This document shows, piece after piece, positions 1-64,000 of a stretch of 64,000 bases of DNA (within the stretch, counting starts at the first letter, position 1; every line of letters begins with the position of its first letter). This DNA comes from Actinoalloteichus fjordicus. Its GTDB lineage: Bacteria; Actinomycetota; Actinomycetes; Mycobacteriales; Pseudonocardiaceae. Below the pieces are notes generated by a model. That model had not been told where the DNA came from. It worked only from the letters and a program-made list of their open reading frames with translations, and made no database searches. The stretch lies in NCBI RefSeq assembly GCF_001941625.1, contig NZ_CP016076.1:2976001-3040000 (forward strand), written 5' to 3'. The translations under genes and the position numbers were made by a program.

Positions 1-702
1 CGACATGATCTCGAAGCCCGCCAGCATGGCGGTGATCTCGTCGCGGCCACGCATGGTGGCCGGGTTGGCGCTCTCCTTGTACTGCTCGGCCAGCGCGGCG
101 ACCTCCGGGACCCCGTCGGTCGTGCCGTGGGAGAGCACGAGCATGCTGCCCGGCGCCATGACGTCCCGATAGGCCGCGACGAGCCCGGCCGGGTCGTCGG
201 AGTCGGGGACGAAGTGCAGCAGGGCCACCATCAGGACGGCCACCGGCTGCTCGAAGTCCAGCAGCTTCCGGACCTCGGGATCGGCGAGCAGGACACGCGG
301 ATCGCGGACGTCGGCCAGGATCGCGGTGGTGAGCGGGTCGTCCTGGAGGAGCTGACGGCTGTGGGCGATCGCGACCGGCTCGTTGTCCGCGTACACGACC
401 CGAGTGCCAGGGTCGATCTTCCGCGCCACCTCGTGGACGTTGCCGACGGTTGGGATGCCGGAGCCGATGTCCAGGAACTGGCGAATGCCCTGATCGAGGC
501 AGAACTGCACGGACCGGCGCAGGAAGGAGCGATTGAGCATGGCCACCATGCGTGCTCCGGGGAACCGGGCCAGCGCGCGGTCGGCGAACTCGCGGTCCAC
601 CTGGAAGTTGGTGCTGCCGCCGAGGACGTAGTCGTAGATCCGCGCAGCGCTGGGCCGCTTGACGTCGACAGCCTCGGGAAGACTGCTCTGCTTGTCCGTC
701 AC
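1..702 (-). CDS. DUF574-family SAM-dependent methyltransferase (3' end outside window)
   Basis: The minus strand reads as the actinobacterial 'S-adenosyl methyltransferase' family (PF04672, DUF574/SAV2177), whose substrate is unknown. Visible landmarks are the N-terminal RPSAARIYDYVLGGSTNF, the SAM-binding FLDIGSGIPTVGNVHEVA around residue 80, and RVVYADNEPVAIAHSR further on. About 234 codons are present. The family is usually about 260-280 residues, so only the C-terminus is missing. I chose the GTG at 702 because GGAGG lies about 7 bases upstream. An ATG at 768 is in frame but has no Shine-Dalgarno sequence. It is divergent from the apt gene at 861. The family assignment is secure; the reaction is not known. 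Confidence 0.88.
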   Translation of the reverse strand, partial: MTDKQSSLPEAVDVKRPSAARIYDYVLGGSTNFQVDREFADRALARFPGARMVAMLNRSFLRRSVQFCLDQGIRQFLDIGSGIPTVGNVHEVARKIDPGTRVVYADNEPVAIAHSRQLLQDDPLTTAILADVRDPRVLLADPEVRKLLDFEQPVAVLMVALLHFVPDSDDPAGLVAAYRDVMAPGSMLVLSHGTTDGVPEVAALAEQYKESANPATMRGRDEITAMLAGFEIMS

Positions 703-860
703 GATGACCTCCACTGCGCCGAATTCGTCGCTCTCGGTGTCGGAGCGACTCGAACGGGTGAGTGACATTACATTGTTCGGGTGAGTGCTTTGCTGGCCGA
801 TCCGACATCTCGTGGTCGGGTGTCGACCGAGATCGTCCTCGCCTGAGGTAGGTTCGCCGG

Positions 861-1394
861 GTGTTGGCCGACCGCATTGCCGCAAGCCTGGTGTCGATCC
901 CGGACTTCCCCACACCGGGCGTGCTCTTTCGCGACCTGGCCGGGATCTACGCCGATCCGGAGCTGTTCGGCGCGGCGGTGACGGAACTGTCGCGGCGGTT
1001 CGCCGAGCGGTTCGACGCGGTCCTGGCGATCGAGGCGCGCGGCTTCGTGCTGGGCGCCGCCCTGGCGCGGCAGACCGCGCGACCGCTCATCCTGGCGAGG
1101 AAGCCCGGCAGACTCCCCGGCGAGGTGCTGGAGGAGAGCTACTCGCTGGAGTACGGCACCAACTCCCTGCAGATCGGCCGACAGGCCGTCTTCCCCGGTA
1201 CGCGGGTGCTCATCGTCGACGACCTCCTGGCGACCGGCGGCACCTTCGCGGCCGCCGCCCGACTGGTGACGGCGGCAGGCGGGACCGTGGCCGGGATGGC
1301 GACGCTGGTGAGCCTGGCGGGCCTCGGTGCCGACCGGACGCTGGCGGGCCATGAGGTCGCCTCGTTGTGTGGCGTGCCCGCCGCAGGCTTCTGA
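861..1394 (+). CDS. apt: Adenine phosphoribosyltransferase
   Basis: A 177-residue type I phosphoribosyltransferase that would salvage adenine to AMP using PRPP in the cytoplasm. The N-terminal PDFPTPGVLFRDL is characteristic of Apt. The PRPP loop VLIVDDLLATGGT lies near residues 115-127. IEARGFVLGAALA and the flexible-loop region KPGRLPGEVLEESYSLEYG are also typical. The length is normal for the family. The start is GTG at 861; upstream is gtaggttcgccgg, a weak ribosome site. In many actinomycetes apt sits between secDF and relA, but here it stands alone between a methyltransferase and a convergent SRPBCC gene, so its context is not the usual one. Confidence 0.93.
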   Translation: MLADRIAASLVSIPDFPTPGVLFRDLAGIYADPELFGAAVTELSRRFAERFDAVLAIEARGFVLGAALARQTARPLILARKPGRLPGEVLEESYSLEYGTNSLQIGRQAVFPGTRVLIVDDLLATGGTFAAAARLVTAAGGTVAGMATLVSLAGLGADRTLAGHEVASLCGVPAAGF

Positions 1395-1541
1395 CGCGCC
1401 GTCGCGGGCGGGCGCGGCCTCGGCGAATGGTTGCCTGCGGCGAGCCGCCGCCTGGGCACGATCAGCGATCGGCACGACGGGCGCCCGCCGCCTCGTGGAC
1501 TCGTCTCGACCGTGTCGAGGCGGCGTGGAACCGCCCGTCGA

Positions 1542-1979
1542 TCAGATCAAGACGATCTGCTCCATGCGCCGGAGGGTCGCCTGCATCGCCCGGAGGTTAC
1601 GACGCGGGATGCCCGCCAGTTCGTAGGCCTTCGGCCACTTGACCTGAGACCAGTCGAAGGTCTCCACGACCTCGGTGCGCTCCTCGTCCAGGGCTCGGAA
1701 CTCCCAGCGCCACACGTGCAGGCCCATGTGACACCAGCCGATCACCTTGCCCTCCTCGAACTCCACCACCTTGTTCAGGATCTTGTATGACACGCCGAGG
1801 CGCATCGACATGCCGAACCTCGTGCCGAGCTCGAGTCGCTCAGGCGTGCCGTCCTGTGCTGCCCTGACGGTGCTCGACCCGTCGATCAGCGCGTGCTTCG
1901 ACGGGTCCGCCACGATGTTGAACAGGCGATCGGCGGGCGCGGAGATGGTGCGGGTCGCGCTGATCTGACGGTCTTCCAT
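1542..1979 (-). CDS. SRPBCC-family protein (polyketide cyclase/dehydrase-like)
   Basis: A 145-residue protein with the START/Bet v1-like helix-grip fold signature. The N-terminus ATRTISAPADRLFNIVADPSKHALIDGS is the typical opening strand and first helix of polyketide_cyc2-type proteins. The C-terminal amphipathic helix is rich in R, M and Q (residues about 120-145). Such proteins bind small hydrophobic ligands or act as cyclases; nothing here identifies a ligand. The start ATG at 1979 has GGAGG 5 bases upstream, which is strong. It is convergent with apt and lies about 94 bases from the end of the symporter gene on the same strand. General annotation only; no substrate is implied. Confidence 0.85.
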   Translation of the reverse strand: MEDRQISATRTISAPADRLFNIVADPSKHALIDGSSTVRAAQDGTPERLELGTRFGMSMRLGVSYKILNKVVEFEEGKVIGWCHMGLHVWRWEFRALDEERTEVVETFDWSQVKWPKAYELAGIPRRNLRAMQATLRRMEQIVLI

Positions 1980-2073
1980 CGTGCCTCCAGAGTTGACGTC
2001 TCACTGCTTGATACCCGAACTCTGCGCGGTGCGAGTGGTGTCGATCACCACAGCGGTCGGGTGGCGATCATCC

Positions 2074-3123
2074 TCAGTGCTCGGCGGGCCCGTCGTCGCC
2101 TGCGGGACGGGTGTCGACACCGGAGTCGGGCGATCCGCTCTTCGAGCCGCCCTCACCGGAAGACGCCGTGTCCACCGTCTCACGCGGCGCGCCCTTGCGT
2201 GCCCAGTACGTCGCGATCAACGCGCCGGAGATGTTGTGCCACACCGAGAAGAGTGCGGCGGGCAGCGCGGCCAGCGGCGTGAAGTGGACCGTGGCCAGGC
2301 TCGCCGCGAGCCCCGAGTTCTGCATCCCGATCTCGACGCTCACCGCGCGCCGCGCGGACTCGGTGAACCCGGCGAGCCGCGCCGCCAGATAGCCCAGGGC
2401 CAGGCCCGCCGAGTTGTGCAGCACCACGGCGAGCACGAGGAGCAGCCCGCTGCCGAGCACGGCCGAGGAGTTCGCGCCGACCACCGCGGCCACCACGAGG
2501 ACGATTCCGGTCACCGACACCAGCGGCAGCAGCGGCAGCAGCCGTTCGACGAACCGGCCGGCGAGCGCCCGCAGCAGCAGCCCTGCCACCACCGGTACCA
2601 GCACGACCTGCACGATCGACAGCAGCAGGCCGCCCGCGTCCACCGGCAGCGCCGAGCCCGCCAGCCACAGGACCAGCAGCGGCGTGAACAGCGGTGACAG
2701 CAGGGTGGAGACCGAGGTCATCGTCACCGACAAGGCGACGTCGCCCTTGGCGAGGTAGACGATGACGTTGGAGGCAGTGCCGCCGGGTGCGGCGCCCACC
2801 AGGACCATTCCGACCATCAGCTCCGGGGGCAGGCCGAGCAGCGTGCCGATGAGCCACGCCGTGAGCGGCATGATGACGAACTGCGCGATGACGCCGATGA
2901 TCACGGCGTAGGGCCGCTTGGCGACGAGGGCGAAGTCCCGGCCGCGCAGGGTGAGCCCCATCCCGAACATGATCACGCCGAGCAGCAGCGGGACCCACGG
3001 GGCGAGCGTCGCGGCCGGACCGGGGATGAGGAGGCCGACGATCGCGCCGAGCAGCACCAGCAGTGCGAACCAGCGGCCCACGGCTGCGGCGAGGCGGGCG
3101 ATCGGCGAAGTGCCGTCGGTCAT
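2074..3123 (-). CDS. Bile acid:sodium symporter (BASS) family transporter
   Basis: A 349-residue polytopic membrane protein with about nine or ten hydrophobic segments. It carries the paired conserved regions of the BASS family: LVGAAPGGTASNVIVYLAKG near the middle, and EIGMQNSGLAASLA in the second half. These surround the substrate and Na+ crossover sites in structurally studied BASS proteins. The substrate (bile-acid-like anion, pyruvate, pantoate or similar) cannot be told from sequence. The frame is open far upstream, but I chose ATG 3123 because GGAGGAG lies just before it and the hydrophobic domain begins about 20 residues later. The C-terminal 35 residues are hydrophilic and low in complexity. 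Confidence 0.9.
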   Translation of the reverse strand: MTDGTSPIARLAAAVGRWFALLVLLGAIVGLLIPGPAATLAPWVPLLLGVIMFGMGLTLRGRDFALVAKRPYAVIIGVIAQFVIMPLTAWLIGTLLGLPPELMVGMVLVGAAPGGTASNVIVYLAKGDVALSVTMTSVSTLLSPLFTPLLVLWLAGSALPVDAGGLLLSIVQVVLVPVVAGLLLRALAGRFVERLLPLLPLVSVTGIVLVVAAVVGANSSAVLGSGLLLVLAVVLHNSAGLALGYLAARLAGFTESARRAVSVEIGMQNSGLAASLATVHFTPLAALPAALFSVWHNISGALIATYWARKGAPRETVDTASSGEGGSKSGSPDSGVDTRPAGDDGPAEH

Positions 3124-3399
3124 GGCTCCTCCAGTCGAGCAAGGCGTGTCGTCCTGGCAGGCCGGGCGACCAGCCGGCCTGGGCACGCCGGGGAAGGCTA
3201 CCCCGACGTCGCGCCTGCTCAGCCGAGCCGTGGTCCGCGCCGCACCCTGTGGCGGGCGCTCCGGGCGAGGGGCACGAGCGGCGGCCGGGACAGGTGTTCC
3301 CGGCGGATCTCCACGCCTGCGCCCTGCCGCTGCGGCCCCGCCCGGCTCGGCCTCGGCCCAGGCCGGGCGGCCCGTCGTGGTCGTGATAGGCAGTCCGAT

Positions 3400-5256
3400 G
3401 TGACCCGACAGTACGGCCGCCCCAGCGGCAGGACGTCCGCAGGCAACCGAGGACGGCCGCGCTCGCGCGGCGCGGGCGGCGGTGATGCGAGCGCACTGGC
3501 CGCGCTGCTCGACCGGCTCGACGGCAGCGGCTACCCGGCCTATCACGACCTGCACGGGGACTGGAAGTTCCCGCACTTCACCCTGAGCGTCCGGCGGGTC
3601 CAGGCCGATCCGTATGCACCGCCGAGCCGAGTGGAGGTGCGCGTCTCGGCGGAGGCGGCAGGTCTGCCCGCCGAACTCTGGCGTACCCCGGCGGCGGCGC
3701 GGGCCACGAGCTCTCATCTGCTGCGCCGATTCGCCTCGGCGCTGGGCGGCTCGGCGCAGGCGGGCTCGCCGTCGGAGGCGGCGTTCTCGGGACGTGGGCG
3801 GTCGCAGCACGCGGGACTCGAGGGCGCCGGGTCTCGGCGGTCGACGCGGCGCACCGGCCCCTTCGCCGTGGACGCGGGCGGACCCGAGATCCTCGACCGC
3901 AGCGCCGGACGCATCGTCGACGGCGAGTTGACGCTGCGCATGGCCCTGGCGCTGCCTGCCCACGGCCGCCGCATCGACGGAGTCACCGCCCGCCGAGCCC
4001 TGATCGAGACCCTGCCCGCCGCCGTCGACGCGGTGCGCGGTGCGCGGGCCGACCTGGCGACGGCCCGCCGCTTCGTCGCCTCGGTGGAGGACTCCGTCGC
4101 CCTCCGGGAGCTGCTTCCCGACCTCGGGCTCGTCGCCTTCGTCGCCGACGGCGCGATCCTGCCGCGACGCTCGGGGGTGGACGACGAGCCCATGCCGGGA
4201 GCGCTGCCGTTTCGTGCCCCCGAGTCGATGACCGTCCGGGTCCGGCTGCCGCATCGGGGCGAGGTGACCGGCCTCGGTGTCCCCGAGGGAGTCACCGTGG
4301 TCGTCGGCGGCGGTTATCACGGCAAGTCCACCCTGCTGCGTGCGCTGGAACGCGGTGTCTACGACCATGCGCCCGGCGACGGTCGGGAACTCGTCGTCAC
4401 CAGGGCGGACGCGGTGAAGATCCGGGCCGAGGACGGCCGCGCGGTGACTCGGGTCGATGTCAGCGCCTTCCTCTCGCACCTGCCGCAGGGCACCGCCACG
4501 GACGACTTCAGCACGGCCGACGCCTCCGGCTCCACGTCGCAGGCCGCGTCGATCGTGGAGGCGCTGGAGGCAGGCTCGCGGGCGCTGTTGATCGACGAGG
4601 ACACCGCCGCGACCAACATCATGATCCGCGATGCCAGGATGCGTGCCCTGGTGGCGGCCGAGCACGAGCCGCTCACCCCCTTCGTGGACGTCGTCCGGTC
4701 GCTGTCGCGCGAGCACCGGGTCTCCACCGTCGTCGTCACCGGCGGCTCCGGGGACTACCTGGCCGTCGCCGACCGGGTGATCATGATGGAGTCCTATCAG
4801 CCGCACGAGGTCACCGAGCGGGCTCGGCTGCTCGGCGGGGAGCGGACGGCGGCGGCGGATCGTCGGTTTCCGCCGGTCCGGGCCAGGATCGTGCGGGCCG
4901 ACTCGGTCGTCGCCGCGACCGGGACCGGGCGACGCCGCGTCCGGGCCAGGGGCCGGGACGCCGTGCTGCTGGGCGAGGAGGAGATCGACGTGCGCGCCGT
5001 CGAGCAACTGGTGGATCAGGCGCAGCTCGTCGGTGTCGGCCTGGCCATGGCGGCGTTGACGACCGGCGGACGCCTCGACGGCGACCGCCCGATGCGCGCC
5101 GCGCTGGACGTCCTCGCCGCCGAGATCGCCGATCGCGGGTTCCCGGCGCTGGCGGACGACTTCGCCGGTGATCTGGCAGTGCCGAGGATGCTGGAGGTCG
5201 CCGCCGCGCTCAACCGGCTGCGCACCCTCCGCGTCGCGGGCTTCGTCGCAGACTGA
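3400..5256 (+). CDS. Predicted ATPase of the ABC class (PF09818-type)
   Basis: A 618-residue soluble protein matching the 'ABC_ATPase' family of unknown function. In order: a divergent N-terminal domain with YPAYHDLHGDWKFPHFTL; a central P-loop VVGGGYHGKSTLLRALERG near residues 303-321; TATDDFSTADASGSTSQAAS, a signature-like region; then the Walker B-like SRALLIDEDTAATNIMIRD near residues 398-416. The C-terminal helical part ends at about residue 610. These features match the family. It has no transmembrane segments and no partner transporter gene beside it. The start is GTG at 3400; an Arg/Gly-rich N-terminal tail of about 25 residues may be natural or an over-extension. Biological role unknown. 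Confidence 0.85.
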   Translation: MTRQYGRPSGRTSAGNRGRPRSRGAGGGDASALAALLDRLDGSGYPAYHDLHGDWKFPHFTLSVRRVQADPYAPPSRVEVRVSAEAAGLPAELWRTPAAARATSSHLLRRFASALGGSAQAGSPSEAAFSGRGRSQHAGLEGAGSRRSTRRTGPFAVDAGGPEILDRSAGRIVDGELTLRMALALPAHGRRIDGVTARRALIETLPAAVDAVRGARADLATARRFVASVEDSVALRELLPDLGLVAFVADGAILPRRSGVDDEPMPGALPFRAPESMTVRVRLPHRGEVTGLGVPEGVTVVVGGGYHGKSTLLRALERGVYDHAPGDGRELVVTRADAVKIRAEDGRAVTRVDVSAFLSHLPQGTATDDFSTADASGSTSQAASIVEALEAGSRALLIDEDTAATNIMIRDARMRALVAAEHEPLTPFVDVVRSLSREHRVSTVVVTGGSGDYLAVADRVIMMESYQPHEVTERARLLGGERTAAADRRFPPVRARIVRADSVVAATGTGRRRVRARGRDAVLLGEEEIDVRAVEQLVDQAQLVGVGLAMAALTTGGRLDGDRPMRAALDVLAAEIADRGFPALADDFAGDLAVPRMLEVAAALNRLRTLRVAGFVAD

Positions 5257-5363
5257 CCCGATCGGCCCCGCTGCCGACCGCGGCGGCCTCGGCGAGGCAG
5301 GACCCCGCGCTCCGCGCCTGCCCGGCCGTCCTCCGGCTGGTGATCAACGGGTCGACGCGGGCG

Positions 5364-8300
5364 TCACGACCGCCCGCACGGGCAGATCTCCTCGGCGAGT
5401 CGCGCGCGAGCCTGCTCGGCCTCGGGGACCTCCAGGGTCTCGTAGACGGCCAGCGCCTCCCGCAGCCGCTCGATCGCCGCGTCCCGGTCGCCCAGTGAGA
5501 GGTGGGCGGTGGCCAGCGCGTCGAGTGCCCTGCCCTCCTCATAGCGGTTCTGGCACTCGCGTGCCCAGGCCAGTGCCGCGCGGTGATGGCGAAGCGCCTC
5601 GGTGCCGTTGCCGAGCGCGGTGAGCGCCAGACCGAGGTTGTTGAGGATCTCGGCGGCCACGGTCGGCTCGGTGCGGCCGACGATCTCCAGCGCCGCACGA
5701 TGATGCTCCGCCGCCTCCGCATGCCTGCCCAGCCTGGCCAGCGCGTTGCCCAGGTTCGTCAGCGGCGCGGCCTGACTGTCGCGATCCCCCAGCTCCTGCT
5801 TGATCCGCAGACCGTCGTGCAGCACCGCCAGGGCGCGGGCAGGTTCGTCGCCTCTGGCGAGGATCTTGCCGAGGTTGGTGAGGACGCGAGCCTCGCCGGT
5901 GCGGTCGCCGACCTCCCGATACGCCGTCAGCGCCTGCTCCGCACAGTTCAGGGCCTGGTCGAACTCGCCGAGCTGCTCGTGCAGCAGCGCCTTGTTGTTC
6001 AAGGTGCCCGCCAACATCGCGTTGGCGTCGTGGCGTCGGCACAGCGCGGCGGCCTGGCGGTGCCAGTCCAGGGCCTCGGCGGTGTGCCCGAGGCGGAACG
6101 CGGTGTTGGCGAGGCTGTTCATCGTGCGCCACTCGTACACCCAGTCCCCGGTCTGACGGTGCAGGTGCAGTGCACGCCGTGCCAGCCCCGAGGCCTCCTG
6201 GAAGCGGCCTGCGCTCCAGGTGGCGATCGCCAGGTGCGTCAGGGTCACGGCCACGCCGACCGTGTCGCCCGCCTGCTCCGCCGCTCGCAGCGCAGTGCGG
6301 TGGGTAGCGAGCCAGTAGGTGATGTGCCTGCGGTAGAGCAGATACCGCCACAGCGCGTTCGCCAGCCGCCACGCGGCCTCGCCGCGCCCCTGTTCGGCGG
6401 CGTGCTCTACGAGCATCACCAGGTTGACCTGCTGTGCGTCCAGCCAGTCCAGGCCCTCGGCCCGGTCGGCGAACTCCAGTCCGGCCTGTCCCGGCGTCCT
6501 GGGCTGCTGTTCGTGCATGGGGATGATGTGCGCGACGGCGGCCTCGGCGCTGCGTTGGAAGTGCCGAAGCAGACGCGTCATCGTGGCGTCCTGTTCGGCG
6601 GGCGAGTCCTGCTCGGTGCCCAGCTCGGTGGCGTACTCCCGCACCACGTCATGCAGCCGGAAGCCGCGATGCTCGCCGGGCTCGACCAGATGCGCGTCCG
6701 CCAGAGCCGTCAGATGTCGCCGTCCCTCGTCGTGCCCGACGTCGAGCAGTGCGGCGGCGCTGTGCAGGTCGATCTCGGCCAGGCCGCTGAGGCCGATCCG
6801 GCGGAACAGGCACTGCTGGGCCTCGGGCAGCAGGACATAGGACTGGTGGAACGCGGTGCGGACCGAGGCGTGCGGATCGTCGTCGAACTGGAGGTCGGCG
6901 AGCCTGCGTCCGTCGATCAGCCGCCTGGCCAGATCCCCGAGCCCGCGATCATCCGACATCCGCGCCACGGCGATGCGCAGCGCCAACGGCAGGTACGAGC
7001 ACAACGCGGCCAGGGCGAGCGCCGCCGAGGGCTCGCGCCGCACCACGTGCGTTCCGGCCACCCGACCGATCAGCTCGACCGAGTCCTCCGGTGAGAGGAC
7101 GTCCAGGGTCACCGAGTGCGCTCCGGTCGTGGCGATGAAGCCGCCGAGCCTGCGCCTGCTGGTCGCGATCAGCCTGCACTGATTGTCGCCGGGGATCAGC
7201 GGGTACAGCTGCTCGGCGCGCTGCACGTTGTCCACGGCGATGAGCAGGCGTCGCCCCGCCAGGGTGCTGCGGTAGAGGGCCGCGGCCGCCGACTCGTCGT
7301 CGGGTATCCGTTCGGCGGGGACGTCCAACGACCGCAGCAGCCGCTCCAGCGCCTCCTGAGCGGACACCGGGTGGCCGCCGCCGTGGCCGCGCATGTCGAG
7401 GTAGAGCTGGCCGCCGGGAAAGTGGTCGGCGGCCTGCTGCGCGCAGCGCAGAACCAGGCCGGTCTTGCCCACGCCCGCCATGCCGTCGACGATGATCACG
7501 GGACTGATGCTCGGATCGTCGTCCTGAAGCAGCCCCAGGATGCGCCGCTGCTCGGCTCGTCGGCCGGTGAACTGCGCGGTCCCGGCCGGGAGCTGCGCGA
7601 GCGGCCTGCCTGCCTGCTCCGATTCGCCGGAACCCTGGTCGGCCGCCAACAGCTGCTGATGCAGTCGGCGAAGGCCGGTGCCGGGATCGGTGCCGAGTTC
7701 GCGGGAGAGCGACTCGCGGGCCTTGGCGAAGACCGCGAGTGCCTCGTTAGGTCGCTCCTCCGCCCAGCGGACGCGCATCAGGAGTTCGTAGAGCGGCTCC
7801 CGCAGCGGATGCTCCGCCAGCAGGCCGCCCAGTTCGCGGGCCAGCCCTTCGATCTCGCCCGCGTCGAGATCCGCCGCGATCCGGGCCTCGACCGCGGTCA
7901 GCTGTTCCTCCTGCAGTCGTAGCCGGTTGCGCAGGACGAAGTCGCTCTCGCCTGCGCCCGCGAGCGGGTCGCCCTGCCACAGCCGGACCGCCTCGTGCAG
8001 CAGTGTGCGGCGATGCGGTCCCTGCGCGCCCTTCGCCCGGTCGAGGAGGGCGCGGAAGACGAAGAGGTCGACCGCCCCCTCCGACGCGGTGAGCCGGTAG
8101 CCCTCGGGGCGGGTCTCCACCACGACCGACGTCCGGCCGCTCAACGCCCGCCGGAGATTGGACACGTAGACCTGGATCGCCTTGCGCGCCGATGCGGGCG
8201 GATGCTCGCCCCACACGGCGTCGATGAGCTGCTCGACGGTGCGCGTGCGGCCGGGCTCCAGCAGCAGGGTGGCCAGCACACAGCGCTGTTTGGGCGGCCC

Positions 8301-8390
8301 GAGCGGTATGTCGGTCCCCCGAACATCCACGACACCCAGGAGCCGGAACATCGGCTCGCCGTCGTCAGTCCTCACGTCGTTCGCACCCAT
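5364..8390 (-). CDS. AfsR/SARP-family transcriptional regulator with NB-ARC and TPR domains
   Basis: A 1008-residue multidomain regulator. Residues about 14-100 form an OmpR-like winged helix (PPKQRCVLATLLLEPGRTRT, then QVYVSNLRRALSG). Residues 105-250 form the bacterial transcriptional activation domain (EAVRLWQGDPLAG, ELGTDPGTGLRRLHQQLL). An NB-ARC/STAND ATPase begins near 270 with P-loop GMAGVGKT at 303-310. Residues about 650-1000 contain TPR-like repeats (LTNLGKILARGDEPARALAV). This is the AfsR layout: ATP-dependent activation of secondary-metabolite genes by binding direct repeats near -35. The start ATG at 8390 follows GAGGGA; the frame is open further upstream. It is divergent from the lanthipeptide cluster, so it is a candidate cluster regulator, but this is inference. 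Confidence 0.9.
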   Translation of the reverse strand: MGANDVRTDDGEPMFRLLGVVDVRGTDIPLGPPKQRCVLATLLLEPGRTRTVEQLIDAVWGEHPPASARKAIQVYVSNLRRALSGRTSVVVETRPEGYRLTASEGAVDLFVFRALLDRAKGAQGPHRRTLLHEAVRLWQGDPLAGAGESDFVLRNRLRLQEEQLTAVEARIAADLDAGEIEGLARELGGLLAEHPLREPLYELLMRVRWAEERPNEALAVFAKARESLSRELGTDPGTGLRRLHQQLLAADQGSGESEQAGRPLAQLPAGTAQFTGRRAEQRRILGLLQDDDPSISPVIIVDGMAGVGKTGLVLRCAQQAADHFPGGQLYLDMRGHGGGHPVSAQEALERLLRSLDVPAERIPDDESAAAALYRSTLAGRRLLIAVDNVQRAEQLYPLIPGDNQCRLIATSRRRLGGFIATTGAHSVTLDVLSPEDSVELIGRVAGTHVVRREPSAALALAALCSYLPLALRIAVARMSDDRGLGDLARRLIDGRRLADLQFDDDPHASVRTAFHQSYVLLPEAQQCLFRRIGLSGLAEIDLHSAAALLDVGHDEGRRHLTALADAHLVEPGEHRGFRLHDVVREYATELGTEQDSPAEQDATMTRLLRHFQRSAEAAVAHIIPMHEQQPRTPGQAGLEFADRAEGLDWLDAQQVNLVMLVEHAAEQGRGEAAWRLANALWRYLLYRRHITYWLATHRTALRAAEQAGDTVGVAVTLTHLAIATWSAGRFQEASGLARRALHLHRQTGDWVYEWRTMNSLANTAFRLGHTAEALDWHRQAAALCRRHDANAMLAGTLNNKALLHEQLGEFDQALNCAEQALTAYREVGDRTGEARVLTNLGKILARGDEPARALAVLHDGLRIKQELGDRDSQAAPLTNLGNALARLGRHAEAAEHHRAALEIVGRTEPTVAAEILNNLGLALTALGNGTEALRHHRAALAWARECQNRYEEGRALDALATAHLSLGDRDAAIERLREALAVYETLEVPEAEQARARLAEEICPCGRS

Positions 8391-9094
8391 CCAGGTTCCC
8401 TCGTTCTGAGTAGACCCCGTCACCGTCGACTCGGTTCCCTCGAGCGGGAGGGCGGTGGCGTGATCCGGTCTGTTCATCCGTCGATTCGGCGTGCGGGCTG
8501 TGTCCTCACCGGTATGCCGGAGCGAGGGAAATGAACGAGATGACCATGAAATGAGTGTAGAACGCACTGGTCGGCGCGATGAGGCGGGCAAATCGCCTGC
8601 GAAGTCGACACCGGGTGACGAGGTGACTCCGGGCTGAACACCTCGCGGCCCGTTCCGCTGTCCTCGCGGGGTGGGCGTGATGCCCGGGCCTCAGGACGGC
8701 AGACGCGGGTCCGTACGGGCGGGCCCGCCGTGCGCTCACCGGCCGACCAGCCAGGCAGGCGATTACGATGCGTGACTGATCGTGGCGAGTCGGGTGCGGA
8801 AGGTGACGAGTGGTCGTCCTGCCTCGGAGATCGGCTTCGTGCAGCGGGCGAGGGTGTTTCCGGCGGGTGTGACGCTTGCGAGCGTTGGGAGGTCGATGAA
8901 ATCCCCGCATGTTGTCGGCGAAATTTGTTTCACGTTCGAGTGGTATCGCGCCGTCCGACTCACGTAGCGCTCATCTTTCCGTGGGAATCGGCTTGCTCGT
9001 TCGGAGTAGTCGATTCAGTAATTCGGTGGATTGGCTGGCCGGTGTTCAGCGTGAACAAATGATGTGACAACGACCGACTGGAGGGGCGTCGACG
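8391..9094. other. Intergenic region between SARP regulator and LanKC gene
   Basis: About 700 bases with no supportable gene on either strand. It is more AT-rich than its surroundings from about 8860 to 9070, as expected for a promoter region. A 13-base inverted repeat, GTTCA-GCG-TGAAC, lies at 9044-9056, about 40 bases before the LanKC start; it could be an operator. I did not find clear SARP direct heptamer repeats by eye. Confidence 0.5.
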
Positions 9095-11662
9095 ATGACT
9101 GCTCGGTATGAGGCCTACTGCTTCGCCGATCCCGTCTTCTATGACTCGTCGACGGCGGTCGGTGTTGAATCCGATGCATTCGAGGTCGAGCTGCCCGCGT
9201 TGCCGCCCGGCTGGCGAAGACATGATCGAGAAGACTGGGCGGTGTGCCTCAATATGTCGGGGGCGCTGCCGAGGCAGGGGTGGAAGATCCACGTTTCCGC
9301 AGGTCTGAGCAATGCCGGTCAGGTTCTCGACGCGGTGTGGAGATATTGCACATCGCAGGGAGTCTCGTTCAAGTTCTTGCGTACCAGACGTATTCTTCTC
9401 GCTAGAAACTCGAAATATGCCGAGCGGGCTGGCAGTGGAAAACTGATCACCATATACCCGCCGGACGAGGTGGCGCTTCGTCGAATTCTGGTCGATCTGG
9501 ACCGTCGGCTAGACGGCGCAGAAGGCCCTTATATACTCAGTGATCTTCGGTTTGCCTCCGGTCCGCTGTACCTCCGCTACGGCGGCTTCGTCGACCAGTG
9601 GATGATCGATGAGTCGGGGAATCGCGTGAGCGCCGTCACCCGCCCGGACGGCACCCTGGTCCCGGACCGCCGCGAGCCCCGCTTCGTCCTGCCGGACTGG
9701 GTCACGCTGCCGGACTTCCTCCAGCCGTACCTCGCCGCCCGCCGCGGCGGGCCGCCTGCCGACTTCGACTATCGGATCCACAGTGCGCTGCACTTCTCCA
9801 ACGGCGGCGGGGTCTACCTCGCGGACAGGCTCGGCGACGGCGTCGAGGTGGTGCTCAAGGAGGCGCGTCCGCTGGCTGGTCTCGACCGGGACGGCACCGA
9901 TGCCGTCACCCGACTGGACCGGGAGTGGACCGCCCTGCGCGCCCTCGCGGGCCTGCCCGGCGTCCCCGAGGCCTACGAACGTTTTCCACTGTGGGAGCAC
10001 CGGTTCCTCGCGATGGAGCGTCGGCCCGGCATCCCGTTGGGTCGCTGGCTGGCCGTGCATTACCCGCTCACCAGACAGGACCCCGCCCGAGACGAGCTGA
10101 TCGCCTTCCGCGACCGGGCGATGGCGATCCTGGCCGCCGTGGAGCGGCTCGTCGACGGCGTGCACGAGCGCGGCCTGGTCTTCGGAGACCTGCACGACCG
10201 CAACATCCTCATCGACGCCGACGACTCGGTTTCACTGATCGACTTCGAGCTGACCCTGCCGGTGGAGCAGGCCAGACGCCCCGCGCTCGGCGCGCCGGGC
10301 TTCACCGCGCCTGCCGACCGCGTCGGCTTCGAGATCGATCACTACGCCCTGGCGGCCCTGCGCCTGTGGATGTTCCTGCCGCTGAACGCGATGCTGGCGC
10401 TGGCACCGGACCGGCTGACCGCGCACCTCGCCTTCGCCACCGAACGGTTCGACCTGCCCGCCTCGTACGGCGACCGGCTGGCCGCCACCCTCCGAGGGCG
10501 CGGCTCGGCGGTCGACTCCCCGGCGCCGCGCACCGTGCTGGACGACGCGACGACGGACCCGGTCGCCGCCCGTGACTCCCTGCTGCGAGCGGTCCTCGCC
10601 TCCGCCACCCCGGACCGCGCCGACCGACTCTTCCCCGGCGACGTCGAACAGTTCTCCGTCGGCGGCGCCTGCTTCGCCCACGGGGCGGCCGGGGTGCTGT
10701 ACGCGCTGGACGTCGCGGGCGCCGAACGGCGTGTCGAGCATGAGCGGTGGCTGATCGAGGCCGTCCGCCGCGAGCCGCCGCCGCGTGCCGGGTTCTACGA
10801 CGGCGCGCACGGCATCGCCCACGTGCTGGACCGCCTCGGCCACCGTGAGACGGCCGACGAACTGATCGACGGCGCCGCGAGTCTCGTGCCGAGGATCACC
10901 GACCACGGCCTGCGCGGCGGGCTGGCAGGCATCGGCCTCAACCATCTGCATCTCGCGGCCACCCGGCGCGCTCCGGACCACCACGCCACGGCGGTGGAGA
11001 TCGGCACTCGGCTCGTCGACGTGCTGGCCCTCGCGCCCGCACCCGACCCGGAGGGGCGGGCACGAGCCGGGCTGCTGTACGGCTGGTCCGGGCCCGCGCT
11101 GCTGTTCCTGCGGCTGTACCAGCGCACCGGCGACCCGGCCTGGCTGACCGCCGCCGACCGGGCCGTGGGTCGAGACCTGTCGGAATGCGTCGCCGTTCCC
11201 GACGGCGCCACCCAGGTCCGCGACGGGTCCACGCGCACCCTGCCGTACCTGGACGTCGGCAGCGCGGGCATCGCCGTCGTGGTGAACGCGCTCGCCGCGC
11301 AGCACCCCGAGGCCGACTCCGCCTCGGCACTGCCGGATCTCCTGCACGCCTGCCTCGGCGACTTCGTGATCCACCCAGGACTGCTGCTGGGCCGGGCGGG
11401 ACTGATGGGCACCCTGGCGCTGGCCGCCCGGCGCCGCGCCGACCCGAGGATCGAGGCGGGCATCCGGCGGCATCGCGACCTCTTCGCCCTGCACGCCGTG
11501 CCCTACCAGGGCGAACTGGCCTTCCCCGGGCACCACCTGCTGCGGCTGTCGATGGACCTGGCGACCGGCGGGGCGGGCGTGCTGCTGGCCATGACCTGCG
11601 TGCTGGACCCGATCGCTCCGCTGCTGCCGTTCCTCGACGAGGTCGCCCGACCGCCGACGTGA
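9095..11662 (+). CDS. ramC: Class III lanthipeptide synthetase LanKC (RamC/AmfT-like)
   Basis: An 855-residue trifunctional enzyme that would phosphorylate, eliminate and cyclise Ser/Cys of the precursor encoded just downstream. Residues 1-220 resemble the lyase region (PILSDLRF-like and RYGGF segments). Residues 225-420 form a Ser/Thr kinase-like domain with VVLKEARPL (K255), GDLHDRN (364-370) and DFE (383-385). Residues about 520-845 form a LanC-like cyclase (YDGAHGIAHVLDRLG, GLLYGWSGPALLFL). The Cys-His zinc ligands of LanC/LanL are absent: GWSG and LGRAG replace the Cys-containing motifs. This is the class III hallmark. The ATG at 9095 has GGAGGGG 8 bases upstream. The first 450 bases use more A/T-ending codons than the rest. 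Confidence 0.95.
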   Translation: MTARYEAYCFADPVFYDSSTAVGVESDAFEVELPALPPGWRRHDREDWAVCLNMSGALPRQGWKIHVSAGLSNAGQVLDAVWRYCTSQGVSFKFLRTRRILLARNSKYAERAGSGKLITIYPPDEVALRRILVDLDRRLDGAEGPYILSDLRFASGPLYLRYGGFVDQWMIDESGNRVSAVTRPDGTLVPDRREPRFVLPDWVTLPDFLQPYLAARRGGPPADFDYRIHSALHFSNGGGVYLADRLGDGVEVVLKEARPLAGLDRDGTDAVTRLDREWTALRALAGLPGVPEAYERFPLWEHRFLAMERRPGIPLGRWLAVHYPLTRQDPARDELIAFRDRAMAILAAVERLVDGVHERGLVFGDLHDRNILIDADDSVSLIDFELTLPVEQARRPALGAPGFTAPADRVGFEIDHYALAALRLWMFLPLNAMLALAPDRLTAHLAFATERFDLPASYGDRLAATLRGRGSAVDSPAPRTVLDDATTDPVAARDSLLRAVLASATPDRADRLFPGDVEQFSVGGACFAHGAAGVLYALDVAGAERRVEHERWLIEAVRREPPPRAGFYDGAHGIAHVLDRLGHRETADELIDGAASLVPRITDHGLRGGLAGIGLNHLHLAATRRAPDHHATAVEIGTRLVDVLALAPAPDPEGRARAGLLYGWSGPALLFLRLYQRTGDPAWLTAADRAVGRDLSECVAVPDGATQVRDGSTRTLPYLDVGSAGIAVVVNALAAQHPEADSASALPDLLHACLGDFVIHPGLLLGRAGLMGTLALAARRRADPRIEAGIRRHRDLFALHAVPYQGELAFPGHHLLRLSMDLATGGAGVLLAMTCVLDPIAPLLPFLDEVARPPT

Positions 11663-11741
11663 CGTTCGACCGTCGGCCCCCTGAGCCCGTCCGCCGTCCG
11701 GCGGACGGCGGAGAAGAAGAATCAACGAAGGAGATCCACCG

Positions 11742-11879
11742 ATGGAGTTCGTCCTCGACCTGCAGGCGACCGAGACCCCCGACGCCCACCTCGAGGTGGC
11801 AGGCGGGGGAGCGGGCGGCAGCCGTGCCAGCCTCCTGCTGTGCGGCGACAGCGGCCTGAGCGTCGTCACCTGTAACTGA
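11742..11879 (+). CDS. ramS: SapB/AmfS-like class III lanthipeptide precursor
   Basis: A 45-residue peptide gene. The leader begins MEFVLDLQATETP and contains the LDLQ-type recognition motif (FDLQ in RamS). The core is about residues 25-45, including SRASLLLCGDSGLSVVTCN. It holds two S-x-x-S-x-x-x-C motifs (S27/S30/C34 and S37/S40/C44), the ring-forming pattern of class III peptides. Compared with RamS (SapB) as I remember it, the core differs at about four of 21 positions, all conservative or Ser/Thr/Gly changes. In Streptomyces the modified peptide is a surfactant needed for aerial hyphae. AAGGAG lies 8 bases before the ATG. It follows the LanKC gene by 79 bases, and a strong hairpin follows it. 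Confidence 0.95.
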   Translation: MEFVLDLQATETPDAHLEVAGGGAGGSRASLLLCGDSGLSVVTCN

Positions 11880-11920
11880 CGCTCGGACACCGCTCGGAGC
11901 CGGGATCGGCTGCTGAGTGA

Positions 11921-11966
11921 GACGGGCGGGAGCGGCACAATCCACGTGCGCCGCTCCCGCCCCGTC
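11921..11966 (+). terminator. Strong hairpin between lanthipeptide precursor and transporter genes
   Basis: GACGGGCGGGAGCGGC (11921-11936) pairs with the sequence at 11950-11966 across a 13-base loop; one base is bulged. There is no T-run, so it is more likely a partial terminator or an mRNA-stabilising structure that keeps precursor transcript levels above those of the ABC genes. That role is inferred from other lantibiotic operons. Confidence 0.7.
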
Positions 11967-12001
11967 CATCATGGTCGATCTTGACGAGAGAGAGGACGGG
12001 C

Positions 12002-13690
12002 ATGGCGCTCGGAGCGGGAGATCGCCTCCTGATGCGCACCGTCTCGCAGCGCCGAGGAGCCCTGTTCCTCCTGGTCGGCAGTGGTCTGTGCGGCACGATC
12101 GCCGTGCTGCTGCTGCCTGCCGCACTGTCCCGAGGAGTGGACGCCGCCGTGGCGGGCTCGCCGATGGCCGCCGCCGTCTGGGTCGTGCTGGCCTTGGCCG
12201 TGGTCGACATCGTCACCGAGATCCTCGGCGAGGTCCTGCGTGCCCGGCTCGTCGCCGACACGGGCGCCGAGCTGCGCCGAGGCCTCGTCCGGCACCTGGT
12301 CGCCTTGGGCACCCGACGTCATCCGTTCCGCCCCGGCGACGCCCTCAGCAGACTCACCAGCGACTGCGCCGAGGCTGGTGGCGCGGCGGTGATCCTCGTC
12401 GGCCTGCTCACCGCGGCGCTGTCGGCACTGGGCGCCCTGGCCGCCCTGGCGCTGCTGGACTGGCGGCTCGCGGTGGTCTTCGTCCTCAGCCTGCCGCCCG
12501 CCGTCCTGCTGGCGGGCGGGCACCTGCGTCGCACCGCAGGCCATGTCGCCGACTACCAGCGGATCTCCGGTGAACTCGCGGGGAGACTCGTCGACGCCGT
12601 GCGCGGGCGGCGCACCATCCTCGCCGCAGGCATCGCCGAGCAGGAGACCGTCAGGGTGCTGCGCCCGCTGGGCGCGCTCGGCGAGGCGGGCCGAGGCATG
12701 TGGCGCACGCAGTCGGTGATGGTCTGGCGTGCCGCGCTGCTGCTGCCCGCAGTGGAGGCCGCCGTCGGCGTCACCGCCGGGTTCGGCGTCGCCGCAGGCA
12801 GGCTGACCGCAGGAGAGCTGCTGGCCGCGCTCGGCTATGTCGCCCTGGGCATGGGGCTGGTGCGCTCCGCCGCGCTGCTCACCACCCTCGCGTCGGCGCG
12901 GGCGGGCGCCGCGCGGCTCGCCGAGGTCCTGACCACGCCGACTCCGTCAGACCTGGGACTCCCGGCCCCGGCGGGCGGGGGGAGGCTGGAGTTCGACCGG
13001 GTGAGCGTGCACGACGATCAGGGCGAGCCCGCGCTCCGGGACCTCACGTTCGACGTGCCCGAGGGCGGGTTCCTCGCCGTCGTGGGGTTCTCCGGTGCCG
13101 GAAAGTCCGCCGTGGCGGCGGCGGCGGGCGGTCTGCTGATTCCGGATGCCGGGGAGGTCCGCATCGACGGCGTCGCGGTCAGCGCGCTCGGCCCGTCCGC
13201 GCGTCGCGCCGTGGTGGGGCAGGCGTTCGACCGACCGGTGCTGATCGGGGACACCGTGGGCGCGGTCGTCGGCTACGGCGGGACCGAGGACGAGTCACGG
13301 GTGCGGTCGGCGGCCGTGGCCGCGCGCATCGACGACGCGGTGCTCCGGCTGCCCGAGGGCTATCGCACCGCGACGGCGGACGCGCCCTTCTCCGGCGGGG
13401 AGGTCCAGCGGCTGGGGCTGGCGCGGGCGCTGGTCGCCGAGCCGAGGGTGCTCGTCCTCGACGACGCGACCGCCAGCCTGGACACGGTCACGGAGGCCGA
13501 GGTCAACCGGGCCATCGTCACCGCGCTGCCCGGACGGACACGGCTGGTCGTGACGCATCGCGTCGCCGTGGCGGCGGGCGCTGATCGGGTGCTGTGGCTG
13601 CACCAGGGCAGCCGCCGAGGCCTGGCGACGCACGAGACGCTCTGGCGCGATCCCGCCTATCGCGCGGTCTTCGCCGAGGCACCGGGATGA
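12002..13690 (+). CDS. ramA: ABC exporter subunit, RamA-like (lanthipeptide cluster)
   Basis: A 562-residue half-transporter with about six membrane segments in residues 15-310 and a nucleotide-binding domain at about 335-555. Walker A is GFSGAGKS near 361, the signature is FSGGEVQRLGLARA near 463, and Walker B is RVLVLDDATASLD near 482. In Walker B, Asp replaces the usual catalytic Glu. With the next gene it should form a heterodimer that exports the modified peptide, as RamA/RamB or AmfA/AmfB do. The start ATG at 12002 is preceded by GAGAGGAC; a TTG 21 bases upstream is in frame but less likely. It ends in an ATGA overlap with the next gene, so translation is coupled. Confidence 0.9.
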   Translation: MALGAGDRLLMRTVSQRRGALFLLVGSGLCGTIAVLLLPAALSRGVDAAVAGSPMAAAVWVVLALAVVDIVTEILGEVLRARLVADTGAELRRGLVRHLVALGTRRHPFRPGDALSRLTSDCAEAGGAAVILVGLLTAALSALGALAALALLDWRLAVVFVLSLPPAVLLAGGHLRRTAGHVADYQRISGELAGRLVDAVRGRRTILAAGIAEQETVRVLRPLGALGEAGRGMWRTQSVMVWRAALLLPAVEAAVGVTAGFGVAAGRLTAGELLAALGYVALGMGLVRSAALLTTLASARAGAARLAEVLTTPTPSDLGLPAPAGGGRLEFDRVSVHDDQGEPALRDLTFDVPEGGFLAVVGFSGAGKSAVAAAAGGLLIPDAGEVRIDGVAVSALGPSARRAVVGQAFDRPVLIGDTVGAVVGYGGTEDESRVRSAAVAARIDDAVLRLPEGYRTATADAPFSGGEVQRLGLARALVAEPRVLVLDDATASLDTVTEAEVNRAIVTALPGRTRLVVTHRVAVAAGADRVLWLHQGSRRGLATHETLWRDPAYRAVFAEAPG

Positions 13691-16119
13691 CGGCAGAGGA
13701 GCAGCCCGCCCACGGGCGCCGGGGGACCGGAGACGGCGTGGCACTGGAACCCGGCCGGCCCGGTCTCGCCGGGCGGCCCGATCGACCGGACCGAGAGGAC
13801 CGAAGCCTGCGGCGGCGGTCGCCGGGCGGAGCAGGCCGGGGGGACCGCGCTGCGGGTGCCGAGGCCGTCATGCCCGAGGATGCCGGGGGCCGCCTCCGAC
13901 GTCGCGCCCGAGATCGTCGGGGTGCCCGAGGCCTCGGTGCCCTCCCGTCCCCCGCGACCTCCGCCGTGCCGGGGGCTTCCGCCGCGGACGAGGACCGGGG
14001 ACGCACCCCGGTCGATGTCGGCGAGGTCGCTGTCCATCGACCGCCGGGCCCGCTGCGCCTCCTGCGTCGAGCCCTCGCGGGCAGTCGTCGGACCGTGGCG
14101 GTGATCCTGGGCTGGTCGCTGGTGGAGGGCGTGCCCGCGCTGCTCTCCGGCGCACTGGTCGGTCTCGCGCTGGACCGGGGGTTCGGGATCGGCCTGCCGT
14201 GGATCGGCACCGCATGGCTGCTGCTGCTCGCCGGGGTCTGTGTCATCGGGGCGATCGGGTCACGACTCGTCTTCGCCCGACTCGGCGACGTTGTGGAGCC
14301 GCTGCGCGACAACCTGGTCACCGAGGTCGTGCGCGGCGTCCTGCACGCGGCACCCGGCGGTGCCTCGACCGGCGATGCCGGGGCGGTGGCGCGGATCACC
14401 CGACACGTCGAGGTCGTCCGGGACGTCGTCGCGGGCCTGCTCGTCCAGGCCAGGGGACTGGTGGTGACCACGGTCGCCTCGGTGGTCGGGCTGGCCGTCG
14501 TCGCGGGCCCGCTGATCTGGCTGGTCCTGCCCCCCGTGGTGTGCGCGCTGCTGCTCTTCGCCCTGCTGTTGCGTCCGCTCGCCCGCAGGCAGCGGGACCT
14601 GGTCCTGGCGGACGAGGGGACGGCGGCCACGGCGGGCACCGTCTTCGCCGGGATGCGCGACGTGGTGGCCTGCGGCGCATCGGACACCGCGATCACGCAG
14701 GTGGCCTCCGGAGTCGAGGCCCAACGTCGGGCGGCCGTCCGACTCGGGACGGCCGGGGCTCTGCGGGTGTTGATCGTCGGGCTGGGCGGGCTGGTGCCGC
14801 TGCTGCTCGTGCTGGCCGCCGCCCCCGGCCTGGTCGCCGAGCAGCGCCTCAGCCAAGGGGCCGTGCTGGCCGCCATGGTCTACCTGACGACCGGTGTGCA
14901 GCCGACGCTGATCGCGCTGGCTCAGACGGCGGGCACCGCCGTGCTCCGCCTCGTCACCACCCTGCGGCGGCTCGCCGAGGGCGCGGCCGCGCCGGAGGAC
15001 CCCGGTGAGACGGCCACGATCTCGTCCGCCGCTGCGGATCCGAGCCGCAGCACGGGCGAGTCGTCGGGCCCGCGCACCGAGCCCGACTCCGGGACCGCCG
15101 TCGTCGTCCGCGAACCCGCCGCAGGCGACGCCGCCCGCCCTGCCGCTTCCCGCGCGGCAGGCAGGCCCGCCAGCCCGACCGGGTCGACCGGGTCGGCAGG
15201 GTCGACCGGGTCGCCGCAGGCTGCGGCAGAGCAGGCCGAGAGCGATCTGCCAGGAGCTCCGACGCCTGCCGCCGAGCGTCTCCCCACAGCTTCGGTCGCT
15301 CGCGACGCCTCGATCTCCGGCGCACGGTGCGACGGCGCGCCGCTGCTGCGGGTCCGGGGCGTCACCTTCGGCTGGGGCGCCGCCGCGAGACCGGTGGTGC
15401 GAGATCTCTCGGTCGAGTTGGGCCCCGGCGATCATCTCGCTGTGATCGGCCCCAGCGGCATCGGCAAGTCGACCCTGGCCGGGCTGCTCACCGGCGGGCT
15501 CCGACCTGCCTGCGGGACCGTCACGCTGGGGGGCGTGCCCGTCGCGGCGATGCGCCCGGCGGCTCGCGGCCGCGAGATCGTCCTCATCCCGCAGGAGACC
15601 TACCTGTTCGCCGGCACCGTGCGGGAGAACCTGGCGCTGCTGACGCCGACGGCCGACGACGGCACGCTGCTCGCCGCAGCCGAGGCGGTCGGCGCGGCCG
15701 GACTGATCCGCGAACTGGGCGGGCTCGACTCCGACATCGGCCACGGCGGCGGTGCGCTCTCCGCAGGCCAGGCGCAGCTCATCGCCCTGAGTCGGGCCTA
15801 CGCCACCGACGCACCGGTCGTCGTGCTCGACGAGGCCACCGCCCACCTCGATCCGCGGGCCGAGGCGCGCGCCGAGACCGCCTTCGCGCACCGAGGCGGC
15901 ATCCTCGTGGTCATCGCGCACCGGCTCAGCTCCGCCGTCCGCGCGCGGCGGGTGCTGCTCATGGACGGCGCCAGGGTCCACTCCGGCAGCCATCGGGAGC
16001 TGATCGAGTCCTCCAGGCTCTACGCCGATCTCATGCGGGCCTGGTCCGTGCCGGCCGGCGCAGCGGCCCCTGGGGCGGCCGAGTCCCCCGGCGAACCCGG
16101 GCCGGGCAGCGCAGGCTGA
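13687..16119 (+). CDS. ramB: ABC exporter subunit, RamB-like, with unusual linker and N-terminal tail
   Basis: An 810-residue half-transporter, much longer than the usual 570-620. Residues 1-120 are a hydrophilic Gly/Arg/Pro/Glu-rich tail. Membrane segments lie at about 135-430. Residues about 435-550 are a low-complexity Ala/Ser/Pro/Gly linker containing GSTGSAGSTGS. The nucleotide-binding domain follows with Walker A GPSGIGKST near 588, signature LSAGQAQLIALSRA near 690 and Walker B PVVVLDEATAHLD near 710. The ATG overlaps the previous stop (ATGA), so the start is well fixed and the tail is probably real. It should pair with the preceding subunit for peptide export. The catalytic Glu, weaker in the partner, is present here. 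Confidence 0.88.
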   Translation: MTAEEQPAHGRRGTGDGVALEPGRPGLAGRPDRPDREDRSLRRRSPGGAGRGDRAAGAEAVMPEDAGGRLRRRARDRRGARGLGALPSPATSAVPGASAADEDRGRTPVDVGEVAVHRPPGPLRLLRRALAGSRRTVAVILGWSLVEGVPALLSGALVGLALDRGFGIGLPWIGTAWLLLLAGVCVIGAIGSRLVFARLGDVVEPLRDNLVTEVVRGVLHAAPGGASTGDAGAVARITRHVEVVRDVVAGLLVQARGLVVTTVASVVGLAVVAGPLIWLVLPPVVCALLLFALLLRPLARRQRDLVLADEGTAATAGTVFAGMRDVVACGASDTAITQVASGVEAQRRAAVRLGTAGALRVLIVGLGGLVPLLLVLAAAPGLVAEQRLSQGAVLAAMVYLTTGVQPTLIALAQTAGTAVLRLVTTLRRLAEGAAAPEDPGETATISSAAADPSRSTGESSGPRTEPDSGTAVVVREPAAGDAARPAASRAAGRPASPTGSTGSAGSTGSPQAAAEQAESDLPGAPTPAAERLPTASVARDASISGARCDGAPLLRVRGVTFGWGAAARPVVRDLSVELGPGDHLAVIGPSGIGKSTLAGLLTGGLRPACGTVTLGGVPVAAMRPAARGREIVLIPQETYLFAGTVRENLALLTPTADDGTLLAAAEAVGAAGLIRELGGLDSDIGHGGGALSAGQAQLIALSRAYATDAPVVVLDEATAHLDPRAEARAETAFAHRGGILVVIAHRLSSAVRARRVLLMDGARVHSGSHRELIESSRLYADLMRAWSVPAGAAAPGAAESPGEPGPGSAG

Positions 16120-16162
16120 GCCGTACGCCCGGTCTACCCGGCAGGCGGACGGCTGTCGCGGC

Positions 16163-17599
16163 TCAGCCCAGCGCCCACAGCGTCGACCAGGCCAACCCGG
16201 TGACCACGAGGGTCGAGGCCAGCCCGAGCAGCAGGGCGCGCGGGCCGGTCCGCCGCAGCGCGGCCAGGCGAACCGTCGTGCCGAGGCCGAACAACGCCGC
16301 CGCGAGCAGGACGGTCGTGAGTGTCGCGGCCTGCGCCAGGACGACGTCGGGCAGCAGGCCGCTGCTGCGCAGCGCCACCGAGGCGAGGAAGCCTGCCACG
16401 AACAGCGGGATCAGCGGCGGCCGAGTCCCCGTCGTCGGTCTGCGGCGCCGTTCGACGACGCTGATCGCCGCGATCAGCGGTGCCAGCAGCACGACTCGGC
16501 TCAGCTTCACCACCACGGCCGAGGTGACGGCCTCCTCGCCTGCGGGTGCGGCGGCGGCGACCACCTGCGCCACCTCGTGCACGCTGAGCCCGATCCACCG
16601 GCCCAGGTGCTGCTCGTCGAGCCCGAGCGCCCCGCCCGCCAGGGGCAGCGCCGCCACCGCGAGACTGCCGTAGAGGGTGACCAGGGCGATCGCGGTCACG
16701 ACGTCCCGTTCCTCGCGTCTGATCACTCCCTCGACGGCCGCCACCGCCGAAGCGCCGCACACCGCGAATCCCGTGCCCACACACAGCGACAGGCCACGGG
16801 AGAGCCCCAGGAGCCTGCCGAGCCAGACCGTGACCACGAAGGTCCCCGCCACGGTGAGCAGGACGGCGAGCAGCACGCCGGGACCGACGCCGAGCAGCTG
16901 CGGGATCGACAGCCCCAACCCGAGCAGCACCACACCCGCCCGCAGCAGTCTGCGGGTCGCCCACGTGACGCCGACCGAGGCGGCGGCGGGCAGCAGCGGC
17001 AGGTTTCCGGCCAGCACACCGAGCAGCAGTGCCGCCGTCACCAACCCGACGGACGGGATCGCGGCGTGCAGCACCGCCGCGAGCCCGACGGCGACGGCGA
17101 CGACGACGAGCCCCGGCACCAGCCGGGCGGGGGCGAGGCGAGAACTCGAGGCGGCGACGGTCGACGGTCGCGGGTCGGTCGGCGGTGCGCCGATGTCGCA
17201 GGCGTCGGAGGACGGGTCGCCGGCTGCCGTCGAGACGCCGACGGTGCTCTCGCCGCAGGCCTCCGCGTCTGCGGTGGGACGGTCTGCGCTGGGACGCTCG
17301 GCGTCGGAACCGGTCGGGTGCGGTCCGCCTGCCACCGGACGGGTCGTCTCGGTGACGGCTCCACGATTGCAGGCCGACGCGGCGGTGCCCACGGCGACAC
17401 TGTCGGCACCGAGGGCGGCCGGGCTGCATCCGGCCCCGGCGTCGCAGGCCGCGAGGCACGCTTCGCCGTCCGCCGAGCCGGCACCACCCGCGCAGTCCCA
17501 CGAATCCGACGCAGGCCGGGCCCGTCCCGCGTCCACCGCCTCCTCGCCCGCCCACCTCGGGAGGCGGTCTGCTCCTGTCGTCGGGTCGCCGATGCTCAC
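16163..17599 (-). CDS. YeiH/UPF0324-family putative sulfate or anion exporter
   Basis: A 478-residue protein. Residues 160-478 contain about ten membrane segments and match the YeiH family (PF03601), with GLVTAALLLGVLAGN, VLLGLGLSIPQLL, CVGTGFAVCGASAVAA and SVHEVAQVVAAA as conserved blocks. In Escherichia coli yeiH is next to a LysR gene (yieE/yeiE), and here too a LysR gene diverges from it. Substrate uncertain; sulfate or sulfite has been suggested for relatives. Residues 1-155 form a soluble Ala/Ser/Asp/Thr-rich extension with several Cys, not part of the family. The true start could be further in, but no strong ribosome site was seen nearer the membrane domain. Convergent with the lanthipeptide exporter. 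Confidence 0.87.
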   Translation of the reverse strand: MSIGDPTTGADRLPRWAGEEAVDAGRARPASDSWDCAGGAGSADGEACLAACDAGAGCSPAALGADSVAVGTAASACNRGAVTETTRPVAGGPHPTGSDAERPSADRPTADAEACGESTVGVSTAAGDPSSDACDIGAPPTDPRPSTVAASSSRLAPARLVPGLVVVAVAVGLAAVLHAAIPSVGLVTAALLLGVLAGNLPLLPAAASVGVTWATRRLLRAGVVLLGLGLSIPQLLGVGPGVLLAVLLTVAGTFVVTVWLGRLLGLSRGLSLCVGTGFAVCGASAVAAVEGVIRREERDVVTAIALVTLYGSLAVAALPLAGGALGLDEQHLGRWIGLSVHEVAQVVAAAAPAGEEAVTSAVVVKLSRVVLLAPLIAAISVVERRRRPTTGTRPPLIPLFVAGFLASVALRSSGLLPDVVLAQAATLTTVLLAAALFGLGTTVRLAALRRTGPRALLLGLASTLVVTGLAWSTLWALG

Positions 17600-17671
17600 G
17601 ACGCCCCAGCATTCGGGTGTCGCCTGCGGGTCGGTAGCCCTCGAATCCGACTGGGGTCATAACCTGTGTGC

Positions 17672-18571
17672 ATGACCGACGACCCGGATCTCCGCTCGTT
17701 GCGGCTGCTCGTGGCGGTCGGGGAGCACGGCAGCCTGAGCCGGGCGGCCGCCGACCTCCACGTCAGTCAGCCCTCGGCGAGCAAGCGACTCTCCCTGTTG
17801 GAGCGGCAGCTCGGCCTGGTGCTGGTCGATCGCACCCGGCGCGGCTCCACACTCACCCCCGGCGGGCAGATGGTCGCCGACTGGGCGCGGCGGGTGCTCG
17901 ACGAGTTCGCGGGTCTGGTGACCGGGGCGCAGGCCTTGCGCGCCAGGCATCAGGCGACGTTGCGGGTCGCGGCGAGCATGACCGTGGCCGAGCACCTCGC
18001 CCCCGGCTGGTTCGGCGAGCTGCGGGCGGCCGCACCGGACCTCTATGCGGGGTTGCAGGTCACCAACTCGGAGACGGTGGCGGAGCTGGTGCGCTCGGGC
18101 GGGGTCGATCTGGGGTTCGTCGAGTCGCCGTCGGCCCCGGCAGGGCTGGCCGCTCGCCGGGTGGGCACCGATCGGCTGGCCGTGGTGGTCGCGCCGGGGC
18201 ATCCGTGGGCGCGGCGTCGCAGGCCCGTCGACGCCGCGCGCCTGGCGGCCACGCCGCTCGTGGTGCGCGAGATCGGCTCCGGCACGCGCGAGACACTGGA
18301 TCGTGCCCTGACCAGAGCGGGTGCGCCGCCCGCCACCGTCCTGCTCGAACTCGGCTCGACCACGGCGGTGCGCAGTTCGGTCATCGCCGGGGCAGGCCCC
18401 GCCGTGCTCAGCGTCCTCGCGGTCGCCGTGGATCTTCGCGAGGGCAGACTGGTCGAGGTCGCGGTGGCCGACGTCGACCTGCGGCGGACGCTGCGGGCGG
18501 TGTGGACGTCGGGTCGCAGGCTCGTCGGGCCGCCTGCCGAGCTGCTGGCCATCGCGCTGCGCCCGAGCTAG
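17672..18571 (+). CDS. LysR-family transcriptional regulator
   Basis: A 299-residue regulator with an N-terminal winged helix at residues about 5-65 (RLLVAVGEHGSLSRAAADLH, then SQPSASKRLSLLERQLG). The C-terminal periplasmic-binding-like domain covers about 90-295 (LRVAASMTVAEHLAP, DLGFVESP). It resembles CysL/YeiE-type regulators. I chose ATG 17672 over the GTG 6 bases before it; neither has a good Shine-Dalgarno sequence. It is divergent from the YeiH-type gene, 72 bases apart, so it probably controls that transporter and itself from the shared promoter region. The effector is unknown. Confidence 0.92.
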   Translation: MTDDPDLRSLRLLVAVGEHGSLSRAAADLHVSQPSASKRLSLLERQLGLVLVDRTRRGSTLTPGGQMVADWARRVLDEFAGLVTGAQALRARHQATLRVAASMTVAEHLAPGWFGELRAAAPDLYAGLQVTNSETVAELVRSGGVDLGFVESPSAPAGLAARRVGTDRLAVVVAPGHPWARRRRPVDAARLAATPLVVREIGSGTRETLDRALTRAGAPPATVLLELGSTTAVRSSVIAGAGPAVLSVLAVAVDLREGRLVEVAVADVDLRRTLRAVWTSGRRLVGPPAELLAIALRPS

Positions 18572-18916
18572 CCCGCGTATCCGCCGCCACCCGCTCACGG
18601 CCCCGTCCGGCTCCAGGGTCACGCGACCGAGCGTGTCTCGGGCAGCGGAGAGCGTTCGGCGAGGGCGGTGTCGACATCACACGCGGCTGGTTCGGTGCGC
18701 GTGGTGGGCGTGCCCGCTCCGGCACCGAAGTGGTCTCCGATCCGCCGGGCGCGCTGACCGGCCCTGATCCTCCGCAGCAGCGGCCCGAGCCTGCCCGGAC
18801 GGCGTGACGTGCGACCTGCGCGGCGGGATCGGCGGGGCAGTGTGAACGCGGTCCTGCGGGGCGGCGCGGACCTGCGACCTGGGACACGTTCATGCGCCGA
18901 CGAATGATCGAGAGCT
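18572..18916. other. Intergenic region before iron operon, no gene seen
   Basis: About 345 bases of GC-rich sequence downstream of the LysR gene. No convincing coding sequence, repeat or clear terminator was found. The iron-box promoter follows immediately. Confidence 0.5.
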
Positions 18917-18935
18917 TTAGGCTAGCCTGACCTAA
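18917..18935 (+). promoter_or_regulatory. IdeR/DtxR-type iron box
   Basis: TTAGGCTAGCCTGACCTAA matches the 19-base palindromic consensus of actinobacterial DtxR/IdeR/DmdR repressors (TTAGGTTAGGCTAACCTAA) at 16 of 19 positions. It lies 30 bases before the start codon of a siderophore lipoprotein gene, the expected place for Fe2+-dependent repression of the whole operon. Confidence 0.88.
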
Positions 18936-18964
18936 CTCTGGTCCGTGCTGGTGAAGGGAAAATC

Positions 18965-19984
18965 ATGGTGCCGCACTCGTCCCCCCGGAATCTACGCCGG
19001 GTGGTCGTCGGCCTCACCGCCGCTCTCCTGCTGGTGTCGGCCTGCGGCACGGCCGACGAGTCCGCCGAGTTACCGGACACCGGATTCGAGGGCGACAGCG
19101 GAGCGGGCGCCGCCTTCCCCGTGACCATCGAGCACCAGTACGGCGAGACCGAGATCACCGAGCCGCCGCAGCGCATCGTCACCCTCGGCATCAATGATCA
19201 TGACCCGTTGCTGGCGCTGGGCGTGACGCCGATGGCCGTCCATCCCTGGGTCGGATTGGACTCGGTGGGCCCGTGGGCGGCCGACGCCCTCGGCGACGCC
19301 GAGCCGGCGGTCCTGCCCGGCAACTCCGACCCGACGCCAGAGGAGGTGCTCGCTCTGGCACCCGATCTGATCCTCGCGGTGACCTACTCCATGGACGAGG
19401 CCACCTACGATGCGCTCTCCGAACTGGTGCCCACGGTCGTCCGCTCGGCAGATCACGCCGACTACGCCATCCCGTGGCAGGACCACACCGAGGTGATCGG
19501 TGATGCCGTCGGCAAGCCCGACGAGGCCGCCGCGCTGATCGAGGAGACCGAGACGCTGCTCGCCGACACCGCCACCGAACATCCGGAACTGGCGGGCCGG
19601 ACCGGCGCCGCGCTGCTGCCCAACCCCGACGGCGGCTACTGGCCGTTCACCGACCTCGACGCCCGAGGCCAGTTCATGACGGCCATGGGATTACGACTGC
19701 CCGACGAGTTGGCCGAACTCGACGACGGCGCCTTCTACATCGACCTCAGCGCCGAGCGGATGGACCTGTTGGAGTCCGATGTACTGGTGATCCTCGACCA
19801 GGGCGGCAGCGAGGAGGCCGCCCAGGACGACGCGGTCTTCCAGGCACTGGACGTCGTCGAGCGGGATGACGTCATCTGGCTGGACACCGAATACCTCGGG
19901 TTGGCCATGGCGCACAACACGGTGCTGAGCATTCCCTACACGATCGACGAACTCCTGCCCCTGATCGTCGAGAAGGTGGGTTGA
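18965..19984 (+). CDS. Siderophore-iron ABC transporter substrate-binding lipoprotein
   Basis: A 339-residue FecB/FepB-type binding protein. Residues 1-28 are a lipoprotein signal with lipobox LVSAC (Cys at about 27). The TroA-like fold follows, with EPPQRIVTLGINDHDPLLALG, PTPEEVLALAPDLIL and a long linking helix, typical of class III binding proteins. It would capture a ferric siderophore at the cell surface and pass it to the permeases downstream. The ATG at 18965 has GAAGGG upstream. The gene is the first in an iron-box-controlled operon. It contains two TTA codons (19070 and 19691), rare in such GC-rich DNA, which suggest dependence on the bldA-type leucine tRNA. Confidence 0.93.
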   Translation: MVPHSSPRNLRRVVVGLTAALLLVSACGTADESAELPDTGFEGDSGAGAAFPVTIEHQYGETEITEPPQRIVTLGINDHDPLLALGVTPMAVHPWVGLDSVGPWAADALGDAEPAVLPGNSDPTPEEVLALAPDLILAVTYSMDEATYDALSELVPTVVRSADHADYAIPWQDHTEVIGDAVGKPDEAAALIEETETLLADTATEHPELAGRTGAALLPNPDGGYWPFTDLDARGQFMTAMGLRLPDELAELDDGAFYIDLSAERMDLLESDVLVILDQGGSEEAAQDDAVFQALDVVERDDVIWLDTEYLGLAMAHNTVLSIPYTIDELLPLIVEKVG

Positions 19985-20015
19985 CCCGGCCGCAGCTCGG
20001 CAGCCGCGAACGTCC

Positions 20016-21422
20016 ATGCACGAGGGAAGACGAGATGTGGAACGAGGCGACCGGACTCGTCGCAGCGTTGTCGAGGCCTCCGGGGCCACCCGGGCGGCAG
20101 CCGTGACGACGCTGCCCCCTGGCGGATCGGTGCCCGGTCCAGTGCCGGGCACCGGCACGGTCGAACCCCGGTCCGTCGCGAATCGATCGACGGACCGGGC
20201 TGCCCTCGACAGTGGTGCGCGGACCCGCTCCGGGCCGCCTGCCGCCGACGAATCCCGGCAGGCGGGCGGCGGCACCGCCGCCGCGGGGCAGGAGCGGGGC
20301 TCCGCCGGGGACCACGTCGTCGGAGCAGGTTCAGCCTCGACCGGCCCGGCGGACGAGGACTCCACCGACCCCGCGACCGTCGATCCCGTCGGCCGCCCGT
20401 CCGTCCGGCGCACCCTCGGGCTCGGCGCGGGCCTGCTGGGACTCGGGCTGGTGCTGCTGGTCGCGGTGCTCGCCGGGCTGGCCGTCGGCGCCAAGCCCAT
20501 CCCGTTCTCCGTGGTGCTGGACGCCTTCACCCACGACGGATTCTGGACCTTCGACGCCGCCGACGGCGATCACCTCGTCGTCCGGGAGATGCGGCTGCCC
20601 AGGACGCTGCTCGGCATCCTGGCGGGCGTGGCGCTCGGTGTCGCGGGCGCCCTGATGCAGGGCGTGACCCGCAATCCGCTGGCCGACCCTGGAATCCTCG
20701 GGGTGAACGCGGGCGCCGCCTTCTTCCTGGTGACCGCGATCAGTGTTCTCGGGGTCACCACGTTGACCGGATACGTGTGGTTCGGCTTCGCGGGGGCGGC
20801 GGTGAGCGTCGTCGTGATCTACGGCATCGCGGCGATGGGTCGCGAGGGCGCGACGCCGCTCAAGCTCGCGTTGGCCGGTGCGGCCATGAACGCCGCGCTG
20901 CTGTCGTTGACCACGGCGGTGCTGATCACCGACTCCGCCGCCTTCGACCGTTTCCGCTTCTGGCAGGTCGGCGCGTTGGCGGGTCGAGGGATGGACGTGG
21001 TGGTGCAGGCGCTGCCCTTCATCCTCGCCGGGCTGCTGCTCGCGCTGGTCTGCGGCCGGGTGCTCAACGCGCTCTCGCTCGGGGAGGACCTCGCGCGGTC
21101 GCTCGGCAGACGGGTCGGCCGTGATCGACTGCTCGTCCTGATCGCCGTCGTGGTGCTCTGCGGGACGGCCACGGCCGCAGCGGGTCCGATCGGCTTCATC
21201 GGTCTCGCGGTGCCGCACGTCGCCCGGCTGATCACCGGACCCGACTACCGGTGGATCCTCGCCTACTCGGCGTTGCTCGCCCCCATCCTCCTGCTGACCG
21301 CCGACATCCTGGGGCGTGTCGTCGCGAATCCGGGTGAACTGCAGGTCGGGGTCGTCACGGCCGTGCTCGGGGCGCCCCTGTTCATCGCGTTGATCCGCCG
21401 ACGTCGACTGCTGGAGCTGTGA
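20016..21422 (+). CDS. FecCD-family siderophore ABC permease (first)
   Basis: A 468-residue protein. Residues about 130-468 are a FecCD permease with about nine or ten membrane segments. Conserved blocks are MRLPRTLLGILAGVALGVAGALMQGVTRNPLADPGILGVNAG (given here as a landmark region at about residues 193-234), GLAVPHVAR and the C-terminal GAPLFIALIRRRR. It forms the channel of a ferric-siderophore importer with the next permease. Residues 1-130 are hydrophilic and low in complexity, absent from the family. The start at ATG 20016 has a poor ribosome site; a GTG near 20102 in the same frame is an alternative. It lies 31 bases after the lipoprotein gene and overlaps the next start. Confidence 0.9.
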   Translation: MHEGRRDVERGDRTRRSVVEASGATRAAAVTTLPPGGSVPGPVPGTGTVEPRSVANRSTDRAALDSGARTRSGPPAADESRQAGGGTAAAGQERGSAGDHVVGAGSASTGPADEDSTDPATVDPVGRPSVRRTLGLGAGLLGLGLVLLVAVLAGLAVGAKPIPFSVVLDAFTHDGFWTFDAADGDHLVVREMRLPRTLLGILAGVALGVAGALMQGVTRNPLADPGILGVNAGAAFFLVTAISVLGVTTLTGYVWFGFAGAAVSVVVIYGIAAMGREGATPLKLALAGAAMNAALLSLTTAVLITDSAAFDRFRFWQVGALAGRGMDVVVQALPFILAGLLLALVCGRVLNALSLGEDLARSLGRRVGRDRLLVLIAVVVLCGTATAAAGPIGFIGLAVPHVARLITGPDYRWILAYSALLAPILLLTADILGRVVANPGELQVGVVTAVLGAPLFIALIRRRRLLEL

Positions 21423-22603
21423 TGGCGACCAACGGAACCGGCGGCATCCTCGATCGGGCGGGCTCGGAGCGAACCCCGTCCGGCGCGCCAGGAACCCGGC
21501 CCGCAGGCGGGCCGCCTCGGCGGGACCGGGGCGGCGACCGGCCAGACTCCCCTCGCCGTCCTGGCGCGACCGAGTCCGCTCGACACGCGGTGGCCCGCGC
21601 CCGTCGGGGACAGGGCCTGCGGAACACGGCGGTGACGCTGGGTCTGGCCGTCGCGGTGCCCGTCGTCCTGGTCGTGTCGTTGTCCCTCGGCGACTTCCCC
21701 GTCCCGGCCTCCGAGGTCCTCGCCTGGTTCGTCGGCGGTGCCCAGCCCACGACCGACTTCATCATCGGCGGACTGCGCCTGCCTCGGGCCCTGACCGGAC
21801 TACTGGTGGGCGTCGCGCTCGGCCTCTCGGGCGCCCTGTTCCAGAGCCTGCTGCGCAATCCGCTCGCCAGCCCGGACATCATCGGCATCACCTCGGGGGC
21901 GTCCGCCTCCGCCGTCATCTCCATCGTGGTGTTCGGGGCGAGCGGCGCGGCGGTGTCGATCGGTGCGGTCTGCGGCGCGCTGGTCACCGCGCTGGCGATC
22001 TATCTGCTGGCCTGGCGACACGGAGTCGCCGGACAGCGGCTGGTGCTGGTGGGCATCGGCGTGGCGGCGATCCTCACCGCCGTCATCTCCTACGTGATGA
22101 CCAGGTCCCGTGTCGAGACCGCCGAGGCGGCCCTCGTCTGGCTGACCGGCAGCCTCCACTCCAGGACCTGGGCCCATGCGACGCCGCTGCTGTGGTGTCT
22201 GGCCGTGCTGCTTCCCCTGGTGGTGGTGCTGTCCCGACCACTGCGTGCGCTGCAACTGGGCGACGATTCGGCAGCGGGACTGGGCGTCCGGGTGGAGCGC
22301 TCGCGGCTGGGGCTGATCACGGTCGGCGTGGCCTTGGCGGCCGTGGCCACCGCCGCCGCCGGTCCGGTGTCCTTCGTGGCGCTGGTCGCCGCGCCCATCG
22401 CCCGGCGGCTGACCGCAGGAGCGGGCCTCGCGCTGCTGCCGTCCGCCCTGACCGGCGGTCTCCTCGTCCTCACGGCCGACCTGATCGCCCTGCACCTGAT
22501 CGACGGCGTCGACTTCCCGGTGGGCGTGATCACCGGGCTGGTGGGGGCGCCGTACCTGCTGTGGCTGCTGGCCGTGTCGAATCGCGGAGGACGAAGCGGA
22601 TGA
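21422..22603 (+). CDS. FecCD-family siderophore ABC permease (second)
   Basis: A 393-residue permease of the same family as its upstream neighbour, the usual arrangement for a heterodimeric importer. Membrane segments occupy about residues 65-390. Conserved blocks include RLPRALTGLLVGVALGLSG, NPLASPDIIGITSG, GPVSFVALVAAPIARRL and the C-terminal GAPYLLWLL. Residues 1-60 are an Arg/Gly/Pro-rich cytoplasmic tail. The ATG at 21422 shares one base with the preceding TGA, and GGAG lies 5 bases before, so translation is coupled. It should act with the FecE-type ATPase at 22719. Confidence 0.92.
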   Translation: MATNGTGGILDRAGSERTPSGAPGTRPAGGPPRRDRGGDRPDSPRRPGATESARHAVARARRGQGLRNTAVTLGLAVAVPVVLVVSLSLGDFPVPASEVLAWFVGGAQPTTDFIIGGLRLPRALTGLLVGVALGLSGALFQSLLRNPLASPDIIGITSGASASAVISIVVFGASGAAVSIGAVCGALVTALAIYLLAWRHGVAGQRLVLVGIGVAAILTAVISYVMTRSRVETAEAALVWLTGSLHSRTWAHATPLLWCLAVLLPLVVVLSRPLRALQLGDDSAAGLGVRVERSRLGLITVGVALAAVATAAAGPVSFVALVAAPIARRLTAGAGLALLPSALTGGLLVLTADLIALHLIDGVDFPVGVITGLVGAPYLLWLLAVSNRGGRSG

Positions 22604-22718
22604 CGCCCGATGGAGTCGATCGCCGCCGACGCGCCCCCCGCGGATGCAGACCGCGCGGAATGAGACGCGACGGACGGCGTGGAGTGGACGTGGTGGCACA
22701 GGTGATGAGGAGCATCGG

Positions 22719-23543
22719 ATGACGGACCGACACACGCTGAGCGCGGAGAATCTGCGCCTGTCCTACGGCAGCCGCGAGGTCGTCAAGGACCTGAACGTGC
22801 AGATCCGGCCGGGAAAGGTCACCGTGATCGTCGGGGCCAACGCCTGCGGGAAATCCACGCTGCTGCGTGGGCTGGCCCGGCTGCTGGCCCCCGCCGCAGG
22901 CACGATCCACCTCGACGGCAAGGACATCAACTCCCAGTCGACCAAGGCGGTGGCTGCGGTGCTCGGCCTGCTTCCGCAGTCGCCGACCGCCCCGGAGGGC
23001 ATCCGGGTCGCCGACCTGGTGGGCCGGGGCCGCTACCCGCATCAGGGCTGGTTCCGCCAGTGGAGCACGGGCGACGACGACGCCGTGGCCGAGGCGTTAC
23101 TGGCCACCGGAACCCTGGAACTGGCCGGGCGCTCCATCGACGAGCTCTCCGGCGGCCAGCGACAGCGGGTCTGGATCGCCATGGCGCTGGCCCAGGGCAC
23201 CGACCTTCTGCTGCTCGACGAGCCGACCACCTTCCTCGACGTCAGCCATCAGATCGAGGTGCTGGACCTGCTGACGGACCTGAACCGGCGCAAGGGCAGC
23301 ACCGTGGTGCTGGTGCTCCACGACCTGAACCTGGCCTGCCGGTACGCCGACCACCTCATCGCGATGAAGCAGGGCGCCATCGTCGCCGAGGGCGCACCGA
23401 CCGACGTCGTGACCGAGGAGCTGGTGTCGGACGTGTTCGGCATGGCCTCGCGGGTGGTGCCCTGCCCCGTCTCGGCCACGCCGATGGTCGTTCCGATCGG
23501 CAGGCACCACTCGGCCACCGCCGTCGACTCCGTGTCGGGCTGA
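22719..23543 (+). CDS. FecE-type siderophore ABC transporter ATPase
   Basis: A 274-residue ATPase powering the permease pair. Walker A GANACGKST is near residues 40-48, the signature LSGGQRQRVWIAMALAQ near 143, Walker B LLLLDEPTTFLD near 165, and the switch His follows in VLVLHDLN. The length is normal for the family. The frame is open upstream, but ATG 22719 has GAGGAG 7 bases before it and gives the family's normal N-terminus (MTDRHTLSAENLRLSYG). It contains one TTA codon at 23097. It is 4 bases from the next gene, so all five iron genes are probably one transcript. Confidence 0.94.
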   Translation: MTDRHTLSAENLRLSYGSREVVKDLNVQIRPGKVTVIVGANACGKSTLLRGLARLLAPAAGTIHLDGKDINSQSTKAVAAVLGLLPQSPTAPEGIRVADLVGRGRYPHQGWFRQWSTGDDDAVAEALLATGTLELAGRSIDELSGGQRQRVWIAMALAQGTDLLLLDEPTTFLDVSHQIEVLDLLTDLNRRKGSTVVLVLHDLNLACRYADHLIAMKQGAIVAEGAPTDVVTEELVSDVFGMASRVVPCPVSATPMVVPIGRHHSATAVDSVSG

Positions 23544-23547
23544 GGCG

Positions 23548-25359
23548 ATGACGCCGGGGGGACTGCTCCGCCGTGCCGTGGGCAGGCATCGTCGTCGGGT
23601 CGCCGTCGGCGTGGCGGGCCTGAGCACGCACCAGGCCGCCGAGACCATGGTTCCGGTGGCGATCGGACTGGTCATCGACCGAGCCGTGGTCACCGGTGAC
23701 GGCGGTGTGCTGACCTGGTCCGTGGTCGCGCTCGCGGCGCTGTTCCTCACCCTGACCCTCGCCTGGCGGCTGGGAGCCCGCTCGCTGTTCGGCGCGATGC
23801 AGCAGGAGACACACCTGTTGCGTGTCGAGGTCGCTGGCCGGGCACTGGACCCGCGTGGCGCCGAGACGAGCGCCCCGGCGGGGGAGCTGCTGTCGGTGGC
23901 CACCGGCGACGCGGAACGGGCCTCGGCCGTGCTCGACATCGTGGCGCTCGTGGTGGCCGGTTCGGTGGCGATGGTGATCTCCGCGGTGGTGCTGCTGCGC
24001 ATCGACGTGCCGCTCGGCCTCGGCGTGCTGATCGGCGTCCCGATCCTGGTGGTGCTGCTGCAGTTCGCCGCGCCGCTGCTCACCCGGCGCAGCGGCGCGC
24101 AGCAGGCCGCCGTCGGCAGGCTCTCCGGGCTGGCGACGGACCTGGTCCGAGGCCTGCACGCGCTGCGCGGCCTCGGCGCCGGACACAACGCGGGCGAGCG
24201 CTACCGGCGAAGCAGCGCCGACGCCTTGTGCAGCACCCTGCGAGCCGCCACCCCGATCGGCGTGTACCGAGGCTCGACGACGGCGGCGAGCGGGCTCCTA
24301 CTCGCTGCGGTGGCAGGCTTCGCGGGCTGGTTCGCCGTCGAGGGCCGCATCGGCATCGGCGAGCTGATCACCGTGGTGGGCCTCGCGCAGTTCATCGCCG
24401 AGCCCGTGCAGCTCTTCGGCTTCTGCGGCCAGGCCTTCGCCGTCGCGAAGGCCTCGGCGGCGCGTCTGGTGGCCGTGATCGACACGCCGAATCGGGTGGA
24501 GCCGGGCGACACGCTCCTCATCGACCCGCCGGTGCTGCGGCTCTCGGGGATCGAGCACGGGTCCCTGCGCGGGCTCGACCTGCGCGTCGACCCCGGCGAG
24601 TTCGTTGGAGTGGTGACCGAGGACGCCCGTGATGCCGAGGCACTGCTGGAACTGCTCTCCGGGCGGGTCCCCGCCGGTCCGCCGACGGAGGAGACACGCA
24701 GTTCCGGAGCCGCCGTCGCGGTGGGGGCGGACGTCGTCCCGCGAGCGGACGTGGCTGCCTCGCGCCGTGACGAGCCGGGGGCGACCCCGCCGTCCTCGGA
24801 CGTTGCCCTGCTGGGCGGCGTCCCGCTGACCGCCCTACGACTGACCGAGCTGCGCAGCGCGCTGCTGGTGGAGAATCACCACGTCGACCTCTTCGAGGGC
24901 ACCCTGCGCTCCGCGGTGCTCACCGGCAGGCCGACGGCCACGGCCGAGCAGGTGGCGGCGGCGCTGCGCGCCTCGGCGGCCGACGAGGTCGTCGCCGCGC
25001 ATCCCGACGGCCTGGACCACGCCGTGGCCGATCGCGGTGCCACCCTCTCCGGCGGCCAGCGGCAGCGCATCGGGCTCACCCGCGCGCTGGTCGCCGATCC
25101 GCCGGTGCTGGTGCTGCACGACCCGACCACCGCCGTCGACGCCGTCACGGAGGAGTCGATCGCGACGGGGCTGGCCCGCCTTCGGCACGGCGCCGATGCG
25201 CCGACGTCGCGCACCACGATCGTTCTGACCAGCAGCCCGGTGCTGCTGGCCCATACCGACCGGGTCGTCGTCATCACGGACGGCCGGGTTCGGGCCGTGG
25301 GAACCCACGCCGGGCTTGCGGCGACCGATGAGCGGTACCGGAGCGGAGTCCTGCGATGA
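23548..25359 (+). CDS. Exporter-fold ABC subunit with degenerate Walker A and B
   Basis: A 603-residue half-transporter with membrane segments in residues about 15-310. The nucleotide domain is odd. Where Walker A should be (near 354) the sequence is VVTEDARDAEALL, lacking the Gly-Lys-Ser/Thr. Walker B reads VLVLHDPTTAVD, with Pro in place of the catalytic Glu. The signature LSGGQRQRIGLTRA near 500 is intact. It therefore cannot hydrolyse ATP itself but can complete the site of a partner. The next gene supplies exactly the missing halves. The pair lies in an iron-box operon, so an IrtAB-like role in siderophore uptake or a role in siderophore export is likely. Confidence 0.88.
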   Translation: MTPGGLLRRAVGRHRRRVAVGVAGLSTHQAAETMVPVAIGLVIDRAVVTGDGGVLTWSVVALAALFLTLTLAWRLGARSLFGAMQQETHLLRVEVAGRALDPRGAETSAPAGELLSVATGDAERASAVLDIVALVVAGSVAMVISAVVLLRIDVPLGLGVLIGVPILVVLLQFAAPLLTRRSGAQQAAVGRLSGLATDLVRGLHALRGLGAGHNAGERYRRSSADALCSTLRAATPIGVYRGSTTAASGLLLAAVAGFAGWFAVEGRIGIGELITVVGLAQFIAEPVQLFGFCGQAFAVAKASAARLVAVIDTPNRVEPGDTLLIDPPVLRLSGIEHGSLRGLDLRVDPGEFVGVVTEDARDAEALLELLSGRVPAGPPTEETRSSGAAVAVGADVVPRADVAASRRDEPGATPPSSDVALLGGVPLTALRLTELRSALLVENHHVDLFEGTLRSAVLTGRPTATAEQVAAALRASAADEVVAAHPDGLDHAVADRGATLSGGQRQRIGLTRALVADPPVLVLHDPTTAVDAVTEESIATGLARLRHGADAPTSRTTIVLTSSPVLLAHTDRVVVITDGRVRAVGTHAGLAATDERYRSGVLR

Positions 25360-27581
25360 CGCATTCGTCGACGAATCGATCCGAGCAGGCCCGCTCGGCA
25401 GCCCGGGCCGGGGAGCCCGCCCGGCCCGGCTCGGCGCGGGCAGGCTCACTCTCGACGGCCGCAGGCTCGTCGGAAGGCGTGAAGGGAGCGGCGGTGGCCG
25501 AGACGTCGACCGGGCGGTCGGGCATCGCGGGCGCGGCGAGCCTGCGCAGTGACCGGCTGGACGCGGTCGTCGTGGGTTCGCCCGGCGCGACGCCAACCGA
25601 CTCCGTCGGGGCCGACGCGGTCGCCGAAGCCGACGCGGTCGCGACCGACGTCCCTGCGGGCACCGACTCCGACGAGCGGGGCGGGCGACGATCCCGCCGC
25701 ACTCGTCAGCCCGGCCGCACCCGGCGGAAGCGTCGTCGCGAGCCGACGGCGGACGAGTCGGCCGCCTCGTCCCTGCCGATCGCCTCGGCGCGTCGGTCCT
25801 GGCAGGTGATGCGCACCGAACTGCTGAACACCCCCGGCACGACCTCGGCCGCGCTGATCGCCTGCGTGCTCGCCAATCTCTGCGGGCTCGTCGCCCCCTG
25901 GGCGCTGGGCAGGCTGGTGGACGCGGTGACGCGCGGCGCGACCGGCGGCGACGTGCTGGAGGTCGTCCTCCTGATCGCCTGCGCCGCGCTGGCAGGCGGT
26001 GTGCTGACCGCGCTGGCGGGTGCTCTCATGGTCCGGGCGGGCGAGACGATGCTGGCCAGGCTCAGGGAGCGGGTCGTCGACCGAGCCCTCCACCTCCCGC
26101 CCGGAGTCCTGGAGCGAACCGGCTCCGGCGACCTGCTCTCCCGCGTCGGCGACGACGTCGCGGTGGTCGGCCGCGTGGTGGCCAACGAGGCGACCGTCCT
26201 GGTCTCCTCCGTGCTCGCCCTGCTGCTCACCATGGGCGGTCTGGTCGCGCTGGACTGGCGGCTGGGGTTGGCGGGCCTGCTCGCCCTGCCGATCTACATC
26301 CGGGCGTTGTTCTGGTATCTGCCGAGGTCGGGGCCGGGATACGCGGCCGAGCGAGTGGCGATCGCCGAGCGGGCCGAGGTCATGATGAGTTCGCTACACG
26401 GGCACGCCACGGTCGACTCCTACCGGCTGAACGCCGAGCGCGTCGACATGATCAACGAGCGGTCCTCGGCGGCGAAGTCGATCTCGGTGCGGGTCTTCCG
26501 GCTGCTCACCCGCTTCGGCTCCAGGGTGAACGCGGGCGAGTTCGTCGGGCTGACCGCGATCATCGTCGTCGGTTTTCTGCTGGTCCGTGGCGACCTGGCC
26601 ACCGTGGGAGCCACCACGGCGGCCGCACTGTACTTCCACCGACTGTTCAACCCGCTGAGCGCGGTCATGCTGGGCTTCGACAAGATCCAGTCGGCCGGGG
26701 CGAGCCTGGCCCGGCTCGTCGGCGTCGCCGACATCCCCGCCGCCGCCGAGCCCGTCGACCCGCCGCGACCCGCCGACACCGGTCTGGAGATCCGCTCGGT
26801 CTCGCATCACTATTCGGCGCCGCCGGGGAGCGCCGCCGGTCGCGCTGCCGCCGGTCCCGATGCCGCCCGGTCTTCGGTGCCCGCCGACGGGCCGGCGGTG
26901 CTGGCCGACGTCACCCTGCGCATCCGGCCGGGGGAGCGGGTCGCGCTGGTCGGCGCCAGCGGGGCGGGCAAGACGACGTTGGCGGGCATTGCGGCAGGCG
27001 TGCTGGTTCCCGCCTCGGGTTCGGTGCTGCTCGGCGGAGTGCCGATCGGGGAGCTGGGCCTGCGTGAGCTGCGCAGGCACGTCGCTCTGATCAGCCAGGA
27101 CGTCCACGTCTTCTCCGGGCCGTTGATCGACGACGTCCGGCTGACGGCTCCGGATGCGGACGAGTCGCGGGTGCGCGCCGCCCTCGACCGGGTCGGAGCG
27201 CTCGGCTGGGTGACCGCACTGCCCGACGGCGTGGACACGGTGGTGGGCGAGAACGCCCGTCGACTCACCGCCCCGCAGGCGCAGCAACTGGCCCTGGCGA
27301 GGCTGGTGCTCGCCGACCCGCCGGTGGCGGTCCTGGACGAGGCCAGCGCCGAGGCGGGCAGCGCGGGCGCCCGTGAGCTGGAGCGGGCCGCCGCCCGAGC
27401 GACCGAAGGCCGGACCACGCTGGTGGTGGCCCATCGACTGCCGCAGGCCGTGACGGCCGACCGGGTGGTGGTGCTGGAGCACGGCCGGATCGTCGAGATC
27501 GGCACCCATGACGAGCTGGTCGCCTCGGGAGGTCGGTATGCGCGGCTCTGGGCGGCCTGGCAGGGCCGCGAACGGGCGTGA
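25356..27581 (+). CDS. Exporter-fold ABC subunit with intact Walker motifs and degenerate signature
   Basis: A 741-residue half-transporter and partner of the previous gene. Residues 1-145 are a low-complexity tail ending in an Arg-rich stretch (RRSRRTRQPGRTRRKRRR). Membrane segments follow at about 160-430. Walker A GASGAGKT is near 532 and Walker B VAVLDEASAEAG near 655, both functional in appearance. The signature is LTAPQAQQLALAR instead of LSGGQ. With the upstream subunit this predicts one working ATP site (its Walker A/B plus the partner's LSGGQ) and one dead site. The ATG overlaps the preceding TGA. Probable function: siderophore traffic, direction unknown. Confidence 0.88.
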   Translation: MTHSSTNRSEQARSAARAGEPARPGSARAGSLSTAAGSSEGVKGAAVAETSTGRSGIAGAASLRSDRLDAVVVGSPGATPTDSVGADAVAEADAVATDVPAGTDSDERGGRRSRRTRQPGRTRRKRRREPTADESAASSLPIASARRSWQVMRTELLNTPGTTSAALIACVLANLCGLVAPWALGRLVDAVTRGATGGDVLEVVLLIACAALAGGVLTALAGALMVRAGETMLARLRERVVDRALHLPPGVLERTGSGDLLSRVGDDVAVVGRVVANEATVLVSSVLALLLTMGGLVALDWRLGLAGLLALPIYIRALFWYLPRSGPGYAAERVAIAERAEVMMSSLHGHATVDSYRLNAERVDMINERSSAAKSISVRVFRLLTRFGSRVNAGEFVGLTAIIVVGFLLVRGDLATVGATTAAALYFHRLFNPLSAVMLGFDKIQSAGASLARLVGVADIPAAAEPVDPPRPADTGLEIRSVSHHYSAPPGSAAGRAAAGPDAARSSVPADGPAVLADVTLRIRPGERVALVGASGAGKTTLAGIAAGVLVPASGSVLLGGVPIGELGLRELRRHVALISQDVHVFSGPLIDDVRLTAPDADESRVRAALDRVGALGWVTALPDGVDTVVGENARRLTAPQAQQLALARLVLADPPVAVLDEASAEAGSAGARELERAAARATEGRTTLVVAHRLPQAVTADRVVVLEHGRIVEIGTHDELVASGGRYARLWAAWQGRERA

Positions 27582-27939
27582 TTCGCGGGACCCTGTCGAG
27601 AGGGCCTCGCGGGCGTGCCCTACCCGGGCGGTCCGGGAACCTCCGGTGATGACCGAGGCGGCCAGGGACGGCTGCCCATGATGATCAGGAGTCGCCAGTG
27701 ATCGGCGGCGCGCCGAGCCGGACCGGTCGATCTGCTGCCCCCCGGCCACGCAGGCAGGCCTGCTCGCAGGTTGCCGGATCTGATCAGCCCGGACGAGGCG
27801 CGTGCGACGCTGCGGTGCAGGCTCGACTCACTCGCGATGCCGCCGCCGAGACCCGACCGGGCCGCCGCATCCAGGGCGAGCGGCCTGCTGCCGCCCCGAG
27901 GAGGACGGCGATGGCGATCGATCGAGTCCCGGCCGGACG
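27582..27939. other. Intergenic region, no gene seen
   Basis: About 360 bases between convergent genes (iron ABC subunit and MFS transporter). No coding sequence, repeat or clear hairpin terminator was identified by eye. Confidence 0.5.
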
Positions 27940-29199
27940 TCACGGCGGCTGCGGGGCGCCCGCGACCACGGGCTGGTTCTCGGGCTCCGGTCGGATCGCG
28001 GGTCTGCGCAGAACCGGCAGCGAGCAGATTCCCGCGCAGATCGCGAGGGAGGCCGCCGCGACGAGGAAGCCGCCACGCGAGCCGAGATGCTCGACCACCG
28101 TCCCGCCCGCCATGTTGCCGATGGCGCCACCGACTCCGGTGGCGCTGGACAGCCAGGCGAAGGCCTCCGTGGCGCGGGTCGCCGAGGCACGCCGGGTGAG
28201 TCCGTCGTAGAGCATCGTCAGGGCGGGCGCGACCATGGTGCCGAACAGGACCAGCAGGATCGCCAGCACCACGGTGTTCGGGGCGAGTGCGAGCAGGACG
28301 GCGCCGACGGCGACACCACCGGGGAACAGCGCGAGCGCGGCGCGGCCCTTGGCTCGCGCGCCGAACACCAAGCCGCCGATGCCGGACCCGGCGGCCACAC
28401 AGGCCAGCATCAAGGCGGAGGCCGTCGGCGCGTCCGGTCCGCCCGCTCCCGCCACGGCCGCCAGGTTCACCATCACCAGGCCTGCCAGCAAGGCGCTGGC
28501 GGAGCCCATCATCATGACGAAGCCCGGTCCGGCGAGCCTGCCCTTGCGTGGTGGCGGCGCCGAATCGGACTGCGGCTCATGGCGGGCTCCTCGGCGCCTG
28601 TGCGGGGCGCGGGCCGGTCTGCCCGCCTCGGCGGCGCGCTGTCCGCAGTAGAGGACGGTGCCGAGCAGGGTGAGCACGCCCGAGCCGATCAGTGCCGCCT
28701 GCGGACCGGCGAAGGCGACGAGCATGGTGGTGACCATCGGCCCGACGACCAGCACGATCTCCTGCAAGGTCGAGTCGAGGGAGAAGGCGGTCAGTCGCTG
28801 TTCCGGGGAGGTCAGGGCCGCGATGGCGGCCCGCAGTGCCGCCATCACCGGCGGCGTCGTCGCGCCGCCCACCGAGGCGACCGCCATGAGCAGGAGCGGC
28901 TCCGAGGGCAGCAGCGCGAGAGTGACCAGGCTGCCCGTGTAGGTCACCGAGCACACCAGGAGCACGAGCCGTCGTCCGACGCGATCGGCCAGCCGGGCCA
29001 CGGCGGGTCCGGTGAGCACCGAGCCGACCACCGAGGTGCCGGTGACCAGTCCCGCCACGTCGTAGCCGTGATCCTGGGTGACCAGCAGCAGCATCGCGAG
29101 GCTGGTCATCCCGGTGAAGGCGCGGGCGAGGACCGAGGACGCGAGCAATGCCCCGACGGCCGGGGTCGAGAGCAGGTCGCGGTAACGCGAGATCGACAC
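27940..29199 (-). CDS. Major facilitator superfamily transporter
   Basis: A 419-residue protein with about twelve membrane segments. The loop between segments 2 and 3 carries the MFS motif-A remnant VARLADRVGRRLVLL. A hydrophilic Arg-rich loop near residues 195-220 separates the two halves. Such actinobacterial MFS proteins are usually drug or sugar effluxers; the substrate is unknown. The start is GTG at 29199 with GAGG a few bases upstream. A perfect 16-base LacI-type palindrome lies 20 bases before the start, so expression is probably controlled by a LacI-family regulator that is not encoded in this window. This would fit a sugar or oligosaccharide substrate. Confidence 0.88.
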   Translation of the reverse strand: MSISRYRDLLSTPAVGALLASSVLARAFTGMTSLAMLLLVTQDHGYDVAGLVTGTSVVGSVLTGPAVARLADRVGRRLVLLVCSVTYTGSLVTLALLPSEPLLLMAVASVGGATTPPVMAALRAAIAALTSPEQRLTAFSLDSTLQEIVLVVGPMVTTMLVAFAGPQAALIGSGVLTLLGTVLYCGQRAAEAGRPARAPHRRRGARHEPQSDSAPPPRKGRLAGPGFVMMMGSASALLAGLVMVNLAAVAGAGGPDAPTASALMLACVAAGSGIGGLVFGARAKGRAALALFPGGVAVGAVLLALAPNTVVLAILLVLFGTMVAPALTMLYDGLTRRASATRATEAFAWLSSATGVGGAIGNMAGGTVVEHLGSRGGFLVAAASLAICAGICSLPVLRRPAIRPEPENQPVVAGAPQPP

Positions 29200-29219
29200 G
29201 AGGCCTCACCGTAGACGAA

Positions 29220-29235
29220 TGGAAAGCGCTTTCCA
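29220..29235. promoter_or_regulatory. LacI-family-type operator palindrome
   Basis: TGGAAAGCGCTTTCCA is a perfect 16-base palindrome with the central AGCGCT typical of LacI-family operators. It lies 20 bases upstream of the MFS gene start. A near-identical copy occurs at 43088 before a pectate lyase gene. Confidence 0.75.
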
Positions 29236-29749
29236 CGGTACGGGTGACCCCGAGCGGTGTCAAAGCCCGTTCGACGGAGTTCGCACCGCATTCGACGCCG
29301 GACACGGGCCCGGCATCCGGAGCGGGCGGGTCCGGTCACGCTCCACAACGGACCTGCACGGCCGTGCCGTGCATGCAGGCAGACGCGGGTGCGGTAGCCC
29401 CTCGATGCCGGTCGGTGCTCGTGACGCACGGCCGTCGACCAATCGGCAGTCGCCAGGCCCGCCAGCGACGGCCGACGTCGGGGATGATCGGTCTCTGTCC
29501 GACCGCATGACGTCGTCGCAGCCGAGCATCTCGCCGATCGACTCGCCTGATACCGCCCCGCGCTGCGGAGCGATCACGCTAACTTTGCCGTCGGGACCTC
29601 GAACGGCTTCTCGGATGACGACGCGGCGGGCCGGGGTCGAGGCGAAACCGTGTCGGGCGGCCGTCGTACCGGGTGGCGACCGCAGGCGGCGATCAACTTC
29701 TGCCGGGCGGGCTCGGCGGGACGCTCGACGACGATCCGAGGAGACGACC
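29236..29749. other. Intergenic region, no gene seen
   Basis: About 510 bases upstream of the Trypco1-like gene. The downstream frame stays open through it, but the translation is not protein-like and the strong ribosome site lies at its end, so I treat it as noncoding. Confidence 0.5.
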
Positions 29750-30280
29750 GTGACCGTGCACGTGGAGTACCTCCCCTTCGACGACGGCGATCCGGTACCC
29801 ATCCAGGGCGACGAGTCGCGTGCACCGCACTACGGCGGCGCCGAGCCCGTGGGCAGAGGACGGGTCGCTCCGTCGAAGCCGGGACGGGCGGACCGTGACC
29901 TGGACGACCTCGATGATCTGGAGGATCTGGACGTCGAAGACTCCGATTCTCCCGAGCACCACGCCGATGCCGACGAATCGGACGGCGATGCGGCCGAGCG
30001 TGATCGGCGGTTGCGCAGGCGGGTCGAGAAGTCCATCGAGCGCATTCGCCGTTTCGGCGCGATGACCGTCGAACGCATCAGTGACATGCCGAGGAAGCCG
30101 GACAAGGTCACGGTGGAGATCGCGGTGAAGGTCTCGGCCGAGGCGGGTGTGGTCATCGCCAGAACCTCGGCCGAGGCCAATTTCAAGATCGCGGTCGAGT
30201 GGTCGAACCCGGCCGCCCCGGCATCGGCCGCAGTGGACGACCAGGCAGCGGAGGACGAACCTGCATCGGGCGCCGAGTAG
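29750..30280 (+). CDS. Trypco1-like (CU044_2847 family) protein
   Basis: A 176-residue protein. The first 40 residues contain a beta-strand-like VTVHVEYLPFDDGDPVPIQ. The middle is an acidic low-complexity region (DLDDLDDLEDLDVEDSD). The conserved end, residues about 110-155, holds MPRKPDKVTVEIAVKVSAEAG and ARTSAEANFKIAVEW, which match the trypsin-co-occurring domain 1 seen beside trypsin-like peptidases and NTPases in predicted actinobacterial conflict systems. Here no peptidase is adjacent. The GTG at 29750 has GAGGAG 6 bases upstream. The acidic insert between the two conserved parts is unusual. Function unknown; assignment rests on my recollection of the family motif. Confidence 0.75.
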   Translation: MTVHVEYLPFDDGDPVPIQGDESRAPHYGGAEPVGRGRVAPSKPGRADRDLDDLDDLEDLDVEDSDSPEHHADADESDGDAAERDRRLRRRVEKSIERIRRFGAMTVERISDMPRKPDKVTVEIAVKVSAEAGVVIARTSAEANFKIAVEWSNPAAPASAAVDDQAAEDEPASGAE

Positions 30281-30389
30281 CCCGCAGACGGCCGGTCTGC
30301 ACCGGTCGCCAGGACGAGGGCCCCGCGCGGAGACCGGAGTCGGAACCGCGCCGTGGGCGTGCTCCGTTCCTGCCGCAGACCCTCTCCGG

Positions 30390-31139
30390 TCAGTACGAGG
30401 GCCGTGTGATCCAGTCGTCGACCCGGGTGTTGAACCAGGCGGGATGCGCGAGGGGCAGCCCGTGCCCGGTGTCTGCGTGCACCTCCCACTCGCTGCCGGG
30501 CAGGTCCGCATGGAGTTGTGGCATCCCGCGCAGCAGCGCGCGCGGCTCCTTGTCACCGGCGAGGAGCAATGCCCGACCGGGGAACTCGCGCCACGACTCG
30601 GGTGTCCGGAACACCGCGTTGGCCCGGGTGAGCGCGACCAGGCTCTCCTTCGTCAGCGCGGCCGAGGTCCGGAGGTAGTCGTCCAGGAGTTCGTCGGGAA
30701 CGAAGAGGGACTTCGCCTGGATCCTGGCGAACCAGGGCATCCGAGCCAACGGCGCGGTGGCACCGACGATCCAGTCGACGAGACCCGGCAGCGGTGCGCC
30801 CTGCGTGAGCGCGCTGACCACCACGACGCGCGTGACGAGATCGGCGTGGGTGGCGGCCAGTTCGATCGCGATCTGGGCGCCGAGGGAGAAGCCGATCACC
30901 GTGACGTCCGTGCCCGAAGGCAGCCTGCGCAGCTCCTCGGCGAGCGACTCGACGACGGCCGCACTGGTCGTGTAATCCTCGTCGCTGCTCCTGTCATGTC
31001 CGGGCAGGTCGGGGACGAGGATGCGGTAGCGCTGCTCGAAATGCGTGATCTGGGCGTTCCACATCCACCCGGCCATTCCGCCGCCGTGGATGAACAGAAG
31101 GACCGGAGCGTCGAGGGGACCTGTCGTCCTGAGGTGCAT
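30390..31139 (-). CDS. Alpha/beta-fold hydrolase
   Basis: A 249-residue hydrolase. The oxyanion region is LLFIHGGGMAGWMWN near residues 14-28. The nucleophile elbow is GFSLGAQ near 84-90 (G-x-S-x-G). The late acid is probably the Asp in LLLAGDKEP near 200. The catalytic His is in DTGHGLPLAHP near 227. Cap-domain helices lie between. This is the generic layout of esterases and other small hydrolases, and the substrate cannot be named. ATG 31139 is preceded by AAAGGAA and is preferred over an in-frame start 45 bases upstream. It stands alone, convergent with the Trypco1-like gene. Confidence 0.88.
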   Translation of the reverse strand: MHLRTTGPLDAPVLLFIHGGGMAGWMWNAQITHFEQRYRILVPDLPGHDRSSDEDYTTSAAVVESLAEELRRLPSGTDVTVIGFSLGAQIAIELAATHADLVTRVVVVSALTQGAPLPGLVDWIVGATAPLARMPWFARIQAKSLFVPDELLDDYLRTSAALTKESLVALTRANAVFRTPESWREFPGRALLLAGDKEPRALLRGMPQLHADLPGSEWEVHADTGHGLPLAHPAWFNTRVDDWITRPSY

Positions 31140-32023
31140 GTCGCGATTCCTTTCGTCTGCTGGACGCAGCGCAGCCGCTCGCATGCGGAGGAGACTGCGA
31201 TCCGGGACGCGGCTCGGCGAGCCGCGTCGGACGCCGTGTCGCCCCGAGTCGACTCCCGACGCAGCTGATCATCTACTCGCCGGGACGCCTGCGAGGGCCG
31301 AGCCCCGCGACCGGACGCGGACTCGGGCTCCCCATCGGGTGATCTTCGTGCGCGACTCGGTGAGTGGATGCGCTTGTTGCGGTAGATCTGATCACGAACC
31401 GCACCCACCGCGAAGCGGAATCCGATGTCCGAGGGGGCCGCGTCTTCCGCTACCGGGAAACACCGGCAGCCTGCCGTCTCGCAGCCCGGCCTCCTATCCC
31501 GTCGCGGGCGGGTTCGACCGAGAACCGCACGACGTTCGATGCCGTCCCCTATGCAGGCGATGCGAAGCAGATCCCACTCCCCGGCCGACCGGCGGAGGCG
31601 GGTAACGCCGCGATGGACCGGGCGACGGACTTGGGTCAGACGGACTGGAACCTCGGACCCGGCAGGCCCGGGGTCGACGTGCCGCCGTTTCAGTCCGTCC
31701 GACCCGAATAGCTCTGCCGCACTGTCGTGGGGCGGGCTGCGCAGCTACTCGGCGTCCACCGCCGGTTCGCGGGCCGACCGCCCGGAGGTTCGCGGCGCGG
31801 CTCGCGCACACCGACGGACCACGAGTCCGCACGGGTCTCGTCCGGCCACCGAACCCGGAGTGACCCGACCCGGTGTGGCGAGCGACCCGGTCTCGACGCG
31901 GGGCCGTCTCGATCCCGCTCCGCCGACGAGGCCCGCCGAGCGGGAAGATTCCGGTGGACGGGCCCCGCCAGGGCCGTGCCGATGGAGGGATTGATCAGGC
32001 GAGCACAACGGGATCGTCCGCAC
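31140..32023. other. Gene-free region of about 880 bases
   Basis: No coding sequence with a recognisable family, ribosome site or consistent codon pattern was found. A plus-strand open frame at 31364-31711 is the least unlikely candidate but has no supporting feature. Confidence 0.45.
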
Positions 32024-34744
32024 TCAGTCCGGCAGGCGGTCGCCGATCAACGCCAGGTTCTGGATGGCCGCCAGCCCGTACTGTGCGCTGGCGTTGGTAG
32101 AGACGAAGGCGGCCTCGTCGATCGGGTTCAGGGTGCGCGGCCCCTCGATCCGGGTCACCGACCAGTCGAGATCGGGTCCGTACCCCGCCGCACCGCCGTA
32201 GAACTCCGCCCACGCCCGCTCGGCCAGCCGTTCGTCACCGAGCCGCTTGGCCGCGTAGGCGGTGAGCCGGGAGTGTGCCTGCCCGAGGTTGAGATTGCCC
32301 AGCGACTCCCCGAGCTCGGCCTCCTGCTCTGCGGCCGTGGCGTTGTACAGCCTGCAGTACTGGAGCCAGGCCTCCTCGAACGCGGAGTCCGCCAGCAGAT
32401 CGATCAACTCGCTGCACAACTCCACCTGGCCGAACACCGCGTTCAGGTGCGAGACGCTGATCCCGTGATCCGCAGGCAGGTGGTAGCGACCGGTGTCGAT
32501 GTCGTAGCGCTCGCCGTCGGTGTAGAAGCCGTTCGGCAGCTGCGGGATCGTCTCGACTCCCGCGAACAGCTTCTCCCGCGCGATCGGATCGCCGCCGCGC
32601 TCCCACTCGGTGAGCCAGGCGACGGCCAACGCGCTCCAGTCGGTGCCGGTGCCGATGCTCAATGCCTGTGGGTCCGGCTCGTAGACGTCGCCGCGCACCT
32701 TGCGGCTCGGATCGAGCGTGAGGAACGTCTGGTCGACGTCGATCTGGGCGTGCATCAGATCGCCCACGCGCTCGTCGGCCGTCAGGAAGTAGTAGTACCG
32801 CCGGTTGGCGACCGTGCTGATGCGCACCTGCTTGGCGCTGCACCCGAAGTGCTGCACGTTGTGGCGGGTGCCGAGCTTCTCGTACGGGCCGGAGTGGTAG
32901 ACGTCGACCTCGCCGGTGTGCCGCACCATCGCCTCGGCCAGCCGGAACGCCTCGGCGCTGCCGGTGCGCAGGTAGTGCAGCCACAGCCAGATGTCGGTGC
33001 CCAGCTCCGAGTTGTCCCAGGCATAACCGCCGACGTCGTACCGCCAGACGTGGCGGTCGGCATCGTAGGTGTGCATGACGTCGCCATAGTCCCAGAACCC
33101 GTACCAGTGCCGCTGCTCGATCTGATCACGGTAGAAGGCGAACAGGAAGTCCAGCCGATCCTCGATCTCGGCTCTGGCAGGCGTGGAGCGGTCCACCGGG
33201 CTCCAATCGCCGAACACGCCCGCGCCGTGCAGATGCTCCGGCGGCGCGGTCAACAGCGGCGGTGTGCTCACCGAGGCCGACATCGCGGCGAGGCGGTCGG
33301 CGGTCGGCGTGGCGGGCAGCGCCCAGAACAGCAGTTCGCTGGTTCGAGCGATCCCCTCAGCGGTGCCGAAGCCGGGCTCGTAGTCCTCGTAGGTGATCTC
33401 CAGGGCCTCGAGCTGCTCCTCGTAGGTGTCCTGGCCGAGACCGTCGTGGAAGAACCGCAGGTCCATCGGCTTGGCATCGGGCGACCACAGCCACACCGTC
33501 ACCTCGGCCGTCTCCGTCGCGGCGTTGCGGACGTCGAGCTGAGTGGGATGCCGCTGCCAGAAGTCGCGAAGCCCGAAGGCCAGACCGCCGCTGATGCCCC
33601 CGACATAGCCGAGGCCCGACGCGCGCCTGCCCGTTGCCGAGGGCACCCAGCCGTGCCCGGCCTTGGTGCGCTTGCGGATCTGAAAGGACTCCGAGGACAG
33701 CTGGCTCAGCGTGTGATCACCCCAGTCGGGGATGAGATGCATCCGGGTGCGCACGTTGTCCGGGAAGCCGTCCACCGGCGGCGTCGGCCGACCGGCGACC
33801 TGCGCCTGTCGGACCTCGACGCCAGGGTCGCGCCGCAGACCGGTCAGGCCCTTCACGGCTTCCGCGTGCAGACCGCCGTCCTGCCCGCCGAACCGGATGT
33901 GCCGGTCGTGCTGCTGATCGCGCATCGGCACCTGGAGTCGCACGCCGAGCCCGTGGACGAAGTCCTCCTGACCGTCCCGGTCGAAGACGAAGCTATGCAT
34001 CATCCGCAGGTTCTCGGCACCCGCGTAGAGATAGAGCCGCACGGTGAACGGCAGCATCTCCCGACCACCCCGACGGGCCCGATGCACGCCCTCGACCTTC
34101 ACTACGGCGCGGACCGCCTCGGCCTGCTCGACGGTCACCGTGCCGACGCGGCCGACGAAGCGCTCCCGCCTGCTGCTGCCCTCGTCGCCGTCCTCGGCGG
34201 AGTCGCCCCGAATCAGGATCAACTCACCCGCACCGGCGATCTCCACGCCGTCGCGACTGATCGACTCGATCAGGGTGGACCCGCTGCGCGGGATGCGGAC
34301 TCGGATCACTCCGGTGTCGATCTCGACGATGCGACGGTCCTCCCGCACCGTCACCGGGGCCGCGGGCGCCGATCCGTCACCGGGTGTCAGCCGGTAGGCA
34401 TCGGCGGCGGTGTGCGGGCCGACGGCGTGGGCCGACCACTTCAGCGAGCCGTCCGGCCAGTAGCCGATCGGCCAGGTCTGCACCGGCACCTCGTCGCCGC
34501 CGTCGGTGTGCAGGGCGAAGGCCTGATCGGCGGGTAGTGCCCCCTTCGGCCAGGGCACACCCCACGTGGTGCCGGGAACCTCGGCGGGTGCGCCGCCCTC
34601 CAGCCAGCCGAGGCTGACCTCGGCGGGGGCGGCCGAGGTCTGCCTCGTGGCGGCGGACGCCTGCGCTGTCAGCCAGGGAAGCTGCGCTGCGGCGCCTGCG
34701 GCCACCGTTCCGGCGAGAAAACCACGTCGAGGAAATCCAGGCAT
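32024..34744 (-). CDS. Tat-exported exo-rhamnogalacturonan lyase-like protein (PL26/PcRGLX-like)
   Basis: A 906-residue secreted protein. The twin-arginine signal PRRGFLAGTVAAG is at residues 4-16, with cleavage after AQASA near 31. The mature N-terminal RIFT-barrel-like domain shows LGWLEGGAPAEVPGTTWGVP and PVQTWPIGYWPDGSLKWSAH, typical of proteins annotated as PcRGLX/PL26-like. The central and C-terminal parts contain HWYGFWDYGDVMHTYD and an alpha/alpha-barrel-like helical region with SELGTDIWLWLHYL. PL26 enzymes cleave rhamnogalacturonan I from its end. ATG 34744 has GGAG 9 bases upstream. It is not next to other pectin genes, but a PL9 lyase lies 8 kb away. Exact substrate uncertain. Confidence 0.8.
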   Translation of the reverse strand: MPGFPRRGFLAGTVAAGAAAQLPWLTAQASAATRQTSAAPAEVSLGWLEGGAPAEVPGTTWGVPWPKGALPADQAFALHTDGGDEVPVQTWPIGYWPDGSLKWSAHAVGPHTAADAYRLTPGDGSAPAAPVTVREDRRIVEIDTGVIRVRIPRSGSTLIESISRDGVEIAGAGELILIRGDSAEDGDEGSSRRERFVGRVGTVTVEQAEAVRAVVKVEGVHRARRGGREMLPFTVRLYLYAGAENLRMMHSFVFDRDGQEDFVHGLGVRLQVPMRDQQHDRHIRFGGQDGGLHAEAVKGLTGLRRDPGVEVRQAQVAGRPTPPVDGFPDNVRTRMHLIPDWGDHTLSQLSSESFQIRKRTKAGHGWVPSATGRRASGLGYVGGISGGLAFGLRDFWQRHPTQLDVRNAATETAEVTVWLWSPDAKPMDLRFFHDGLGQDTYEEQLEALEITYEDYEPGFGTAEGIARTSELLFWALPATPTADRLAAMSASVSTPPLLTAPPEHLHGAGVFGDWSPVDRSTPARAEIEDRLDFLFAFYRDQIEQRHWYGFWDYGDVMHTYDADRHVWRYDVGGYAWDNSELGTDIWLWLHYLRTGSAEAFRLAEAMVRHTGEVDVYHSGPYEKLGTRHNVQHFGCSAKQVRISTVANRRYYYFLTADERVGDLMHAQIDVDQTFLTLDPSRKVRGDVYEPDPQALSIGTGTDWSALAVAWLTEWERGGDPIAREKLFAGVETIPQLPNGFYTDGERYDIDTGRYHLPADHGISVSHLNAVFGQVELCSELIDLLADSAFEEAWLQYCRLYNATAAEQEAELGESLGNLNLGQAHSRLTAYAAKRLGDERLAERAWAEFYGGAAGYGPDLDWSVTRIEGPRTLNPIDEAAFVSTNASAQYGLAAIQNLALIGDRLPD

Positions 34745-35790
34745 GGACGAACTCCGTTCCGTCGGCGATGACACGCGGCGCGACCCGTCGTCATCTCCCA
34801 GACACCCGGCGACGTCGCCGAGTCCGGACCGGGGAACGAGAGGGGTTCCGTGGCGTCTGGCGGGGGGAAGGGACGGACGTCGCCGCGACGGGGGTTGTCG
34901 ATCTCCGAACCTAGCGATGATCACTGCGTGGTCAATGTCGGTGACCGTGTGCGGCCGGATTCAGCCATCCCGGCTGGTGAGGCGGTTGATGCCGGGCGAG
35001 CGATGGCGGATCGGCGCCGCGCTGCCTGAGCTCGCCGGACCGGCACGTCTCTGCGCCGTCTGCCGAGGACGAACCGTGGAACCGAGCAGTCGAGAGGGAC
35101 CGCGTCTCTCACTGCGCGCAGCAGGCGATGCCGAGCGCCACCTGCCAGCCCCCCCCACACCGTTTCGCGATCATCACTCGGCTCCGTCCTGACTCGGCTC
35201 CGTCCCGCCCCGCCCTGCCCCGACTCGTCCTGCCCTGACCCGCCCCGACTTGTCCCGCCCCGACGCGACTCGCCCCGACTCCTCACCGCACGATTCGTCG
35301 TCGCGGCGTGCGCGACGAAATCCTGTTCGGCGAACCGCCTTCTCGGCTTCGTCGGTCGACGCGGCCGGGTTCCCGAGCAGTCGCCGGAGCTGTGGTCCGA
35401 GCACGCGCAGCAGGCCCTTCGTCCGCACCGGCTCTGCCGGGAGCCTGCACCGGCTCCGCCTCGAGACCGCTCATTGCGGCAGCTCCTCGGGACTCGACCG
35501 GCCAGCCGGCCGACCGGCGGTCTGAGCTTGTCTCGTCGCTCCCTGTTCTGTCTCCACTCGCGGTCCGGGTCCGCACCGGCTCAGCGGGGACTCGGTGCAC
35601 CCCTCGCCGCACCGCCTGCCCACCCGGTGTCGCCGACCCCCGGTGCCTTGTCGGGCATCGTCGACGTCCGCATCCCGTCCCGACGGGATTCCCGTACGAG
35701 CCTCACCTCATCGCCAGATGGCAGCCTGCCCGCTCCGCCCCGGCCCGCATCGGGCCGGGCCGGGGCTTGCCTGCCCCGCATCGGGCCCGG
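34745..35790. other. Gene-free region of about 1 kb with C-rich low-complexity stretch
   Basis: No gene is supported. The part at about 35180-35285 consists of imperfect repeats of a cytosine-rich unit resembling CCCCGACTCG or CCCGCCCCGA on the plus strand. Open frames here reflect the high GC content. Confidence 0.5.
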
Positions 35791-36852
35791 TCACCGCTCG
35801 TCCTCGCCCAGCGCGCGCAGAATCGCAGCCTGCTCGACGTCGACTCCGTCGGCTCGCATCGCGGCGGCCTCCTCGGGCGCGAAGCCGGCCCCGGCCCAGG
35901 CCGCGACCTCGTCGAGCGGGACGTCTGCCCGCCACCAGTCGGTCATCATCGAGACGGCATCCTCGCCATGGCGCAGCCGCTGGGCCCCCTCGGCGGGGGA
36001 GAGGCCGAGCGCGTCGAAGATCGAGGCGTCCGTCGGCGGAACGGCTCGGCGGGCCCAGGCGATCGCGGCCCTGCCGGACCAGCCCGCGTCGACGAACTCG
36101 CGTGCGGTGGCGGCGGTGACGCCTGCGTGCAGCAGTACCCGCATCGCGGCCGATCTGCCGCGCCCCGAGTCACGGTCCCCGGCCCGTGTTGCACTCTCTT
36201 GACCTTGACCTTGACCTTGACCCTGGTCGGTCGGCCCCGGCCCTCCGCGCGCGCTGCTGCGCTCCCCGCCGCCACCAGTGCTGCCGTCTCGGTCGCTGCC
36301 ACCGCGTTCGCTGCCGCCTTCCTCGCCGAACCGCACCGGTCGGCGGCCGAAGAAGCGATGCCACCAGCCCTTCGGGTGCGGACTCTCCCCGGCGAGGTGG
36401 CGTTCGGCTGCGGCCTGAACGGAATAGCCGAGTTCGCGCCAGCGCACCGCGTCACGCGGTGTCATGCCTGCACGCAGCGCACCGTCCACGGTGTAAGGGG
36501 TCAGGCCCGCCGAGCGCCATTCCCGCGCCGCGTCCGGGGTGTACACCCCGGCTCGTCGCCATCGCGCGGCATCGGCCGCGGTGTACCCGTCCGAGATCCA
36601 TCGGCGGGCCTCGGCGACGGTGCAGCCGGACGCCGACCACTCGTGCAGCGCTTCCGGCTTGAGGTCCTCGGCGGCACCCGCCCCCCAGCCCGCTGTCCGG
36701 TCTCGGTCCCCGGCCCGTCCCTCCTCGCTCGGACTGTCGGGGCCCTCTCCCGTCGGGGCCGAGCGGCTGTCCGTTCCGTCGCCGGTTCGAGGGTTCGCCA
36801 CGGCCTCGGCGTCGTGCGGCTCCTCCGGGTCGTCGGGAAACGCGATGGTCAT
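35791..36852 (-). CDS. Tryptophan-rich helical-repeat protein linked to MoxR-vWA genes
   Basis: A 353-residue protein of no family I recognise. After an acidic N-terminal tail (1-65), residues about 66-155 and 235-353 are built from some sixteen repeats of 13-14 residues with the loose pattern A-x-x-W-x-x-A-G-hydrophobic-T-P-x-D/E-A. Examples are ARWRRAGVYTPDAAREW, WRSAGLTPYTVDGALRAG and AAWAGAGFAPEEAAAM. Each looks like one or two short helices, so a superhelical binding surface is plausible. A Gly/Ser/Arg/Gln-rich linker (about 165-230) containing GQGQGQGQ separates the blocks. The ATG at 36852 overlaps the stop of the vWA gene, so it is translated with the MoxR-vWA unit and is probably its adaptor or target. 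Function unknown. Confidence 0.85.
   Translation of the reverse strand: MTIAFPDDPEEPHDAEAVANPRTGDGTDSRSAPTGEGPDSPSEEGRAGDRDRTAGWGAGAAEDLKPEALHEWSASGCTVAEARRWISDGYTAADAARWRRAGVYTPDAAREWRSAGLTPYTVDGALRAGMTPRDAVRWRELGYSVQAAAERHLAGESPHPKGWWHRFFGRRPVRFGEEGGSERGGSDRDGSTGGGGERSSARGGPGPTDQGQGQGQGQESATRAGDRDSGRGRSAAMRVLLHAGVTAATAREFVDAGWSGRAAIAWARRAVPPTDASIFDALGLSPAEGAQRLRHGEDAVSMMTDWWRADVPLDEVAAWAGAGFAPEEAAAMRADGVDVEQAAILRALGEDER
36199..36222. repeat. Hexamer tandem repeat TTGACC, four copies
   Basis: Four perfect copies of TTGACC. On the minus strand they encode Gly-Gln dipeptides in the linker of the repeat protein, so copy-number change would lengthen or shorten the linker without breaking the frame. 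Confidence 0.9.
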
Positions 36853-38162
36853 GGCTCCTCCTCAGGAATTCGCACGGTATGCGCCCACTCGGGGGCGCTG
36901 CCGTCCTCGCCGATCAGGCAGACGAGGAGCGGAACGGCGAGACGGCGGACCGGCCATGGGGTCTGGCCGTCGGTGAGGACGATGACCAGGTCCGGCCGCG
37001 GTCGCAGCGCGGTAGCCTCGGCGATCCCGGCCCGCATGTCGGTGCCTCCACCGCCGAGCAGGACGACGTCCTCGGCACGGGTGACCTCCTGGACGGGATG
37101 CGCGGTCAGATCGCAGCAGAGCACTCGCAGCCTGCGTCCGGTCCCGCCGACGCCGTGCAGGATCGCGGTGACCTCACTGAGCAGGCGGCGGAGCCGGACT
37201 GAGCTGACGCTGCCCGAAGTGTCGATCACGACGACGGCGGCGGGTACCGGCTGCACCATGGCGGGTAGCGCGATGTCCGGGCATGATCCGGCCCGGCGGG
37301 ACGGACGTCGATGACTGAAGTCGACGCGTCCGCTCGTCAGGCCGTGTCCACGTCGAATCAGCGCGGCGAGCCGTGCCCGCCAGTTCACCGCAGGCTGCAG
37401 CCGCGCCTCGGCCCACCGTCGCCAGCCGAGCGGCACCTCGCTCCTCGCGGCGACGCGGTCCTGAATTCCGACAGCCAGGGAGCGTTCCAGCAGTTCACGC
37501 TCCAGCTCCGTCGGTCCGCCGCCGGATTCGGGAAGCTCCTGATCCCGGCGCACGCCGTCGGCCGCGCTGCCGCAGTCGACCGATTCCGCCAACTCGTGCC
37601 CGCCTCGGCCGACGGCCTCGGCGAGAACGTCCAACCGGGACAGATACTCCTCGGCCGTCAGATGTGGGGGCAGACCGAGCACGGCGGGAGAGATCACTCC
37701 GTCGGGGCCGGGCAGGCCCTCGGCGGCCAGGTCGTCGTTGATCTCCGCGTCGGCCGCCTGATTCCACCGCCGCGCCTCGGTGTCGCCTGGCGCTCCGGCG
37801 GCGGCAGAAACAGTCGTCTCGGCGCGGACCGGTGATCGCGCGGCATGCGCGCGCACCAGATGTCCGATGTGGTGCAGCAGCCACCAGCCGATCTCGGGCA
37901 CCGGAGTGGTCAGCGCGGTGCCGGTCTCCAGGTGCACGTGCCACCGGGTGTCGACGGGGAATGCACGGAACTCCGGGTCGGGGACGAGCCCGCCCGTTCG
38001 CTCGTCGACCAACGGCGCCAGCACCACCGGGGTCAGAGCGAAGACGGCGCTGGCCAGGTACGGCGCCCGATGCGCCGCCCAGAGCCGAGCCGAGGCGAAC
38101 CGGGCCAGCACCTGATCGGCCGCTCCTTCTGATCCGAGCTCAGGGTTCTGGCTGTTGTTCAT
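36849..38162 (-). CDS. vWA-like protein with DUF2201 putative metallopeptidase region
   Basis: A 437-residue protein. The N-terminal half matches the DUF2201_N 'putative metallopeptidase' region: LWAAHRAPYLASAVFAL, then PEIGWWLLHHIGHLVRAH near 100-117 and WNQAADAEINDDLAAEGL. The usual HExxH reads HHIGH, so zinc peptidase activity is doubtful. The C-terminal vWA-like domain (about 310-430) shows VVVIDTSGSVSS as a MIDAS-like D-x-S-x-S and LLGGGGTDMRAGIAEA. Such proteins pair with MoxR ATPases in metal-dependent assembly or conflict systems. ATG 38162 overlaps the stop of the MoxR gene (ATGA), and its own stop overlaps the repeat-protein start, giving a tight three-gene unit. Confidence 0.88.
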   Translation of the reverse strand: MNNSQNPELGSEGAADQVLARFASARLWAAHRAPYLASAVFALTPVVLAPLVDERTGGLVPDPEFRAFPVDTRWHVHLETGTALTTPVPEIGWWLLHHIGHLVRAHAARSPVRAETTVSAAAGAPGDTEARRWNQAADAEINDDLAAEGLPGPDGVISPAVLGLPPHLTAEEYLSRLDVLAEAVGRGGHELAESVDCGSAADGVRRDQELPESGGGPTELERELLERSLAVGIQDRVAARSEVPLGWRRWAEARLQPAVNWRARLAALIRRGHGLTSGRVDFSHRRPSRRAGSCPDIALPAMVQPVPAAVVVIDTSGSVSSVRLRRLLSEVTAILHGVGGTGRRLRVLCCDLTAHPVQEVTRAEDVVLLGGGGTDMRAGIAEATALRPRPDLVIVLTDGQTPWPVRRLAVPLLVCLIGEDGSAPEWAHTVRIPEEEP

Positions 38163-39247
38163 CGCAGCAGTCCGGCCGCACGCAGGATCGGTGTCAGCCC
38201 TCGCATCGCGTGGGGGAGGGCGGCCCCGGCAGGTCTGGCCTTCGCCAGCGACCGAGCGGCCCCGGCGGCGACGTCCGGTGCCTTGCGTGCGGCCGTGGCC
38301 ACCACTGCCCAGGCCGCCTCCCACGTGGCCGGGCTGCCGTCGGCCGCCACGTGCGCGACGACCGCACCGAGCACCGCATAGAGCCGATCCGCCCTCTCCG
38401 GCAACGGGGTGTCCGGAGCCGAGAGAAGGGTCTCCGGGTCGGGGAGGTCGAGGTTGCGCAGCCAGGAGATCAGCTCGAAGCCCGCTGCCGCCCCGACCGC
38501 GCCGAGGACCAACTCCGCCCGCACCTCCTCGGCGACCTCCCCGGTGGTGCACGCGGCGAGGATCGTGGCCGCTGCCTCCCATGTCCTCGGACTGGGCCAG
38601 GCTCGCCCGGCCCTGCTCGGTTCCTCGGGCACCGCGAGCAGTAACTCGGGGCGTACCCGCAGGAAGGCGGCGACCATCGACCGGGCTCCGCCGATCTCGG
38701 CGGGGGACGGCGAGACGAGCGGACCCGTCGTGGGCACGGGGAAGCCTGCCGCGAGGCCTTCGGCGACGTCGATGGCATCGACCTGCCAGTCCAGGTGAAC
38801 GAATCGATTCGCCAGCGGAGCCGACAGCTCCCAGCCGTCGGCCGCCGACTCCGGCGGGTTGGCGGCGGCGACGATCCGCACAGCGGCGGGCAGCTCGAGG
38901 TCGCCGACGGTGCGCTCCAACACCACGCGAAGCATCGCGGCCTGCACTGAGGGCGGTGCGGTGGTCAGCTCGTCGAGGAGGAGCAGACCCCGGCCCGCCT
39001 CGGACAGCCGCTCGGCCCAGCGGGGCGGGGCGAACCAGGTCCGGCCGTCCCGGACCATCGGCAGCCCGGAGAAGTCGCTCGGCTCGCGGATGGAGCCGAC
39101 GACGACCTCGACGGGGAGGTCGAGTGCGGCGCCTAACGCGAGCACCGAGGACGTCTTCCCGGTGCCGGGAGCGCCCCAGAGCAGGACTGGGAGGTTGGCG
39201 GCCACTGCGACACCGACGGCCGACCGCACTACGGAAGTAGGGCTCAT
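38159..39247 (-). CDS. MoxR-family AAA+ ATPase
   Basis: A 362-residue AAA+ protein with Walker A WGAPGTGKTSS near residues 31-41 and Walker B GLLLLDELTTAPPSVQAAML near 85-105. Sensor-1 is RIVAAANPPESAADGW, and ELSAPLANRFVHLDW is the typical MoxR arginine-finger region. MoxR ATPases act as chaperones on vWA partners, and the next gene is one. I chose ATG 39247. AAGGAG abuts it with no spacer, so an in-frame GTG 12 bases upstream (39259) is possible. It heads a unit of three overlapping genes. No promoter was recognised upstream. Confidence 0.9.
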   Translation of the reverse strand: MSPTSVVRSAVGVAVAANLPVLLWGAPGTGKTSSVLALGAALDLPVEVVVGSIREPSDFSGLPMVRDGRTWFAPPRWAERLSEAGRGLLLLDELTTAPPSVQAAMLRVVLERTVGDLELPAAVRIVAAANPPESAADGWELSAPLANRFVHLDWQVDAIDVAEGLAAGFPVPTTGPLVSPSPAEIGGARSMVAAFLRVRPELLLAVPEEPSRAGRAWPSPRTWEAAATILAACTTGEVAEEVRAELVLGAVGAAAGFELISWLRNLDLPDPETLLSAPDTPLPERADRLYAVLGAVVAHVAADGSPATWEAAWAVVATAARKAPDVAAGAARSLAKARPAGAALPHAMRGLTPILRAAGLLR

Positions 39248-39728
39248 CTCCTTGCTCACACTCCTGATCCGGATGGACGACGTGGAACCTCGGGGCAACG
39301 GGGCGGGATGGACCGGCTTGGGCGGACCGGCCGGTCTGCGCCGGTCGCGCGTGCTGACGATCCACGGCTCCGGCGATGTGCTGCGGACGGTTCGTGTCGG
39401 GCGGCGGCCAGGACCGGTGGCACGACGCCAGACAGGCACGGCGGACCGATCAGCACGGCTCGCTCGAAGTCGGTCTGTCGGTCGGTCGGTCGATCACCTG
39501 GACATCACCCGGTCCGGCGGGCTCGGGTGAGGCGGGCAGGACGGTCGGCTGCGGTCGGTCCGGCTGCCTGATGGCACGGGGGATCGCAGCGGCTGTCCGT
39601 CGTGCCAGGTCGGCAGTTCGCCTGGACCTCCGGACGGCGGTCAAGACCCAGCCTGAAGCCGACGGCGTCGGACAGGCGTGCGTACCTGCTGCTCGGTTCC
39701 GGCGGCGGAGTGGATCGCTTCCCATTTC

Positions 39729-39744
39729 GTCACCCTAGGTTGAC
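39729..39744. promoter_or_regulatory. Operator-like palindrome, first copy
   Basis: GTCACCCTAGGTTGAC, matching the second copy at 39757 at 14 of 16 positions. It is embedded in a longer inverted repeat with 12-base arms, CCCATTTCGTCA at 39721-39732 and its complement at 39741-39752. Confidence 0.6.
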
Positions 39745-39756
39745 GAAATGGGCTCT

Positions 39757-39772
39757 GTCAACCTTGGTTGAC
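39757..39772. promoter_or_regulatory. Operator-like palindrome, second copy
   Basis: GTCAACCTTGGTTGAC is a perfect 16-base palindrome 28 bases from the first copy, centre to centre. Such spacing suits cooperative binding of two dimers of a TetR- or MarR-type repressor. No gene follows closely. Confidence 0.65.
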
Positions 39773-40200
39773 CGGATCTCGGGGTGCCGTCATATTCACC
39801 TCTCGTCGCTCGACTTCTCGATGTTCAACTCCCTTTTCGGGTCGTATCGCGGCGTGCTGATCGCCTGTGGCGCGTCGGCCGGATGCGGGCGTGGCTCGAC
39901 CTCATTTGCGGGCGACCATGCCGTGCGTGTCGCGTGTCGCGTGCCACGGGGCCGCGCGCTCGAATCGTCCGGGGCGGTCGCCGTCGGGTGTGCTCCCTGC
40001 CGGCCGGTCGGCGCGACGGGGATGCCTGTATCGCCTTGGCGGCTGGGTCGAGACAGGTCTGTGCGAGGCCCGTCCGACTACGAAGCGTGCCGTCCATTGC
40101 CTGATCGAACCGTGGTGACGAGGCAGGGGAGGCGGGGACGTGGCGGGCGGAGGACTCATGCGGCAGATCATCTCGGAACGGAATCCGCGCAGGTAGTGTC

Positions 40201-40259
40201 AACTGTCATGAGTTGTGTATGACACTTGTCATTTATCTTTATGACAACTGTCATGAGTT
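40201..40259. promoter_or_regulatory. Cluster of TGTCAT-type operator repeats
   Basis: AACTGTCATGAGTT occurs twice (40201-40214 and 40246-40259). Between and overlapping them are two palindromes, ATGACACTTGTCAT (40219-40232) and ATGACAACTGTCAT (40241-40254), which are 22 bases apart. The segment is AT-rich compared with its surroundings. It looks like a multi-site regulator-binding region, but the regulated gene is not evident. Confidence 0.6.
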
Positions 40260-40851
40260 CTCGTCGGCGCCCTCGTCGAACTCCGGATCTGGCTACTGTG
40301 AGTGCATGATCCGGAATTCGCCCGCTGTGCTGCCGTTCCGTCGGGCTCGCATGCTCGCGAGCGGGAGACGTGCCTGCGGAGCCGTCGCCGAGCCGCATGC
40401 TCGGCTTTCGGTGCCGCCCGTCGCGTTCCTGTCGCGCCGTGCCCGTCCGGGTCTCCCGCATGCTCGATCATCGCGGTCGGTGGGGCCCGACGGATCGAGG
40501 CGGCCGAGGGCTGCGGGTGGTGGGCTGCGCCGACTCCGACGAGGCGTGGTCTGGGTCGTCCCGCTCGGCCCTCGGCTCGTGTGCCTCGGCTGGTCTCGCG
40601 TAGCGGCGGTGGTCCGGTCACTCGGCCGGTCTGCGGGTCGGTCCGGCGCCCCGGCGGCCGACGCACTTCCCCCGGTCCTCTGTTCGCCGGTCCCGCTTCG
40701 GGTCCCGTCGGCGCGTCATGGGCCTGCATGTCGGGGGCGGAGCGGGACTCGGCTGCCGGGCCGCGACCGCGCCGATCACTCCCGTCTCGTCTCAGGCCTC
40801 GTTCCTTGCCTCGGGTGCACGGTCACGTCGGCGGGGTTCGAGGCTCGGATC

Positions 40852-40905
40852 CTGGCTGCCCTGGCTGCCCTGGCTGCCCTGGCTGCCCTGGCTGCCCTGG
40901 CTGCC
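40852..40905. repeat. Tandem repeat CTGGCTGCC, six copies
   Basis: Six perfect 9-base units in a row, in noncoding sequence just beyond the terminator of the antiporter gene. Confidence 0.95.
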
Positions 40906-40937
40906 GACGCCGGTCGGGGTCGACCACTGGTGCCAGA

Positions 40938-40968
40938 ACGGGCCGCGCTCCGGGAGAGCGCGGCCCGT
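40938..40968 (-). terminator. Terminator hairpin after antiporter gene
   Basis: Perfect 13-base arms, ACGGGCCGCGCTC and its complement, with a 5-base loop, 45 bases beyond the stop codon of the minus-strand antiporter. There is no long T-run, as is common in actinomycetes. Confidence 0.8.
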
Positions 40969-41013
40969 CGGGTGTGCAGCGTCGGGAGTCGGGGGATCGG
41001 CCGGCCGGGATGG

Positions 41014-42255
41014 TCAGGCGGCGGTGTTGCTGTCCTTCTTCGCCGTCTCGTCGGACGCCTTGTTCGGATGCGCCCGGAACGGCGCGGCCAGCGTGGGCAG
41101 CAGGTGCTTCCGGTGAAAGATGAAAGCGCCCAGTGCGAGTGCCGCATAGACCCCGCTGAGGACGTATCGAGCCTCCTGGCCGGGGAAGACGAACTGCACC
41201 GCGAAGAGTCCGAGCAGCGTCCAGGCAGCCCAACGCGGGAAGCGCAGCGCCAGCAGTACGGCGATGCCCAGCAGGGTCTGCGTCGCGGTCAGCAGGAACT
41301 CCTCGACCTGCCTGCCGTCCAGGTCGAGTGCCAGTCCGCCGCCACCCATCAGGTAGGCCACCGGCAGACTGCCGACCAGCAGCGTCCACTGGTTGACCTT
41401 GGCCGAGACGAGCATGCCGATCGCGACTGCGCCGTTGCCGCGCAGCGCGAAGAGGATGGCGATGATGAGCTCCGGTGCCTCCGACGCCAGCGGCGCCAGC
41501 CACTGGACCAGCAGGAACTCGTCGATGCCGAGCTGGGCGCCCGTCTCGATCAGGGCATCGGCGAAGGGCTCGGCGCAGGCCAGGATCACCACGGCGGCCC
41601 CGACGAACAGCGTGACCACCAGTGTCCGCCTGACGCGCTTCGGCAGTGCCCCGATCGTGGCGGCGGGCCCGACCAGCTCCGGCTCCTCGGTGTCACCGCG
41701 CGAGACCTTCCACAGGTAGAACCCGAAGAAGACGAGCAGTCCGATGCCCAGGGTCAGATGAATCTGACCACTGAGCGGAATGGCGAACGCGATGACGGAG
41801 GCGATGGCGAGGAAGCCCAGTTCCACTCGGTGCCCCGAGTCCAGGGTCAGCGCGCGGATCGACTTCCCGGTGCGTCGCTTGGCGACGGCCAGCGCGAGCA
41901 ACACGACCAACGACCATCCGAGGCCGAGAAGCAGTCGGTTCGAACCGGTCATGTTGGCGGCGGCATAGGAGACGTACTCGGGCCTGCTGCCTGCGGTGAA
42001 GGCGAAGTACAGGTCCACGGCGTACTCCGGCAGCACCGCGATGACGGCGAGGATCGCGATGGCCAGCCCACCGGAGATGTCCACCTGAGCGGCCTCGGCT
42101 GCCCAGGCCAGTACGAACGACGCGGCGACCACGCCCGATCCGAATATCGCCAGGGAGATCAGGGGGTCCGACGCGATGCCGCTCACGCGGAACACCAGCG
42201 CGGGCAGCGCCAATATCAGGCACAACCCCAGCGATCGGATCAGTCTGGCGAACAT
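41014..42255 (-). CDS. Sodium/calcium (Ca2+/cation:H+) exchanger-family antiporter
   Basis: A 413-residue membrane protein with about eleven segments in two inverted Na_Ca_ex-type repeats. The alpha motifs are LAILAVIAVLPEYAVDLYFA in the first half and LAPLASEAPELIIAILFAL in the second; the acidic residue in each is the expected cation ligand. Relatives move Ca2+ or other divalent cations out of the cell. The leader contains a yybP-ykoY element, which senses Mn2+, so Mn2+ export is a reasonable inference here. ATG 42255 is chosen because GGGGAAGG lies about 6 bases upstream; an in-frame ATG at 42279 is weaker. It is divergent from an ArsR-type regulator. Confidence 0.9.
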   Translation of the reverse strand: MFARLIRSLGLCLILALPALVFRVSGIASDPLISLAIFGSGVVAASFVLAWAAEAAQVDISGGLAIAILAVIAVLPEYAVDLYFAFTAGSRPEYVSYAAANMTGSNRLLLGLGWSLVVLLALAVAKRRTGKSIRALTLDSGHRVELGFLAIASVIAFAIPLSGQIHLTLGIGLLVFFGFYLWKVSRGDTEEPELVGPAATIGALPKRVRRTLVVTLFVGAAVVILACAEPFADALIETGAQLGIDEFLLVQWLAPLASEAPELIIAILFALRGNGAVAIGMLVSAKVNQWTLLVGSLPVAYLMGGGGLALDLDGRQVEEFLLTATQTLLGIAVLLALRFPRWAAWTLLGLFAVQFVFPGQEARYVLSGVYAALALGAFIFHRKHLLPTLAAPFRAHPNKASDETAKKDSNTAA

Positions 42256-42326
42256 GAGCACCTTCCCCGGACGGCGCATGCCAGGGCGGGGACATCGAAC
42301 GACCTCGGCCAGGCAATGGCGGCTGG

Positions 42327-42431
42327 CCGAAGGTCTCGCCCACCAGACCTGCGCTGGCCTGGCCCCATCGCCGGAGATCGATGTCGAACTCAGCGTGTCG
42401 AACGATGGGCTTGCGGGCTACTCCCCTTCGG
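42327..42431 (-). promoter_or_regulatory. yybP-ykoY (manganese) riboswitch in antiporter leader
   Basis: On the minus strand the RNA begins CCGAAGGGGAGUAGCCC (from 42431) and ends GGGCGAGACCUUCGG (to 42327). GGGGAGUAG and GCGAGACCUU are the conserved sequence elements of the yybP-ykoY class. The outer helix CCGAAGG/CCUUCGG (42425-42431 with 42327-42333) is perfect. It lies about 70 bases before the antiporter start. Known members bind Mn2+ and turn on exporters. Confidence 0.85.
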
Positions 42432-42462
42432 AACGAGCCTCATGCTGCCACACCCTTCGACA

Positions 42463-42481
42463 GTTTCGCAATCGACGAAAC
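42463..42481. promoter_or_regulatory. Possible operator in divergent antiporter/ArsR promoter region
   Basis: GTTTCG-CAATCGA-CGAAAC, 6-base arms with a 7-base spacer, between the riboswitch 5' end and the ArsR gene. It is placed so that a bound regulator could affect both promoters. Confidence 0.4.
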
Positions 42482-42538
42482 GACGAAATGGGGTGATGCC
42501 TGAGGTTGTCTCGCGTCGCAGCAGGTCGGTGCGAGAGA

Positions 42539-42925
42539 ATGAAGATCGCCATGATCAGACCCGAATCTTCGTCCGCCGAGCCGCGTACCCACTCCTGCGC
42601 GGCGCCCGAGCCGACCTCTGTGCAGCTCAGTGCCGCCGCCGCGACCTTCGCGCTGCTCTCCAGCGGCCCCCGGCTGCACCTGGTGTGGCTGCTCGCGCAC
42701 GGCTCGCACGACGTCGGCACCCTGGCGGGCCGGGTCGGGGTGAGCATCGCGACGGTCAGTCAGCACCTGGGCAAGCTCCGGCTCGCCGGAGTCATCTCCG
42801 CACGTCGGGAGGGGCGGCAGCACTTCTACACGGTCGACGACCCGCACGTGGTGGCGTTGGTGGACCAGATCTTCGAACACATCGCTCCGGACGGGGGCCT
42901 TGCGCCTGATCCGCCGCTGAGCTGA
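42539..42925 (+). CDS. ArsR/SmtB-family metal-responsive repressor
   Basis: A 128-residue winged-helix regulator. The recognition region is GTLAGRVGVSIATVSQHLGKL near residues 63-83 and the wing is ARREGRQHFYTVDD. The last helix, DPHVVALVDQIFEH, carries the Asp, His, and Glu-His positions of the alpha-5 metal site of SmtB/CzrA/KmtR relatives, which bind Zn2+, Co2+, Ni2+ or similar. The alpha-3 Cys box ELCVC of ArsR is absent. The start is uncertain between ATG 42539 and ATG 42551; ribosome sites are weak for both. It is divergent from the riboswitch-controlled antiporter, suggesting two layers of metal control there. Confidence 0.88.
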   Translation: MKIAMIRPESSSAEPRTHSCAAPEPTSVQLSAAAATFALLSSGPRLHLVWLLAHGSHDVGTLAGRVGVSIATVSQHLGKLRLAGVISARREGRQHFYTVDDPHVVALVDQIFEHIAPDGGLAPDPPLS

Positions 42926-43087
42926 TCTCGATCGTCGTGGTGGTCGGATGATCGCGAGCGTCCGCGCGTCCTGGTCGGTCTGCTGCCCGAGGGCGGCTGG
43001 CGAACGGGTCTCAGCGGCTTGGTTCCGATGGCCGACCGGGCACGACATCCGGTTGATTGACCACCTCTCCGCCTGGTCTTAGCGTGG

Positions 43088-43103
43088 TGGAAAGCGCTTT
43101 CCC
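43088..43103. promoter_or_regulatory. LacI-family-type operator before pectate lyase gene
   Basis: TGGAAAGCGCTTTCCC differs at one base from the perfect palindrome at 29220. It lies about 52 bases upstream of the lyase start, a good place for repression. Confidence 0.7.
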
Positions 43104-43154
43104 CTCGTTGTCTGCAGGGTGCCCGGGGATCGCGCCCGAGGGAAGGGCGATGTG

Positions 43155-44492
43155 ATGGGCAACAGTGCGCAGCGGCGACGAGGCCGCCTGCGAGACGTCG
43201 CGCTGCTGGTCGCCGTGGTGCCGGGCCTTCTGGCAGGTGCCCAGGCTGCTACCGCGGCTGAGCCGCGCAGTGTCACCGCGGCTGAGCCGCGCAGTGTCAC
43301 CGCGGCTGAGCCGCGCAATGTTCCTGCGGCTGAGCCGCGTAGTGATTCTGCGGCCGAGCCGCGCAGGGGGACCCTGGCCGACCAGGACGGGCTGATCGTC
43401 GTCGCGCCCGACGGCGACGATGCGAATCCCGGAACGATCGACGAGCCGCTGCGCGGGATCCAACGCGCTGTCGATCTCGCCGAGCCGGGTGACGTGATCG
43501 CCCTGCGCGGCGGCACCTACGCGTTGAGCACGAACATCCAGATCCTGCACAGCGGTGAGCCGGACGCCCCTATCACGCTCACCGCCTATCAGGGAGAACG
43601 CGCCGTCATCGACGGCGATGCGCTGCCTGCGAGCCACACGCCGGTCGGTGGCAGCATCCCGCGCCCGCAGCGGGGCGCGATCCATCAGGAACGGGCCGCC
43701 TTCTGGATCTACCGCGACCTGGAGATCATTCGCGGTCCGTACGGCATCTACTGCGACTCCTGCGACGACACGATCTTCGACCGGCTGATCACCAGGGACA
43801 ACTACGAGAGTGGACTCCAGATTCAGGGCGACTCGAGCCGGAATCAGGTGCTCGACCTCGACAGCCACAGCAATCGCGACCCACGCAAGAACGGAGAGAG
43901 TGCCGACGGACTCGCCATCAAGGAGGGCAGCGGCGAGGGCAACGTGGTGCGAGGGGCGCGGTTGTGGAACAACGTCGACGACGGTTTCGACGCCTGGGAG
44001 TTCCTGTCACCGATCCTCATCGAGGACAGCATCGCCTACGGCAACGGCGCCAACCGGTGGAACTTCCCGGACTTTCAGGGCGACGGCAACGGGTTCAAGC
44101 TCGGCGGCGGGGACGGCCCGCCCACCGACCACGTGGTGCGCAACAACATCGCGTTCGACAATGAGGTCGCGGGCTTCATCGACAACAACAACCAGGGCAC
44201 CCATGTCGTGGACCGCAACAGTTCCTACGCCAACGGCGGATACGGCTTCCGGTTCAACAGGTCCAGTTCAGTGCTGACCGACAACCTCTCGGTGGGCGAC
44301 GACGTCCCGATCCAGCTCGGCGACTCCACGGGCAGCGGGAACTCCTGGGACCGCGCCGACGACTGGGAGGACTCCGACCTGTTCAGCGTCGACCCGTCGA
44401 CGATCAGCGGGCCTCGTGACGCCGACGGGGGCATCCCGACCTCGAACTTCCTCGTGCCGAGGGACCATTCGGATCTCGGCGCCCGCTTCTGA
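43155..44492 (+). CDS. Secreted PL9-family pectate lyase
   Basis: A 445-residue exported right-handed beta-helix protein. A signal peptide covers residues 1 to about 33 (RRRGRLRDVALLVAVVPGLLAG). A repeat-built linker (34-70) follows, then GLIVVAPDGDDANPGT, the usual opening of the PL9 helix. The active site matches Pel9A in residues and spacing: calcium ligands D251, D275, D276 and D279 (ADGLAIK and NVDDGFDA), and the catalytic base K315 in GNGFKLGG. It would cleave polygalacturonate by beta-elimination outside the cell. ATG 43155 follows GGAAGGG; an ATG 36 bases upstream is also in frame. A LacI-type operator precedes it and a terminator follows. Confidence 0.93.
   Translation: MGNSAQRRRGRLRDVALLVAVVPGLLAGAQAATAAEPRSVTAAEPRSVTAAEPRNVPAAEPRSDSAAEPRRGTLADQDGLIVVAPDGDDANPGTIDEPLRGIQRAVDLAEPGDVIALRGGTYALSTNIQILHSGEPDAPITLTAYQGERAVIDGDALPASHTPVGGSIPRPQRGAIHQERAAFWIYRDLEIIRGPYGIYCDSCDDTIFDRLITRDNYESGLQIQGDSSRNQVLDLDSHSNRDPRKNGESADGLAIKEGSGEGNVVRGARLWNNVDDGFDAWEFLSPILIEDSIAYGNGANRWNFPDFQGDGNGFKLGGGDGPPTDHVVRNNIAFDNEVAGFIDNNNQGTHVVDRNSSYANGGYGFRFNRSSSVLTDNLSVGDDVPIQLGDSTGSGNSWDRADDWEDSDLFSVDPSTISGPRDADGGIPTSNFLVPRDHSDLGARF
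43251..43370 (+). repeat. 24-base tandem repeat within pectate lyase gene, five copies
   Basis: Units start ACCGCGGCTGAGCCGCGCAG; the first two are identical and later ones diverge. Each encodes an 8-residue unit (TAAEPRSV) and contains the small hairpin GCGGC-TGA-GCCGC. In-frame copy change would alter only the linker after the signal peptide. Confidence 0.95.
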
Positions 44493-44520
44493 CCGGGCTC
44501 GCCCGCCGCCCCGAGTCCAG

Positions 44521-44556
44521 GCCGGGACGGCCGGAAGGGAGTTCCGGCGGCCCGGC
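44521..44556 (+). terminator. Terminator hairpin after pectate lyase gene
   Basis: GCCGGGACGGCCGGAA at 44521-44536 can pair, with one mismatch region, with TTCCGGCGGCCCGGC at 44542-44556 across a 5-base loop, 29 bases beyond the lyase stop codon. Confidence 0.7.
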
Positions 44557-44689
44557 CTCGGGGTGACGGTGGCAGGGGTCGGGCGCGGTCTATGCCCCGC
44601 CGCGCTACCGTCGGGGTGATCGAGGACCGTGCAACCCGGCTGCCTGTGCACCGGCCCCTCGACGGGTGCGGGCGGTGCGCGGCGGCACG

Positions 44690-45000
44690 ATCCCCTCGTG
44701 CGGCGATTCACCGGCGCCCGGGCTGGCCGAGAACGTCTCGTGGTGGGACCTCCTCGGGCTGTCGATGCCTGCCGGTGTCGGCTTCACCTGTCGCTGCTGA
44801 TCGGCGAACTCGTGTTCGCCGCGGGCTGCGCACGTGCCGAACACGTCGAGGTGGGCGTGTTGGCGGGATCGCCGCTGTCGGCCTTCTTGGCGACGCTGGT
44901 CCTGGTGGCCCGCAATCGGGTCTATCGACGCATCGCCGAGGCGCAGGAACGCGGGGCCGACGTCGCGGGCGTCGGCGACGGACATCGGCGCCGGGACTGA
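44690..45000 (+). pseudogene. Relic of NhaA Na+/H+ antiporter (C-terminal, frameshifted)
   Basis: One frame reads GLAENVSWWDLLGLSMPAGVGFT-like sequence up to about 44789 (given as a landmark; key core LLGLSMPAGVGFT) and then hits a stop. A one-base shift there continues with SLLIGELVF and then HVEVGVLAGSPLSAFLATLV followed by RNRVYRRI. Joined, these match the last two membrane helices of actinobacterial NhaA (G-I-G-F-T-V-S-L-L-I-x-E-L). A base appears lost between GFT and SLLI. Upstream, VRRFTGAR lies in the other frame. No N-terminal three-quarters of NhaA is present. I infer a decayed remnant; a sequencing error could explain one shift but not the truncation. Confidence 0.65.
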
Positions 45001-45089
45001 TCTCGCCTGCCGAGCCCGCCGCTGCTCGGCAGGCCGAGTGCCGAGACCCGGGCGCTGCGGCGAAGCGAGGCGGTGGCCGTCTTGTCTGC

Positions 45090-45656
45090 TCAGTCCTGCG
45101 CCGTGGGCCCCAGCACGCCCAGTGCCGCGACGATGCGTTCGTTCAACGTCTCCTCGCCGTGCTCGCCCCAGTCGAGCAGCGCGACGCGCAGGGCGGCCAG
45201 GCAGGCGGCGGTGGCGGTTGACGCGGTGAGCGGGTCGGCGGCCTGTTCGATCAGCCGATCGACGATGCACCGCTCGGTGGCATGGAGGTGTGCGGAGAAC
45301 CGGTCCCGTAGCACCGGTTCACATGCGGCCAGCCTGATCCGCTCCCTGGTCTGGGCGACCGCCCATTCCGGGAGTTCGGTCGTCGAGTTGAGGAGTCCGA
45401 GCCGCACGCGCTCCAGAACCGGCAGGCCGAGCGGTTGAGCGGCGATCAGGTCGGCGACGAAGGGGTTGAACGGGTCCTCCAGCACGACGTCTTCCTTGGT
45501 GGGGAAGTGGCGGAAGAACGTCATGTGCGAGACGCCTGCGGCGGCGGCGATGTCGACGACGCGGGTGGCCGCGTAGCCGTTGCGGGCGAACAGCTCCAGC
45601 GCGCATTCCTGGATGCGCGCTCGAGTCTCGGCGGATCGATTCGGCACACCAGTCAT
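45090..45656 (-). CDS. TetR-family transcriptional regulator
   Basis: A 188-residue repressor. The N-terminal helix-turn-helix is at about residues 12-55: ARIQECALELFARNGYAATR, then VDIAAAAGVSHMTFFRHFPTKE. The C-terminal ligand-binding helices are too variable to predict an effector. ATG 45656 sits at the edge of a 15-base palindrome, so the gene probably represses itself; in-frame codons upstream are less likely to be used. No divergent target gene is visible in the next 850 bases. Confidence 0.9.
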   Translation of the reverse strand: MTGVPNRSAETRARIQECALELFARNGYAATRVVDIAAAAGVSHMTFFRHFPTKEDVVLEDPFNPFVADLIAAQPLGLPVLERVRLGLLNSTTELPEWAVAQTRERIRLAACEPVLRDRFSAHLHATERCIVDRLIEQAADPLTASTATAACLAALRVALLDWGEHGEETLNERIVAALGVLGPTAQD

Positions 45657-45670
45657 GTTAGCCGCTAACA
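45656..45670. promoter_or_regulatory. Palindromic operator at TetR start
   Basis: TGTTAGC-C-GCTAACA is a perfect 15-base odd palindrome overlapping the first codon of the TetR gene. This is a common form of TetR-family autoregulatory site. Confidence 0.75.
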
Positions 45671-46415
45671 CCGCGTGGTGTGATACGGGTCGCACCGCGC
45701 GTGTCGCGCGCGAGTCGCCGTCGAACGTGGGCTCGGGGCGCCTGCACGCTCGTTGCTGCGCCGCAGCCGACGACAGGGCCGACGTGACGGCCGAGGTGTC
45801 CCCGCCCGCATCGGCTCGGTGGAGATCACAGCATGGCAGGCTCGAGTCCGCCGCACAGGCGGTCTGTCGATCGTCCTGCGCGAATCGCGGCCGAGGTCCT
45901 CGCGCTGCGCATCGCGGAGACAGTCCCTTCCGTGCACGCGGCGGGGCGTGCCTGACGCGGATCGGCGAGTTGGTCGGCAGCGGCAGATCGGCCGTCTCGG
46001 CGGGAAGTCGACGCGGCGCCGTCGTGTCGCGTGCCTGTCGTGATCAGGATCGGCGAGGTCGGGCGCGGCGTCGCGTTCACTGCCCAGGCCCGAGGCTGGC
46101 GAGTCCACGGGTGGTGATCGGGATGCCAGAGCCGTCGCGCTACGCAGGGGGCGCTCGAGGCCTTCACGAACACCTGTGATCTTGAGGACGCCGTCGACCG
46201 GATCGACGCACCCGCGCGGCTGGGCTCCGCTCTTGAGCGGGCGCCGACCCGGCAACCCCGTCGCGCGGGTCTCCCCGCCGACCAGGCGCGCACCGGCCCG
46301 CACCGGTCCTCGCTGGAACTTGCTGGAACTCGCCGGCGACTCCCCGTCCGCCTGCTCACCGCGTGCGCCATGACCGTGCCCGCCTCAAGGTGAACATGCG
46401 AACACCCCGAGTGAC
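45671..46415. other. Gene-free region of about 750 bases
   Basis: No supportable gene on either strand between the TetR gene and the sugar-importer promoter. Open frames here lack ribosome sites and family features. Confidence 0.5.
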
Positions 46416-46432
46416 ACTAATAATTAATTAGT
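46416..46432. promoter_or_regulatory. Candidate operator of the sugar/aldonate operon
   Basis: ACTAATAATTAATTAGT, arms ACTAAT/ATTAGT, is a strikingly AT-rich palindrome in GC-rich DNA, directly before the -35 element. It is the best candidate site for the FadR-type GntR regulator at 53639. Confidence 0.65.
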
Positions 46433-46440
46433 ATTTTTTC

Positions 46441-46470
46441 TTGACCTGGCTGGCGGCGGGTGCCGATACT
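46441..46470 (+). promoter_or_regulatory. Predicted sigma-70-type promoter of sugar operon
   Basis: TTGACC (46441-46446) and GATACT (46465-46470), 18 bases apart, lie 50-80 bases before the binding-protein start. The operator candidate abuts the -35 on its upstream side. Confidence 0.6.
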
Positions 46471-46520
46471 TCCTCCACATCGCCCCGTGGGGGTCAGCCG
46501 GTTGGTTCGAAGGAGAGCCG

Positions 46521-47519
46521 ATGTCGAGGATCGCGAGAGGTCGCCGCCGGGCGGTGGTCGTCATGACGACCCTGCTCGTCGCCGCGCTCGCCGCAGCAGG
46601 CTGCGGCGCGCCCATCGGCGAGGGCGGTCGTTTCGGCGTCGTCTACATGGACGCGCAGGGCTACTACGCGGGCGTCCGCAAGGGCATGCAGGACGAGGCC
46701 GCCGAGATGGGCCGCAACGTCCAGCTGCTGGAGCTCAACGCACAGGGCGACGCCTCGCAGGAGAGCTCGTTCGTCGACACGGTCAGCTCCGCCGACGTGG
46801 ACGCGCTGGTGCTCTCGCCGGTCTCCGAGACGGCGTCCATCCCGGCGATCCGCCTCGCGCACCGCAGCGGCGTCCCGGTGATCTGCTACAACACCTGCAT
46901 CGCCGACGAGGCGGCCAGACAGTACGTCGAGGCGTTCATCCTGGGCGATCCGCTCGAGTTCGGCAGGCTGCTGGGCGACGCCGCCGCCGAGTACTTCATC
47001 GCCGAGGGCATCGAGGCGCCGCAGATCGGCATCGTCAACTGCGAGCAGGTCGAGGTCTGCGTGCAGCGCAGACTCGGTTTCGAGGAGGCCTTGTTCGCTA
47101 AGGTCCCCGACGCGGAGATCGTCGCCAACCAGCAGGGCTCGACGATCGACGAGGCGGTGGACGTCGCCGAGCGCATCCTCACCGCCCACCCCGACCTCGA
47201 CGCCTTCTTCGGCCAGGCGGGCGGCGCGACCCTCGGCTCCATTCGTGCCGTGCAGGCCAGGAACAAGGTCGGCCAGACGGTGGTGTTCGGCGGGGACATG
47301 TCCACCGAGGCCGCCAACGCGCTGGTCGATCACAGGGTGCTCAAGGGCAACGTCGACATCTCCGGCGTCACCGTCGGCCGGATGGCGGCCGAGACCGCGC
47401 AGGCCGTGCTCGCGGGCAACCCGCCGGAGGAGTTCATCCTCCCGGCCCCCGTCGAGATCTACACGACTCCGGAGGACGGCGCGACGTGGCTCCAGGAACA
47501 CCCGGACGGCCTGCCGTGA
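46521..47519 (+). CDS. Sugar ABC transporter substrate-binding lipoprotein (RbsB-like)
   Basis: A 332-residue periplasmic-binding-protein (PF13407 type). The lipoprotein signal ends in LAAAGC near residue 29. The two-lobed sugar-binding fold starts with FGVVYMDAQGYYAGVRKGMQDEA, and DALVLSPVSETASIPAI and DAFFGQAGGATLGSI are typical hinge-side blocks. It delivers a monosaccharide or aldonate to the RbsA/RbsC-like genes that follow. ATG 46521 has AAGGAG 5 bases upstream. It is the first gene of the island and has its own operator and promoter. The exact sugar is unknown; the galactonate-type enzymes downstream suggest galactose, galactonate or a related sugar. Confidence 0.92.
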   Translation: MSRIARGRRRAVVVMTTLLVAALAAAGCGAPIGEGGRFGVVYMDAQGYYAGVRKGMQDEAAEMGRNVQLLELNAQGDASQESSFVDTVSSADVDALVLSPVSETASIPAIRLAHRSGVPVICYNTCIADEAARQYVEAFILGDPLEFGRLLGDAAAEYFIAEGIEAPQIGIVNCEQVEVCVQRRLGFEEALFAKVPDAEIVANQQGSTIDEAVDVAERILTAHPDLDAFFGQAGGATLGSIRAVQARNKVGQTVVFGGDMSTEAANALVDHRVLKGNVDISGVTVGRMAAETAQAVLAGNPPEEFILPAPVEIYTTPEDGATWLQEHPDGLP

Positions 47520-47649
47520 TCGGGCCGGTGTGTCGAGCAGTCGGTGTCGAGGCGGGCCGGGCGGCGCGTCCGGCGGGGCCGGGCAGTCGCCGCGGTCGGC
47601 CTGCCGAGTGCGTTCCGCAGGGACAGTCGGGAGAAGGTGGAGTGACGTG

Positions 47650-49152
47650 GTGACCGACGATGAGGTCTTCGCCGCCAGCGTACGGGACGTGACGAAGGCG
47701 TATCCGGGAGTGGTGGCCCTGGCGGGCGCCGACTTCCAGCTCCGGTCGGGCGAGGTGCGGGCACTGCTCGGCCGCAACGGCGCGGGCAAGTCCACGCTCA
47801 TCCGGATGATCGCGGGCGTGGACCGCCCCGACGCCGGCGAGATCCGCATCGGCGGCACGCCCCTCGGGGACGGCGGCGTCCGGCGCGCCGTCGAGCTGGG
47901 CGTCGCCACCGTCTACCAGGAGCTGAGCCTGGTGCCCTGGCTCAGCGTCGCGGAGAACATGTTCCTCGGCGGCTGGCCTCGCGCGGGCTCGCGCATCGAC
48001 TACGAGCGCATGCGCCGCGAATCGGCCGAGGTCCTGGCCGAGCTGGGCCTGCGCATCGATCCGGAACGGCCGGTCGCCACCCTGTCGCTCGCCGAGCAGC
48101 AGCTCGTGGAGATCGCCCGCGCGGTCCGGCAGACCCCGAAGGTCCTGATCCTGGACGAGCCGACCTCCGCGCTGGCCGCGAGCGAGGTGACGATGGTCCT
48201 GGAGGTCGTCGGCCGGATCGCCGCCGCAGGCGTGGCCGTGATCTATGTGAGCCACCGGCTCGACGAGATCCGACAGGTCGCCGACAGCATCACCGTGATG
48301 CGCGACGGTCGCACCGTGGAGACGGTCTCGGCGAAGGACACCACGACCCGCGAGATCGTCGAGCTGATGCTCGGCGGCGAGAGCGAGGCTGCCGAGCAGG
48401 TCACGCCCGTGACGATCGACCGCACCGGGACGCCGCTGCTCGCCGTCCGCGACCTCACCGTCCCGCCGAAGATCACCGGAGTCTCCTTCGAGCTGTACCC
48501 CGGCGAGGTGCTGGGCATCGGCGGCCTGTTGGGCTCCGGGCGCACGGAACTGCTGCGGGCGGTCGCGGGCTTCGACCCGATCGTCTCGGGCCGCATCGAG
48601 GTCGAGGGCACGCGGGTCGAGAACCCGACACCGGCGCGGATGAAGCGGCTCGGGGTCGGCCTGACCCCGGAGAACCGCAAGGCCGAGGGCATCATCCCGA
48701 TGCTGGGCGTCGACGAGAACATGGTGATTTCGGACTTCGGTCGGGTCTCCACCGGCCCGTCGATCTCCACCAGTCGGGTACGGGAGGCCGCCACCGCCCT
48801 GGTGCGCAGGCTCGGCATCAAGACCGCGCGGACGCAGACGCCGATCGCCGACCTGTCCGGCGGCAACCAGCAGAAGGCCGTGATCGGCCGCTGGCTGCAC
48901 GCCGACAGCCGAATCCTGCTGCTCGACGAGCCGACGCGCGGCGTGGACGTCGAGGCCAAGGCCCAGATCTACCGGCTGGTCCGCGAACTCGCCTCGGCAG
49001 GCGCGGGCGTGCTGTTCGTCTCTGGGGAGCTCGAAGAGCTTCCGCTGGTGTGCGACCGCGTCCTCAGCCTGCACGCGGGCGGCATCCGATCCGAGCTGCG
49101 CGGCAGCGAGATCACCGTCGACAACATCCTGGCCGCCACGATGGCCGTCTGA
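47650..49152 (+). CDS. Sugar ABC transporter ATPase with two nucleotide domains (RbsA-like)
   Basis: A 500-residue fused ATPase. The first domain has Walker A GRNGAGKST near residue 40, the signature LSLAEQQLVEIARA near 145 and Walker B VLILDEPTSALA near 167. The second has the family's typical modified Walker A GLLGSGRTE near 298, signature LSGGNQQKAVIGRWL near 400 and Walker B ILLLDEPTRGVD near 424. This layout is that of RbsA/MglA/AraG. The start is GTG 47650 with AAGGTGGAG upstream; the GTG one codon earlier is equally possible. It is 130 bases after the binding-protein gene. Confidence 0.94.
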   Translation: MTDDEVFAASVRDVTKAYPGVVALAGADFQLRSGEVRALLGRNGAGKSTLIRMIAGVDRPDAGEIRIGGTPLGDGGVRRAVELGVATVYQELSLVPWLSVAENMFLGGWPRAGSRIDYERMRRESAEVLAELGLRIDPERPVATLSLAEQQLVEIARAVRQTPKVLILDEPTSALAASEVTMVLEVVGRIAAAGVAVIYVSHRLDEIRQVADSITVMRDGRTVETVSAKDTTTREIVELMLGGESEAAEQVTPVTIDRTGTPLLAVRDLTVPPKITGVSFELYPGEVLGIGGLLGSGRTELLRAVAGFDPIVSGRIEVEGTRVENPTPARMKRLGVGLTPENRKAEGIIPMLGVDENMVISDFGRVSTGPSISTSRVREAATALVRRLGIKTARTQTPIADLSGGNQQKAVIGRWLHADSRILLLDEPTRGVDVEAKAQIYRLVRELASAGAGVLFVSGELEELPLVCDRVLSLHAGGIRSELRGSEITVDNILAATMAV

Positions 49153-49167
49153 ATCGTGAGGAATCCG

Positions 49168-50232
49168 ATGAGCAACTCTTCGCACCAGACCGGTCCGGCC
49201 TCGGGGACAGCGTCGTCCTCGACGTCTCAGTCGTCCCCGACGTCTCCGTCCACCCCGACCGGCACCGGCTCCACCAGGTCTACCAAGACCAGACGCCTCA
49301 ACGAGCTCGGGCTGCTCGCCGCGATCGCCCTGCTCTACATCGTTCTCGGCAGCACCGCGTCGGGCTTCCTGTCGCTGGACAACCAGCTCGGGATGCTGCG
49401 GGACGCCGCGACCATCGGCATCGCCGCCTGGGGTGTCACCCTGGTGATCATCGCGGGCGAGATCGACATCAGCATCGGCCCGGCGGTCGCGTTCTCCTCC
49501 GTGCTGGTCGCCAAGGGCGTCGGCGCCTGGGGCCTGGGCACCTGGGGCGGCATCCTCGCGACGCTGGCGCTCGGCGTGGCGTGGGGAGCGCTGGCAGGCT
49601 GGCTGGTCGCCCGCTTCACCGTGCCCTCGTTCATCGCGACGCTGGGCCTCTGGAGCGTGCTCGGCGGTCTCGGCCTCTACATCACCGACGCGCTGCCGGT
49701 CGCGCTGCCGGACAACGCCACCTTCCGCCTACTCGGCGGCAGCATCCTGGGCATTCCCACCTCGGCGGTGGTGATGCTGGTGCTCTTCGCGGTCTTCGCC
49801 TACGTCGCCCGCTACACCGCCTACGGCCGCTCGGTCTACGCCACCGGCGGCAACGCCGCGGCGGCGCGGCTGGCGGGCATCGACACCGGTCGCATCAAGG
49901 TGATCCTCTTCGCCACCACCGGCCTGCTCGCCGCGATCACCGGCATCCTGCTGGCCGCCCGGCTGGGCTCCGGCAACGGCGGCGCGGCCGCGGGCCTGGA
50001 GTTCGACGTCATCGCCGCCGTCGTCATCGGCGGCACGCTGCTGGCAGGCGGCCGAGGCAGCCTGCTGGGCACCCTGTTGGGCGTCGCGTTCATCACGGTG
50101 ATCGCCAACGGCCTGGTGCTGCTGGGCGTCGACTCGTTCTTCCAGAACGTGGTGCGCGGCGTGATCATCGTCGGCGCCGTCCTGGTGAACGTGGCGATCA
50201 GCAGGCGCGAGCGCGCCGTGCGCACGGTCTGA
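49168..50232 (+). CDS. Sugar ABC transporter permease (RbsC-like)
   Basis: A 354-residue permease with about ten membrane segments in residues 45-345 and the family motif GEIDISIGPAVAFSSVLVA near residues 100-118. GRSVYATGGNAAAARLAGI is the usual cytoplasmic loop that contacts the ATPase. Residues 1-40 are Ser/Thr/Pro-rich. ATG 49168 has GAGGA 6 bases upstream, preferred over a GTG 12 bases earlier. It forms the channel of the importer with the two previous genes. Confidence 0.93.
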   Translation: MSNSSHQTGPASGTASSSTSQSSPTSPSTPTGTGSTRSTKTRRLNELGLLAAIALLYIVLGSTASGFLSLDNQLGMLRDAATIGIAAWGVTLVIIAGEIDISIGPAVAFSSVLVAKGVGAWGLGTWGGILATLALGVAWGALAGWLVARFTVPSFIATLGLWSVLGGLGLYITDALPVALPDNATFRLLGGSILGIPTSAVVMLVLFAVFAYVARYTAYGRSVYATGGNAAAARLAGIDTGRIKVILFATTGLLAAITGILLAARLGSGNGGAAAGLEFDVIAAVVIGGTLLAGGRGSLLGTLLGVAFITVIANGLVLLGVDSFFQNVVRGVIIVGAVLVNVAISRRERAVRTV

Positions 50233-50279
50233 CGCGGACCGGACGAGAGACACTCGACGAGGCGAAGGAGACAACGTCC

Positions 50280-51365
50280 ATGAGCGGCACCGCCGTCCCG
50301 GCCACGATGCGTGGCGTGTACCTCCCCGGCGACTCCACCGCCGTGATCAAGGAGATCCCGGTGCCGGAGCCGGGGCCCGGTCAGCTCCTGCTCCGGGTCG
50401 GCGCCTCGGGGATCTGCGGCAGCGACATCGGCTACATCTATCACGAGCACAAGACCCATCGCGGCGTCGACGGTCCGGCCTACCGGGGCGTGGTCACCGG
50501 GCACGAGCCCAGTGGCGTCGTGGTCGCCGCCGGGCCGGACTGTCGTGAGTACGGGGTCGGCGATCGCGTCATCGTCTACCACATCGCGGGCTGCATGACC
50601 TGCGACAACTGTCGGCGCGGCTACCAGATCAGCTGCACAGGGGCGGCCAGGGCCGCCTACGGCTGGCAGCGCGACGGCGGCAACGCCGACTACATCCTCG
50701 TCGAGGAGACCACCTGCGTCCGGCTGCCGGACGAGCTGTCCTACGTGGACGGAGCTTTGATCGCCTGCGGCTTCGGCACCGCCTACGAGGGCCTGCGCAG
50801 ACTCGCTGTCAGCGGCGAGGACGACCTGCTGGTCATCGGGCTCGGCCCGGTCGGTCTGGCCGCCGCGATGATCGGTCGGGGCATGGGTGCCCGACGGATC
50901 ATCGGAGTGGAGCCCTCCGCGCAACGGCGGGAATGGGCCGACGGGCTGGACCTGTTCGACGCCACGGTCGGCGTCGACGCACCGGGCGAGGCGATCGCCG
51001 AGATCACCGGCGGTCGAGGCGTGAGCACCGCCATCGACTGTTCCGGCAGCCGAGCAGGTCGCGGCACCGCCGTGGACAACGCGGCCGAATGGGGCCGGGT
51101 CTCGCTGGTCGGCGAGGGCGGCACGCTGGAGACCGAGGTGTCGGACACGCTGCTGCACAAGCAGCTCACCCTGCACGCGTCCTGGGTGACCTCCGTCCCC
51201 GCGATGGCTCAGCTCGCCAGGAACCTGGTCCGTTGGGGAGTCCGGCCGGAGATCGTGGTCAGCGAGCGGCTGCCGCTGGCCGAGGCCGACGCCGCCTACC
51301 GGCTGGCGGCGGGCGCGGGCACCGGCAAGGTCTGTCTGGTCGCCGACGACGTGGCGGGCTCGTGA
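50280..51365 (+). CDS. Zinc-dependent medium-chain alcohol/polyol dehydrogenase
   Basis: A 361-residue MDR dehydrogenase. Catalytic zinc ligands are the Cys in GASGICGSDI near residue 43 and the His in GHEPSG near 77. The structural zinc motif GCMTCDNCRRGYQISC shows C-x2-C-x2-C-x7-C near 105-120. The Rossmann segment LLVIGLGPVGLAAAMIG is near 185. It oxidises an alcohol or sugar with NAD(P). Within this island it probably acts on a sugar or polyol or an aldonate hydroxyl, as in L-idonate or galactitol dehydrogenases. ATG 50280 has GAAGGAG 9 bases upstream. Its stop overlaps the next start. Confidence 0.9.
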   Translation: MSGTAVPATMRGVYLPGDSTAVIKEIPVPEPGPGQLLLRVGASGICGSDIGYIYHEHKTHRGVDGPAYRGVVTGHEPSGVVVAAGPDCREYGVGDRVIVYHIAGCMTCDNCRRGYQISCTGAARAAYGWQRDGGNADYILVEETTCVRLPDELSYVDGALIACGFGTAYEGLRRLAVSGEDDLLVIGLGPVGLAAAMIGRGMGARRIIGVEPSAQRREWADGLDLFDATVGVDAPGEAIAEITGGRGVSTAIDCSGSRAGRGTAVDNAAEWGRVSLVGEGGTLETEVSDTLLHKQLTLHASWVTSVPAMAQLARNLVRWGVRPEIVVSERLPLAEADAAYRLAAGAGTGKVCLVADDVAGS

Positions 51366-52747
51366 CCGCCGAGGCGCCCCGGGACGCCGAGGACGACGGC
51401 GGACCGGCAGACCTCGACGCCTCGGCGTCCGGCGGGGTGTCGATCACGCGGGACGACAGCGGGCCCTACGAGGTGTTCCATCTCGACAACGGCCTGGTGC
51501 GCCTCGGTGTGGTGCCCGCACTCGGGGGTCGGGTGCTCTCCGCGGTCTTCGCCGGTCGGGAGTACCTGTACCGCAATCCCCGGCTGCTCGACGATCGGCT
51601 GCATCCGGTGGACGGCCGCCGACCGCGTCCGACGAGCGGCCCGATGTCGCAGTGGCTCAACTTCGGCGGGGACAAGACCTGGCCCGCGCCGCAGGGCTGG
51701 GACCATGCGGGCCAGTGGGCCGGGCCGCCGGACCCGGTGCTGGACTCCGGCGCTTACCAGGCACGTCCGCACCTCGCCGACACGGTCGCCGAGATCACCA
51801 TGACCAGCGGCGACGACCCGCGCACCGGCCTGCGGACGATCCGGACCGTGCGGCTGGCCGAGGGCGAGAGCCGCTACACCCTGGAGATCAGCTTCACCAA
51901 CGTCGAGTCGCACCCGGTGCGGTGGGCGTTGTGGAACGTCACGCAGCTGGCGGGCGAGATCCCCGGGGAGGCGGGTCCGCACGCGGGCGTCTACGTCGGC
52001 CTCCGCGAGTCGGGACTGCCGCGTTCGGTCGAGTTGATCACTGCGGGTCCGGCTCCGACGGTCACCGACACCGGGGGATCGGTCGTCCGGGTCGCCGCGC
52101 AGGACGTCGTCGGCAAGGTCGGCTTCCCCGACGCGGCGGGCTGGCTCGCCGACGTGGGCGCGCAGGGCACCCTGACCCAGACCTTCCCGGTGGACGAGTC
52201 CGCCGAGTACCCGGATGACGGCTCCCGCGTCGAGGTCTGGCTGGAACACCCGCTGACCGAGCCGATCGCCGAGCTGGGCGACCTCCTGCCGCGAGACCGG
52301 GTGGTGGAGTGCGAGGCCCTCGGTCCGCTCACGACCCTGGCACCGGGGGAGCGCGTCACACTGCCGATCGTGTTCGGCTTCGGCGTGACCTCGGCCGTTG
52401 TCGGCGCCGCCACCGCCGTCGGGTACTGGACGGAGCCGCCCGCCGAGGCAGGCGCGGCCGACGGCTCCGGTGCGCTGCGAGGCGTCTTCGTGCCCGCGAC
52501 GGGCGGGCTGCTGCGAGCCGAGTTCCTCGACCGCGACGGCAGGTCGGTCGACGCCGTCGACCTCCTCGAACTCACCCCCGGTCGACCGTGCGCATTGCCG
52601 GTCGGCCGGGTGGTGCCCCACGATGCAGCCGCGGTGAGCTTCACTGTGGGTGGCGAACCGGCCGGCGTGCTCACCCGGCCGGTGTACGACCGGGCGAATG
52701 GACACGCGAAGATCAGCGTTATGGACGAGCAGGGACGGGATCGATGA
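51362..52747 (+). CDS. Galactose-mutarotase-like (aldose epimerase-fold) protein
   Basis: A 461-residue protein without transmembrane segments. Residues about 20-330 resemble the galactose-mutarotase-like supersandwich seen in DUF4380-type proteins: VFHLDNGLVRLGVVPALGGRV, LNFGGDKTWPAPQGWDHAG, and ALWNVTQLAGEI. Catalysis has not been shown for this family; sugar binding or epimerisation of a pathway sugar is inferred. The first 30 residues are acidic and disordered. GTG 51362 overlaps the stop of the dehydrogenase gene, and its own TGA overlaps the SDR start, so all three are translationally coupled. Confidence 0.78.
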   Translation: MTAEAPRDAEDDGGPADLDASASGGVSITRDDSGPYEVFHLDNGLVRLGVVPALGGRVLSAVFAGREYLYRNPRLLDDRLHPVDGRRPRPTSGPMSQWLNFGGDKTWPAPQGWDHAGQWAGPPDPVLDSGAYQARPHLADTVAEITMTSGDDPRTGLRTIRTVRLAEGESRYTLEISFTNVESHPVRWALWNVTQLAGEIPGEAGPHAGVYVGLRESGLPRSVELITAGPAPTVTDTGGSVVRVAAQDVVGKVGFPDAAGWLADVGAQGTLTQTFPVDESAEYPDDGSRVEVWLEHPLTEPIAELGDLLPRDRVVECEALGPLTTLAPGERVTLPIVFGFGVTSAVVGAATAVGYWTEPPAEAGAADGSGALRGVFVPATGGLLRAEFLDRDGRSVDAVDLLELTPGRPCALPVGRVVPHDAAAVSFTVGGEPAGVLTRPVYDRANGHAKISVMDEQGRDR

Positions 52748-53505
52748 GCGGCGCACCGACACGCTTCACGGACCGCACCGCGGTGGTGACCGGGGCCGCG
52801 GGCGGCATCGGGGCGGCGACCGCCCGCAGACTCGCCGAGGAAGGCGCCGCCGTCGCCCTGCTTGATCTCGATCCCCGGGTGCACGAGGTCGCCGACGAAC
52901 TGCGCCGAGCGCACGGCAGGGCGACCTCCCACGTGTGCGACGTCGCCGACGAGGACTCCTGGACGTCGGTGACCGAGGCGGTCCGGGGCGAGTTCGGGCC
53001 GATCGGCGTACTGGTCAGCAACGCCTACACCGTCGATGTCCGTCCCGCGCACGAGATGAGCAGGCAGTCCTGGGACCAGCAGCTGGCCGTCAACCTCACC
53101 GGGGCCTTCCTCGGCGTGCGGGCCTGCCTGGCCGACCTGCGGACGGTGTCGGGTGCGGTGGTGCTGACGTCCTCGGTGCACGCCCTGATCGGCCTGCCCG
53201 GCAGGCCCGCCTACGCCGCGACGAAGGGCGGCCTCACCGCGCTGGGCAGACAGCTGGCCGTCGAGTACGCCCCCGAGGTGCGGGTGAACTGGGTGCTGCC
53301 CGGCCCGATCCTCACGGCCGCCTGGGACGACGTCGACGAGGCCGACCGCGAGCAGAGCATCCGGCAGACCGTCACCCGTCGGTTCGGCACCCCGGAAGAG
53401 GTGGCGGCGGGCATCGCGTTCCTCGCCTCGCCGGACGCCTCCTACGTGACCGGCACCGGCCTGGTGATCGACGGCGGCTGGAGCGCCTACAAGGAGTCGA
53501 CCTGA
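52744..53505 (+). CDS. Short-chain dehydrogenase/reductase
   Basis: A 253-residue classical SDR. The cofactor motif is VVTGAAGGIGAA near residues 12-23. The catalytic set is the Ser in VVLTSSVHA near 145, and YAATKGG near 158 (Y-x3-K). The end, YVTGTGLVIDGGWSAY, is typical. Asp after the second strand (LLDLDP) suggests NAD preference. In the island it probably oxidises the imported sugar to a lactone or aldonate, or interconverts a keto-aldonate. It is coupled to the gene before it; the regulator gene follows after 133 bases. Confidence 0.92.
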   Translation: MSGAPTRFTDRTAVVTGAAGGIGAATARRLAEEGAAVALLDLDPRVHEVADELRRAHGRATSHVCDVADEDSWTSVTEAVRGEFGPIGVLVSNAYTVDVRPAHEMSRQSWDQQLAVNLTGAFLGVRACLADLRTVSGAVVLTSSVHALIGLPGRPAYAATKGGLTALGRQLAVEYAPEVRVNWVLPGPILTAAWDDVDEADREQSIRQTVTRRFGTPEEVAAGIAFLASPDASYVTGTGLVIDGGWSAYKEST

Positions 53506-53638
53506 GCTCGGCGGCAGGCCGACGGCTGCGGGCCGGTCGATTCGGCGTGATCGACTCTGGCAGACGGACGTCGACGCGACGGCGCCGGGACGACGCTGAG
53601 CCGCAGTGTCGAGGAAGCGAACGGAGGGGACGAAGCGG

Positions 53639-54673
53639 ATGGCCGCCTATATCGGCCGTGGCGTGCACGGCAACACCGTCGAGCTGCTCGGTGCGCGGAT
53701 CGTCTCCGGGGCGGTCGGCGAAGGTGAGACGCTCGACCTCGCGGGCCTCAGCGCCGAACTCGATCTCAGCATCACCGCCCTGCGCGAGGCGATCAAGGTC
53801 CTGACCGCGAAAGGCCTGGTCGACGCCCGCCAGCGTCGGGGGACCTTCGTCCGACCCCGTGCCACCTGGAACCTGCTCGACGTCGACGTGATCCGCTGGC
53901 AGTTCGCGGCGGGCGCGGCCGACGACTTCCTGCGCGATCTCGCCGAGGTCCGCGCCGTGATCGAGCCGGCCGCCGCACGCTACGCCGCCGCCCGGCGCAC
54001 CGAGGACGACCTGCGCGCGCTCGACGAGGCGCTGGCGGCGATGGGGCGGGCCGTCGGCGGCGACCCGTCCTCGGCCGCCGACGCCGACCTCGCGTGGCAC
54101 CGTGCCCTGCTGGTGGCCACCCACAACGAGATGCTGGTGCGGATGGAGATCTTCATCGAGCCCGGTCTCTCCGAACGTGACCGGCTGGTCCACCAGTCGG
54201 GCGACGACGACCCCGTGCCCAGCCATCAGGCGGTCCTCGACGCCGTTCGTGCGGCCGATGCCGAGGCGGCCGGGGCCGCGATGCTGGCGCTGCTGGCGAA
54301 GTCGGACTCCGACCTGCGTCGGGTCACGGCGGGCGAGGGTGTGGCGGCCCCGGCGGCCTCGGCCCAGGGGGCGTCGTCCCCGGCGGCTGCGCCGCACGCG
54401 GCTGCCGCCGAGCGGGCGGAGTCCGCAGCGCAGGCGACGGCGGCGCGCGATGCCGCGCCGGTGGCAGGCGCGAACCCGGAGACCGGGCCTGCGACGCCGA
54501 GAACTCCGGCGGAGGCCGATGCCGCTGGCACCACGCCTGTCGCGGCGGGGGGAGCCGAGGGCACGCCGTCGCAGGCCGCGTCGGCAGCAGCGCCCCAGAC
54601 GACAGCGCTTCAGACAGCAGCGGTCGAGGCGTCCGCTGCCGGGATCGAGTCGAACGAGAGGAAGTCACGTTGA
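53639..54673 (+). CDS. FadR-type GntR transcriptional regulator with long C-terminal extension
   Basis: A 344-residue regulator. The winged helix is at residues 1-75 (TVELLGARIVSGAVGEGETL, ELDLSITALREAIKVLTAKG). The FCD ligand-binding domain is at about 85-225, with the metal-binding pattern in LAWHRALLVATHNEM and HQAVLDAVRAAD. FCD proteins of this subfamily (LldR/DgoR/UxuR-like) sense acids such as galactonate or uronates. Residues about 235-344 are an Ala/Pro/Ser-rich tail not found in relatives. ATG 53639 is chosen; a GTG at 53606 is possible. Its stop overlaps the TTG start of the dehydratase gene. Likely local repressor of this operon. Confidence 0.9.
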   Translation: MAAYIGRGVHGNTVELLGARIVSGAVGEGETLDLAGLSAELDLSITALREAIKVLTAKGLVDARQRRGTFVRPRATWNLLDVDVIRWQFAAGAADDFLRDLAEVRAVIEPAAARYAAARRTEDDLRALDEALAAMGRAVGGDPSSAADADLAWHRALLVATHNEMLVRMEIFIEPGLSERDRLVHQSGDDDPVPSHQAVLDAVRAADAEAAGAAMLALLAKSDSDLRRVTAGEGVAAPAASAQGASSPAAAPHAAAAERAESAAQATAARDAAPVAGANPETGPATPRTPAEADAAGTTPVAAGGAEGTPSQAASAAAPQTTALQTAAVEASAAGIESNERKSR

Positions 54674-55815
54674 AGATCACTCGGGTCGAGACGTTCCTGG
54701 TCGCGCCGCGCTGGCTGTTCTGCCGCGTCGAGACGGACGACGGCCTGGTCGGCTGGGGCGAACCCGTCGTGGAGGGCCGGGCGTCGACCGTCCGGACGGC
54801 CGTGCACGAGCTGGCCGAGCTGTTGATCGGCGAGGACCCGCTGCGGGTGGAGGACCACTGGCAGCGGATGACCAAGGGCTCGTTCTATCGCGGTGGACCG
54901 GTGCTCTCCAGCGCCGTCGCCGGCCTGGACCAGGCGCTGTGGGACATCGCGGGCAAGGCGTTGAACGCCCCCGTCCACCAGCTCCTCGGCGGCCCCGTGC
55001 GTGACCGGGTCCGGGTGTACGGCTGGATCGCGGGCGACGAGCCCGCCGAGGTCGCCGACGCCGTCGCCGCGCAGGTCGAGGCCGGGCTCACCGCCGTGAA
55101 GATGAACGCCGCAGGCCGGATGAGCAGGCTGGCCAGCGTCGCGGAGATCGACGGGGTGCTGGAGCGCCTCGCCGCCGCCCGCGAGGCGCTGGGCCCGCAC
55201 CGTGACGTCGCCCTGGACTTCCACGGCCGGTTCACCGCCGCCAACGCCCGCCGGATCATCCCGTTGCTCGCGGACGCGCGTCCGATGTTCGTCGAGGAAC
55301 CGGTGCTGCCGGAGTACAGCCACCTGATCGGCGACGTGGTGCGGGCCAGCCCGGTGCCCATCGCGTGCGGCGAGCGGCTCTACTCGCGAGGCGAGTTCCT
55401 CCCCGTCCTCCAGGCGGGGATCGCCGTCGCGCAGCCGGACCTCTCCCATGCGGGCGGCATCTCCGAGGTGCGTCGCATCGGCTCGCTCGCCGAGACCTTC
55501 GACGTGCCGCTGGCGCCGCACTGCCCGCTCGGACCGATCTCGCTGGCCGCCAGTCTCCAGATCGCCTTCAGCACGCCGAACTTCCTGATTCAGGAGCAGA
55601 GCCTCGGCATCCACTACAACGCCGAGGCCGACCTGCTCGACTACGTCCTGGACCGGGAGATGTTCCGCTTCGTCGACGGACACCTGCTTCGACCGACCGG
55701 GCCGGGTCTCGGCGTCACCATCGACGAGGCCGCCGTCCGGAAGGCCGACGAGACGGGCCACGACTGGCACTCGCCGATCTGGCGACATGACGACGGCTCG
55801 CTGGCCGAGTGGTGA
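54670..55815 (+). CDS. dgoD: D-galactonate dehydratase (enolase superfamily)
   Basis: A 381-residue enzyme that would convert D-galactonate to 2-keto-3-deoxygalactonate. It is very similar to Escherichia coli DgoD from start (MKITRVETFLVAPRW) to end (WRHDDGSLAEW). Residues match the known active site: Mg2+ ligands D183, E209 and E235, acid/base H185 (LDFHGRF) and H284 (APHCPLG). The TTG start at 54670 overlaps the regulator's stop, with GAGGAAG upstream, giving the family's exact N-terminus. The other island genes supply uptake, oxidation and later steps. A related aldonate cannot be fully excluded, but the residue set is that of DgoD. Confidence 0.93.
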   Translation: MKITRVETFLVAPRWLFCRVETDDGLVGWGEPVVEGRASTVRTAVHELAELLIGEDPLRVEDHWQRMTKGSFYRGGPVLSSAVAGLDQALWDIAGKALNAPVHQLLGGPVRDRVRVYGWIAGDEPAEVADAVAAQVEAGLTAVKMNAAGRMSRLASVAEIDGVLERLAAAREALGPHRDVALDFHGRFTAANARRIIPLLADARPMFVEEPVLPEYSHLIGDVVRASPVPIACGERLYSRGEFLPVLQAGIAVAQPDLSHAGGISEVRRIGSLAETFDVPLAPHCPLGPISLAASLQIAFSTPNFLIQEQSLGIHYNAEADLLDYVLDREMFRFVDGHLLRPTGPGLGVTIDEAAVRKADETGHDWHSPIWRHDDGSLAEW

Positions 55816-56405
55816 GTGCGGCAGGCCGTGCCGCAGGGCGGCGGTCCCTCGTCGGGGCGGCCTGATGATCGCGGGGACGGCGCACACCTGTGTCGTGATG
55901 TCGGCCCGGCGGCCTGAGCCGTCGGGCACGCCGACGCCGGACCGGGCGGAACGACGCGGGCGGGCTCCGTGCTGCGCGCTGTGATCGCCGGGGTGAAGGT
56001 GGGGGTCGTGGGTTCTCGGGATGGGGGCGGCGTGGCACATCGCGTCGGCAGCGTCGGCAGCGTCGGTGCGGCAGGCCCGGCGATCCGGGTGTCCGGCTCC
56101 GCCGCTCAGCGCGTGCGGCAGTCGGGGGCGCCGAGCCGGGGCGTCGGGCGTGACGACGCCCCGGACGACGGCGTCGACGCCCCGAAGTCGTCGTCCGGCC
56201 GGAGCCCTGTCTGCCGTGCACGGCGCGTCCCGGTGCACGGTCACCACGGACGGCGGTCGGCCGCCCGAGCCGAGGAACGGCCACCGAGGGAACGGGTTGC
56301 CGCGCAGTGCCGCCCGGCAGGTGTTTCGGACGGGTCGTCACCCCTGCCCACCGGGCGTTCCGCGTCCCACGACATGGCATCGAACCGATCTCTGGAGTGT
56401 GCACG
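55816..56405. other. Gene-free region of about 590 bases inside the sugar island
   Basis: No supportable gene between the dehydratase and the aldolase. The aldolase frame stays open for about 100 bases upstream of its start but is not protein-like. A promoter for the aldolase and kinase pair may lie here; none was clear by eye. Confidence 0.5.
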
Positions 56406-57110
56406 ATGAACCTGTCCCAACGCCTGGCCGAAGAGCGGATCGTCGCGATCGTCCGAGGTCGGGACGCCGAGGCCGCCTTCAGGGCCGTGCTGGCACTGTG
56501 GGAGGAGGGCATCCATCTCGTCGAGGTGTCCCTCACCGGCGCCGACGCCCTGCGCCTGATCGGCAGGCTGGCCGCCGAGCGTTCGGGCGCGGCCGCACTC
56601 GGCGCCGGTACCGTGCTCTCCGCCCAGGACGCCGCCGACGTCCACACGGCAGGAGCGACCTTCGCCGTCACGCCCGCCATCGGCCCCGGCACCCACGCGG
56701 CGATCGAACTGGGCCTGCCGACCCTGGTCGGGGCGCTCACGCCCACCGAGGTCTACGCGGCGCACACGGCGGGCGCGACGGCCGTGAAGCTCTTCCCCGC
56801 CGCACACGGCGGCGGTCCGGGCTATCTCAAGGCGCTCCGCGACCCGTTCCCCACGGTGCCGTTCGTGCCGGTGGGCGGCGTCGACGTCGAGGCCGCGCGG
56901 CGGTACCTGGAGCTGGGCGCACTGGCCGTCGGCGTGGGATCGCCGCTGCTGGCGGGCGCGGCGGACGGCGCCGACCTTGCCGAGCTGCGTGATCGTGCCC
57001 GTCAGTTCCGTGCGGTGGCGGCGGAGTTCCCGGTGCAGGCAGGCATCGCGGCAGCACAGGGACCCGCCGCGCACGCGGCGGGCCGGCACGGATCGGAGCA
57101 GAGCCGATGA
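56406..57110 (+). CDS. 2-dehydro-3-deoxy-phosphogalactonate/gluconate aldolase
   Basis: A 234-residue class I aldolase of the KDPG/KDPGal (Eda/DgoA) family. The Schiff-base Lys is in GATAVKLFPA near residue 125. GAGTVLSAQDAADVH and VPVGGVD are family blocks; Glu in LVEVSLTG is the expected acid/base. It would split 2-keto-3-deoxy-6-phosphogalactonate to pyruvate and glyceraldehyde 3-phosphate. The C-terminal 35 residues extend beyond the barrel. ATG 56406 has GGAG upstream; the frame is open further up but the barrel begins here. Its stop overlaps the kinase start (ATGA). Specificity between galactonate and gluconate forms rests on context. Confidence 0.92.
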   Translation: MNLSQRLAEERIVAIVRGRDAEAAFRAVLALWEEGIHLVEVSLTGADALRLIGRLAAERSGAAALGAGTVLSAQDAADVHTAGATFAVTPAIGPGTHAAIELGLPTLVGALTPTEVYAAHTAGATAVKLFPAAHGGGPGYLKALRDPFPTVPFVPVGGVDVEAARRYLELGALAVGVGSPLLAGAADGADLAELRDRARQFRAVAAEFPVQAGIAAAQGPAAHAAGRHGSEQSR

Positions 57111-58051
57111 TCGAGGTGATCACCCTCGGCGAGAGCATGGCCGCGCTGCGGGGGCAGGGGCCCATGCGGCTCGGCGGCGAGCTGAGCCTGTCGGTGGCCG
57201 GGGCGGAGTCGAACGTGGCGATCGGCCTGGCCAGGCTCGGACACCAGGTGTCCTGGATCGGCCGGGTGGGCGCCGACCAGCCCGGCGAGCTGGTCACTCG
57301 CACCCTGCGCGCCGAGGGCGTGGACGTCAGCGGCGTCGCGGTCGACGCAGACCGGCCGACCGGTCTGATCCTCTTCGAGAAGCGCGTCGCCGACCTCATC
57401 CGGGTCCGCTACTACCGCACCGACTCGGCGGGCTCCCGGCTGCATCCCGACGACCTCGCGGGCGTGTTGGCGGGCGGTGCACGACTGCTGCACGTCACCG
57501 GGATCACCCCCGCGCTGGGGCCCGGCCCGCGAGCGGCGGTGCTGGCGGCGGTGGAGCACGCCAAGGCCCAGGGCTGGACCGTGTCCCTGGACGTCAACCA
57601 CCGGTCGCTGCTGTGGCCTGCCGAGGCGGCGGCGGAGGTGCTGGGTCCGCTGGCCAGACGGGCCGACGTCGTGATCGCCTCGCCAGAGGAGCTGGCGATC
57701 GTCGAGCCGGAGGGGTACGACGACCTGGCCAGGGCGGATCACCTGCTGACCGCCGGCGTCGCCGAGGTGGTCGTGAAGCTCGGCGCCGACGGGGCGCGCG
57801 TGCACCATGCGGCGGGCGTCGAGCAGGTGGAGTCTGTCCGGGTGCCGGTCCTCGACACGGTCGGCGCGGGCGATGCCTTCTCCGCCGGCTACCTCTCCGC
57901 CCTGCTCGACGGCGAGCCGACGAGCGAACGACTCCGACGCGGTTCGGTGCTCGGGGCCTTCGCCGTCGCCTCCCACGGCGACTGGGAAGGGCTCCCCACC
58001 CGCGAGGAGCTGCCGCTGCTCAGCCTGGAGCCGGGGACGACGCTGCGGTGA
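57107..58051 (+). CDS. PfkB-family 2-keto-3-deoxy-aldonate kinase
   Basis: A 314-residue ribokinase-fold sugar kinase. N-terminal GESMAALRG and GAESNVAIGLARLG are typical of 2-keto-3-deoxygluconate kinases. The PfkB signature DTVGAGDAFSAGYLSAL lies near residues 248-264 and contains the catalytic Asp (GAGD). It would phosphorylate the product of the dehydratase with ATP to give the aldolase substrate. ATG 57107 overlaps the aldolase stop, so the two are coupled. It completes the DeLey-Doudoroff-like sequence of the island. Confidence 0.92.
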   Translation: MIEVITLGESMAALRGQGPMRLGGELSLSVAGAESNVAIGLARLGHQVSWIGRVGADQPGELVTRTLRAEGVDVSGVAVDADRPTGLILFEKRVADLIRVRYYRTDSAGSRLHPDDLAGVLAGGARLLHVTGITPALGPGPRAAVLAAVEHAKAQGWTVSLDVNHRSLLWPAEAAAEVLGPLARRADVVIASPEELAIVEPEGYDDLARADHLLTAGVAEVVVKLGADGARVHHAAGVEQVESVRVPVLDTVGAGDAFSAGYLSALLDGEPTSERLRRGSVLGAFAVASHGDWEGLPTREELPLLSLEPGTTLR

Positions 58052-58417
58052 GGTGAGGTCCCATGGCCGTGGCGAGGCTTCTTGCCTTGCCCGGCCGTTG
58101 TGGAATTCAGCCTGATGAAGATCCTAGGAAGCGGTCCTCGCAATGGTGGGAGGTCGTTTCCGGCAGGACGGGTGCGGCCTGACCGTGCAGCTTCATTCGT
58201 CGACCGCGTGTGCCCTCCGTCGGCAGCCGGGCAGCCCGGGATGCGAGATCGCGGGCGCTCGCACGACGTACCTGCCGATCATGACCGTGTGAGAGAACGC
58301 CCGGCTGCGTCTGATTCCCTTCACCGCCAGTTTGGAACCTTTTGCCGCCTCGCTGCGCCGCGCTCGGGCAGCGCAGGGTCGCGCCGGGTCGACGCGCACG
58401 CGCGACCGCAGTCCGGA
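58052..58417. other. Intergenic region, no gene seen
   Basis: About 365 bases between convergent kinase and TetR genes. No gene or clear hairpin was recognised. Confidence 0.5.
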
Positions 58418-59080
58418 TCAGTCGCCTGCCTCGCTCGTGCATCCCGGCCGCGCGGTGGTGACGGCGGCCGGATAGTTCAGGCCCCCGGCCAGGAGATCGA
58501 AGGCCTGATCGAAAAGCGTCGAGGCCGGGACGTCGGGGTGGAGTTCCTGCCAGGCGTCCACCGTGGTCCGCAGTGCGCTCAGCATGACCGAGGCCACCAG
58601 GTGGGGCCGAGGATCTTCGGTGAGCTCGACGCCCATTCGGGTGGCGATGATCGAGGCCAGCTCGCCCAGCCACTCGGTGCTCTGCTTCAGACAGTACGCC
58701 TTGAGCATCGGGTTGGTGCCGAGCAGGGCCTGCATGCTCCGGTGCCGATCCGGCTCGGCTCCGGAGCATTCGTCGGTCTCGTACGACCGCACGATCTCGC
58801 CGACGGACCGCCGCAGCGCGGTGATCACGGGCTCCTCGGCGGGTCGGGCCGCCAACAGGCGCAGCATCGAAGTGACCTGCTGATTCAACGGCGAGAGAGC
58901 GACGTCCTCCTTGGACGCGAAGTACCGGAAGAACGTGCGCGACGAGACCTCCACGGCCTCGGCGATCTCGTCGATCGTCGTCGCGTCGAAGCCCTTGTGC
59001 AGGAACAACGCGTAGGCGGCGTCCGTGAGGGCTTCTCTGGTCCGCTGCTTCTTGCGCTCGCGCAGGCCGGGCGTGGTCAT
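58418..59080 (-). CDS. TetR-family transcriptional regulator
   Basis: A 220-residue repressor. The helix-turn-helix is at about residues 10-55: REALTDAAYALFLHKGFDAT, then IDEIAEAVEVSSRTFFRYFASKED. The C-terminal domain resembles the acyl-CoA or drug-sensing group in length but has no diagnostic residues. ATG 59080 is the clear family start. It is divergent from the DUF385 oxidoreductase at 59188, 107 bases apart, and probably controls it. Confidence 0.92.
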   Translation of the reverse strand: MTTPGLRERKKQRTREALTDAAYALFLHKGFDATTIDEIAEAVEVSSRTFFRYFASKEDVALSPLNQQVTSMLRLLAARPAEEPVITALRRSVGEIVRSYETDECSGAEPDRHRSMQALLGTNPMLKAYCLKQSTEWLGELASIIATRMGVELTEDPRPHLVASVMLSALRTTVDAWQELHPDVPASTLFDQAFDLLAGGLNYPAAVTTARPGCTSEAGD

Positions 59081-59162
59081 GGCCGCATGCTACCGCCGGC
59101 GACGGTTGATCTGACAGTATGGGACTAAATTCACTCAATGACTTGAGGCGGTTGACGACAAA

Positions 59163-59177
59163 TGTCAGATGATGACA
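59163..59177. promoter_or_regulatory. Possible TetR operator upstream of oxidoreductase
   Basis: TGTCA-GATGA-TGACA, 5-base arms with a 5-base spacer, 10 bases before the oxidoreductase start and between the two divergent genes. Short, so uncertain. Confidence 0.4.
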
Positions 59178-59187
59178 CTATTTGCGC

Positions 59188-59634
59188 ATGAAGCCACCTC
59201 CTCCGAAGTCCGTGTACTGGAAGCTGCATCGTCAAGCAGCTCGCTGGAACAAGTTCTTGTTCCGCAAGACCAAGGGGCGGCGGGGAGGCACGTTCCTCGG
59301 TGCCCCCGTCCTGCTGTTGGACCATGTCGGGCGCAAGACAGGGCAGGCGCGCACCAACCCGCTGATCTATCTCGACGACGCGCCGAATCTCGTCATCGTC
59401 GCGTCCAAGGGCGGTATCGACGTGCATCCGGCGTGGTTCCACAACCTCATGGCGGCGCCGACCACCGAGGTGGAGCTGCCGGGCGGCGTCCGTCGCCGGG
59501 TCCGCGCGAGGGTCGCCGAGGGCGAGGAACGGGCCGCGCTGTGGCCGCGGGTGGTGGCGCAGTACAAGCCGTACGCGGACTACGCGCGCCGTACCGAGCG
59601 AATCCTTCCCGTGGTCGTCCTCGAACCGGCCTGA
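59188..59634 (+). CDS. DUF385/Ddn-type F420-dependent oxidoreductase
   Basis: A 148-residue protein of the deazaflavin-dependent nitroreductase family (PF04075). Landmarks are VLLLDHVGRKTGQARTNPL near residues 43-61, VIVASKGGIDVHPAWFHNL near 70-88, and YADYARRTERILPVVVLEP at the end. Relatives use reduced F420 to reduce quinones, nitro compounds or other substrates; the physiological substrate is unknown. ATG 59188 has no clear Shine-Dalgarno sequence, so the transcript may be leaderless or short-leadered. Likely under the control of the divergent TetR. Confidence 0.92.
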   Translation: MKPPPPKSVYWKLHRQAARWNKFLFRKTKGRRGGTFLGAPVLLLDHVGRKTGQARTNPLIYLDDAPNLVIVASKGGIDVHPAWFHNLMAAPTTEVELPGGVRRRVRARVAEGEERAALWPRVVAQYKPYADYARRTERILPVVVLEPA

Positions 59635-59936
59635 GCGTCGGCTGCGGCTCGGAGCCGGGCCCGGCGGTGGCGGGCGTCGAGCGGGGGAGGGCGACACGGG
59701 CGCGGCCGCGTAGCCCGTCCACACCGGAGAACGGCGTCGACGCCAGACGGCTCGACGCGCGGTCCCGCAGGCGCCGCCCGAGGGTTCGGCTCGCCCCGCC
59801 CGCCTTCTGCACCGGGCTGTCGGTGGCGCTGAACCTGCCCGGGTGCCGCCATGATCACCCCGTCACCCCGGGCATCCCGCAGGCCTGGCCGAAGTGATCC
59901 TCGAAGCACCTGCCATGGGCTCGCTGAACCAGGGTC
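59635..59936. other. Intergenic region, no gene seen
   Basis: About 300 bases between convergent genes, GC-rich, with no gene or definite terminator seen. Confidence 0.45.
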
Positions 59937-60428
59937 TCACCGCCCGGTGTCGCCGTCGATCAGTTCCCGCAGGATGTCGGCATGACCCGCGTGCCGCCCG
60001 GTCTCCTCGATCAGATGAACCAGCGTCCACCGCCGGGACGGCGCCGCGCGGTCGCGGCCTGCCGGGCGGGGGCCCGTTTCGGTGAGGTCGTCCCAGGACG
60101 CGATTTCCTCGTTCGCCTCGGCGACGGCCGCCCGGTAGGCGGCGAGGATCGTCTCGGTCGTGTCGTCGGGACGCGGTTGGAAGGTAGCCGCCCAGTCGGC
60201 CACGACGTGGCCGAGCAGCCAGTGTCGTTCGACGTGGGTGAGATGTCGGATCAGCCCGAGCAGGTTCGTTCCCGACGACACCCCGGGACGGCGGGCCTCG
60301 CGCGTGGGCACTCCTTCGGCCTTGGCCGCGACGCAGGCGCGCAGGTAGTCGAGGAATCCGGTGAGCACCTCCCGTTCGCCGGTCCCCGTGGCAGGAGGCC
60401 CGAGGTCGCGTGCTCGTCGCGCGCTCAT
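59937..60428 (-). CDS. DinB/DUF664-family protein
   Basis: A 163-residue four-helix protein. LLGLIRHLTHVERHWLLGHV near residues 57-76 gives the first conserved His. HLIEETGRHAGHADILREL near 138-156 gives the other two (H-x3-H). These three His form the metal site of DinB-like proteins, which include thiol transferases in actinomycetes; the substrate is unknown. ATG 60428 overlaps the stop of the methyltransferase gene (ATGA), so both are probably expressed together. Confidence 0.9.
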   Translation of the reverse strand: MSARRARDLGPPATGTGEREVLTGFLDYLRACVAAKAEGVPTREARRPGVSSGTNLLGLIRHLTHVERHWLLGHVVADWAATFQPRPDDTTETILAAYRAAVAEANEEIASWDDLTETGPRPAGRDRAAPSRRWTLVHLIEETGRHAGHADILRELIDGDTGR

Positions 60429-61066
60429 CGCCGGGCCTCCTGGCCCGTCCGCCGAAGGACCAGCACGTGGTCGACGACCGTCGCGGTGCTGCCGTCGGGA
60501 CCGGTGGCCCGCCGCTCCGGGCTGTCGGCGCGCTCGATCCACCACTCCTCGGGATCGAGGGCGAGTTCCTCGGCCACCTCAGCCGGTGTCGGGTGCCGGA
60601 GATTGGCGTCCTGGTACCAGGACCACGGCGCCGTCGAGCCGTGGTCGACGACGGCCAGCCTGCCTGCCGGGTTCACCGACCTCGCGGCCCTCCGCAGCAT
60701 GCGGACGCGGTCCAGGGGGAACGGCGTGTGGAGATACTGCGCCGAGACCAGGTCGAAGGTGCCTGCGGGGAGATCTTCGGCGAGGTCGATGCAGAGTGCG
60801 GTGACGGACCTGCCGCTGTGCTCGGCCTCCTGCCGGAGTGAGCGCACGGCTGAGGCGGAGATGTCGACCGCGGTGACGTGCCAGCCGCGGTCGGCCAGCC
60901 AGCGGGCGTCTCCTCCTGCGCCGCAGCCGAGGTCAAGTGCGGTGCCGGGGGTCAGCGGCCCGGCGATCTCGGACAGTCGAGGGTTCACCCTCGCCGTCAC
61001 CGCCGCAGCGGAATACTTGCGGAACTGCTCGTCCCAGAACCGGGCGGCTCGATCGTGATCGTTCAT
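60425..61066 (-). CDS. Class I SAM-dependent methyltransferase
   Basis: A 213-residue methyltransferase. Motif I is ALDLGCGAGGDARWLADRG near residues 43-61. Motif II VTAVDISASAV near 65 carries the Asp expected to bind the ribose. FDLVSAQYLHTPF near 102 is the post-motif strand. The order is that of the Methyltransf_25/UbiE-like group. The substrate is not identifiable. ATG 61066 has GAGGAG 5 bases upstream and is preferred to further upstream codons. It shares a divergent promoter region with the XRE-cupin regulator and overlaps the DinB gene. Confidence 0.9.
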   Translation of the reverse strand: MNDHDRAARFWDEQFRKYSAAAVTARVNPRLSEIAGPLTPGTALDLGCGAGGDARWLADRGWHVTAVDISASAVRSLRQEAEHSGRSVTALCIDLAEDLPAGTFDLVSAQYLHTPFPLDRVRMLRRAARSVNPAGRLAVVDHGSTAPWSWYQDANLRHPTPAEVAEELALDPEEWWIERADSPERRATGPDGSTATVVDHVLVLRRTGQEARR

Positions 61067-61131
61067 GGTCTCCTCATCAGGTCGACGTGCAGCGCCAACC
61101 CTGCACCGCGCCGATGGAAACAGCCCGAGAA

Positions 61132-61148
61132 CTTGCCGAGATGGCAAG
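61132..61148. promoter_or_regulatory. Operator-like inverted repeat before XRE-cupin gene
   Basis: CTTGCC-GAGAT-GGCAAG, 6-base arms, lies 10 bases before the regulator's ATG in the divergent promoter region. Probable binding site of that regulator. Confidence 0.6.
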
Positions 61149-61157
61149 ATCGGACTC

Positions 61158-61739
61158 ATGGTCGAGGAGACGGATGCTGTGTTGGCGGGGGTCGGCCCCC
61201 GGCTGCGTGCCCAACGAAAGCAGCGCGGACTGACGTTGGCCGACCTGTCGACGGCCACCGGGACGTCGGAGAGCACCCTGTCCCGGTTGGAGAGCGGCGG
61301 ACGACGGCCCACCCTGGAATTGCTGCTGCCGCTGGCCCGAGTCTACGGGGTGCCCCTGGACGATCTCGTCGGCGCCCCGCGGACGGGCGATCCGCGCATC
61401 CACCTGCGGCCGATCCGCCGCCACGGGATGACGTTCCTCCCGCTCACCCGCCGCGCGGGCGGCGTGCAGGCGTTCAAGATGCTCATCCCGAGCAGGTCGG
61501 AACCGGCGGAGCCGACGCCACAGATGCACGGCGGCTACGAATGGGTGTACGTCCTTAACGGACGGCTTCGGCTGGTGGTCGGCGACCGCGACCTGGTCCT
61601 GCCCGCAGGCGAGGCCGCCGAGTTCGACACCGCGCTGCCGCACTGGCTCGGCTCTTCCGACGGACACCCGGTGGAGACGCTCGTCCTGTTCGGACCGCAG
61701 GGCGAGCGAGCCCACGTGCGGGCGCGCAGCGCGCGGTAG
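61158..61739 (+). CDS. XRE-family regulator with C-terminal cupin domain
   Basis: A 193-residue regulator. The helix-turn-helix is at residues about 15-70 (LRAQRKQRGLTLADLSTATG, SESTLSRLESGGRRPT). The cupin barrel is at about 110-185 (MHGGYEWVYVLNGRLRLVVG, LPAGEAAEFDTALPHWLG). Such proteins sense small molecules and regulate neighbouring metabolism. It is divergent from the methyltransferase/DinB pair and probably controls it through the inverted repeat just upstream. ATG 61158 gives a complete family-length protein. Confidence 0.92.
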   Translation: MVEETDAVLAGVGPRLRAQRKQRGLTLADLSTATGTSESTLSRLESGGRRPTLELLLPLARVYGVPLDDLVGAPRTGDPRIHLRPIRRHGMTFLPLTRRAGGVQAFKMLIPSRSEPAEPTPQMHGGYEWVYVLNGRLRLVVGDRDLVLPAGEAAEFDTALPHWLGSSDGHPVETLVLFGPQGERAHVRARSAR

Positions 61740-61786
61740 TTCCTGGACACGACAGCGGACGGCTGTCCACCGTGACGGCTGCGGTG

Positions 61787-62014
61787 TCAGGCGAGGTCGT
61801 CGAACTCGCCTGCTTTGATGCCCTTGATCCAGGCCTCGATCTCGCTGCGGGAGAAGTAGGCGGTGCCGTCGTGGGGGTTCTTGCTGTTGCGGACCGCGAT
61901 GCGGCCATCGGGCAGGGCAGCTGCTTCGACGCAGTTCCCGCCGCCTGCACCGCCGCCACCGGAGAAGCTGCTCTTCCGCCAGGACAGCGAGGACGGATGG
62001 GGCTCATCGATCAC
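61787..62014 (-). CDS. DUF397 small protein (first)
   Basis: A 75-residue protein with the DUF397 core SWRKSSFSGGGGAGGGNCVE and LPDGRIAVRNSKNPHDGTAYFSR. DUF397 genes lie next to XRE/DUF5753 regulators in actinomycetes and act with them, e.g. in the whiJ/bldB-type loci linked to development. The start is GTG 62014 with AAGGGA 7 bases upstream. Second DUF397 gene and XRE gene lie just upstream on the same strand. Confidence 0.9.
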   Translation of the reverse strand: MIDEPHPSSLSWRKSSFSGGGGAGGGNCVEAAALPDGRIAVRNSKNPHDGTAYFSRSEIEAWIKGIKAGEFDDLA

Positions 62015-62045
62015 CTCTGTTCCCTTCGTCCTGTGCGGACGAGGC

Positions 62046-62261
62046 TCAGCCCAGATGGTCGAACCTGCCAGCCTTGATGCTGGTGATCCAGTCGCTGACC
62101 TCGGTGCCGCTGAAGCAGATGACTCCGCCAGCGGGGTTCTTGCTGTCGCGGAGGGCGATACTCCCGTCCGGGAACGCCGCCACCTCGATGCAGTTTCCGT
62201 TGCCGGGCCCGCCGCCGCCGGAGAAACTGCTCTTGCGCCAGTGAGCGCCCTCGATGTCCAT
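62046..62261 (-). CDS. DUF397 small protein (second)
   Basis: A 71-residue paralogue of its neighbour, with HWRKSSFSGGGGPGNGNCIE and FPDGSIALRDSKNPAGGVICFSG. ATG 62261 has GAGG upstream and lies 7 bases after the XRE stop; an in-frame ATG at 62297, within the XRE gene, is an alternative. The two paralogues are clearly duplicates. Partner function is inferred. Confidence 0.9.
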   Translation of the reverse strand: MDIEGAHWRKSSFSGGGGPGNGNCIEVAAFPDGSIALRDSKNPAGGVICFSGTEVSDWITSIKAGRFDHLG

Positions 62262-62268
62262 GTCGACC

Positions 62269-63159
62269 TCATTCGTCTCGCTCGACGTTCGTCGCAACTG
62301 TGTTGATCAATGATACTGATTCGCTCTGCGTCAAAGCCTGCTCGGAGAGAGCACCGAAGCGCAAGGTGTACGTTCGCACATGGTCGCGATCTTCGAAGTA
62401 CACGGCGCGTCCAGGCGCGTCGGCGTAGCCGACGTCGGGGATCGGGTCCGGGAGCGTGAGGATGGAGAACGGGCCTTCCAATGCAGGGCTTGCACCCACG
62501 GACTTCGGGAGTACCTGAATGGTGATATTGGGTGCCTCGCAGGCCTCGGCGATCTGTCGCAGTTGACGTTGCATTACCCGACGGCCACCGACCGGACGTT
62601 CTAGAAGTCCTGCATCGAGGATCGCGTGCAGACGGGGTGGCTTGGTGCGGCTCAGGATCTGTTGGCGCGTGATACGGGCGACCACCCGACGCTCTACCTC
62701 GTCTTCGCTCAATCCCGGGTCGATGCCGCTGATCAGTGCACGAGCGTAGTCGGCGGTTTGAAGGAGGCCTGGAACCAACAGCGTCTCAAACTGTCGGTGT
62801 TCCAGCAGAGCGGTTTCGAGCATCAGGAAGCGATGGAAGTCCTCGGGCAGGTTCCTCTGGATGTCCACTGTCCAGCCGTGGCGCTTCGGGGTTCCTGCGA
62901 GTTCGAGCAGGGACTCACGAAGTTCCCGGTCTCGCACCTGATACACATCGAGAAGCTGGTCGACCTCGCGAACTCGAACGCCTTGCTCGCGGTTCTCGAT
63001 TCGCGACAGCTTCGGGCGAGACCACTTTCCTTCGCCCTTGCGTAGCTCGGCTACGACCTGATCGTGGGTAAGTCCCGCCTGTTCCCGCAGTTGACGCAAG
63101 GCCTCGGTGAGCTGCCATCGTCGAACAGTGGTGTTGCCAGCCAGGTGGCCGTCGAACAT
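62269..63159 (-). CDS. XRE/DUF5753 regulator (Scr1/WhiJ-like)
   Basis: A 296-residue regulator. The helix-turn-helix is at about residues 15-75 (LTEALRQLREQAGLTHDQVV, PKLSRIENREQGVRVREVDQ). The DUF5753 domain (about 105-285) shows LETALLEHRQFETLLVPGLL and QTADYARALI. It is the DNA-binding partner of DUF397 proteins, as in the streptomycete WhiJ-type systems. ATG 63159 lies about 55 bases from a palindrome likely to be its operator. It runs with the two DUF397 genes and is divergent from the small gene at 63299. Confidence 0.92.
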   Translation of the reverse strand: MFDGHLAGNTTVRRWQLTEALRQLREQAGLTHDQVVAELRKGEGKWSRPKLSRIENREQGVRVREVDQLLDVYQVRDRELRESLLELAGTPKRHGWTVDIQRNLPEDFHRFLMLETALLEHRQFETLLVPGLLQTADYARALISGIDPGLSEDEVERRVVARITRQQILSRTKPPRLHAILDAGLLERPVGGRRVMQRQLRQIAEACEAPNITIQVLPKSVGASPALEGPFSILTLPDPIPDVGYADAPGRAVYFEDRDHVRTYTLRFGALSEQALTQSESVSLINTVATNVERDE

Positions 63160-63212
63160 GTCGATCTCCTCGGCGTGACGTCGTCATGTCTGAGCGATCC
63201 GTCTTTGGGGTG

Positions 63213-63234
63213 AAAAAGTGGACGTTCACTTTTT
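63213..63234. promoter_or_regulatory. Palindromic operator in XRE/small-gene divergent region
   Basis: AAAAAGTG-GACGTT-CACTTTTT, perfect 8-base arms, in the middle of the 139-base divergent region. It is placed to control both the XRE/DUF397 unit and the gene at 63299, and is probably bound by the XRE protein. Confidence 0.75.
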
Positions 63235-63298
63235 AATCGGGCGGACCAGGTTCACCATTGACTGCGAAGGGTATCAGATCGAACGCGAGGAGTGATGA

Positions 63299-63640
63299 AT
63301 GTCGGCGAAGGATGTTAGTGATCTTCATGATGGTGTCGAGCCGGAGGTCGGCTCGACGTCTTCTCTTCCCGCCCCGCCGCCCCGTGCCTTCGAGGAGCGG
63401 GTCCAAGCACTCGTCGATGAGGAGGCGCCTCGGGTATTCGCGCTGGTACGGGAGTACGACGAGCGTCCCGGTGCCCATGTTCATGCCTGGGGCATGGCCT
63501 TTCCCGACCATGTCGAGATCGTCTCCACCGGCGGTGGCGTCCGGATGAGCATGGGAACGCTCGATCGCGCGTTGGCGGGTCTCCGTGTGCCGGGAGCGAT
63601 CAACCACGTCTTCTGGGCGGCCTCCGTCGCGCCGCTCTAG
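63299..63640 (+). CDS. Small protein divergent from XRE/DUF397 unit
   Basis: A 113-residue soluble protein I do not recognise. Its middle is ERVQALVDEEAPRVFALVRE (helical), followed by VHAWGMAFPDHVEIVSTGGG and RMSMGTLDRALAGL. The first 30 residues look disordered. ATG 63299 has GAGGAG 6 bases upstream, so it is surely translated. It shares a promoter region and a palindrome with the XRE regulator, so it is probably part of the same regulated unit. Confidence 0.85.
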   Translation: MSAKDVSDLHDGVEPEVGSTSSLPAPPPRAFEERVQALVDEEAPRVFALVREYDERPGAHVHAWGMAFPDHVEIVSTGGGVRMSMGTLDRALAGLRVPGAINHVFWAASVAPL

Positions 63641-63899
63641 TTCCTGACCGCCGGGAATCCCGGCCGATTCTCGGCTCGACCGGATGGCAGCGCAGGGCGG
63701 AGCGGCGGGCCCGCCGGTCACCCGGTGACGGCGGCCTGTCGGGGGCCGCTCCCCGCCCCAATCGGCGCACGTCCCGCCCGCCGATCCGGAGTTCACTCGA
63801 TGGGATCTTGTTCCGTGCGGGGCGCAGGCCACCCTCCATAGCCTGTGCATAGGCAGGAGCGAAGGGCCGGGCTCAATTGTTTCGAGGGGGCGCGTCACC

Positions 63900-64000
63900 G
63901 TGGCCAAGCATGAGAACAAGTCGCAGGATGACGGGCAGGGCACCTACGACCCGACCGCCACGAAGTCGGCCGAGGAGTCCGGCGGCGGGAAGCACGATCG
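63900..64000 (+). CDS. Small hydrophilic protein, partial (right edge)
   Basis: GTG 63900 with GAGGGGG upstream begins an open frame reading AKHENKSQDDGQGTYDPTAT and continuing to the window edge in Lys/Glu/Gly-rich sequence. It is not recognised. The composition is that of small soluble actinobacterial proteins of unknown function. The rest lies outside the window. Confidence 0.55.
   Translation, partial: MAKHENKSQDDGQGTYDPTATKSAEESGGGKHD

Follow-up and report, generated by a model that had tools for sequence, protein, structure and literature searches.

A SapB/AmfS-type class III lanthipeptide cluster in Actinoalloteichus fjordicus and an exporter-gene remnant in a congener

The window analysed here, a 64 kb stretch (bases 2976001-3040000) of the host genome, which belongs to a member of the Pseudonocardiaceae and consists of one contig of 7.12 Mb, carries a four-gene cluster encoding a LanKC synthetase, a precursor peptide and two ABC exporter halves. 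The identity and the order of the four genes are established, since curated models and gene order confirmed the class III SapB/AmfS-like cluster in ram/amf order which an earlier note had placed at 9095-16119. We regard the cluster as a class III lanthipeptide operon that is complete and of SapB/AmfS type, with a surfactant or morphogen as probable product, and assign this reading a probability of about 0.85; modification, ring type, export and function of the peptide are inferred from the family. The features are compiled in Table 1, in which the start codons of the four cluster genes are those predicted as likeliest by position.

Table 1. Genes of the cluster and their direct neighbours, in window coordinates.
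Feature	Position	Strand	Length	Basis or remark
AfsR-like SARP	5364-8591	-		direct upstream neighbour, gap ~0.5 kb
LanKC, class III lanthionine synthetase (lyase-kinase-cyclase)	9095-11662	+	855 aa	curated models and solved chains
SapB/AmfS-family precursor	11742-11879	+	45 aa	NF033212, PF19402
First ABC exporter half (RamA/AmfA position)	12002-13690	+	562 aa	PF00005, PF00664
Second ABC exporter half (RamB/AmfB position)	13687-16119	+	810 aa from chosen start	PF00005, PF00664
PF03601 membrane protein	16163-17599	-		direct downstream neighbour, gap 43 bases

Synthetase, precursor, exporters and flanking genes

The class III model NF038151 (cut-off 575) scored the synthetase at 1013 bits, whereas the class IV model yielded 362 bits and stayed under its cut-off of 650, which places the enzyme in class III. 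The RamC_N domain (PF25816, 256.5 bits, cut-off 27) and PF05147 (25.6 bits, cut-off 23.2) were also detected; the kinase model PF00069 scored 26.2 bits, below its cut-off of 31.7. Solved full-length LanKC chains (8sao, 8sap and 8sam) align with residues 55-838. The class III model and these solved relatives fit, and the cyclase domain may lack the usual zinc ligands. Lys116, Lys255, Asp365 and Asp383 are invariant in the ten LanKCs compared. The latter three are, judging by their motifs, presumably the kinase residues, and Lys116 is aligned with a lysine of a solved LanKC. For ThurKC, one such enzyme, the available text of PMC10604976 describes a metal-free cyclase, a catalytically important Lys117 in the lyase domain and leader binding via a helix that carries a critical LELQL motif.

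In a LanKC tree the window synthetase falls inside a clade of 59 rows with a support of 97, the other rows being Pseudonocardiaceae or same-family genomes with the exception of one Rhodococcus. The tree was obtained by a quick method with a midpoint root, and the window branch is long and its exact neighbour (L075) unsure. The SapB-like core could point to a horizontal acquisition from Streptomyces; for the synthetase this is unsupported given the Pseudonocardiaceae-dominated clade, the tree being composed of the nearest matches to a query built from the host's own family and Streptomyces being thinly sampled. In codons 1-150 of the gene (window 9095-9545) third-position GC amounts to 0.68, 0.70 and 0.52, compared to approximately 0.9 over most remaining codons; a mosaic LanKC was considered on these grounds and set aside, as a milder dip is also present in relatives L049 and L055. 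The LanKC alignment of Umezawaea tangerina (L111, 10001-12544) contains an in-frame stop, so that either the gene is disrupted or the sequence is in error.

The precursor scored 62.5 bits with the SapB/AmfS model NF033212 (cut-off 25) and 54.8 bits with the RamS model PF19402 (cut-off 24.3). The label 'unlisted' previously attached to it is misleading because the peptide lies well over the cut-offs of both curated models. An unannotated precursor would be normal in any case, since approximately 55% of the class III precursors found by one survey had no gene annotation (available part of PMC7268733). The LDLQ motif, located at leader residues 5-8, and the two S-x-x-S-x-x-x-C motifs of the core had both been claimed before and can be read directly from the gene. 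The window contains a single ORF whose C-terminus bears the two-motif signature, whereas none of 200 first-order Markov resamplings of the window contained one. The Shine-Dalgarno-like sequence GAAGGAGA is present upstream of the ATG. Searching plasmids with the precursor as query yielded no match.

The two exporter genes, overlapping by 4 bases, are located directly downstream of the precursor, as is typical for the SapB/AmfS family. PF00005 and PF00664 recognized the first half with 66.9 and 41.2 bits and the second with 82.7 and 28.6 bits, respectively. Of 20 loci chosen from other genomes, 19 have a counterpart of the first half at the corresponding place in the gene order, with 49-60% identity. 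The second half carries an N-terminal extension, alignments to relatives starting at residue 116-139, and an Ala/Ser/Pro/Gly-rich low-complexity linker before the ATPase domain (window 14980-15345) that exceeds the linker of each of the 18 measurable relatives by 64-109 residues. The Walker B motif ends with Asp-Asp in the first ATPase and with Asp-Glu in the second. An Asp/Glu split of this kind between the two ATPases is a sign of a heterodimer; it was observed in 14 of the 20 loci, with one motif or none detected by the pattern used in the remaining six. Neither exporter contains a peptidase domain by Pfam, and therefore leader removal should come from elsewhere. A protease gene is absent from the direct neighbours of the cluster, and actinobacterial class III clusters are described as usually lacking one in the available text of PMC7268733.

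Examination of the direct neighbours did not reveal a RamR/AmfR-like response regulator, a point in which the cluster departs from the ram/amf operons. This is to be expected, since ramR has been reported solely from streptomycetes as far as the available text of PMC4255298 goes. The divergent AfsR-like SARP gene as dedicated regulator is unsupported, as copies with 87% and 70% identity occur in two congeners without the cluster, these matches containing one and two in-frame stops; among the 20 chosen loci just one weak SARP match (30%) was obtained. Control via TTA codons (bldA) is not indicated, the four cluster genes containing not a single TTA codon. Window 18965-27581 holds uptake genes of the siderophore type, encoding a binding protein, two permeases and an ATPase, and after these a pair of ABC exporter genes.

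Core sequence and the Ser-to-Gly change

Genome G542 (L181) encodes TGSRASLLLCGDSSLSITTCN, which we take to be the SapB core, together with a LanKC 45% identical to that of the window. The window core is identical to this sequence in 17 of 21 positions and differs by T1G, S14G, I17V and T18V, in agreement with the 'about four of 21' differences noted earlier. SapB and the window precursor have an LxLQ-type leader motif in common, whereas the end of the window leader is longer and glycine-rich. The ramCSAB cluster of Streptomyces coelicolor shows the same LanKC-precursor-ABC-ABC order according to the available text of PMC4255298. In Actinoalloteichus caeruleus DSM 43889 (L106, identical with L053) the core is 18/21 identical to that of the window and contains the same Gly, and the LanKC is 55% identical; unlike the window, this locus has a LanKC and a SapB-like precursor with no exporter pair within 10 kb. 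Durhapeptin and its relatives share the two S-x-x-S-x-x-x-C motifs with the window, and their LanKC-precursor-transporter layout has been likened to ram and amf (available part of PMC13380574). The durhapeptin core sequence is unlike the window core, and the likeness to durhapeptin and to AmfS (amfTSAB, Streptomyces griseus) is taken from the published descriptions in that same part. In locus L179 (G500) three SapB-type precursors lie next to each other and share a single core, which is 18/21 identical to the window's.

The Ser-to-Gly change had been thought to cost one dehydrated residue, an expectation that is not supported. The site is the first of the free positions in the second motif and coincides with none of the Ser and Cys that define the motif. 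Subtracting four waters from the SapB core gives a computed monoisotopic mass of 2025.96 Da. This agrees with the mass of SapB, approximately 2026 Da, and would leave the Ser in question unmodified. From this mass arithmetic the changed Ser is probably not dehydrated in SapB, and its replacement by Gly should leave the number of dehydrated residues as it is. The position is also variable in relatives: among 56 distinct two-motif precursors (S-x-x-S-x(2-5)-C), drawn from 69 distinct peptides of the best 80 of 582 LanKC relatives and six further loci with the window's own excluded, it is occupied by T (41), S (5), G (3), D (3), A (2), H (1) and W (1). The strict S-x-x-S-x-x-x-C motif occurs twice, as in the window, in nine of these 69 peptides (same best 80 of 582 plus six loci), where T (3), S (3), G (2) and A (1) are found. 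Precursors were located by pattern in 71 of the best 80 loci, so other precursor types were missed. With four dehydrations, the predicted [M+H]+ of the window product is 1936.94 for a core of 21 residues, 1879.92 for 20 and 2007.97 for 22.

The proposal of a new SapB variant stands for the individual sequence, as the core is absent from 71 pooled precursor strings (69 distinct peptides; best 80 of 582 and six loci); it does not stand for the kind of peptide, the NCBI SapB/AmfS-type family comprising more than 4,000 sequences (available part of PMC13380574). The claim of novelty is weak, the core representing one more member of a common, well-described family.

Distribution in the family and loss within the genus

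Of 297 genomes of the host's family, the window's own among them, 142 contain a match to the SapB/AmfS model, with 140 above the cut-off and 31 of 46 genera represented; the 142 is approximate, as some weaker rows contain a stop inside the match. With the single 45-residue peptide as a stricter query, matches were limited to 3 further genomes in a set of 396 from the phylum. The order LanKC-precursor-exporter is kept in 19 of 20 loci chosen from the family-model matches, A. caeruleus being the exception and the second exporter of L047 being cut by a contig end. Among the best 80 of 582 LanKC loci, 55 have both exporters downstream in the same orientation and no more than 7 kb away, 21 lack both although there is room for them, and four are cut by a contig end without showing both.

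The genus was sampled with three genomes, the window's included, and the SapB-type cluster is absent from both congeners (G076 and G043). Because both do without it, the genus does not depend on the cluster. The flanks of the site in G076 match the window as far as base 8652 on the upstream side and from base 15316 onward on the downstream side; approximately 80 bases separate them. A clean empty insertion site was dismissed there, since the stretch between the SARP and PF03601 genes (L174, about 9070-9780) matches window 15316-16119, where the second exporter's ATPase end is encoded. This remnant is frameshifted, its match lying in two reading frames and 14 of 21 alignment gap runs not being multiples of three. 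As a frameshifted exporter remnant is located between the same flanks, the G076 lineage once possessed at least the second exporter gene and has lost it, most simply by deletion of the whole cluster. Only approximately 0.3 kb separates the SARP flank (to 8428) from the siderophore-binding gene (from 18913) in G043, which therefore lacks the cluster together with the two genes that follow it in the window. The absence from the congeners and the remnant in G076 are new here.

Proposed function and alternatives

By analogy with the family, LanKC would recognize the leader through its LDLQ helix, act on the four serines of the core motifs by phosphorylation and elimination, and then form two thioether rings, either lanthionine or labionin. 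The two ABC half-transporters would pair as a heterodimer exporting the peptide, and a protease encoded elsewhere would remove the leader. SapB/AmfS-family peptides of related soil bacteria help filaments grow into the air, and the secreted amphipathic peptide would correspondingly act as surfactant or morphogen in aerial growth, a role that is plausible by homology.

The same cluster might form labionin or mixed rings in place of the two lanthionines reported for SapB and AmfS, a possibility we consider real but doubtful: ring types differ within the SapB/AmfS/durhapeptin group, the synthetase sequence is a poor guide to them, and a durhapeptin variant from a related cluster has been assigned two labionins (all from the available text of PMC13380574), but the window core is 17/21 identical to the SapB-identical core. 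That near identity, with the hydrophobic residues kept, likewise argues against a strain-specific signal or weak antimicrobial instead of an aerial-growth surfactant. We consider this unlikely, even though the cluster is patchily present in the genus and the durhapeptin variant was selectively active on 4 of 17 tested strains carrying such clusters, according to the same portion of PMC13380574.

A cluster that is silent or beginning to decay in the host genome is quite improbable. The frameshifted exporter remnant of G076 between the same flanks and the second-exporter linker, longer than in every measurable relative, would fit such decay, but the four frames are open, the catalytic motifs are intact and the precursor is preceded by its Shine-Dalgarno-like sequence. 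The surfactant or morphogen of an ordinary SapB/AmfS-type operon is the reading we prefer. To a further idea, that the SapB-type peptide is selected as a strain-marking developmental signal, its core being near-constant across deeply diverged synthetases and its cluster lost within the genus, we give little credence; if true, the host strain would make the morphogen and its close kin would be just listeners.

The cluster leaves the knowledge of the SapB/AmfS family unchanged. Its contribution is a further SapB-type cluster from outside Streptomyces, with a core position at which natural variants can carry Gly; only the congener remnant and the core conserved across diverged synthetases are of mild interest. 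With presence, remnant and absence of the cluster, the genus offers a comparison that could serve as a modest test case for the part of the peptide in aerial growth.

Approximately 100 kb upstream of the window the host encodes a second LanKC (genome positions 2882524-2885094, L038; 695 bits), followed by a 34-residue precursor detected by the class III model NF038154 with 26.5 bits (cut-off 22). G076 contains a LanKC scoring like this second synthetase (443 versus 463 bits with one LanKC query model). Also beyond the window, at genome positions 2104885-2106033 (L005), a LanC-like domain (176 bits) is present in a 1147-residue frame that perhaps represents another lanthipeptide synthetase.
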